A stretch of 32,523 nt of DNA, from NCBI GenBank assembly GCA_011620345.1, contig WOZJ01000018.1, positions 1 to 32,523 of the forward strand. The letters run 5' to 3'. The DNA is from Nitrospirota bacterium (GTDB lineage: Bacteria; UBA2233). Below are positions 1 through 32,523 of the stretch, in pieces (position 1 is the first letter of the stretch; every line of letters starts with the position of its first letter). The notes beneath the pieces are model-generated. The model was not told the DNA's origin and ran no database searches. It saw only the letters and a list, made by a program, of their open reading frames with translations. A program made the translations under genes and the position numbers.

Positions 1-384
1 GAGCAAAGCAACCCTAGGCCTTCCTTGTGGCTTCGAATTCCTGTAGTCTTTCAGCTTGGACAAGCACTATCCGTACTCAAAAAGCTGGGATACCGTCTAA
101 GCGTGATAAACGGGGTTTTTCCTAACATACCTCTTGAACAGCTCAAACAAGGCCCCTTTTTCTGTGCACGATGCAACCAAGAAGGCTTAGGTGTAGGCGT
201 TTTGCTCGTGGATAAAGCTGGAGTCGTTTCTATGCCTAAGGGCTTCCCCCTTCAAAGCTACGAGCCTCCAAGCCAGGACGAATCGATGAACATCTTAAAG
301 GACATCCTCGAAGCCCACGGGTTCATCATGCCGAACCCAAACCAGGCGTGGCACTTTGAGCTCCCCAACATGGATCAGCTCTAA
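1..384 (+). CDS. VanX-like D-Ala-D-Ala dipeptidase homologue (M15D), partial, degenerate
   Basis: The frame is open to the left edge, so the N-terminus lies outside the window and the TTG at 25 is probably internal. What is seen fits the C-terminal part of VanX-type zinc dipeptidases: an ALxxLKKLGYRL helix-strand, a 'GVGVLLVDKAG' strand matching the family's GxAxDLTLxDxxG, and a terminal 'AWHFELP' matching EWWHF. In family members the zinc ligands are His (three before the conserved Gly), Asp and the last His, with a catalytic Glu. Here the first His position is Asn, the Asp is Gly and the Glu is Gln; only the terminal His remains. The YRP arginine motif is also lost. I infer a non-catalytic relative. 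The stop codon TAA shares one base with the ATG of alanine racemase, so the two are probably translated together, and both concern D-alanine. The family call is moderate; inactivity follows only if it is right. Confidence 0.5.
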   Translation, partial: EQSNPRPSLWLRIPVVFQLGQALSVLKKLGYRLSVINGVFPNIPLEQLKQGPFFCARCNQEGLGVGVLLVDKAGVVSMPKGFPLQSYEPPSQDESMNILKDILEAHGFIMPNPNQAWHFELPNMDQL

Positions 385-1406
385 TGGCACGGCTTGTTCT
401 CACCGTCAACCTTTGTACCGTAGCGGAAAATATAAGGCAGATCGCTCGCGCCACAGAGCGCCAAGTGATCGCCGTACTGAAGGCCGACGCCTACGGCATG
501 GGTGCAGCAAGTCTGGCCCGCTCCCTCGAAACAATGACGGAAGTGTTCGGTTTTGCTGTTTCGTGTCCACTTGAAGGGGTCGTATTGCGGAAGGCTAAGA
601 TTCTCAAGCCCATCCTAGTGCTTACTGGAGTCTTGCCTGGCGAGCTAAACTTGATCGAACGTTGGCGTCTTACCCCGGTTGTTTCGGACCCGGCGCACCT
701 CCTCGCACTCAAAAACAGCCCCCTTCCCTACCACGTCAAGTACGATACGGGAATGGGCAGGCTTGGGTTCTTGGCCCCCCAAAACCACGACCCTAGAATC
801 CTCGGGGTCATGTCGCACCTTTCCTCGGCCGGCACGGATCCGGCCTATACGAAAGAACAAATTGAGCGATTCGGGGGCTTTTTAGGAACACACGGTCCTC
901 TCCCCTTCGTCCACCTGCAAAACTCCGCGGGTATCGCCTTCAAGGTGCCTTGGGCAAACCTTGTACGCGTAGGGCTTGCGATGTTTGGCGAACACCCGGC
1001 CGAGCCGTTCCCGGTGCAGCTCTCTTACGCCTTAGAACTCAAGGCCAGGGTCGTTTCGGTAAAGACGCTCGCCAAAGGCTCGAGCGTTTCCTACAACCGC
1101 TCGTGCGTCCTTTCAGAAGACGCCCAGATTGCCGTGGTGAACATCGGGTATGCCGACGGGCTTACGAGGGCCCTGTCGAACAAGGGATCCTTGCTTGTGC
1201 ATGGCAAGCCGGCCCGGGTCCTGGGGGACATTACGATGGACATGACGCTTATCGATACGACTGGAATGGATGTGCGCGTGGGAGATTGGGTTGTCGTAGT
1301 CAACGCATTCCAAACCTTCGGAGCCCTGGCAAGGCTTGCAGGGACAATACCGTATGAACTAATGTGCAACCTGTCTTCAAGGGCAAGGCGTGTCTACAGG
1401 CGCTGA
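384..1406 (+). CDS. alr: Alanine racemase
   Basis: PLP-dependent cytoplasmic enzyme interconverting L- and D-alanine, which supplies D-Ala for peptidoglycan. At 340 residues it is slightly shorter than the usual 360 or so. The PLP lysine is K33 in 'VLKADAYGMG'. The phosphate-binding and substrate motifs are present: 'HLQNSAG', 'VRVGLAMFG' and 'GYADGLTR'. The catalytic tyrosine is Y237 in 'VSYNRS' (family usually VSYGRT). The barrel domain covers about 1-215 and the C-terminal beta domain the rest. The ATG overlaps the upstream TAA in a TAATG junction, so this start is well supported. The 3' end runs 30 bases into the convergent nusB gene, leaving no room for a separate terminator. Confidence 0.95.
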   Translation: MARLVLTVNLCTVAENIRQIARATERQVIAVLKADAYGMGAASLARSLETMTEVFGFAVSCPLEGVVLRKAKILKPILVLTGVLPGELNLIERWRLTPVVSDPAHLLALKNSPLPYHVKYDTGMGRLGFLAPQNHDPRILGVMSHLSSAGTDPAYTKEQIERFGGFLGTHGPLPFVHLQNSAGIAFKVPWANLVRVGLAMFGEHPAEPFPVQLSYALELKARVVSVKTLAKGSSVSYNRSCVLSEDAQIAVVNIGYADGLTRALSNKGSLLVHGKPARVLGDITMDMTLIDTTGMDVRVGDWVVVVNAFQTFGALARLAGTIPYELMCNLSSRARRVYRR

Positions 1407-1832
1407 AACAGCCTCTCCGTTCCCGCATATCACCCTGTACGCCGCATCCAACAGCCCGTTCACGAACGCGGCAGATTGCTCAGAACCAAACACCTTAGCA
1501 AGCTCTATCGCCTCATCAATCGCCACCTTGGGAGGCGTTTTGGTGCGCTCCGGATAGGTCAGCTCGAACAGGGCCAGCCTGAGAATGCACAGATCGACCA
1601 GACCGATCCGGTGTAGCGGCCAGTTGCGGGAAATACCCTCGATCGTACAGTCTAAGGCCTGCTTGTTGTCGATTGCACCATGGACCAAAAGCTCAAAAAA
1701 CGGGTCTTCGTCTTCCTTTGGAAAGAAGGCCTTCAAGGTGCGCTCAACGAACCCCCCCAAGTCGGCCTCCTTCGTAGCCGTCAGCCCGTAAAGCAGCTGG
1801 AAGGCCTGAATGCGGGCCTTGTGCCTTGTCAC
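1377..1832 (-). CDS. nusB: Transcription antitermination factor NusB
   Basis: Small all-helical RNA-binding protein that joins NusE/S10 on boxA RNA to prevent early termination of rRNA transcripts. The N-terminal 'RHKARIQAFQLLYGL' and the C-terminal 'VAIDEAIELAKVFGSEQSAAFVNGLLD' are diagnostic. The start is GTG at 1832, directly after the ribH stop TAG, so the two are probably translationally coupled. NusB normally ends shortly after FVNGLLD; here about 20 further residues rich in Pro, Cys and Ala follow, and this tail is the part that overlaps alr on the other strand. Last gene of the yceD-to-nusB operon; nusB at the end of a riboflavin operon is common. Confidence 0.95.
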   Translation of the reverse strand: MTRHKARIQAFQLLYGLTATKEADLGGFVERTLKAFFPKEDEDPFFELLVHGAIDNKQALDCTIEGISRNWPLHRIGLVDLCILRLALFELTYPERTKTPPKVAIDEAIELAKVFGSEQSAAFVNGLLDAAYRVICGNGEAVSAPVDTPCP

Positions 1833-2318
1833 CTAAGCCAAACCATCCTCGAGGTGTTTTTTAAGCGTTGCCATTTCTACGGCGGCAAGCGCCGATTGGT
1901 ACCCCTTGTTCCCTTGCTTAGAGCCGGAGCGCTCGATGGCCTGTTCGAGCGAGTCTGCCGTAACGATACCGAACGCTACGGGAAGCCGAAATTCGCGCAT
2001 CACCTGGCCGATGCCCCTGGTCACCTCGGCGCTGATATACTCAAAATGTGGCGTTGCACCGCGAATAAGCACTCCAAGCGCGATAAGGGCATCGAACCTG
2101 CCGGTCTGGGCAAGCTCTCGAACATAAAGCGGGACTTCATAACTGCCAGGCACCTTCACCACAACAATGTCTTCCGTGCTGACCCGGCACTGCCTTAAGG
2201 CCTCTAGGGCGCCTTCGAGCAGGCGAAGCGAGAACATCTCGTTGAACCTGGAGGCCACGAGCCCAAATTTCAGGCCTTCCCCGCTGAGATGGCCTTCAAA
2301 CGTCTTTACCGTCTCCAT
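1833..2318 (-). CDS. ribH: 6,7-dimethyl-8-ribityllumazine synthase
   Basis: Condenses 5-amino-6-ribitylaminouracil with 3,4-dihydroxy-2-butanone 4-phosphate to give lumazine, the penultimate riboflavin step. At 161 residues it has normal length for the icosahedral or pentameric enzyme. Motifs seen: 'SRFNE' near residue 23, 'PGSYEVP' near 57, '[13 protein letters not shown]' with the catalytic histidine H91, and '[21 protein letters not shown]' near the C-terminus. The ATG at 2318 is preceded by TAGGAGA and lies 23 bases inside the end of ribBA, indicating coupling. Both substrates come from enzymes encoded immediately upstream. Confidence 0.97.
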
Positions 2319-3546
2319 TGACTTCTCCTACGACGCATTGCTGAAAATGAGAAAGGAGGTGGCCTAACTTCTCGGACTTTGTCTTGAGGTAAAAATAATT
2401 CTTCTCGTTGGGGGGGATTTCGATAGGCACGCGCTCGACAATATCAATCCCATAGCCCTTTAAGCTGACCACTTTTTTGGGGTTGTTCGTAAGGAGCCGA
2501 ATGTTGCGTACCCCCAACTCCACCAGAATCTGGGCGCCGATCCCGTAATCTCTCAGATCCGGCTTAAACCCAAGCCTTGCGTTCGCCTCGACCGTATCCA
2601 GCCCCTCATCCTGGAGGGCATAGGCATGAATTTTATTTTTGAGCCCGATCCCCCTGCCCTCCTGGCGCATGTACACAAGAATGCCCTTGCCTTCCTTGCC
2701 GATCAAGTAAAGCGAAACGGCAAGCTGCTCCCCGCAGTCGCACCGAAGCGACCCGAACACGTCACCAGTCAAACACTCGGAGTGCATCCGTACAAGGACG
2801 GCGTCATCCGGACTGAAGTCTCCTTTGACCAACGCCACGTGCTGCTTTTGATCGATCTCGCTCTCGAACAAAAGAATTGAGCACTCTCCCGCTAGCCTTA
2901 CCGGAAGCGTCGCCCTGGCGATCTCCTTTACAAGTCGCTCTCTTCTGATCCTGTAGGCGATCAAATCGGCGACCGTCACGATCTTCAACCCATGAGTCTT
3001 TGCAAATTGCATCAGCTGAGGCATACGAGCCATCGTACCGTCCTCGTTCATGATCTCGCAGATCACGCCGTAAGGCTTAAGACCTGCAAGCCTGGCCAAA
3101 TCGACCGACCCCTCCGTTTGCCCGGCCCGTATAAGGACGCCCCCATTCCGCGCCCGCAAAGGGAAAATATGGCCCGGCACGGTGAAATCCGAAAGCGTCG
3201 CATCGTCTTGGGTTGCCTTCAGGATGGTTATAGCCCTGTCAAAAGCGGATATCCCTGTCGTTACGTCTTTTTTGGCATCGATCGAAACCGTGAAAGCCGT
3301 CTGGTGGGGGGAGGTGTTTTCGGGGACCATCATAGTAAGGCCAAGCGAAGCAACTTTTTCTTCCGTGAGCGTTAAACAGATCAACCCTTTGCCATGCGTG
3401 GCCATAAAGTTGACGGCGTCGGGGGTAACCATTTGGGCTGCCATAAACAAATCACCCTCGTTCTCCCTATCTTCATCGTCCACCAGGATCACCATCCTGC
3501 CGGCCTTGATCTCTTCCAAGGCCTCTTCAACGGTCGCAAACGACAT
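2296..3546 (-). CDS. ribBA: Bifunctional DHBP synthase / GTP cyclohydrolase II
   Basis: The two entry enzymes of riboflavin synthesis fused in one 416-residue protein. Residues 1-200 are 3,4-dihydroxy-2-butanone-4-phosphate synthase, with the acidic metal motif '[10 protein letters not shown]' at 23-32 and 'GHIFPL' near 125. Residues 205-400 are GTP cyclohydrolase II, with zinc cysteines C258, C269 and C271 in '[17 protein letters not shown]', the 'RQEGRGIGL' motif and 'TNNPKK'. All key residues are present, so both halves should be active. A strong AAGGAGG lies 7 bases upstream of the ATG, the best ribosome site in the rib cluster. It starts 10 bases after ribE and overlaps ribH by 23 bases. 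Confidence 0.97.
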
Positions 3547-3556
3547 ACATGCCTCC

Positions 3557-4204
3557 TTAAAAAAAACCGTGCTCTTGGAGCAGATCCAAGCTGATCCTTT
3601 CTTTTACGGCCGCTGCCTCCCGCTTGGCGTCCAAGAGCCTTTCTACGTACTTGGCCAAAACATCTACCTCAAGGTTGACCGACTCTCCAACCTTGACCGA
3701 TTGAAGCGTCGTGTGCTCACGCGTCAAGGGGAGGACGACAACGGAGAAACATCCTTCGTTCGTATCGAGCCCGGCTACCGTAAGCGAAACGCCATCGACG
3801 GCGATGGAACCTTTCTCGGCAATGTAGGCCATGAGCCGCTTGGGCGGCTCTACCCACACGAGCATCTGGTTGAGTCCTGCCGCCAGGTTCGTCACTCTTC
3901 CCGCGCCGTCGACATGCCCCTGGACGATGTGTCCACCGAGCCTCCCGCCTAGCCGAAGCGCTCTTTCTAAGTTAACCAACGCCCCTGGCCGCTTTCTTTG
4001 GAGCGTCGAACGCACGAGCGTTTCCCTTGAAACTTCGGCCCGAAACCATTCCTTGCTCCGTGCGGTTATGCTCAAACAGACGCCGTCCACGCTGATGCTC
4101 TCGCCGATGTCGAGCTCTAGGGACTTCACGGTAAACCCGATTTCGAGAAACCCAGTCCCCGCGGCCCTTACGACACCCAGAGTTTCGATCAGTCCTGTGA
4201 ACAT
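3557..4204 (-). CDS. ribE: Riboflavin synthase, alpha chain
   Basis: Catalyses dismutation of two lumazine molecules to riboflavin plus the pyrimidine that RibH reuses. The 215-residue protein begins with the hallmark 'MFTGLIE' and has two internally repeated lumazine-binding domains, about 1-97 and 98-200. The first carries '[11 protein letters not shown]' and 'SRETL', the second '[12 protein letters not shown]' and 'LTREHTTL'; '[10 protein letters not shown]' sits at the junction. The ATG lies 16 bases inside the end of ribD. This gene is named ribC in E. coli nomenclature. No FMN riboswitch is visible upstream, as expected for an internal operon gene. Confidence 0.96.
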
Positions 4205-5358
4205 GGAGGGTTTGCCTTTTTGAGGACGATGAGGATATCCGGCCCGTTGCGCCGGACACCGGCGAACTCCAAGGACAACGCGTCTTCGATGGAGCGAACT
4301 CCGGTTTCTTGAATAAGCGGCACGCCGTGCATTCCAATAAGTTTGGGTGCCATGTTTAGGTATAGCGTATCATAGCGCCCTGAAAGGACGAAGGATGTTA
4401 ACACTCGAGACCCCCCCTCAACCAGTATGTTCACAACCTCCTTCGACCCAAGAACCCTAAGGACATCCCCTAAGTCAACGCCACCCACGGCGGAATTTCC
4501 AGCGGCGACAAATACACTCACCCCCCTGGCAAGAAGCGCTTCTTTGCGGGCGGAATCATGCTCGGAAGAGCAGAAGACCCACGTCTTGGAAACGTCCTCA
4601 TCCGCCACAAGGAAAGCATCCAAGGGCACCCGGAGGTGCGAATCCAGGAGGACGCGGATAGGCTTTTTTCTAACTCTGCCTAGGGCATCCCGGGCTGTAA
4701 GCCTTGGGTTGTCGGCAAGGACCGTTTCCACGCCGACTAAGATCGCATCCGCTCGAAGGCGGAGTTCGTGGGCGAAAGAAAGCCCCTGCTTCGAGCTTAT
4801 CCATTTGGAGCTCCCGTCCGGAGCGGCAATTTTACCGTCCAACGAAACGGCCGCCTTGAGCACAACGTGGGGCAACCGTGTGCGGACCCACTGAAAATAG
4901 TCTTCGTTGAGCTGAAAACAGGAGCGGCTGAGCACGCCGAGCGAAACATCGAGGCCTGCCCGGCTCAAACGCTCCACGCCCTTGCCGGATACGAGCGGGT
5001 TTGGGTCTAGCGTCCCGACGACAACCCTACGAATTGGAGGAGAGTGTTTTAGGATGATTTCCGTACAGGGGGCCGTCTTCCCGAAATGGTTGCAGGGTTC
5101 GAGCGTACTGTAAAGCGTAAGGGGTTGGCATCTGCCAAAAGAAGTTCCCAAGCGCCTTTTAGAATCCTCGATCGCCTCAACCTCGGCGTGGGCTTCGCCA
5201 AAGGCCTTGTGGTAGCCCTGGCCAACAAGGTCCTCTCGATAGACAAGCACGCACCCAACATAAGGGTTGGGGTGAGTTTTGCCAAGGCCCCTCGTCGCAA
5301 GCCGAAGGGCCTTGCGCATCCAAAAGACATCTTTGTCTGGATCCGAAACAGGGCTCAT
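4189..5358 (-). CDS. ribD: Bifunctional riboflavin deaminase/reductase RibD
   Basis: Performs deamination of the pyrimidine ring, then reduction of the ribosyl side chain with NADPH. The N-terminal zinc deaminase domain carries 'HAEVEAI' (His ligand, proton-shuttle Glu) and 'LEPCNHFGKTAPC' with two zinc cysteines. The reductase domain begins near residue 145 with 'VVLKAAVSLDGKIA' and includes 'LRADAILVGVETVLADNPRLTAR' and 'ILVEGGSRVLTSF'. I prefer the ATG at 5358 (389 residues, starting MSPVSD). An in-frame TTG at 5373, just after the glyA stop, would add five residues, and neither site has a strong ribosome sequence. It overlaps ribE by 16 bases. Confidence 0.95.
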   Translation of the reverse strand: MSPVSDPDKDVFWMRKALRLATRGLGKTHPNPYVGCVLVYREDLVGQGYHKAFGEAHAEVEAIEDSKRRLGTSFGRCQPLTLYSTLEPCNHFGKTAPCTEIILKHSPPIRRVVVGTLDPNPLVSGKGVERLSRAGLDVSLGVLSRSCFQLNEDYFQWVRTRLPHVVLKAAVSLDGKIAAPDGSSKWISSKQGLSFAHELRLRADAILVGVETVLADNPRLTARDALGRVRKKPIRVLLDSHLRVPLDAFLVADEDVSKTWVFCSSEHDSARKEALLARGVSVFVAAGNSAVGGVDLGDVLRVLGSKEVVNILVEGGSRVLTSFVLSGRYDTLYLNMAPKLIGMHGVPLIQETGVRSIEDALSLEFAGVRRNGPDILIVLKKANPPCSQD

Positions 5359-5376
5359 AAGCTGCCCGCACAATGG

Positions 5377-6606
5377 CTAGGCGTAGAGAGGAAACGCCTC
5401 ACAGAGCTCGAGAACACGGTGCTGCACACGCAATTTTACGCTTTCGTCGTCCCTTTGCTTGAAGACATCGGCGATCAGACGGGCGACTTCTTCAGACTCC
5501 TGCTCGGTAAACCCGCGGGTTGTGATCGCAGGGGTTCCTATCCGGATACCGCTCGTCACTCCGGGAGGTAAAGGATCAAACGGGATAACATTCTTGTTCG
5601 TCGTAATCCCCACCTGCTCCAGCAAACTCTCGGCCTGCTTGCCCGTAAGGCCAACGGAGCGGACGTCCAAAAGGAGCATATGCGTGTCCGTTCCGCCACT
5701 CACGAGCCGAATTCCAGCTACTTCGAAAGCCCTGCTCATCGCACGGGCGTTCTCAACCACCCGTCGCTGGTAGGCTCGAAATTCCTCCGTGGAAGCCTCT
5801 TGAAACGCAACGGCCTTTGCCGCGACGACGTTCATCAGCGGGCCGCCCTGTATCCCTGGAAACACGGCTTTGTCGATGCTTTGGGCATACGGCCGTCTGG
5901 TGAGGACAACTCCGCCCCTCGGGCCCCTTAACGTTTTATGGGTGGTAAAGGTCACATACTCACAGAATGGAACTGGGTTCGGAAACAGCCCGGCCACGAT
6001 AAGCCCGGCATAATGGGCCACGTCCGCCATGAGTTTGGCCCCGACCTCGTCCGCAATCTCACGAAAGGGCTCAAAAGGGATCATTCTTGGATAGCTCGAC
6101 GCTCCGACAACGATAAGCTTCGGGCGGACCTTCATGGCCTGAAGACGTACTTGGTCAAAGTCGATCCGCTCGGTTTTTTCATCCACCCCGTAGGAATGGA
6201 CATCGTAAAGGATACCGGAAAAATTTACAGGGCTTCCGTGACTTAAATGCCCGCCATGCTTTAAATCCATGGCCAAGAGTGCATCGCCCGGCTTGAGGCA
6301 GGAGAACAAAACGGCCATGTTCGCCTGCGTTCCTGAATGGGGCTGAACGTTGGCATGTTCCGCTCCAAAAAGCCCCTTAACCCTGTCGATCGCCAAGGTT
6401 TCCGCCTGGTCCATGTACAGGCAGCCGCCGTAGTAGCGCTTGCCTGGGTACCCTTCGGCATACTTGTTCGTCATCACGCTGCCAAGCGCCTCGAGGACTG
6501 CCCTTGAGGTAAAATTCTCCGAAGCGATAAGCTCCAGCCCCTCTCTTTGGCGTTCCATCTCATGTTGAATAACAGCGGCAATTTCAGGGTCAACTTCTCT
6601 TAACAT
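5377..6606 (-). CDS. glyA: Serine hydroxymethyltransferase
   Basis: PLP enzyme converting serine and tetrahydrofolate to glycine and 5,10-methylene-tetrahydrofolate, the main one-carbon source. At 409 residues it is of usual length. Diagnostic motifs are 'ELIASENF', '[15 protein letters not shown]', 'HSGTQAN' and '[12 protein letters not shown]', with the Schiff-base lysine at K224. The ATG overlaps the end of rpiB by 7 bases, and the stop TAG lies just before ribD. Its position between rpiB and ribD matches an arrangement frequent in Desulfovibrio-like genomes. Confidence 0.97.
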
Positions 6607-7070
6607 AACTCTTGGCCTATCTCATCCATCATGCGAACGCGCCTCAAGTGTCTTCCCCCATCAAACGGCGTAACCATCCAAACCTTCACTACTTCCAACG
6701 TCGTCTTTGTATCGAGGAACGCGGCGGGAAGGACGAGTACGTTGGCATCGTTGTGAGCCCTGGATAACTTGGCAACCTCCTCGCTCCAGGCAAGCGCCGC
6801 CCGGACCCCCCGCAAACGATTGGCCATAATGCTCATCCCCACGCCCGACCCACACAAGAGCACACCACGAAAATGGGGCGAGGCGGCCACCTTACGGGCC
6901 AAACGCAGGGCAATCAGCGGATAATCCACGCTTTCTGCATCAAAGCTCCCAACATCCTCAACCTCGAGGCCATTCTCTGCAAGGTACCCTACAATGACTC
7001 GCTTCAGAGAAAACCCTCGGTGGTCCGAACCCACGAACCAGCGGGAAACCTCTGGATGCCCTTGGTTCAT
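6600..7070 (-). CDS. rpiB: Ribose-5-phosphate isomerase B (RpiB/LacAB family)
   Basis: Interconverts ribose-5-phosphate and ribulose-5-phosphate, and so supplies the RibBA substrate made later in the operon. The protein has 156 residues. Motifs seen: '[10 protein letters not shown]' near residue 14, 'VDYP', '[17 protein letters not shown]' with the catalytic cysteine C73, '[15 protein letters not shown]', and '[13 protein letters not shown]'. The ATG overlaps the acpP stop in an ATGA junction. The family also contains sugar-phosphate isomerases with other substrates, so strict substrate choice is inferred. Confidence 0.92.
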
Positions 7071-7303
7071 GCCTTGACGCGCTGCTTGATGTAGTCGATC
7101 GTGTCTTGAACGGTACGGATTTTCTCGAGCTCATCGTCCGAAATCTCGATATCAAACTCTTCTTCCAGCGCCATGACGAGCTCCACGACATCGAGTGAGT
7201 CGGCCCCTAGGTCGTCCACGTAGGAGGACTCGTTGGCTACCTCTTCTACGCTCAGGCCTAGCTGCTCGGCAATGATCTCTTTGACCCTCTTTTCGATGTC
7301 CAT
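7067..7303 (-). CDS. acpP: Acyl carrier protein
   Basis: Small acidic carrier that holds growing acyl chains on 4'-phosphopantetheine. It has 78 residues, the standard length. The phosphopantetheine serine is S36 in '[10 protein letters not shown]', and a four-helix acidic pattern continues through '[19 protein letters not shown]'. A clear AAAGGAG lies upstream of the ATG. It sits 26 bases downstream of plsX, which consumes acyl-ACP. The fabH, fabG and fabF genes that often lie between plsX and acpP or just after acpP are absent here; rpiB follows directly. Confidence 0.97.
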
Positions 7304-7329
7304 TCATGTTCTCCTTTTGAGTGGTTCAC

Positions 7330-8355
7330 TTAATTCCCGTCGTAAAGGGTAGAGAGTTTTTGCAAGAGCTCTTTGGTTTCCATGCCTTCGGTGATTTGCT
7401 TTCCGATCTCTTTTTCGCTGCAATCTTTTGCCCCTCGAAGCGCATTCAGGATTGCCCTTGCCGAGGAACGTCCGTGTGCAACCAGGACAACCTTCTCAAT
7501 CCCCAAGAGTGGGGCTCCCCCGTAAGCTTCGTAATCGTATGTCTTCAGGAAGGACGAGAGGGGACGCTTAATCAATGCGCCTCCCAAGCGCGAAAGAACA
7601 CTCTTCTCAACCACCGAGCGAAGGCCGCTCGAGAGGACTTCGTACACGCCCTCCATACTCTTAAGGGCGATATTCCCGTAAAACCCGTCGGCAACCACAA
7701 CGTTCGCAACGCCCTTGAGAAGATCCTTCCCCTCCACGTTCCCGATGAAGTTAAGCCCGGATATCCTAAGAAGCTTGTTCGCCCGTTTGGTCAACTCGTT
7801 TCCCTTGTCATGCTCCTCCCCGCAGGAGAGCACGGCTACAGAAGGCTTTTCTATCCCCTGGATCGTTTTTGCGTACACCTCCCCCATGAACGCAAACTGC
7901 ACGAGATGGTAGGGCTTGCAATCTACGTTCGCCCCGGCATCGATCAAGAGAGCGGGCTGACCTCCGGACGGAAGCGGGACGGCGATGGCTGGCCGATCGA
8001 CCGTCTTGAGGCGGCCGAGCGTAAAAAACGCGCTGGCCATAACGGCCCCGGAATTCCCCGCGCTGACGAAGGCGCCTATTTTTCCGTCCCGAAGGAGCTC
8101 CATGCCGACAGCAATCGTGGAAGATCGCTTCTTTCGAAGGGCATGCGATGGGGATTCATCCATTCTAACAACTTCGGTAGCGTGGACAATCTCAATTTCC
8201 CGCGCGGTTGGGCTATGCTTCCGGAGTTCATCCCGCAAAACCTCTTTAGGGCCGACCAGAACCACCTCGAGCCCTTCTTGGAGCGCGGCGAGCGCGGCGC
8301 CGATGCATACACCGGGAGAGTGATCCCCTCCCATCGCATCGAGGCCGATCTTCAC
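7330..8355 (-). CDS. plsX: Phosphate acyltransferase PlsX
   Basis: Converts acyl-ACP and phosphate to acyl-phosphate for PlsY, the first step of phospholipid synthesis in most bacteria. The 341-residue length is typical. Family motifs: N-terminal 'IGLDAMGGDHSP', 'FVSAGNSGAVMA' near 95, and 'NFIGNVEGKDLL...VVVADGFYGNIALKSMEG' near 210-240. The start is GTG at 8355 with AAGGGG upstream; it begins 16 bases after the rpmF stop. yceD-rpmF-plsX is one of the most conserved bacterial gene clusters. Confidence 0.96.
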   Translation of the reverse strand: MKIGLDAMGGDHSPGVCIGAALAALQEGLEVVLVGPKEVLRDELRKHSPTAREIEIVHATEVVRMDESPSHALRKKRSSTIAVGMELLRDGKIGAFVSAGNSGAVMASAFFTLGRLKTVDRPAIAVPLPSGGQPALLIDAGANVDCKPYHLVQFAFMGEVYAKTIQGIEKPSVAVLSCGEEHDKGNELTKRANKLLRISGLNFIGNVEGKDLLKGVANVVVADGFYGNIALKSMEGVYEVLSSGLRSVVEKSVLSRLGGALIKRPLSSFLKTYDYEAYGGAPLLGIEKVVLVAHGRSSARAILNALRGAKDCSEKEIGKQITEGMETKELLQKLSTLYDGN

Positions 8356-8371
8356 ACAATCCCCTTCATGA

Positions 8372-8563
8372 CTAAGAGGCCGCCTCCGCCTTCTTCTTCA
8401 AAACTACGCGCCCCTTGTAGGTTCCGCACGAAGGACATACGCAGTGAGACTGCTTCGGCTCACGGCATTTGGGGCAGCGCGAGAGCGTCGGAGGAACCAC
8501 TCGGAAATGCGAACGGCTTTTGTCTCTTCTTGCGCGGGAGTGTCTGTACTTTGGTTGTGCCAT
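8372..8563 (-). CDS. rpmF: 50S ribosomal protein L32
   Basis: Component of the large ribosomal subunit near the peptidyl-transferase region. It has 63 residues with the basic N-terminus 'MAQPKYRHSRARRDKSR'. A zinc-binding cysteine set is visible: C30 and C33 in 'CPKC', then C43 and C46 in 'CPSC'. This is therefore the zinc-containing paralogue type. AAGAAGG precedes the ATG. It lies 15 bases after yceD. Confidence 0.95.
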   Translation of the reverse strand: MAQPKYRHSRARRDKSRSHFRVVPPTLSRCPKCREPKQSHCVCPSCGTYKGRVVLKKKAEAAS

Positions 8564-8578
8564 AAATAACCTTCTTTG

Positions 8579-9148
8579 CTACGTTGTTGGCTCGTTTCGT
8601 TGCTTGGCCTGAACAATCAAGTCGCGTAGGCTTAATGCCGCCCCTTCCTTGGAACACGCACACGAAGAGAGGTTGAGGTTGACCCCGCAATTTGGGCACA
8701 GGCCGCGACACCCTTCACGGCAGAGCGGGTTGATCGGCATCTCCAAAAAAACGGGTTCCATAAGATAAGGAAACAAGTCGATGGAATGCCCTTGGTAGGT
8801 CGCCACAACATCCCCCTCCTCCTTAGGATCGAGGGCCGAGAGTTCACCTTGAGGGATGAAGGTAAGGTCGATTTCACGTGCAATCGCAAAAGCAAACCTT
8901 TCCGCACATCGCGAACATACATCCGAAAGGCTTGCATGGTTGATCCCATGAATATGGACCCATTCTTGGTCGTTCTTTTCGAGGTCGAGGACGAACGAAA
9001 GCCCCTCTACCTTGAATAACGCCATCCCCTTGAGCGTTTTCATGGCCTCCATCAAAGGAGCCCCGCGCTCGCGCGAGTCGTAACGGACGGCGCTCTGGCC
9101 GGCTGGGATGCCCTGCACGTTTAAGGTAAACCCCTTGAGCGTTTCCAT
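8579..9148 (-). CDS. yceD: DUF177 / YceD family protein
   Basis: Conserved bacterial protein almost always found upstream of rpmF; in other organisms it has been linked to 23S rRNA accumulation. The 189-residue protein ends with the family's signature 'PLCREGCRGLCPNCGVNLN...CAC', with cysteines at 143, 147, 151 and 154 that probably bind zinc. A further CxxC (78 and 81, 'CSRC') occurs in the middle. It is the first gene of the operon: the ATG at 9148 lies about 29 bases downstream of the start expected from the promoter at 9184-9211, which supports this start over internal methionines. The short leader contains AAAAGG before the ATG. Confidence 0.88.
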   Translation of the reverse strand: METLKGFTLNVQGIPAGQSAVRYDSRERGAPLMEAMKTLKGMALFKVEGLSFVLDLEKNDQEWVHIHGINHASLSDVCSRCAERFAFAIAREIDLTFIPQGELSALDPKEEGDVVATYQGHSIDLFPYLMEPVFLEMPINPLCREGCRGLCPNCGVNLNLSSCACSKEGAALSLRDLIVQAKQRNEPTT

Positions 9149-9183
9149 GGCAAAGACCTTTTCGCCCGAGAAAGAGCGCTTTC

Positions 9184-9211
9184 ATTATAATTGCCATTAT
9201 TTTATTGTCAA
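9184..9211 (-). promoter_or_regulatory. Near-consensus sigma-70 promoter for the yceD-nusB operon
   Basis: Reading the minus strand, TTGACA (9211-9206), a 16-base A/T-rich spacer, and TATAAT (9189-9184) are all exact consensus hexamers. A start of transcription near 9177 would leave a leader of about 29 bases before yceD. Nothing else in the intergenic region competes with it. This is the only strong promoter recognised ahead of the following eleven genes. Confidence 0.85.
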
Positions 9212-9279
9212 GCAAACCGCCATCACTTGCAGGTGCGGCTGTTTTCGCCTACACTTAAAAGCGAAACCCCGCTCGGCGC

Positions 9280-9307
9280 TTGGCACGAATGATGCTTGGC
9301 TTATAAC
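9280..9307 (+). promoter_or_regulatory. Sigma-70 promoter for rpsT
   Basis: TTGGCA at 9280-9285, a 16-base spacer and TATAAC at 9302-9307 lie about 36 bases before the rpsT GTG. The match is 4-5 of 6 in each hexamer. It is divergent from the yceD promoter, with about 70 bases between the two -35 elements. Confidence 0.6.
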
Positions 9308-9342
9308 TATACACGAAAATTGACCCGGAGGGAAGAAACACC

Positions 9343-9624
9343 GTGGCACAACACAAAAGTGCGATCAAACGCTACAAACAAAGTTTGCGGAACAGGGCGG
9401 CAAATAGGTCGTACAAGGCTACCATGAAGACGGCCGCCAAGAAGGCTGTCGGCTTAGCCGCGGCAGAAGGGAAAACGGAGCAGAGCCTTGAAGCCATGAA
9501 AACGGCGGTTTCCTTAATCGCCAAGGCTGCCCAAAGGGGTATCATGCATCGCAACGCCTCGAGGCGAAAAATCTCCAAGCTCATGCGTACGATGAATGGA
9601 ACAAAGCAGGCCTCGGCCTCTTAA
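9343..9624 (+). CDS. rpsT: 30S ribosomal protein S20
   Basis: Small-subunit protein binding 16S rRNA, rich in Lys, Arg and Ala. The 93 residues include the family pattern 'HKSAIKRYKQSLRNRAANRSYK', 'MKTAAKKA' and a C-terminal 'RGIMHRNASRRKISKLM'. The start is GTG at 9343 with GGAGGG at 9327-9332, a strong site that fixes the start. It is monocistronic and convergent with holA, the two stop regions overlapping by 4 bases. Confidence 0.95.
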   Translation: MAQHKSAIKRYKQSLRNRAANRSYKATMKTAAKKAVGLAAAEGKTEQSLEAMKTAVSLIAKAAQRGIMHRNASRRKISKLMRTMNGTKQASAS

Positions 9625-9646
9625 GGAGCCTGGGGCCGGCCTTTTT
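9614..9646 (+). terminator. Probable intrinsic terminator of rpsT
   Basis: A 7-bp stem, CGGCCTC (9614-9620) with GGGGCCG (9632-9638, one G:T pair), has an 11-base loop and is followed by CCTTTTTG. The left arm is made of the last rpsT codons, and the right arm with the T-run lies in the end of the convergent holA gene. On the minus strand no T-run follows, so it should act mainly on rpsT. Confidence 0.5.
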
Positions 9647-10496
9647 GAAGTAGCGTTCGGGCGAGGTTTAGCTCTACGACGAGAGCTTTAGGGAACCTGC
9701 TTGTTTTGAGCGCAACCTCGAGCTCACCCAGGTTCTTTAAGTGTTCATTGTCGAGCGTGTTTGACTTAAGCAGGTTTTGGCGTACCTGCCAAACAAGCGC
9801 CCCAAGGACAGAGAACGCCGAAGAGGCGTTTGAATAGAGCTTAGCGGTCTCCTTGAACAGGGCGGGGTTTTTTTGCTCAAGCATGCATAAAACTTCAAAC
9901 GCATCAGCCTGAACAGACCCAGGGGGTGGGAGGGCGTTTTCTTGGCCGGTTAGGAGCATCTTTTCGAGCTCATAACAGGCCTGGAGCGTGTCGTATTTGT
10001 AATGCTCCCATAGAAAGCGCTTTGCCTCGGTGGAAACAGATCCGCCTAACTCATCCAAAAAACCCTTTAAGCGCGCACCCCAGAGTGATTTTTGCTGCCT
10101 GTCTCCATCTATGACGGTTGCAGCACCCAATACAAAAGAAAACAGCGGGTTGTCCGGTAGAGGCTCCTCGGCTAGGAATACGACGGTTGTACGTACCGGC
10201 AGGGCAAGCAGTGCCTTTTCCCAACCACGAACCCCTTTAGACTTGCCATCTATGGAAGGAAACTTATCAAAGGCGATCATCCGAGCGCTAGCAAACAGCA
10301 GAGGGGCCGAAAGGAGCCTTAGCAGCCCTTCGTAGCCATCCTCTTGGACCGGATCGATTCGTAAAAAACCAAGCCTACGGTCCTGATCGCCCGGAAGCTT
10401 CTCGGCAAGGAGTCGCTCCAGGAGCGTTCTTCGTGTTAGGTTGTCCCTGGCGACGATTAGGTAAAGGGCGTTTGCATCCATGCCGCTAAAGCTCAA
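9621..10496 (-). CDS. holA: DNA polymerase III, delta subunit
   Basis: Clamp-loader subunit that opens the beta clamp. The protein has 291 residues (E. coli 343), so it is short and divergent. N-terminal 'LYLIVARDNLTRRTLLERLL' fits the delta AAA-like domain, and C-terminal 'FSVLGALVWQVRQNLL' and 'LEVALKTSRFPKALVVELNLARTLL' fit the collar-domain pattern. No P-loop is expected and none is seen. Identification leans on gene order: leuS-lptE-holA is conserved in many proteobacteria, and rpsT is the neighbour. The TTG at 10496 forms a TTGA overlap with the lptE stop; an ATG at 10481 is the alternative start. Confidence 0.75.
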   Translation of the reverse strand: MSFSGMDANALYLIVARDNLTRRTLLERLLAEKLPGDQDRRLGFLRIDPVQEDGYEGLLRLLSAPLLFASARMIAFDKFPSIDGKSKGVRGWEKALLALPVRTTVVFLAEEPLPDNPLFSFVLGAATVIDGDRQQKSLWGARLKGFLDELGGSVSTEAKRFLWEHYKYDTLQACYELEKMLLTGQENALPPPGSVQADAFEVLCMLEQKNPALFKETAKLYSNASSAFSVLGALVWQVRQNLLKSNTLDNEHLKNLGELEVALKTSRFPKALVVELNLARTLLQKGRPQAP

Positions 10497-11008
10497 AATG
10501 GATAGAGGATCCTATCGGAAATGTCCCTGGCCAAATCCACTGAAACCGCCTGCATGGCCTGTTTACGATTCTGTTCCGCCTCCAGGATGTTCGGAAGGAA
10601 CAGGTATTGACCGAACCTGGTCAAGAAAGGATCCTTCCAGTACAACTCTTCAGAAGAGGCACGTCTAAGGCGAACCTCCGCGATCATCGTCAAGCGATAC
10701 TCGGCTACGTTATCCTGCTTGCTGTAGGCAAACGCCCGCGTGCGAACTTCTTGAACCCTACCCTCGAGGACGGCATCGGCAGAGCCCTCATCGTATACAA
10801 GCCGTACACCGGAAACCCCTTGGAGCCGTTCGATAAGGGCGGCGTAAAGCCACTGTTCCACCCCGATCTCTTCCGAACCGTTTGCAAACTTCTTGACCAA
10901 TACGCTCTTGTAAGGAAGATCTGCCTGCGCACGATACCCAACCCTGTACCCACAAGAAAGCGCAAAGAGGGCAAAAAAGACGACGGGCCATGCCCTACTG
11001 CGTAACAA
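10493..11008 (-). CDS. lptE: LPS-assembly lipoprotein LptE-like
   Basis: Predicted outer-membrane lipoprotein that would plug and help fold the LPS translocon LptD. A hydrophobic signal followed by the lipobox 'FALSC' and then 'GYRVGYR' is clear. The open frame reaches back to 11062, but that would put 19 extra residues ahead of the signal. The TTG at 11008 gives a compact signal peptide (LRSRAWPVVFFALFALSC) and a 171-residue protein overlapping leuS by 14 bases, so I chose it. The mature part, with 'VLVKKFANGS...GVEQWLYAALIERLQ' and repeated beta strands, fits the LptE fold. Family sequence identity is always low, so position after leuS carries weight. Confidence 0.75.
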   Translation of the reverse strand: MLRSRAWPVVFFALFALSCGYRVGYRAQADLPYKSVLVKKFANGSEEIGVEQWLYAALIERLQGVSGVRLVYDEGSADAVLEGRVQEVRTRAFAYSKQDNVAEYRLTMIAEVRLRRASSEELYWKDPFLTRFGQYLFLPNILEAEQNRKQAMQAVSVDLARDISDRILYPF

Positions 11009-13475
11009 GGTTAAGCAACCTGCCCGGAACGTACACAACCCGCACAACCTCCTTTCCTTCAAGAAGCCTTTTTATCTTTTCGCTCTGGAGGGCGACTCGA
11101 TAAACCTCCTCTTGGCTTGCCTCTCCGTTGAAGACAAGCGTTTCTCTTACTTTGCCGTTCACTTGAACCACCAGCTCTTTAACGGGGCTCTCGATCCTTC
11201 CAGGCTCAACCCTTGGCCAGGAAGCCTGCATGGCAAACCCATTCTCCCCCATGAGGGCTCGCAGCTCATCGGCATGGTGGGGGGCAAAAGGCGCAAGCAG
11301 GAGGGCATAGCGCTTGAGTGCACCCTGGAAGGCAAGCCTTCCATCTGCGGAATCAAGCAGGTCGTTAAGCTCGGTAAAGCTGTTCAGGCATTCCATGAGA
11401 GCCGCGACGGCCGTGTTGAGGTGCTGCCTTTCGATATCCTGGCTAACCTTGTGCGTAGCGCGCAGAATGGCCATTTCCAGCGCCTTCAGAGATTCTCGAT
11501 TGCCCTCCTGAACCAAAAAAGGCCGTTTGAGGCTTTGGGCAACCTCTTGAAACAATCGCCAGACGCGGGACAAGAAGCGTGCGCAGCCCTCTATCCCTTT
11601 TTCGTTCCACTCCAGGTCTTTTTCCGGAGGGGCTGCAAACACCATAAACAACCTAACCACGTCCGCCCCGTATTTCGCGACCATGTCGTCCGGGTCGACG
11701 ACGTTCCCTTTGGATTTACTCATCTTCGAGCCGTCCTTGATTACCATGCCCTGCGTGAGCAGTCGGGCAAAGGGCTCGTCGAAGCGCAAGACTCCCGTCG
11801 CTTTAAGCAGCCTCGTAAAGAACCGCGCGTAAAGAAGATGCAGGACGGCGTGCTCGATCCCCCCAATGTACTGATCGACAGGATTCCAGTAATGGACCCT
11901 GACCGTATCGAGCGGGCCGGCTTCATAATCGGGGCATGCGTAACGCAGAAAATACCACGAGGATTCCACGAACGTGTCCATAGTGTCCGCCTCGCGCCTC
12001 GCGGACCCTCCACAGTTTGGACAAACGGTTTGAAGGAACCCCTCGAGCTTGGCAAGGCCAAACCCAGGAGCAATCTTGCTGGACAAATCAATCGGAAGAA
12101 CGACAGGGAGTTGATCGTCTGGCACGGGAACAGCTCCGCAGGCCTCGCAGTAGACGACGGGGATGGGCACCCCCCAGTACCGCTGTCTGGAAATTCCCCA
12201 GTCTTTTAGCCTGTATTGCACAACCCCCTTGCCCACGCCAAGCGATTCAAGCTTGGAGATAATCGCCCGCCTCGCCTCTTCAGAGGCCATACCGGAAAAC
12301 TCGCCCGAGTTGACCAGCACGCCGTCGTCCTCGAACGCGGTAGGCTCCAGGGGGTGAGAACCATCCGTAGGTCGAACAACCTCCGCAATCAAAAGGCCCA
12401 TTTTCTTGGCGAATTCGAAGTCCCGGCCGTCATGGGCGGGGACGCCCATGACGGCCCCCGTTCCGTAGGCTGTCAGGACAAAGTTTGCGGCAAGCAGTGG
12501 GACTTTCTCGCCCGTCAGCGGATGCATGGCCTCAAGTTCCAAAAGGACGCCTTTTTTGCTTAGCTCGGCCTCAAAGCGGCTGGAGAGCTTTTCTTGCCTT
12601 AGCGCTTCGATTTCCCTCCACACCGCCTCTTGGATACGGCCCGTTTGGTACCAGGAGTCGAGCAGATCGTGCTCGAGCGCGAGCGCCACGAACGTCACGC
12701 CAAAAAGCGTGTCCGCGCGCGTGGTGAACACCTCGAGCGTGTCTTGAGTTTCGTTGACGGGAAACCGTACGAGCGCCCCCTGGGACTTTCCAATCCAGTT
12801 GCGTTGCATAGCGCGGACCTTTTCTGGCCAGCCGTCTAACGTTTCAAGCCCCTCCAAAAGTCCCTCGGCAAACGCGGTGATCCTAAGAAACCATCCTTCC
12901 ATCTGCTTGAGGGTTGCTGATGAATCACACCGCCAACACCGTCCCTCCAGAACCTGCTCGTTGGCGAGCACGGTCTGGCATTTGGGGCAGAAGTTCACCA
13001 TGGAGGGCTTTTTGTACGCGTAGCCTTGCTTAAGGAAACGGAGGAACATCCACTGCTCCCAGCGGTAGTACGCGGGGTCGCATGTCACCACCTCCCGGCT
13101 CCAGTCGTAGCTAAACCCGAAACGTTTGAGCTGTGCCTTCATGGTGGCGATGTTTTCGTACGTCCATTTCGCAGGATGCACGCCGTGCTCGATGGCCGCA
13201 TTCTCGGCAGGAAGGCCGAAGGCGTCCCATCCCATCGGATGCAGGACGTTCTTCCCTTGCATGCGAAGATAGCGAGCCAGTACATCGCCGATCGTGTAGT
13301 TCCGGATATGGCCCATATGAATCCTTCCGGAAGGATAAGGAAGCATCTCGAGGACGTAATACTTTTGTCTGCCTGTTTCCTCAAATACGCGATGAAGGCC
13401 GGCCTCTTCCCAGCGTTCCTGCCAGAAAGCCTCCAGCGCATTCGGGGCGTACGTGGCTTGCTCGTTTGTGGCCAT
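10995..13475 (-). CDS. leuS: Leucyl-tRNA synthetase
   Basis: Class I synthetase charging tRNA-Leu. At about 826 residues it is slightly below the 860 of E. coli. The HIGH motif reads 'SGRIHMGHIRNY' near residue 55 and the KMSKS motif 'GSKMSKSKGN' near 580. The CP1 editing insert lies between them with 'TRADTLFGVTF' and 'YGTGAVMGVPAHDGRDFEFA'. Several CxxC pairs, such as 'CPKC' and 'CEAC', are present. ATG at 13475 is preferred; a TTG two codons upstream (13481) is possible. It starts 9 bases after the nadE stop. Confidence 0.97.
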   Translation of the reverse strand: MATNEQATYAPNALEAFWQERWEEAGLHRVFEETGRQKYYVLEMLPYPSGRIHMGHIRNYTIGDVLARYLRMQGKNVLHPMGWDAFGLPAENAAIEHGVHPAKWTYENIATMKAQLKRFGFSYDWSREVVTCDPAYYRWEQWMFLRFLKQGYAYKKPSMVNFCPKCQTVLANEQVLEGRCWRCDSSATLKQMEGWFLRITAFAEGLLEGLETLDGWPEKVRAMQRNWIGKSQGALVRFPVNETQDTLEVFTTRADTLFGVTFVALALEHDLLDSWYQTGRIQEAVWREIEALRQEKLSSRFEAELSKKGVLLELEAMHPLTGEKVPLLAANFVLTAYGTGAVMGVPAHDGRDFEFAKKMGLLIAEVVRPTDGSHPLEPTAFEDDGVLVNSGEFSGMASEEARRAIISKLESLGVGKGVVQYRLKDWGISRQRYWGVPIPVVYCEACGAVPVPDDQLPVVLPIDLSSKIAPGFGLAKLEGFLQTVCPNCGGSARREADTMDTFVESSWYFLRYACPDYEAGPLDTVRVHYWNPVDQYIGGIEHAVLHLLYARFFTRLLKATGVLRFDEPFARLLTQGMVIKDGSKMSKSKGNVVDPDDMVAKYGADVVRLFMVFAAPPEKDLEWNEKGIEGCARFLSRVWRLFQEVAQSLKRPFLVQEGNRESLKALEMAILRATHKVSQDIERQHLNTAVAALMECLNSFTELNDLLDSADGRLAFQGALKRYALLLAPFAPHHADELRALMGENGFAMQASWPRVEPGRIESPVKELVVQVNGKVRETLVFNGEASQEEVYRVALQSEKIKRLLEGKEVVRVVYVPGRLLNLVTQ

Positions 13476-13484
13476 ACTCAAAAC

Positions 13485-15233
13485 CTATTCCGCAAAGAAG
13501 CGCTGCGTAATGGGCATGCGCCTGTCTTTACCGAACGCCTTGGGGGTAATCTTTACCCCGGGCGGGGCCTGCCTTCGCTTGTATTCGCTCGAGTCAACCA
13601 TCTTAATCACGCGCCTTACGACCTCCTCGGAAAAGCCCAACCCTACAATTTCTTTCAAACTTGCATCCTCCTCAACGTAGGCATGGAGGATTGTGTCCAG
13701 CTCCCGGTAAGGGGGAAGCGAGTCCTCGTCTTTCTGGCCCTCTTTGAGCTCTGCCGAAGGAGGCCTAAAAATCACCTCTTCCGGAATGAGCGAAAACCCC
13801 GCCTTTTGATTTACAAGGTGTGCCAGCTCGTAAACGAGCGTTTTTGGGACATCCTTGATCAGCGCGAACCCCCCGGCCAGATCCCCGTAAAGCGTGCAGT
13901 AGCCAACGCTGAGCTCGGATTTGTTCCCTGTGGCCAACACGAGGTAACCCAGCTTGTTCGACACGGCCATCAAGAGATTGCCCCGAATGCGCGCCTGGAT
14001 GTTCTCCTCTGCCGTCCCATGGGGAAGCTCGTGGAAGTGGGGCTCAAGGTCAGCAAGGTAGGAGGCAAACGTGTTGTCGATCGGAATAGACCAAACTTCG
14101 ACCCCAAGGTTCTCGGAAAGCTGCTTGATGCACCGAAAGGACAATTCCGAAGTAAAACGCGAAGGCATGGATACGCCGAGCACGTTTTCTTTCCCGAGCG
14201 TCAAGACGGCCAACGAGGCGACAAGCGCGCTGTCAATCCCGCCACTCAAGCCCACTACTACCCTGGAAAAGCCGTTTTTGGTCACGTAGTCTTTGAGCCC
14301 TAGCTTCAGGGCCTCTAGCACTTCTTCTTGATCGGAAAGCGGACAGGAGACCCCTAGAGTAGGGAGTGGCGGCTTAGGTTCAGGGGTTAGGGCGTTAGGG
14401 AGCTCAACCACGCCCATGCCTCCATTGCACGAGCCATCTATGCCTTGGATTTCCTTGCGTAGCCTTGGGTTCCGCAGCTGTCGCCTGAAGGGCTCAGGAA
14501 CCTTTAAGTCAAACACAACGGAGTCTTCCTCGAAGGCCTTGGCCTTTGCAGGGATCGAGCCGTCCGAGTCGAAGACGGCGGAGTTGCCGTCAAAGACGAG
14601 TTCGTCCTGACCGCCCACCAAGTTACAAACCAACACAGGGCAGCCGTAATCCAGCGCCCTGGTCTGAAACATGCGCTCCCTTTGGAGCGTTTTGCCCCGC
14701 TGGTAGGGCGAGGCCGAGATGTTCACCAAAACATCCGCACGGCCTTGGAAGGCTTCATCCTTGCACACCCCCGAAGGCAGCCAAAGGTCTTCGCAAATGC
14801 TGAGCCCTATGCGGACGCCCATGTCGAGCAAGACCACGGCCGTGCCTGGCCGGAAGTACCTGTCCTCGTCGAAGACGCCGTAGGTAGGAAGGTTCTGCTT
14901 TCGGTAGCGGGCAATCATTTGCCCGGCATGAAGGACTGCCATGGTGTTGTAGATATCGAAATCCGAATCCACGCTCCCCAAGAGGACAACCTCTCGATGG
15001 ACGGTTTGAGCAATGGCTTCCATCGCCTCTTTTGCTGCCCGAATGAAGTGGGGTTTTAACAGCAAGTCCTCCGGCGGGTAGCCCGTAATCGCCATCTCCG
15101 GGAATACGATGAGGTCCGCCTGAAGCTTTCTTGACCAGGCAATCTTTTCAAGAATTTTGAGCTTATTGCCCGAAATATCCCCAACCGTAACGTTGACCTG
15201 TATAAGGGCGACCCGAAGCGTAGGCATACTCAT
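13485..15233 (-). CDS. nadE: Glutamine-dependent NAD+ synthetase
   Basis: Makes NAD+ from deamido-NAD using ammonia taken from glutamine. The N-terminal nitrilase-type glutaminase has the full triad: E46 ('VFPEMAITGYP'), K112 ('RKQNLPTYGVF') and C147 ('LSICEDLW'). The synthetase domain starts near residue 300 with the ATP-pyrophosphatase loop 'GLSGGIDSA' (330-335). The 582-residue length is normal for the bacterial two-domain form. The ATG overlaps the phoU stop in an ATGA junction; a second ATG lies two codons on. Confidence 0.97.
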   Translation of the reverse strand: MSMPTLRVALIQVNVTVGDISGNKLKILEKIAWSRKLQADLIVFPEMAITGYPPEDLLLKPHFIRAAKEAMEAIAQTVHREVVLLGSVDSDFDIYNTMAVLHAGQMIARYRKQNLPTYGVFDEDRYFRPGTAVVLLDMGVRIGLSICEDLWLPSGVCKDEAFQGRADVLVNISASPYQRGKTLQRERMFQTRALDYGCPVLVCNLVGGQDELVFDGNSAVFDSDGSIPAKAKAFEEDSVVFDLKVPEPFRRQLRNPRLRKEIQGIDGSCNGGMGVVELPNALTPEPKPPLPTLGVSCPLSDQEEVLEALKLGLKDYVTKNGFSRVVVGLSGGIDSALVASLAVLTLGKENVLGVSMPSRFTSELSFRCIKQLSENLGVEVWSIPIDNTFASYLADLEPHFHELPHGTAEENIQARIRGNLLMAVSNKLGYLVLATGNKSELSVGYCTLYGDLAGGFALIKDVPKTLVYELAHLVNQKAGFSLIPEEVIFRPPSAELKEGQKDEDSLPPYRELDTILHAYVEEDASLKEIVGLGFSEEVVRRVIKMVDSSEYKRRQAPPGVKITPKAFGKDRRMPITQRFFAE

Positions 15234-15895
15234 TCGCCCTTCTCGTGTGGCGCATGGCGGATGTCCTTGCCCTGAACCATGAACACGATCATCTCGGCGA
15301 TGTTCGTCGTATGGTCTCCTACCCTTTCTAAACTCTTGGCGATGGAAGAAAGGGCGAGAGCCTTGCGGATGTTCTTCGGGTCTTCCATCATGTAGGTCAA
15401 AAGCTCCCGAAACACTTGAATGTTGAGGTCGTCTACGAACTGGTCGTCCGCAATCACGCTTTGGGCAAGCACAGCATCCCCTTCAAAGAAGGCGTCCAAG
15501 CTCCTGCGGATCATCTTGCGTACCTGCTCGGCCATTCTGGGCAGATCCACGTAGGGTTTCAAAGGGGGCTCATTGACGATTTCCAAGACCCTTTCGCCGA
15601 TGTTGACGAGAAGATCCCCGATTCGCTCCAAATCTGTCGTAATCTTTATGGCCGTGAACACAAACCTGAGGTCTTTGGCCGCCGGCTGTTTTAAGACGAT
15701 CATATTCCTAGAAATCCTATCGATCTCAAGCTCGAGCTGGTCGATCTTGTCGTCGGATTCGATAACCATCTGGGCCTTCCGTTCGTCCTTTTCGACGAGC
15801 GCGCCGAGCGCCATTTCAAGGCGCTCTTCGATCATCGCCCCCATCTTGAGGATCAGCCTTCGTACCTCTAGGATGTCTTCGTCGATTCTTCGCAT
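15230..15895 (-). CDS. phoU: Phosphate-transport accessory regulator PhoU
   Basis: Cytoplasmic protein linking the Pst transporter to PhoR-type phosphate sensing. Two three-helix PhoU repeats are visible, each with its metal-binding helix: 'AIKITTDLERIGD' near 82 and 'SIAKSLERVGDHTTNIAE' near 190. The 'QPAAKDLRF' segment is also typical. It has 221 residues. It lies 15 bases after pstB, the usual pstB-phoU order, and overlaps nadE by 4 bases. Confidence 0.95.
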   Translation of the reverse strand: MRRIDEDILEVRRLILKMGAMIEERLEMALGALVEKDERKAQMVIESDDKIDQLELEIDRISRNMIVLKQPAAKDLRFVFTAIKITTDLERIGDLLVNIGERVLEIVNEPPLKPYVDLPRMAEQVRKMIRRSLDAFFEGDAVLAQSVIADDQFVDDLNIQVFRELLTYMMEDPKNIRKALALSSIAKSLERVGDHTTNIAEMIVFMVQGKDIRHAPHEKGE

Positions 15896-15910
15896 TTTTT
15901 TGCCTAAAAC

Positions 15911-16675
15911 CTAGCCGAATTTTCCGGTAATGTAGTCTTCCGTTTCCTTCTTGGCCGGTGTGACAAAGATCGCCTCGGTCTTATCGTACTCGATCAAGCG
16001 GCCTATGTAGAAGAATGCAGTGGAGTCGCTGCACCTTGCCGCCTGCTGCATGTTGTGCGTAACGATGACGATCGTGTACGAGCTCTTCAAGTCTTGAATT
16101 AACTCTTCGAGCTTTGCCGTTGCAATCGGGTCGAGCGCAGAGGCCGGCTCATCCAAAAGAAGAATCTTCGGGCCTACTGCCAAGGCCCTGGCGATGCAAA
16201 GCCGCTGCTGCTGCCCCCCCGAAAGGCCGAGTGCGGGTTCTCGAAGCCTGTCTTTAACCTCGTCAAACAGCCCGGCCCTTCGCAGGCTATCCTCGACGAT
16301 AGCATCCAAATCTCTTGCGCCGCGAACCCCGTGCAGCTTGGGGCCAAACGCCACGTTGTCGTAGATGGACTTAGGGAAGGGGTTGGCCTTCTGGAACACC
16401 ATCCCGACGTTTTTGCGAAGCTGGGCCACATCCACACCGTTGTTATAGATATCGGCTCCTTCGATCATCACCCGGCCTTCCGCCCTGGCCCCTGGGACAA
16501 GCTCGTGCATACGGTTCAATACCTTCAGGAACGTCGATTTTCCGCAGCCTGACGGGCCAATCAGCGCGGTGATCTGATTGCGGTAAATCTCCATGCTAAC
16601 ACCAAACAGCGCCTGTTTCTTGCCGTAAAAAAAGTTAAGCCCCTCAACCCGAATCGAAACTCTGCCGTTCATCAT
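15911..16675 (-). CDS. pstB: Phosphate ABC transporter ATPase PstB
   Basis: ATP-hydrolysing subunit of the high-affinity phosphate importer PstSCAB. Walker A 'GPSGCGKST' is at residues 40-48, the signature '[15 protein letters not shown]' at 151-165 and Walker B '[13 protein letters not shown]' around 171-183. PstB-specific features include '[15 protein letters not shown]' and '[20 protein letters not shown]'. GGAGGGG lies upstream of the ATG. The partner genes pstS, pstC and pstA are not in the window; the upstream neighbour is a DUF2334 gene instead. Confidence 0.96.
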
Positions 16676-16698
16676 AATAAGGACAACCCCTCCATTAG

Positions 16699-17475
16699 TC
16701 AGGCTGACGGAACGAATAAAGACCCGAGCGTGACTTGAGGAAGCACGGCAAAGCTCCGTATGGACTCAAGAACGCCCAAAAAATATCCCTTGCACTCGAT
16801 GTCTCCCGGATGAAACTCTACCCGTAGAATGGGCGAGCGCTGTACTCGAACGCCAAGGCGGACATACGGAAGGGCAAACATCCTCCGAAGGGGGGTTCGG
16901 ACAGACCCAGAGATGACCTTCGAGCGAATACCAAGCCTTTGACGGAAATCTACAAGCCATCCAAAGGTTGCAAGCGAGCGAAACCCGGCCATTTGTACCG
17001 CAGCCCACTGTTTCCTGGAAAGTATCCAGGCGGGAGCAACGAACCCCCCCGGGGAAAGTCCGGCCTGCGAGAGCATTCCAAGGCCTTCTTGAAGGCGTTC
17101 AAGGAGGTGCGGTTCGGCCATACCCAAACACTCCCCCTCTCCGTTGGTCGCCACTCTTTGCAGAACCCGTCTATAGGCCCATTTTAAGTCTTTTGTCAAA
17201 TAAGGATCCCAGCGGTGAAGAATGCCGTGCATCGCCACTTCGTCTCCCTTGGCCATCCTCTCTTTGACATACTTCACGAGCCTGGCTTCCTGCGAAAACT
17301 TCAGCCTGCCATGATACCACGGAACGGCAAGGAGCGTTACCCGCTCCACCCCAACCTTCTCCAGCGCACGCCGGATGGCCACAACTTGGCAAAAGCTTCC
17401 CGGGTAGACGTCATGAATGGCGACGTAAAGAGACTTACCGGCCAAGGAGACTTCTTTGATCCCGCAGGGCAACAT
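16699..17475 (-). CDS. DUF2334-type polysaccharide deacetylase-fold protein
   Basis: The 258-residue protein fits the DUF2334 branch of the polysaccharide deacetylase superfamily. The metal-binding pattern is intact: 'IHDVYP' (Asp 22), 'VPWYHGR', and '[13 protein letters not shown]' with H83 and H87, followed by '[10 protein letters not shown]'. No signal peptide is seen, so it is probably cytoplasmic. Enzymes of this fold remove acyl groups from sugar amides; the substrate here is unknown. It lies between a GT4 glycosyltransferase (whose end it overlaps by 41 bases if the ATG at 17475 is used) and pstB. Its link to glycosyltransferases suggests work on a glycolipid or glycan precursor, which is inference. 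Confidence 0.8.
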
Positions 17476-18607
17476 ACAAAGCCTTCAGCGATTCGAATGT
17501 ACGGTTCCAACTGAAGCGATCAAGGACAAGCTTCCTCGCGAGCGAACCCAAGCGTTCGCGATCCATACCGAGAACTTTCGCAACGGCATCGGCAAACGCG
17601 CCCGGAGAGGGGTCTGCAACGGGAAAGCTTGCTTGTCCCATGTCGGCACACAGAAAGCCAAGGTTTTTTTGGAATACCACGGGCGTCCCGGAAGACAGCG
17701 CCTCGAGCGCGGCCAAGCCGAACGTCTCATAGCGGCTTGGCATCACGAGCACGTCCACGCTCGCGTACAACACGGCGAGCGTTTGTTTTGGCAGATAGCC
17801 CAAGTACCGAACCACTTGGGGGTGTTCCCGCTGAAGTTCCAGGGCTTGGGGGCTCATGGGCCCGTCCCCCGCGATCAGGCAATTTGTAGCCATTCTTTCC
17901 CAAAGCATGCGCTGAACCTCGAGGAAGAGCGGAAAACACTTGTCTTTGCTAAGCCTGCCCACGTAAAGCACCGAGGGGAGCGAGGGGTCTAGCCCTAAGG
18001 CTTGGAGCAGTTGAGGGTTACGTTTTTCTGGGGCAAACAATGCGGTATCCACGCCGAGGCTCACGAGCGTTGCGTTTTCGATTCCTAATTGTCTCAGCTT
18101 GTCTAAGAGGGGTTGCGTAGCAGCAAGCGTGGCATCGAAGCGGTTATAGAGGGCCTTTGTATATTTAAGCGCGATCGTATAGGGAAGGCTTGCAAGCCGC
18201 CATGGATGCCCATTCCGGGCAGATACCCGAAAATATGTGTCCGAGAAATCGCTGTGGTAAAACCCGACGCATGGAACCTTCCGAGTCCTGGCGTAGTACA
18301 ACGCGCTCCATGGTAAAAGGTCCGGAGAGCCTACTTCAAGCACATCAGGCGCTTCTTTTCTCAAGATTCGAAGGCAGACGAGCGGGTTTAGAATGAGCCG
18401 GTACTGCATGTTCCAAGGAACGGGCATCCCGTGCACCCTGTAGATCTTCCTCCCTGGCACCTCGAGGACCTCGTTCCGTTTGTAAGGCACGATAAGCAGC
18501 TGCTTCCACGCGCCCGTCCTCACGCCGTATTCCCCTTTGGCCTCGAGGTAGGTCTTGATCCCACCGCTCCTTTCCGAGTAGAACTGCGTAAGGTCGCAAA
18601 CGTACAT
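17435..18607 (-). CDS. GT4-family glycosyltransferase
   Basis: The 390-residue protein has the GT-B two-domain layout. The N-terminal acceptor domain (to about 195) includes 'SGGIKTYLEAKG' and 'GFYHSDFSDTYFR'; the C-terminal nucleotide-sugar domain starts at 'VLYVGRLSKDK'. The retaining-enzyme E-x7-E motif is seen in 'SRYETFGLAALEALSSG'. It resembles GDP-mannose-type alpha-mannosyltransferases of the GT4 family, but donor and acceptor cannot be set from sequence. No membrane segment is obvious. The ATG is preceded by CAGGAA. It follows the PHP-glycosyltransferase fusion by 72 bases. Confidence 0.88.
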   Translation of the reverse strand: MYVCDLTQFYSERSGGIKTYLEAKGEYGVRTGAWKQLLIVPYKRNEVLEVPGRKIYRVHGMPVPWNMQYRLILNPLVCLRILRKEAPDVLEVGSPDLLPWSALYYARTRKVPCVGFYHSDFSDTYFRVSARNGHPWRLASLPYTIALKYTKALYNRFDATLAATQPLLDKLRQLGIENATLVSLGVDTALFAPEKRNPQLLQALGLDPSLPSVLYVGRLSKDKCFPLFLEVQRMLWERMATNCLIAGDGPMSPQALELQREHPQVVRYLGYLPKQTLAVLYASVDVLVMPSRYETFGLAALEALSSGTPVVFQKNLGFLCADMGQASFPVADPSPGAFADAVAKVLGMDRERLGSLARKLVLDRFSWNRTFESLKALYVALRDQRSLLGR

Positions 18608-18679
18608 TTCCTGCGCTCCGGAGCGATACGAGTGTTTTTTCCATTGTACGCGCGTTCCTCACGATTCGGCAAAGGGCTT

Positions 18680-21214
18680 TCAAGAAAGGCGCTTGAGGGC
18701 AAACGTCTCCCTTGCGTGCATTTGCCAAAATGCCTCAAACGCCTTGTCGAACGAACGATTTTCCATGTACCGCCTGGCCTCGATCGCCATCTCCTGTCTT
18801 CTTGCGGGGCTCTCAAGTAGCTCTTCTATCGCCTTGACGAGCGCGAAACTGCTCCCAGCCTTGAACACAAGGCCCGTCCTGCCTGCTTCAAGGTTCTCGG
18901 AGGGCCCGCCCTCATCGGCCACAACGACGGGGATACCGGAGGCTTGGGCTTCGAGGACGACGTTCCCAAACGTATCCGTCGAGGAGGGAAAGACAAAAAT
19001 ATCGGCAGAAGCGTAAACGCTCGAAAGCTCTTCCCCTTCGAGCGGCCCTGTAAATGTAATGCCAGAACCCTCGCATTTTGCCTTCAGTGCCCCTAAATAA
19101 GGGCCATCCCCCACGACGATCAACCCGGTGTTCTTATGGCGCTCTTTGACAAAAAGGTAGGCATCGATCAGCAGGTCCAAACCCTTCTCTTTCGAGACTC
19201 TTCCCACGTACAGGAGCTTTGTCTCTCCGTTGTTCGAAAAATTTTTCCAGATATCTTGGTTGCGAAAGCGCGGATGGAAGCGCTGAATGTCGATCCCCCT
19301 CGGAAAAACCTTGATCTTATCCGGCGTAAAACCGTTTTGCACCAGTTGGTTCATCGTCGCCTTGGAGGGGACGAATACGATATCCATCTGTTCGTAGTAC
19401 CAGCGGATATATCGCCAGCTCATCTCCTCCATCGAAAAATCTCCCGTTAGAATCCGGACATACTGAGGGATGTCTGTGTGATAGATGCCGTTGATCGGGA
19501 TGTCCAAGAGCCTTGCAACCAACAACCCGGCGAGCCCCATGGGGCCGGGCGTCGAGGAGATCACGGAGTCAAACCCCTCACGCTCGCAAAACTCCACGAT
19601 GTCCAAAAGTGGCGGAACGTAGAGCTTAATGCTCTCGTATTCCGGGATCGGGAATGTCAAGAGCGGAAGAAACTTGACGAACACGTCCTCTAGGTAGGCC
19701 TCAATTTTGGCGTTCTGCGGGCATGCCACGACCTTTAAGTCTTTGGCGCTTCTCTTGGCGGATCGTGCCATCTCGAGGATGGTCCTGGCTACGCCGTTGA
19801 CGTCGAATATGGTGTCCGAAAACCAGACCCTCCTGTCCAAGGGTTCCCCGCGTAGGTCCTCTAGAAGTCCGAGCCCATCTAGGACCTCACGGATACGCTT
19901 TTTGTCTTTGTTTTGATGGTGGTAGGAAAAAAAGTATGGCATAAGCAACATTTGGACCATGGCAAGGGCAGAGAGGTGATTAAAGTTGTCTAAAATCTTG
20001 AAGGTTTTTAAGTTTTTTAAGAACTTCGAGACGAAGTTCGAAGTCATGTGCTGTGAAATGCCGGAGGCGAGCTTTAGGTAGTTCTCGTTGATCGCCTCCC
20101 ACTTTGCCTCGTCCGTAGCCCAAAGGCCCGAAAGCTCTTCGCTATGCGTCAAAAAAGAGGCCCTTCGCCCAAGAATACGAAGGAGGGCCTGATCGCCCTT
20201 TGGGATGTCCTCTCTGGGCTCGTAGCGTTCGATGAGCCGCTTGACCTTTTTTGCGATCGCCGACTGGAGTGTGCCCTTGGCGCCGGACTGGGGGTTTTCT
20301 CCGTTGCTCCCCGACTCTTGAGAAATCTTGTCAAGCAACGAAAATAGCAAATCTTCTGGCTTTTTGACCTCCTTGAGCACGTCCTTTGCTAAAAACTGGT
20401 AAGCAATTGCGTATAAACTATGGGCAAGCCCCAAAGGCGAGCCGTACCGCCCTGCACCCCTGCTCTGGCCAGATCGAAGGAACGAAAGAAACTCTTCAGG
20501 CGTGGCAGCTTTGGGCACAACCGTGTAGGCATGGCCGACAAACAGGCCTCCGTGATCGTCCGAACCCCCTGCCATACCTCGCCTTGTCTCAAGGATAGGC
20601 TCGAGGTCCATCGGGTTTCGGTCGGCAAGCTCGAGCAGGAAGTCTCTTGTAAGGCACCCTAAAAGCCTTTCGAAGGCCATGCTCGTGATCGCTTTTCTCG
20701 AACCGTTCACCGTCTCGAACGCAGGAAACAAGAGCAGCAACCTCTCGATATGGTAGCGTTTCAGGCGGTCGTTAATGGCGTAGAAGGGGTGCGTCACGTA
20801 ATGGACGACGTTCTTTTCGCGCAGATAAGCGACGAGCTCATAGATATTGTCCCGCACGCTCGCGATATCCTCGTGAATCTTTTCGTCGATTCCTAGCACC
20901 TGGACGTGGATCTTGCAATCGTCCTCGGGAAAATATGTCGTGACTTCTTCGCCGATAACCACGTCCGGATGGTGGGCGATTTCGAGCGCTCCATCGATCA
21001 CGTTATGGTCGGTGATCGTCACGAAGTCCATTCCTAACGCCTTCTCCGTGGTGTACACCCAAGAAGGCTCGAGGTAGCTCTCCTGACAGCCTAGCCGCCT
21101 CAAGAGCCACTGCGTGGGCTTTGTGGAGTACTTTGAATGAACGTGAAGATCGGCCATGGATACCAACGCCCGGTCTATATTCGAAGAAAGCTCTTTTCTT
21201 CGTTCGGTGTCCAT
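18680..21214 (-). CDS. PHP-domain / GT4 glycosyltransferase fusion
   Basis: The 844-residue protein has three parts. Residues about 20-250 are a PHP metal-dependent phosphoesterase with ligands H24 and H26 ('DLHVH'), D69-H70 ('TITDH'), E89/E90, H142 ('VTHPF') and D219-H221 ('GGSDDH'). Residues 250-455 are a helical linker of no known family. Residues about 460-830 are a GT4 glycosyltransferase with 'DVNGVARTI', 'LYVGRVSKEKG' and 'PSSTDTFGNVVLEA'; the first Glu of the usual E-x7-E is Asp (747). Similar PHP-GT fusions occur in deltaproteobacteria as far as I recall. It may remove a phosphate and transfer a sugar on one lipid or polyol substrate, which is inference. It starts 22 bases after the phosphomutase. 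Confidence 0.88.
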   Translation of the reverse strand: MDTERRKELSSNIDRALVSMADLHVHSKYSTKPTQWLLRRLGCQESYLEPSWVYTTEKALGMDFVTITDHNVIDGALEIAHHPDVVIGEEVTTYFPEDDCKIHVQVLGIDEKIHEDIASVRDNIYELVAYLREKNVVHYVTHPFYAINDRLKRYHIERLLLLFPAFETVNGSRKAITSMAFERLLGCLTRDFLLELADRNPMDLEPILETRRGMAGGSDDHGGLFVGHAYTVVPKAATPEEFLSFLRSGQSRGAGRYGSPLGLAHSLYAIAYQFLAKDVLKEVKKPEDLLFSLLDKISQESGSNGENPQSGAKGTLQSAIAKKVKRLIERYEPREDIPKGDQALLRILGRRASFLTHSEELSGLWATDEAKWEAINENYLKLASGISQHMTSNFVSKFLKNLKTFKILDNFNHLSALAMVQMLLMPYFFSYHHQNKDKKRIREVLDGLGLLEDLRGEPLDRRVWFSDTIFDVNGVARTILEMARSAKRSAKDLKVVACPQNAKIEAYLEDVFVKFLPLLTFPIPEYESIKLYVPPLLDIVEFCEREGFDSVISSTPGPMGLAGLLVARLLDIPINGIYHTDIPQYVRILTGDFSMEEMSWRYIRWYYEQMDIVFVPSKATMNQLVQNGFTPDKIKVFPRGIDIQRFHPRFRNQDIWKNFSNNGETKLLYVGRVSKEKGLDLLIDAYLFVKERHKNTGLIVVGDGPYLGALKAKCEGSGITFTGPLEGEELSSVYASADIFVFPSSTDTFGNVVLEAQASGIPVVVADEGGPSENLEAGRTGLVFKAGSSFALVKAIEELLESPARRQEMAIEARRYMENRSFDKAFEAFWQMHARETFALKRLS

Positions 21215-21236
21215 ATCTTAATCCCTCGTTAGGGTT

Positions 21237-22709
21237 CTACTTTGTTTGGCTTTGAAACAACTCCTTCAACCCTTCGGCCCAGGCCAGCATAGCCCGAAAA
21301 ACATCCAAAGAAGCCGATTCGAAATACAGCCTGATTTTGTTCTCGGTGCCAGATGGGCGGATCAAAATCCAAGAGTCATCTTCAAAGTACCTCTTGTAGC
21401 CGTCCAGCGAGGAATCGTGCAGCATCGAGGCCCCTTGGAAGGCGCTTGGGAGGCTTTCGATCGCCAAGCGGAAGGCTTTCTCGGATCGGGCTTCCGCAAT
21501 GGGGATGTCCAACCTCTGGAAGGTAAGCTCTCCGTACCGAGACCTAAGCCTTAAGAGCTGCTCGTGGAAAGGCCCTTCTTTGACCCGCATTTCAAGCGCA
21601 AACATGTCGGTCAAAAGCCCGTCTTTATCCGGGATGTTCGGGGAGTACGCAAAACCTCCACTCTCTTCGACGCCTAGAAGTCCCGAAGATTGCACCATCC
21701 GCGATGCAATGTTTTTGAATCCTACGGGGCTCTCGATCACCTCGACGCCAAAGGCCCTTGCAATACGGTCGACCATGCTTGAGGTGGAAACGCTCTTGAC
21801 GACGGCTCCCCTTTCCCCGCGCACACGAAGCAGGTAATCGACAATCAGCGCAATCAAATCGGTGTTATCGACATAAACCCCCTGATCGTCCATCACCCCA
21901 AAGCGGTCCCCGTCGCCGTCCGTTGCCAGGCCAAGGAGCGCCCCTCTTTGGCGAACCTCGTAAGCCAGGTCACGAAGCGCCCTAGGGGAGGGGGCGGTTT
22001 CGTCAAGGCCTCCAAAGTATGGGTCTGGCTGAGCATGCAGCGGAAACGCGACAGCTCCCACTTTGTTCAGCAGGCTTCCAAAGCACCGGGCACTGGCGCC
22101 GTGAAGAGAGTCGTATACGACAAAGGGATTGGCCTTGTAAATTGCCTGTACATCGAGCAGCGAACACAGATGCTCTACATAATCCTCCTTTGCGGACACG
22201 CTCCGGAGCATCCCTTCGGTTTCGATCGGCTTGGGTACAACGGTGCTTTTATCGCACAAGGCCTCGATTTCGCCCGTTAAAGAGCCGTCCGCAAGCCCCG
22301 TACGCGTTGTAAGCTTGACGCCATGATAGTAAAACGGGTTATGGCTTGCTGTAACGTTGATCCCCAAGTCGTATTTGCCTTGAATGGTCGCAAAAGACAG
22401 CGCCGGGGTTGTTATCGGATAAGCCTCAAAATCTACGGAAACCCCAGAACGCACGAGCGTACAGGCGATCAATTCTGCAAACAACCTGGAAAAAAAGCGC
22501 GTATCGTACCCTAGACGAACAACGCGTTGGGCTTCTGGATAGCCCAGACTCAGGTAGACGGCAATTGCGTTTGCAAGGGTTACAACTTTGGAGAGCGTAA
22601 CTTCTCGGGCAAGGATCCCCCGCCAACCGGAGGTACCAAATCGGATGGGAAAATCGCTTTTATCGAACGTCAGGTTCTCAAAAAGCCCTAAAAATTGGAG
22701 GATATCCAT
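21237..22709 (-). CDS. Phosphoglucomutase / phosphomannomutase family
   Basis: Alpha-D-phosphohexomutase moving phosphate between C1 and C6 of a hexose, and so supplying precursors for sugar nucleotides. Motifs: 'FGTSGWRG' at about 24-31, the phosphoserine loop 'TASHNP' with S122, the metal loop 'DGDGDRFG' near 264, the sugar loop 'EESGGF' near 348 and the phosphate-binding 'RPSGTENKIR' near 450. The frame extends upstream to 22808, but that part lies inside the HprK-like gene; ATG 22709 (490 residues, MDILQF) with CGGAG upstream is the better start. It overlaps the preceding gene by 22 bases. It probably serves the two glycosyltransferases downstream. Confidence 0.92.
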   Translation of the reverse strand: MDILQFLGLFENLTFDKSDFPIRFGTSGWRGILAREVTLSKVVTLANAIAVYLSLGYPEAQRVVRLGYDTRFFSRLFAELIACTLVRSGVSVDFEAYPITTPALSFATIQGKYDLGINVTASHNPFYYHGVKLTTRTGLADGSLTGEIEALCDKSTVVPKPIETEGMLRSVSAKEDYVEHLCSLLDVQAIYKANPFVVYDSLHGASARCFGSLLNKVGAVAFPLHAQPDPYFGGLDETAPSPRALRDLAYEVRQRGALLGLATDGDGDRFGVMDDQGVYVDNTDLIALIVDYLLRVRGERGAVVKSVSTSSMVDRIARAFGVEVIESPVGFKNIASRMVQSSGLLGVEESGGFAYSPNIPDKDGLLTDMFALEMRVKEGPFHEQLLRLRSRYGELTFQRLDIPIAEARSEKAFRLAIESLPSAFQGASMLHDSSLDGYKRYFEDDSWILIRPSGTENKIRLYFESASLDVFRAMLAWAEGLKELFQSQTK

Positions 22710-23770
22710 GATGCAAGCTGCTCCGGTGCAAACTTTCCTTTTGCTTGAAGCGCCCTCACCCGACCATTGAAGTTTTTGAACAAAGCCAGGTCGAATGCCT
22801 TCGGACAAGAACGGTCTACCGTCCCAACGACGGGAACCTTCAAGGTTTTTCCAGCGAACGAAGACAGCTCTTCTTGCCCCAGCTGCTCGATCCTGAGATC
22901 CTCCTTTGCATTACGAGACCACTCCAAGAACACAATCCCTTTCAGCTCTCCCCAGGGCTTTGCAATGCCATGACTGTACACTTCTTGTACGGGAACGTCA
23001 CGCTTCATCTCTAGATTCCAGAGGCTATCTTGCCCTAGGGATGCGAGCTCTTCTAGCTCCTTGTGGCTCAAGAGCGTCCGGAGGTGGGGGTCGGAGAAGA
23101 TCGTCCCGGGATTTACCCTAGGAAGCTTTGGAAACCCGACGGCTTGAATGGATGACCCTGCATATCCTACGAGCACCCTATCGTTGGCCACGTAACGGAA
23201 CCCTTCGCCAAGGAGTCTAAGGAGCGTCGTTGTCTTGCCTCTCCCGGAGCTCGAGGCGATGAGAACAACGCCACCCTCCCTTGTAGCCGCGGCGCCGGCG
23301 TGGAACAGCAAGAATCCAGCCTCAAGCCAGGCAAGGCTCAACACGTCGTTCACGACGTTGACCGCGGAATTCCAATCCGAAACGCCAGGCTCTTCAAACC
23401 ATACCACTCGCCGTTCACCGTTTACGATGTAGCGCAAGCCGGAGCGAACTTTCTTGATCACCAGGAAGGACCCTATTTTCAGCAAAGCATCTTTCGCCGA
23501 AATAGGCCCAAAGGAGAGCCCGTCGAGCCATTCTGGGAACCTTCCCACAAGCACCGACTTGAACTGGAGGCTTGGTCCAAAAGGCATCCTCCCCTCTTCG
23601 ACAAGGTAGGGGCCGTAGCGGTCCAGCAAAGGGGTCAGAGGCTTTTGGTTGGGTGCACTGACAATCAATTCCTGCCCCATGAGGACAAGCGGAAAACGAT
23701 GGATAGCCCTACGTTCCTCTTGCGCCAGGAAGGCCGCCAGGGAAGATTCAAGCGAGCCGTCGAAGGACAT
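22688..23770 (-). CDS. HprK-related kinase (GAK-system type)
   Basis: The protein has 360 residues if started at ATG 23770; the open frame continues to 23905 but there overlaps the ATP-grasp gene. The central part has the HPr-kinase pattern: 'LLFHAGAAATREGGVVLIA', the P-loop 'SSSGRGKTT' (K179) and 'GFRYVANDRVLVG', where HprK has Asp-Asp and this protein has Asn-Asp (196-197). The N-terminal 150 residues are unlike HprK. It best fits the 'HprK-related kinase B' idea, a kinase found with ATP-grasp and amphi-Trp proteins; the actual substrate is unknown. No HPr, PTS or carbon-control gene is nearby, which argues against a true HprK. The gene overlaps the ATP-grasp gene by 23 bases and the mutase by 22. 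Confidence 0.75.
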   Translation of the reverse strand: MSFDGSLESSLAAFLAQEERRAIHRFPLVLMGQELIVSAPNQKPLTPLLDRYGPYLVEEGRMPFGPSLQFKSVLVGRFPEWLDGLSFGPISAKDALLKIGSFLVIKKVRSGLRYIVNGERRVVWFEEPGVSDWNSAVNVVNDVLSLAWLEAGFLLFHAGAAATREGGVVLIASSSGRGKTTTLLRLLGEGFRYVANDRVLVGYAGSSIQAVGFPKLPRVNPGTIFSDPHLRTLLSHKELEELASLGQDSLWNLEMKRDVPVQEVYSHGIAKPWGELKGIVFLEWSRNAKEDLRIEQLGQEELSSFAGKTLKVPVVGTVDRSCPKAFDLALFKNFNGRVRALQAKGKFAPEQLASWISSNF

Positions 23771-24638
23771 AGCCGGCAAACAATCGGGCGGCATCCAACC
23801 CGTATGCTTCATGCAGTCCACGAAACCCGCCAAAGGCGCTGACTTCGTAGACCAAAAAACCATCCGGCCCTTCGACAAGGTCCACTCCGGCATAACTAAG
23901 GCCAAACACGCGCTCAGCCTGTTTTGCTACCTCAAAGGCCGGCCCAGGGAGGTCGTAAGGCTCATAATGCCCGCCTTCTATAGTGGTCGTTTTCCAACTC
24001 CCCTCCTTCGCCACACGAGCATAGGCTTTAAGGAACTCTCCGCCAAGAAACATCACCCCTATGTCCCGCGTCCCTTTGGCAGGGATGAACTCTTGCACAT
24101 AAAAGAATGGGCCATGGGTTTGCTTCCAAGCCTCTAGCGCACCTTTCTCGGCTTCCGGCTTGCCCAAACCAACCCGGAGCATTCCACGAGCCTTTGAGGT
24201 GAAAAGGGGCTTGATGACGGCCTCTTGCACCTCCCTAAGGAAATTCAACACATCCTCGGACCGCTCCGTGATCAGGGTCTTTGGCATGGGAACGCCCGCA
24301 AGAGCAAGGCGGAGCGTCATGCTCATACGATCAATCGCCGCCGCGATCGCTTCGGGGGGAGAGAATACGGGCGTTCCCAGGGATTGAATCGCTTTGAGCT
24401 GCGCTACGCGCTCTGTCAGCGTAATATCGGAGGAATCGCCCAGCTTCTTCACTACCACCGCATCGATGGACAGCGCATCCTCGGACCCGAGGCGGACTTT
24501 AAGCGAAGGCAACGATGCCGCGATCGCATCGTAAGGGACCAAAAAAGCCTCGGCCCCCTCCTCGAGAAAGGCTTCTTTAAGCTTTTCGGAAGACCAACCG
24601 CCGGGGATACCGACAACCGCTATTCGCTTTGAGGCCAT
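23748..24638 (-). CDS. ATP-grasp ligase (GAK-system type)
   Basis: The 296-residue protein follows the RimK/ATP-grasp plan. An N-terminal Rossmann-like part ('IAVVGIPGGWSSEKLKEAFLEEG') is followed by 'GTPVFSPPEAIAAAIDRMSMTLRLALAGVPMPKT', the lysine strand 'EAVIKPLFTSKARGM', 'FYVQEFIPAKGTRDIGVMF' and a C-terminal metal-binding 'YAGVDLVEG...YEVSAFGGFRGL'. Such enzymes join a carboxylate to an amine or thiol using ATP through an acyl-phosphate. The usual terminal Asn of RimK (EVNxxP) reads 'EVSAFG', so metal binding may differ. It overlaps the PhoU-kinase gene by 19 bases and the HprK-like gene by 23, which implies strict co-expression. The substrate is unknown. Confidence 0.82.
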   Translation of the reverse strand: MASKRIAVVGIPGGWSSEKLKEAFLEEGAEAFLVPYDAIAASLPSLKVRLGSEDALSIDAVVVKKLGDSSDITLTERVAQLKAIQSLGTPVFSPPEAIAAAIDRMSMTLRLALAGVPMPKTLITERSEDVLNFLREVQEAVIKPLFTSKARGMLRVGLGKPEAEKGALEAWKQTHGPFFYVQEFIPAKGTRDIGVMFLGGEFLKAYARVAKEGSWKTTTIEGGHYEPYDLPGPAFEVAKQAERVFGLSYAGVDLVEGPDGFLVYEVSAFGGFRGLHEAYGLDAARLFAGYVLRRLA

Positions 24639-26224
24639 GCGATAAACCGTTCCAAGTGTAGAATGCCTAACAGATAAAGTTTTTTTGCCAACTCCAGTTG
24701 GTTGACAACCCTGCTCGAAGTAATGAACACGCGGCCCAATGCAACCATAAGCCTTCGTTTGGCATGGCGATCGCTGTAAGCGCGGCCAAACGCTTCGGCA
24801 AACCTTTCGAGTGATTCATTCACAAAGACTAAGTCTTCTTTAAGGTAGGTAGAAAGGAGTGGGTTTCGAATGTTCGAAACGATGATCGTTGCGATATCCT
24901 GAATATAATCCCCATAGCCGGAGCGGTGCACATCGATGAACTTTACGCCGTCTGTTCTGCTATCGTAAAACACATTATTGGAGTTAAAATCTCCGTGAAT
25001 CCAAACTTCAAACGGCGGGAGAACCTCTTCTTCTAGCAGGGCGGCTCCTTGAAGGAGTTCGGTTAAGGAAGGGGCTGACTTACCGCAAAAGGAAACGGGA
25101 AACTTCCTGATCTCTTCAAGCTCTGGATAAAAGGCATGCACCTCTTTTAGTCGCTTGATCAATTGAGGAACATAGCGGGTCGAAGGCTCTGCTTTTCGGA
25201 TTGTCGATTGCCATAGCATCCGAAGAACTTCGATAATCCTCTCGAGCGATCGACGTTTCAGCTCAAAGTCCCCGAAAAAGAGGATTTCTTCGAAAGTCTT
25301 GCCCTGGAGGTATTCCGTGACAAGGATCTCTCGGTCCCCAAAGTACTGCTCGACCGTTAATTTAGGAACGACTCCAGGATAAACCCTCTGCCAATCCTCG
25401 ATCTTCTGCGCCTCTTCCGAGATCTTACTCCGTTCACCTTCTTTAAGCACAAGACGCCGATGGCCATCTTGCTCCACAAGGAAAACGCGCGCGCCGCTTT
25501 TCCCCCCCCAAAGCGCCTGCATCCCGGCTACCGAGTGATTTTCTAGGGTTTCCCGGATATGCAGCAGCTGATGGACTTTTATCTTTTCTCCTAGAATCGT
25601 GTAAACCCCAAGCTCTCCCAAATTGGCAAGAACATCCCCCATGTTCTCGGCATATTTGAGGGCGAAGAGATAGGCGATTGGAAAATTCTCCTCGCTTAAG
25701 CCTACGCGACTCGCCTCATCGAAAAGGGCGGCTACTCCTCGCTGGTAAATTTCATCCAGCCTCACCTCGAAAGCGCAGACATCCTGCGCAAGCTCGATAT
25801 CTTTCTGAAAGAGCGCGTCGAGAGCCATCTTGAGCCCAGCATCAATGATATCTGCAAGCTCATCAATGGGCACCCACGGAGGTATCGGGGAGTTGTCCTT
25901 GATATGAAGGGTCTGCTTTGCGATGTTCACCCCGTAATCGGCCAGCTTCTCTAAGTTGGTCGAAACCCTTACGTACCCCCTAAGAGAGAGAACCTCCGGC
26001 TTAGGGAGCTTTCCTTGCTCAATGAGGTCAAAACACCGGTCTACAATAAGAACATTCAGGGCGTCGATTCGGTCGTCCTTATCGATCACGCCCTGGGCAA
26101 GCGCTTTATCTCCCCCCTTAAAGGCCTCGAAGGCCTCCGCAACGAGAGCTCCAACCATTCGGGCCATCTTGCCCAGCTCATGCTGGATGTTTTCTGCATC
26201 CAGCCTTGCGTTTGCAATATCCAT
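24620..26224 (-). CDS. PhoU domain fused to APH-type phosphotransferase
   Basis: The 534-residue protein has two clear parts. Residues 1-215 are a PhoU-like helical bundle with two metal-helix repeats, 'VSTNLEKLADYGVNIAKQ' (87-104) and 'LKYAENMGDVLANLGE' (189-204). Residues about 225-530 form an aminoglycoside/choline-kinase fold: a glycine loop 'GGKSGARVFLV', ATP-lysine K261 ('LVLKEGE'), catalytic 'HGDFNSNN' (H410, D412, N417) and metal aspartate D431 ('FIDVHRSGYGD'). All kinase residues are present, so activity is expected; the substrate is unknown, possibly a small alcohol or an unusual sugar. The PhoU half may sense phosphate or dock to a partner, which is inference. The ATG lies 3 bases after the first amphi-Trp gene, with GAGG just upstream. 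Confidence 0.85.
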   Translation of the reverse strand: MDIANARLDAENIQHELGKMARMVGALVAEAFEAFKGGDKALAQGVIDKDDRIDALNVLIVDRCFDLIEQGKLPKPEVLSLRGYVRVSTNLEKLADYGVNIAKQTLHIKDNSPIPPWVPIDELADIIDAGLKMALDALFQKDIELAQDVCAFEVRLDEIYQRGVAALFDEASRVGLSEENFPIAYLFALKYAENMGDVLANLGELGVYTILGEKIKVHQLLHIRETLENHSVAGMQALWGGKSGARVFLVEQDGHRRLVLKEGERSKISEEAQKIEDWQRVYPGVVPKLTVEQYFGDREILVTEYLQGKTFEEILFFGDFELKRRSLERIIEVLRMLWQSTIRKAEPSTRYVPQLIKRLKEVHAFYPELEEIRKFPVSFCGKSAPSLTELLQGAALLEEEVLPPFEVWIHGDFNSNNVFYDSRTDGVKFIDVHRSGYGDYIQDIATIIVSNIRNPLLSTYLKEDLVFVNESLERFAEAFGRAYSDRHAKRRLMVALGRVFITSSRVVNQLELAKKLYLLGILHLERFIAWPQSE

Positions 26225-26227
26225 GCC

Positions 26228-26533
26228 TCAAGGCTGGACCTCATTCTCAACAGGCTCACGCTCGATCGTAATCAGAAGTGGCTCAGCGGTCATCTCCGCC
26301 TTTTTCTCCCAGGAAAGCTTGAGCACGAGCTTTGCTTTCCCTTCTTTCTTTTTTGCCTCCACATCCAGCTCAATCGCCCCTTCGGGGGTCAAGTACATCT
26401 CTTCTCCGCCGCTTGTCAGGCGTACAGTCCCATTCCTTAGGGCGCTTGCGAGGCTCTCTAAATATTCGGCAACGATATGCGGTTCGGCGAACGTGCTAAA
26501 CTCAAACTCTTCTTTCTGCCCTCTTTTTGCCAT
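26228..26533 (-). CDS. Amphi-Trp domain protein
   Basis: The 101-residue protein is a single small domain. An N-terminal helical half ('STFAEPHIVAEYLESLASALRNG') is followed by beta strands ('TVRLTSGGEEMYLTP', 'AIELDVEAKKKEGKAKLVLKLSWEKK') with the nearly invariant tryptophan W75 in an alternating polar/apolar strand. This is the pattern called the amphi-Trp domain. Its biochemical role is unknown. A clean AAAGGAG lies 9 bases ahead of the ATG. It sits directly before the PhoU-kinase gene. Confidence 0.8.
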   Translation of the reverse strand: MAKRGQKEEFEFSTFAEPHIVAEYLESLASALRNGTVRLTSGGEEMYLTPEGAIELDVEAKKKEGKAKLVLKLSWEKKAEMTAEPLLITIEREPVENEVQP

Positions 26534-26590
26534 CTACGCCGCTCCTTTTATGACATTCTAAAGCCATTTTAGCGTTTTTTTCGGCAAGCC

Positions 26591-27118
26591 TCAATGCCCA
26601 AGAACCCTAAAGCCTTTTTCTGAGCGGTTTAAAGCCCTGTAGACTTTTCCTTCCTTTTGGAGCTTTCCCTCTCCGATCAGCCGGAGCACGACAGGAACCA
26701 GCTTTCTCCAGTTCTCTCCAAGGCCCTCACCCAACTCGATCAGCGAGGCACCGTGAGGTTTTACGTGCAACAAATAATCTAGCACCCTTTCGTCCTGCAA
26801 ATTGCTTCCAGGGGCCGACACAGGCTGAAAAGCGCCCTCGACGATGGTGTCGAACTCTTGGGGTCGAACATCTCGCACGCTCAACATAGGGACATCTTTC
26901 CAACTCAAAACAACTTTTACTTTTTCTTTATATTTGCTGGAGTTTATAGGCTTACGACTCGCCTTGATCCGCAACAGCGGGAGTGACGATCGAGCAAAAC
27001 TGAGGTGTTGCATCCCAGCTCGGATCGTAAAATGCCCCTCGCGCACGCCGTCGGCAAGGAAGCTAAGCAGGTTGGCCACCCTTTCCTTGTCCAATTTCAG
27101 CAGTTCCTTCATCACCAA
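26591..27118 (-). CDS. Amphi-Trp-like protein with C-terminal winged-helix-like extension
   Basis: The 175-residue protein is a divergent paralogue of the neighbouring small proteins. Residues 1-80 repeat the helix-then-strands plan ('LDKERVANLLSFLADGVREG', 'KEKVKVVLSWKD' with W73). After a linker, residues about 110-170 look like a winged helix: 'DERVLDYLLHVKPHGASLIELGEGLGENWRKLVPVVLRLIGEGKLQKEGKVYRAL'-type spacing of helix, turn, helix and wing. That part could bind DNA or protein, which is inference. The start is uncertain among TTG 27118, GTG 27115 and ATG 27112; GGAGGG lies 10 bases before the TTG. It overlaps the upstream paralogue by about 50 bases. Confidence 0.65.
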   Translation of the reverse strand: MVMKELLKLDKERVANLLSFLADGVREGHFTIRAGMQHLSFARSSLPLLRIKASRKPINSSKYKEKVKVVLSWKDVPMLSVRDVRPQEFDTIVEGAFQPVSAPGSNLQDERVLDYLLHVKPHGASLIELGEGLGENWRKLVPVVLRLIGEGKLQKEGKVYRALNRSEKGFRVLGH

Positions 27119-27341
27119 TGTCCAAGGCCCTCCCTTTCAACCCCTCGATCTTGAGGGCAATACGGAAGCGATCCCCATCCTCTTTGAGCTCAAACTCGAG
27201 CGCAACTGGACCGACAAGGAGTATGGGTTTCGAAGGCTCAAGCCCGCCTTCTACGACAAGCTTCCCCTTTGCAAACCCATACCCTAGGGTTCGAAGAAAT
27301 TCCGCCGCTTCATCTCGGTTTAGCGTACGCTTAAAACGCAT
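27063..27341 (-). CDS. Amphi-Trp-like small protein lacking the tryptophan
   Basis: The 92-residue protein has the same plan as its two downstream neighbours: 'LNRDEAAEFLRTLGYGFAKGKLVVEGG', then 'VALEFELKEDGDRFRIALKIEGLKG'. At the position of the conserved Trp it has Gly 67. The last 25 residues are Gly-rich and overlap the next gene. It may be a structural partner of the others or a decaying copy; reading-frame intactness favours function. It starts 28 bases after the PHP gene. Confidence 0.6.
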   Translation of the reverse strand: MRFKRTLNRDEAAEFLRTLGYGFAKGKLVVEGGLEPSKPILLVGPVALEFELKEDGDRFRIALKIEGLKGRALDIGDEGTAEIGQGKGGQPA

Positions 27342-27369
27342 TCTCTTCTTTTGTCACACACATAACGGG

Positions 27370-28149
27370 CTAACAGGCCAAACGGCCGGGAACCTCCAAG
27401 GGAACTTCATCGATTCCCCTTGCACGCTTCACGGCCCTCTTGATCTTATGGCTCATGTACACCCTGAGTGCAGGGAATTTGCCGCAGTAATAGTTGGTCT
27501 TCCGGTCGTGGATGGCGCTAAACAGGTGCTCAAGGCCAAACCGCTCGTCCGGAACGAGGGTCGCTCTAACGGCCAATTGAAGCCAATGGTGGGCATCAGA
27601 CCCGCCTGTCACGGCAAGTTCGAGCTCAGAGGCGCGCTGAAGCAGCTTGAGCTCCAGCCCGTAATCCTTTCCGTTCACCTCCACGGCATCAAGACGCTTG
27701 AGAAGCCTTTCGGGAAACTTTTCTAGGTTTTTTTCTCCTCTAAACATGTGCGCACCGATAAGCAATACCTCAAGCCCATCGCGGGCACCAAGCAATTCCT
27801 CGAATGGCGGCTTGTAGCCCGACACCGGGGGCATAGAAAGCCTCGCTGCAAGGGTACGGACATGTTCAACCGGGCCTATGGCCAAGATGTCCCCCCCCTC
27901 GGCAATGCTAATCTCCGCGCCAGGAAGAAATGCAAAATTCTTTCCGACTCGGTACACCCCGTCTTTGTATGGAAAACGAGACGAAAAGTAGCGGTATACG
28001 CCAAAATAATCCGGCGCGTGCAAGTGCTCTGTAACCGCTATGCCTTGCAGGCCGACTACAGAAGCGGTCCTGATGTAACGATCGACGCGCTTCGGTTCGA
28101 ACGTGAACGTTTTGGATAGCATCATATGGGTGTGCAGGTCTATGACCAT
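27370..28149 (-). CDS. PHP-family metal-dependent phosphoesterase
   Basis: The 259-residue stand-alone PHP domain carries 'DLHTHMMLS' (H6, H8), 'GIAVTEHLHAPDYF' (E41-H42 in place of the usual Asp-His), 'PGAEISI' (E79), 'LLIGAHMFRG' (H134) and 'GGSDAHH' (D185, H187). A full set of metal ligands is therefore present. Relatives hydrolyse phosphate esters such as histidinol phosphate or nucleotides; the substrate here is unknown. It heads the amphi-Trp/kinase/ligase run. A perfect AGGAGG (28161-28156) lies 6 bases before the ATG, the strongest ribosome site in this region, suggesting a transcript start in the 93 bases upstream. No convincing -10/-35 pair was found there. Confidence 0.85.
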   Translation of the reverse strand: MVIDLHTHMMLSKTFTFEPKRVDRYIRTASVVGLQGIAVTEHLHAPDYFGVYRYFSSRFPYKDGVYRVGKNFAFLPGAEISIAEGGDILAIGPVEHVRTLAARLSMPPVSGYKPPFEELLGARDGLEVLLIGAHMFRGEKNLEKFPERLLKRLDAVEVNGKDYGLELKLLQRASELELAVTGGSDAHHWLQLAVRATLVPDERFGLEHLFSAIHDRKTNYYCGKFPALRVYMSHKIKRAVKRARGIDEVPLEVPGRLAC

Positions 28150-28242
28150 TTATTGCCTCCTGACGGCTAGTGTTTTACCAATCATGAGATCAGCGTACCA
28201 CAGCCCAGGTTGCAGCTTTGTGACGGAAACGTTACGGTTTTA

Positions 28243-30516
28243 TTACAAGGCATCGGCTTTCCACGAGGCGACAAAGCAGCTCGCAGTGTTTTTTTTGGCG
28301 ACCTTTTTGAGTTTGGCCGCCTCCTCTCCCACCTCAAGATGCCCATCAAATGCTCCAGGCTCAAGCAGAACGCCAGCCATAGAGATGGCGATGAGGGGAA
28401 ATTCCCGAACGTGCCCTTCTCTATCCTGGGACACAATGTATCCCCGGCTCCGGTCCTCTTCGGTGTAGAAGTTCGCGATGGAGGCGTCGAAACGTTCGAC
28501 AATTTCCATACAGGCTTTTTCCGAGTTTTCTACGGGGAGGATGAAGATAAAGTCATCCCCCCCAACATGCCCCAAAAACCCATCCTCGGCTTGATCGATC
28601 GCGCTCTTGAGCGTAAAGGCCGTATATTTGATCACATCGTCCCCATGGGTGAACCCATAACGGTCGTTGTAGGCTTTGAAGTTGTCGAGGTCCGCATAGA
28701 CAACCACGTGCCTAAGGCGCCCTTGAATCCTTCGGTTGATCTCGTCGTAAATCGGGATGTTTCCGGGTAGCCCCGTCAACGGGTTTGCATACGTTGCGAA
28801 CAATATCTGGAGCTCGGAGGTCTTTCGGAATAGCTCGTGGACAGTCCCTAGCCCTGAATACTTCCCGGACTTCGTCACAAGAAATGGATCATACACACGA
28901 AAAGGCGGGCGTTCCAGGCAGGCCCTGGAAACACGCTCTAGAGAATCCGTTGCTTCGACGATCACGGGGTTGGAGTCCATTAATCGCTCGATCGGCTTTT
29001 CGCAGTATAAGGCATACCCAAACTCACTGGATAGTTTAAGGAACAAGGGTTCGCGGACAACGAGGCCGACGGGACTTCCCATTGGGTTGACAACAGGCAA
29101 CGCCACCAGGTCTTCTTTCTCCTTGAACCTCTGAACCACTACCCTTACCTTTGTGGTTGGGAAAATGGGTTCGACAAAATGTTTCAGTTCCTCGATGCCG
29201 CTTCCCGAGGCGGGCCTTTCGCCGATTTCTACCTTGGAAAACAATTTGTGGATCTCCGTAAGTGACTCCGAAAAACCAGCCACCGATTCGTTCGGCCTTC
29301 CCAAGAAATAGCCTTGCCCTAGGTCGACTCCAAGCTTATAGACCTCTTTGAGCTCATCAAAGGTCTCGATTCCCTCGGCAACAACGAGGACTCCTAAGGA
29401 GTGGGCCAAATCCACGAGAGAACGCACAAGGCGGAGCTTGATGTATGACTTGCCGAGATCTTGGATAACTCCCCTGTCTATCTTGATGATATCCGGCGTT
29501 TGATGGACAAGGATAGGGATGAGGCTGATGCCGGCACCCACGTCGTCGATTGCCACGACAAACCCCTGACGCTTGTAATGGGCAATGGCCTCGAGCACGC
29601 CTTGGAGGGTAGGGAGCCTGATATTTTCCGTAACCTCGACAACGAGCTGATCGTAGGAAAGCCCATACCTCTGGGCAAGCGCTTTGGTAAGCCCAATTTC
29701 CCGGGAAGGCGCTAAGACCACTTCAGGGTCGATGTTTACGGCAAGCCTTTTTTGAATCTTTTGCCTCGAGGCGTTAAAGAAGGCGCGTTCCCGCATGGCT
29801 CCCTCGAGCAACGTCAGCTGGCTCGTCTCTTTGGCGGCTCCGATAAGCTGAACGATGTTTAAAAACGGCACGGAGGTTGTAGGGAAGGAGAGGCATTCAT
29901 AGCCAAACAATTCGGCCGTCTTGAGCGAATAGATCGGCTGGAAACGCGTAGAAATGAGCCCCCTTTGAATAATCTCCTGAATGCCGGCCTCTATCTTGTA
30001 AGAGGTGTCGTAGCCCTTGTCGTCCCCCTTCCCTCCGTCGTTTAGCGTAGTGTTGAGGTCTTGGAAGATACGAAGAACCTGATAATCCAAGGAAAGCTCG
30101 CAATTCAACGCCGCTTCCAGCACGCCAACACGAATGTCCCCCCGCAAAGAGGCGCCATCTTCTATCCCAAAGGCCTGAAGAAAGGCGGGATTTTGGAAGA
30201 ACTCCCTAATTTTTGGTACCACGACCATTTTCTCGCTACGCTCGATTGGAGCGTCGGGGATTAGAAGAAGCTCCCATGGGCCGATCACGCAGCCGGTCCC
30301 ATCGATGCCCGCATATTCGGCCAGCGATTCTGCAAGGGTTCGCGTCTGGTAAAGATCGACCTTAGAGGATGCGCTTGCCTGGCCATTGCCAATAATTTCC
30401 CGGAAGTTTACAGAAAACACACAAAACCTCTGCCTTTCAGAAAGCAGGCGCTTCATGAACACGATCAGGGATTCGAGGTCGGGCAAGAGACCGAGACGTC
30501 TCGATTTTTCTCGCAT
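28243..30516 (-). CDS. EAL-CBS-GGDEF cyclic-di-GMP protein
   Basis: The protein has 757 residues from ATG 30516; the frame is open to 30576, but the added Lys-rich leader looks non-coding. Residues about 15-90 resemble a worn GGDEF domain in which the signature reads GPWEL. Residues about 185-425 are an EAL phosphodiesterase with 'RFQPIY', 'GYECLSF' (EAL reads ECL), N261, 'EVTEN', 'AIDDVGAG' (D324-D325), K345, 'VVAEGIET' and 'GQGYFLGRP' (Q401). The catalytic acids are kept. Residues about 445-575 fit a CBS pair. Residues about 580-745 are a GGDEF domain with 'LTGLPGN', 'YADLDNFKAYNDRYGFTHGDDV' and the signature GGDDF. No membrane helix is seen, so it is cytoplasmic. It could break or make c-di-GMP under nucleotide control via the CBS part. 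Confidence 0.88.
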   Translation of the reverse strand: MREKSRRLGLLPDLESLIVFMKRLLSERQRFCVFSVNFREIIGNGQASASSKVDLYQTRTLAESLAEYAGIDGTGCVIGPWELLLIPDAPIERSEKMVVVPKIREFFQNPAFLQAFGIEDGASLRGDIRVGVLEAALNCELSLDYQVLRIFQDLNTTLNDGGKGDDKGYDTSYKIEAGIQEIIQRGLISTRFQPIYSLKTAELFGYECLSFPTTSVPFLNIVQLIGAAKETSQLTLLEGAMRERAFFNASRQKIQKRLAVNIDPEVVLAPSREIGLTKALAQRYGLSYDQLVVEVTENIRLPTLQGVLEAIAHYKRQGFVVAIDDVGAGISLIPILVHQTPDIIKIDRGVIQDLGKSYIKLRLVRSLVDLAHSLGVLVVAEGIETFDELKEVYKLGVDLGQGYFLGRPNESVAGFSESLTEIHKLFSKVEIGERPASGSGIEELKHFVEPIFPTTKVRVVVQRFKEKEDLVALPVVNPMGSPVGLVVREPLFLKLSSEFGYALYCEKPIERLMDSNPVIVEATDSLERVSRACLERPPFRVYDPFLVTKSGKYSGLGTVHELFRKTSELQILFATYANPLTGLPGNIPIYDEINRRIQGRLRHVVVYADLDNFKAYNDRYGFTHGDDVIKYTAFTLKSAIDQAEDGFLGHVGGDDFIFILPVENSEKACMEIVERFDASIANFYTEEDRSRGYIVSQDREGHVREFPLIAISMAGVLLEPGAFDGHLEVGEEAAKLKKVAKKNTASCFVASWKADAL

Positions 30517-30602
30517 AAACACCGCTAACGCCCTTTTTGGTTTTTTTTTACTGTAACACAACGGATATACGCACAAGCCCTAAGGCGCGCGGTATTCCTT
30601 CA

Positions 30603-30628
30603 GAAAGCCCGCCCGTATAGGCGCTTTC
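30603..30628. other. Inverted repeat between the radical SAM and EAL-GGDEF genes
   Basis: GAAAGC at 30603-30608 pairs with GCTTTC at 30623-30628. An inner GCC/GGC can extend the stem with a two-base bulge. No run of T follows on the minus strand, so it is not a textbook intrinsic terminator. It lies in the 171-base gap 30517-30687 and may end the radical SAM transcript or shape the leader of the next gene. Nothing else was recognised in the gap except A-rich tracts. Confidence 0.3.
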
Positions 30629-30687
30629 TCGGTAACTCTCTTCTTTTAGGAATGAAAGGATTTAAAAAAATGCGACCCCTAGGAGCG

Positions 30688-32010
30688 TTACACGTCCCTT
30701 TTAGGGTCGAAGATTCGGGGGGTTGTCAAATCAAGCCGCAACTCTCTTAGGAGCACCTCGCCGTTGGAACGCTCGAGAGTACTTGTTGCGATACCAATCT
30801 GCATGTCTGGGTTTGGTAAGGTGGGAACCATTCCTACCGGGAATTCTAGGATCCGAGAGGCCGGGTCGAACCGGAATTTTTGGAAGCCTGACCTCTGGAA
30901 TACTCGAAGGACTTCCAGGGCATCCTTGCCGTATGCCTTGGCTGAAACCAAGAAGTAGCTGTTTTCCGAGAAGGTGTGCGTTTTTGGAATTGGACCGCCG
31001 GCATTCTGGCGAAACAGCTGGGCCGTGTGCTTGTTCTCGCCGGAGCAATAATGCACCCCAAGCTTAAAGCCCTCCTCAAGGGCATACTCCAGTAGATTCA
31101 GGCAGGCCGCTTCGCTGCCCGCAATCGGCAAAGTGCCGGGGTACCAATAGTCGTAGAGAACGGACCAAGGAGGATTTTTAATCAGGTATCCCCGCTCCTT
31201 ATAGGCTCCGGGGTGAACGAGCGAACAAAGCATTTCCAGCAGGTTGATGCCGAATATCCCGATCTGGTTAAGATTCCTCAAGATGCCTTGCATCACGCCT
31301 TCCGTACCGGGCTCGATGGGCATCTCGACCATCGCTACAAGTTGGTGCTCGTTGGCCGATACGAGCGAATCATAAACAGTTTTTCCCTCGTAAAAATCCT
31401 CCATCTTGATGCTGAAACGAATCTCGTTCAGTCCTGCCTTTGAAAGCGCCCGAAGGATGGAAGAATCTACAAAATCCCCGTTGGTATAAAGCCTCATATA
31501 GGCCTCTGGAAAAAGCGTACGAGCGGTCTGAAAAAAATCGATCACTTTTTCAGGATGAAGTAGCGGCTCTCCTCCGCTAAGGCCTACAAACTGCAATTCT
31601 GGCGTTTTTTTTGCCAAAGCATAAAGGTCTTCTTTGGCATCCCGCTCATGTTGCAGGTAGTAGCCGTAATCCTTCATTGTATGGTTAAAACAAAAATAAC
31701 AATCCCTATTGCATTGGAAGGAGATGAAAAATGTCCGGCTTCCGATGCCCTTCTCGCAAGCCCTGCATGCGGGCGAGAGACGGCCAACGTGAATGCTCCT
31801 TCCCCCATTGAGAAAGATGGCCCCCCCTCGCTTGAGCCGTTCCATCTGCTCTTTTGGCTGAACCGGGTCAGATTTGGGAGCAAATTCAAACCCTAACCGG
31901 CGAACCTGCCCGTAGAAATCTTCTTGGATTTGGAGGTACTCAATGGCCTCCTTGCGAAGCTGCTGGTTCTTCGCCGAGGCCATTGAGTCTGCATCCAAAG
32001 GAATGATCAC
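30688..32010 (-). CDS. Radical SAM enzyme, unknown function
   Basis: The 440-residue protein has the radical SAM iron-sulfur motif 'CNRDCYFC' (C100, C104, C107) and the 'VGLSGGEPLLHPE' strand near 145, with 'YTNGDF' further on. An additional CxxC, 'ACRAC' (C82, C85), precedes the core, and a Cys in 'LGVHYCSGENKHT' lies in the C-terminal half. These may bind a second cluster or zinc. No SPASM signature was recognised. No precursor peptide is apparent next to it. The GTG at 32010 has no good ribosome site; ATG 31983 (MASAKNQQ) is an alternative. Probably co-transcribed with the YtxH-like gene 23 bases upstream. Confidence 0.82.
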   Translation of the reverse strand: MIIPLDADSMASAKNQQLRKEAIEYLQIQEDFYGQVRRLGFEFAPKSDPVQPKEQMERLKRGGAIFLNGGRSIHVGRLSPACRACEKGIGSRTFFISFQCNRDCYFCFNHTMKDYGYYLQHERDAKEDLYALAKKTPELQFVGLSGGEPLLHPEKVIDFFQTARTLFPEAYMRLYTNGDFVDSSILRALSKAGLNEIRFSIKMEDFYEGKTVYDSLVSANEHQLVAMVEMPIEPGTEGVMQGILRNLNQIGIFGINLLEMLCSLVHPGAYKERGYLIKNPPWSVLYDYWYPGTLPIAGSEAACLNLLEYALEEGFKLGVHYCSGENKHTAQLFRQNAGGPIPKTHTFSENSYFLVSAKAYGKDALEVLRVFQRSGFQKFRFDPASRILEFPVGMVPTLPNPDMQIGIATSTLERSNGEVLLRELRLDLTTPRIFDPKRDV

Positions 32011-32033
32011 GGGTTTTTTGAAGGGAACCCTGA

Positions 32034-32459
32034 TTAGTCCTTTTCCTCGGCCTTAAGCTCTTCCTCGGCCTTGGAGAGCTCTTCTTGGATCGTCTTCTTT
32101 CCCTCATCGATCGCATCCAGCAGTTCTTTTTTCCTGGTCTCCGCCAGCGACCTTCCGCGCTCGAACAACTCCGTCGATGCCCGAAGAATCCGGTCCAAGG
32201 CTTGTCTCGCCGATTCAGAAAAGCTAGAACCCATTGCTTCGGCTTTGTCTTTTAGCCTTTCAGAAAAGCTAGAACCCATTGCTTCGGCTTTGTCTTTTAG
32301 CCTTCCTGCCAAATCCTTCGCCTTTTCCCCATACTCCAGCTCACGCCTTGAAGACAGAAAGAAGCCCGTCAAGGCGCCCATACCCCATCCCACGAAGAAC
32401 ATCGCTACCATAGAAAGACCGCCGCGCTCACGATCCAAATGCACTTCTTTTCTCTCCAT
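32034..32459 (-). CDS. YtxH-like small membrane protein
   Basis: The 141-residue protein has one predicted membrane helix at about 16-36 ('MVAMFFVGWGMGALTGFFL') followed by a long charged coiled-coil tail ending in a Glu/Lys-rich stretch. This is the YtxH layout, found in stress-linked proteins of unknown mechanism. Two 15-residue blocks ('RLKDKAEAMGSSFSE') are identical and adjacent, encoded by a DNA tandem repeat. A good AAGGAAGG lies upstream of the ATG. Confidence 0.7.
   Translation of the reverse strand: MERKEVHLDRERGGLSMVAMFFVGWGMGALTGFFLSSRRELEYGEKAKDLAGRLKDKAEAMGSSFSERLKDKAEAMGSSFSESARQALDRILRASTELFERGRSLAETRKKELLDAIDEGKKTIQEELSKAEEELKAEEKD
32214..32304. repeat. Perfect 45-base tandem duplication inside the YtxH-like gene
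   Basis: The segment starting TTCAGAAAAGCTAGAACCC at 32214 recurs from 32259 with no mismatch to the end of its unit, giving a period of 45 bases. It keeps frame and adds one 15-residue coiled-coil block. Identity of synonymous positions indicates a recent slip or duplication. Confidence 0.95.
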
Positions 32460-32523
32460 TGCTGCCCTTCCTTTGTTGTGTGTAACTTCAGGAACCTAAC
32501 GAACGACCCTTCCTTTGCCTATC

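Follow-up and report, generated by a model that had tools for sequence, protein, structure and literature searches.

Gene content and extent of the locus

The window analyzed here is the whole 32,523-nucleotide stretch of DNA from a Nitrospirota bacterium (contig WOZJ01000018.1). Seven co-directional genes on its minus strand, read from position 28149 to 22688, encode a PHP metalloenzyme, three amphi-Trp proteins, a kinase that joins a PhoU domain to an APH fold, a RimK-type ATP-grasp enzyme, and an HprK-related kinase. All seven ORFs were present when the reading frames were checked, and the entire set is kept in identical order in a sister genome, with 81 to 95% protein identity; the seven adjacent genes reported in the initial annotation are thus real. 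The interval 22688-28149 that had been assigned to them holds the seven genes but is too short for the unit, which includes an operator-like site (28209-28248) and extends at least as far as phoU (15230). Beyond the seven genes come the lipid-sugar genes and then pstB and phoU, and no intergenic gap in this run exceeds 72 bp. The features, in order of reading, are as follows.

28209..28248, minus strand: operator-like PHO-box-like array, four 7-bp half-sites in perfect 11-bp register
27370..28149, minus strand: PHP-domain metalloenzyme, 259 aa; metal-binding motifs complete
27063..27341, minus strand: amphi-Trp protein 1, 92 aa, without the conserved Trp; TIGR04354, 41.2 bits, above cutoff
26591..27118, minus strand: amphi-Trp protein 2, 175 aa; TIGR04354, 29.0 bits, just below the cutoff of 31
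26228..26533, minus strand: amphi-Trp protein 3, 101 aa; TIGR04354, 62.5 bits
24620..26224, minus strand: PhoU-domain and APH-fold kinase, 534 aa; Pfam PhoU 97 bits, APH 55.6 bits
23748..24638, minus strand: RimK-type ATP-grasp enzyme, GAK family, 296 aa; TIGR04356, 285 bits
22688..23905, minus strand: HprK-related kinase B; Walker A intact; TIGR04355, 131 bits
21237..22709, minus strand: GlmM/phosphomannomutase-type sugar-phosphate mutase; 22-bp overlap with the HprK-like kinase gene
18680..21214, minus strand: PHP-GT4 fusion glycosyltransferase, 844 aa; GAK linkage also seen in other phyla
17435..18607, minus strand: GT4 glycosyltransferase, GpgS-like; NF053787, 222 bits, cutoff 480
16699..17475, minus strand: DUF2334 protein, GpgD-like; NF053788, 125 bits, cutoff 280
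15911..16675, minus strand: PstB, phosphate ABC transporter ATPase; TIGR00972, 398 bits, above cutoff
15230..15895, minus strand: PhoU, the sole stand-alone copy found in the genome; TIGR02135, 217 bits, above cutoff

The HprK-like kinase gene is present as annotated, but its ORF is overextended: with its start at 23905 it shares 158 bp with the ATP-grasp gene, and the true start probably lies near 23770.

Profile and structure matches of the encoded proteins

The initial annotation had assigned the locus to the GAK system, and profile searches place both the ligase and the HprK-like kinase best in GAK models and not in unrelated families. The best family of the ATP-grasp protein is TIGR04356 (grasp_GAK), whose profile is covered over its full length (cutoff, 300 bits), and that of the HprK-like protein is TIGR04355 (cutoff, 200 bits). 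The catalytic motifs of the PhoU-kinase, HGDFNxxN and FIDVHRS, are intact. A PhoU domain is fused to the kinase in all 41 of 41 GAK groups, and the PhoU-kinase is a core GAK component. The PHP protein of the window passes the Pfam cutoff for PHP_C only, and its nearest solved relative is PsfC (7rty).

Two of the three amphi-Trp proteins in the window exceed the TIGR04354 cutoff. Protein 2 carries a C-terminal extension of approximately 100 aa that is matched by no Pfam family, whereas the gene for protein 3 adjoins the kinase gene, as in canonical GAK loci; a fourth amphi-Trp gene is located elsewhere in the same genome, outside the locus. When a structure model of the amphi-Trp protein was compared to the PDB, no match was found. 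The positions most conserved in the amphi-Trp alignment are W, A, and G, and one Ser/Thr position is approximately 84% conserved. No acceptor residue is invariant in this alignment, and no C-terminal tail is common to all copies. The proposal that the amphi-Trp proteins are modification targets, made in the initial annotation, is not borne out by this pattern.

Distribution of GAK loci across bacteria

The GAK gene system, named and widespread in bacteria, has no assigned function, and literature searches on amphi-Trp, GAK, and related combinations returned no relevant paper and none that mentions GAK. The gene order of the NCBIfam "GAK system" was recovered in approximately 95 loci from many phyla, so the homologs are indeed co-located in other genomes. 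The order amphi-Trp, PhoU-kinase, ATP-grasp, HprK is common to the window, the sister genome, and most of 97 loci. Cultured bacteria among the carriers include Desulfogranum japonicum, Neptunomonas antarctica, and Onishia taeanensis. In a tree, the window sequences branch outside all canonical GAK loci, and by its sequence the window locus is a deeply divergent version of this widespread gene set. Canonical GAK loci start with a previously unrecognized PHP-fold protein, in which the metal-binding motifs are conserved and whose structure model matches PHP enzymes with a probability of 1.00. Other lineages have histidine phosphatase, NUDIX, and metallophosphoesterase proteins alongside GAK.

The CofD-like partner that the initial annotation found missing from the window is missing more broadly: neither this genome nor the sister genome encodes the GAK CofD (TIGR04357). 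Of 41 GAK groups, 26 have CofD-like proteins and 15 have none at the locus. Because of its absence from this genome, the sister, and the loci of these 15 groups, CofD is not required for GAK. An anti-phage defense system was considered and rejected, as none of eight proteins matched a PADLOC model family.

A PHO-box-like array upstream of the gene run

The half-sites of the upstream array (TTGTAAT, CCGTAAC, CCGTCAC, and CTGCAAC), located 60 to 100 bp before the first gene, are direct repeats of 7 bp plus 4 bp with a consensus near, but not identical to, the CTGTCAT of Escherichia coli. Repeats of 7+4 bp are also bound by other OmpR-family regulators. As a tandem triple, the pattern has no second occurrence in this genome, and the sister genome has it only at the same place. 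Across the 97 loci, every match to the triple precedes a GAK operon or an olsF-like gene, with 0 matches in the reversed control, and in three GAK genomes it lies 2.8 to 5 kb upstream of phoU, where the pst promoter is expected. An untuned PHO-box matrix gave a modest signal across lineages (7/49 groups); the matrix retuned after the matches had been seen gave 14/50 groups and was kept out of the primary evidence. Testing the loci for plain identity to CTGTCAT did not single out the 11-bp period, and a PHO box was sought before the genome's own pstS/pstSCA and before the L056 operon and was absent from both. The genome encodes a PhoB-like regulator (275 bits versus a PhoB cutoff of 296), and the putative operator at 28209-28248 may be under PhoB-type control.

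Phosphate and lipid genes in the neighborhood of GAK

Elsewhere, in 8 of 64 genomes, no more than 10.5 kb separates a phoU gene from GAK; 0.38 such genomes would be expected, making this an approximately 20-fold excess. One further phoU-GAK pair, in genome G348, was discarded; the nearby PhoU match lies in a frame too short for the GAK kinase. The PHP-GT4 fusion is linked to GAK in 7 of its 22 carrier genomes (0.13 expected). Recurrent neighbors of GAK include PhoH, OlsF-like, and PhoB-type proteins; a GlmM-like mutase is found nearby in five groups and glycosyltransferases in several, and near most GAK loci there is neither a pst nor a phoU gene. The best families of the adjacent GT4/DUF2334 pair in the window, NF053787 and NF053788, are a GlcNAc-phosphatidylglycerol synthase and a GlcNAc-phosphatidylglycerol deacetylase, respectively. 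The promoter and the neighbors, here and in other bacteria, would link GAK to phosphate shortage and to altered membrane lipids. The GAK assignment of the initial annotation stands, but its functional reading missed the PHO-box-like site, the pstB and phoU genes in the run, and the lipid-sugar genes.

Interpretation of the locus

What the sequence itself shows is the composition and order of the locus, its conservation, its intact motifs, an operator-like site, and its genetic linkage. The explanation we favor, with slightly better than even confidence, is that this is a divergent GAK system and that GAK serves as a module for phosphate limitation, sits beside membrane-lipid genes, and is coupled to phosphate status by the PhoU-kinase. 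Low phosphate would probably lead a PhoB-type regulator to activate the long gene run, predicted to be co-transcribed, switching on the GAK genes, the lipid-sugar genes (mutase, PHP-glycosyltransferase, and the GpgS/GpgD-like pair), and pstB-phoU, with membrane remodeling as the presumed output. In the fused kinase, the PhoU half would most likely link phosphate status to the APH half. Together with the RimK-type ligase, the two kinases may build or charge a product that is phosphorylated and bears an amide, the PHP enzyme may remove phosphate, and the amphi-Trp proteins could serve as noncatalytic carriers or docking subunits.

Alternatively, the ATP-grasp enzyme could add amino acids to the amphi-Trp proteins and the HprK-like kinase could phosphorylate them, in the manner of RimK on ribosomal protein S6 and HprK on HPr. 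The amphi-Trp proteins are approximately 90 aa long, like HPr, and always adjoin the enzymes, the solved structures closest to the ligase and the kinase include protein-modifying enzymes, and the one largely conserved Ser/Thr could be an acceptor; given that conservation centers on W, A, and G, with neither an invariant acceptor nor a shared tail, and that amphi-Trp genes also occur away from GAK, we consider this reading unlikely. Slightly less credible is that GAK is mainly a regulator of sugar or envelope metabolism, the phosphate genes being incidental and the 11-bp repeats serving another OmpR-family regulator. The recurrent mutase and glycosyltransferases, the scarcity of pst/phoU neighbors, and the lack of a box at the genome's pstS would fit such a role, but it is at odds with the PhoU domain fused to the core kinase in every group, the excess of phoU linkage, and the identical repeat pattern that precedes phoU operons in three GAK genomes.

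Two small-molecule readings appear improbable. In one, GAK makes a phosphodiester-linked, glutamylated cofactor in the style of F420 or tetrahydromethanopterin, as the 164-bit match of the ligase to the tetrahydromethanopterin:glutamate ligase model and the frequent CofD-like proteins might suggest; against it stand the genomes and loci that lack CofD and the finding that, among the neighbors found at GAK loci, no other cofactor-biosynthesis family recurs. In the other, equally hard to credit, phosphate status is signaled by a phosphorylated small molecule that GAK both synthesizes and removes and that PhoU domains read, which would be a bacterial counterpart of inositol-pyrophosphate/SPX signaling. 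The writers would be the ATP-grasp enzyme and the two kinases; erasure would fall to the PHP enzyme or, in other lineages, to the histidine phosphatase, NUDIX, and metallophosphoesterase proteins found with GAK there.

The GAK system was already described in NCBIfam; its link to phosphate is new here. A role in phosphate limitation with altered lipids would give an orphan system a function testable in one growth experiment, and the parts list of the phosphate response would gain a fused PhoU-kinase and a hidden PHP-fold family. According to a 2015 review, the component that senses phosphate scarcity was still unknown (PMC4415409).

Comparison with known systems

Like operons of the Pho regulon (pstSCAB-phoU under PhoB), the window has PHO-box-like repeats upstream and pstB and phoU within the run, but pstSCA lie elsewhere in the genome without a box, and the classical regulon lacks the kinases, ligase, and amphi-Trp genes found here. 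The GpgS and GpgD families of the gpgSDF glucosaminyl-phosphatidylglycerol pathway (PMC12713373) are the best matches of the window GT4 and DUF2334 proteins, although the scores are far below the equivalog cutoffs and phosphatidylglycerol is itself a phospholipid. The P-loop region of the HprK-like protein aligns with solved HPr kinases, with the similarity confined to approximately 48 residues, and unlike HPr kinase/phosphorylase systems the locus has no HPr gene. In RimK-type ATP-grasp enzymes, the usual metal motif is ExN. The GAK ligase resembles the RimK family of alpha-L-glutamate ligases (RimK, LysX, and MptN) in its full-length ATP-grasp match, and its nearest solved structures are S6 modification proteins and LysX; however, it scores below the family cutoffs, and its metal motif reads ExS (EVSAFGGF) in the alignment. 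Compared to the canonical GAK system (TIGR04354, TIGR04355, TIGR04356, TIGR04357, and TIGR04358), the window locus has ATP-grasp and HprK scores below the curated cutoffs, lacks CofD and XXXCH, and carries three amphi-Trp genes and a different PHP family, but it shares the amphi-Trp, ATP-grasp, and HprK-related kinase B proteins, the PhoU-kinase, and the canonical gene order.

Gene content of the locus

The seven genes that the initial annotation read as a PHP, amphi-Trp, PhoU-kinase, ATP-grasp and HprK-like set are all present, on the minus strand of the window:

27370-28149, minus, PHP metalloenzyme, first gene of the GAK set
27063-27341, minus, amphi-Trp gene (TIGR04354)
26591-27118, minus, amphi-Trp gene (TIGR04354)
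26228-26533, minus, amphi-Trp gene (TIGR04354)
24620-26224, minus, PhoU-APH kinase, between the third amphi-Trp and the ATP-grasp genes
23748-24638, minus, ATP-grasp enzyme, best family TIGR04356
22688-23905, minus, HprK-related kinase (ORF), best family TIGR04355

TIGR04356 was the best NCBIfam family for the ATP-grasp enzyme (285 bits versus a cut-off of 300) and TIGR04355 for the HprK-like protein (131 bits versus 200), and the three small proteins scored 62.5, 41.2, and 29.0 bits against TIGR04354 (cut-off, 31). The proposed profile assignments thus hold as best families, whereas the ligase, the HprK-like kinase, and one amphi-Trp protein lie under the cut-offs. Because the ligase falls narrowly and the HprK-like kinase clearly short, GAK membership rests on best-family status and gene order. 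Catalytic motifs are intact in the PHP enzyme, the ligase, and both kinases, and the gene set and its order recur unchanged in Nitrospirae bacterium UBA2233, the sister genome. We are nearly certain that this locus is a GAK system. A fourth amphi-Trp gene of the window genome, remote from GAK (L001:1477-1749; G000 contig C50), is flanked by methyltransferase-like and peptidase-like genes.

GAK loci across phyla

An ATP-grasp alignment run against the species genomes of GTDB yielded at least 80 loci in Thermodesulfobacteriota, Planctomycetota, Nitrospinota, Nitrospirota, Myxococcota, Zixiibacteriota, Atribacterota, Spirochaetota, Pseudomonadota, and others, so the predicted co-location of homologs recurs across many phyla. 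The recurrent order, from local HMMs and among the matches listed, is PHP, amphi-Trp, PhoU-kinase, ATP-grasp, HprK, (CofD), amphi-Trp. Among the matches listed for 41 independent groups with sufficient flanking DNA, the PhoU-kinase was found in 41/41, amphi-Trp in 40/41, HprK in 39/41, a PHP gene in 31/41, CofD in 26/41, and XXXCH in 11/41. The PhoU-kinase, which is named by none of the GAK models it was compared with, is therefore a core component. The CofD-like partner reported missing from the window is absent from its whole genome and hence cannot be essential. The amphi-Trp paralog 3′ of HprK/CofD often carries a long acidic or Lys/Ala-rich tail (L079:13169-13795, L085:12001-12363, L041:11212-11658, and others), and the upstream paralog is short.

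Canonical loci open with a protein of ∼390 amino acids (e.g., L085:6776-7975 and L039:10832-11992) that has no Pfam or NCBIfam match. Its alignment conserves HWHPE, PTQHN, internal HPE, and GDDTH motifs, which look like a PHP signature. In the predicted structure (pLDDT 90.5), a helical insert accompanies the PHP fold; structural matches to the PHP phosphoesterases 3o0f/3e0f and to RNase AM reach a probability of 1.00 with modest TM-scores. The model suggests a PHP-fold family missed so far, which merits its own family model. The window PHP gene occupies the equivalent slot, and BLAST gives no alignment between its product and this family; among the matches listed, its type occurs elsewhere only at L056, in a Bacillota MAG (37.6% identity). 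At the Pseudomonadota loci examined with local HMMs, no PHP gene was seen, and alpha- and gammaproteobacterial loci have NUDIX, histidine phosphatase, or metallophosphoesterase genes instead. At the Pseudomonadota loci L099, L114, L120, L123, L132, and L133 and also at L105, the genes flanking GAK include a histidine phosphatase, a NUDIX, or a calcineurin-like phosphoesterase gene.

In the ATP-grasp tree, 55 canonical sequences lie on one side of a branch with support of 100/97, and both L056 and the window lineage are placed on the other, outgroup side, the exact root being uncertain given the very long outgroup branch and the unusual composition of L056. These two share the window-type PHP, and CofD was found at neither locus.

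A PHO-box-like promoter element

Upstream of the first GAK gene, positions 28248-28209 read TTGTAAT-aaaa-CCGTAAC-gttt-CCGTCAC-aaag-CTGCAAC, four half-sites in perfect 11-bp register. In a PHO box, direct repeats of 7 bp are separated by spacers of 4 bp (the motif in E. coli is CTGTCAT; PMC4415409). No triple with ≤1 mismatch occurs elsewhere in the 1.8-Mb window genome, and the sister genome has one solely at the equivalent position, where three bases differ, two of them C/T changes preserving the half-site pattern. A search of 97 GAK loci (1.59 Mb) for YTGTMAY x3, two mismatches at most being allowed, gave six matches, representing three independent places, 37 to 71 bp before the GAK operon (window genus and L042) or a GAK-adjoining olsF-like gene (L097); the reversed pattern gave zero matches in the same loci. 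The pattern also occurs on the same strand upstream of phoU, by 2.8 kb in genomes G073 and G111 and ∼5 kb in G344, where a pst promoter would be expected. An untuned matrix gave a modest cross-lineage signal (7/49 groups pass a 5% threshold and 5 pass 1%, with period 11 strongest), and a plain identity test across loci was not specific.

An EAL-CBS-GGDEF gene (28243-30576, minus) lies directly upstream of the operon, with its stop codon within the first half-site. Homologs near GAK in three further groups (L041, L051, and L094) hint at a c-di-GMP connection.

Linkage to phosphate and lipid genes

From PHP to NadE, all genes run in one direction with gaps of ≤72 bp or overlaps. HprK is followed by a GlmM-like mutase, a PHP-GT4 fusion, a GT4, a DUF2334 protein, PstB (398 bits), and PhoU (217 bits), the last two above cut-off. 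Among protein families, the GT4 matches GlcNAc-phosphatidylglycerol synthase best, over its full length (222 bits), and the DUF2334 protein the corresponding deacetylase (125 bits); in P. aeruginosa, GpgS and GpgD make glucosaminyl-phosphatidylglycerol (PMC12713373). A search of the window genome found no second stand-alone phoU. Its pstSCA lies on a different contig without adjoining pstB or phoU, and no PHO-type box was found before it. Elsewhere in the window, ARAGORN called a tRNA-Asp (anticodon atc; 5954-6037, minus), probably a false positive, inside a serine hydroxymethyltransferase gene.

Across 64 GAK genomes, a stand-alone phoU lies ≤10.5 kb from GAK in 8 (the window, L049, L051, L056, L073, L085, L089, and L129; seven independent groups), versus 0.38 expected (probability of ≥7 by chance, 1.5e-7). 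The PHP-GT4 fusion, carried by 22/64, is within that distance in seven carriers from five groups (0.13 expected). Recurrent neighbors include PhoH and a GlmM-like mutase (five groups each) and OlsF-like proteins and PhoB-type regulators (three each). An Lgt-like protein with phosphatidylserine decarboxylase near GAK at L075, L085, L096, and L109 (three groups) is a further membrane-lipid association. We consider a link between GAK and phosphate probable.

Proposed mechanism and relation to known systems

Composition, order, intact motifs, the operator-like site, and linkage are the established part of a scheme in which low phosphate would induce GAK, the PhoU domain would tie the kinase to phosphate status, and the PHP enzyme would undo a phosphorylation. 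The initial annotation offered a small molecule or the amphi-Trp proteins themselves as what is modified. The predicted amphi-Trp model, a helix and four strands, had no PDB relatives in our search, and no invariant acceptor residue was found, which makes these proteins less likely substrates. The ligase and kinases may act on a small molecule or on the head group of a lipid, with amphi-Trp proteins as putative carriers; this detailed chemistry is doubtful. In D. alaskensis under phosphate limitation, glycolipids and ornithine lipids replace phospholipids via agt and olsF (PMC5193443). GAK is already known as a system; the form in the window is new.
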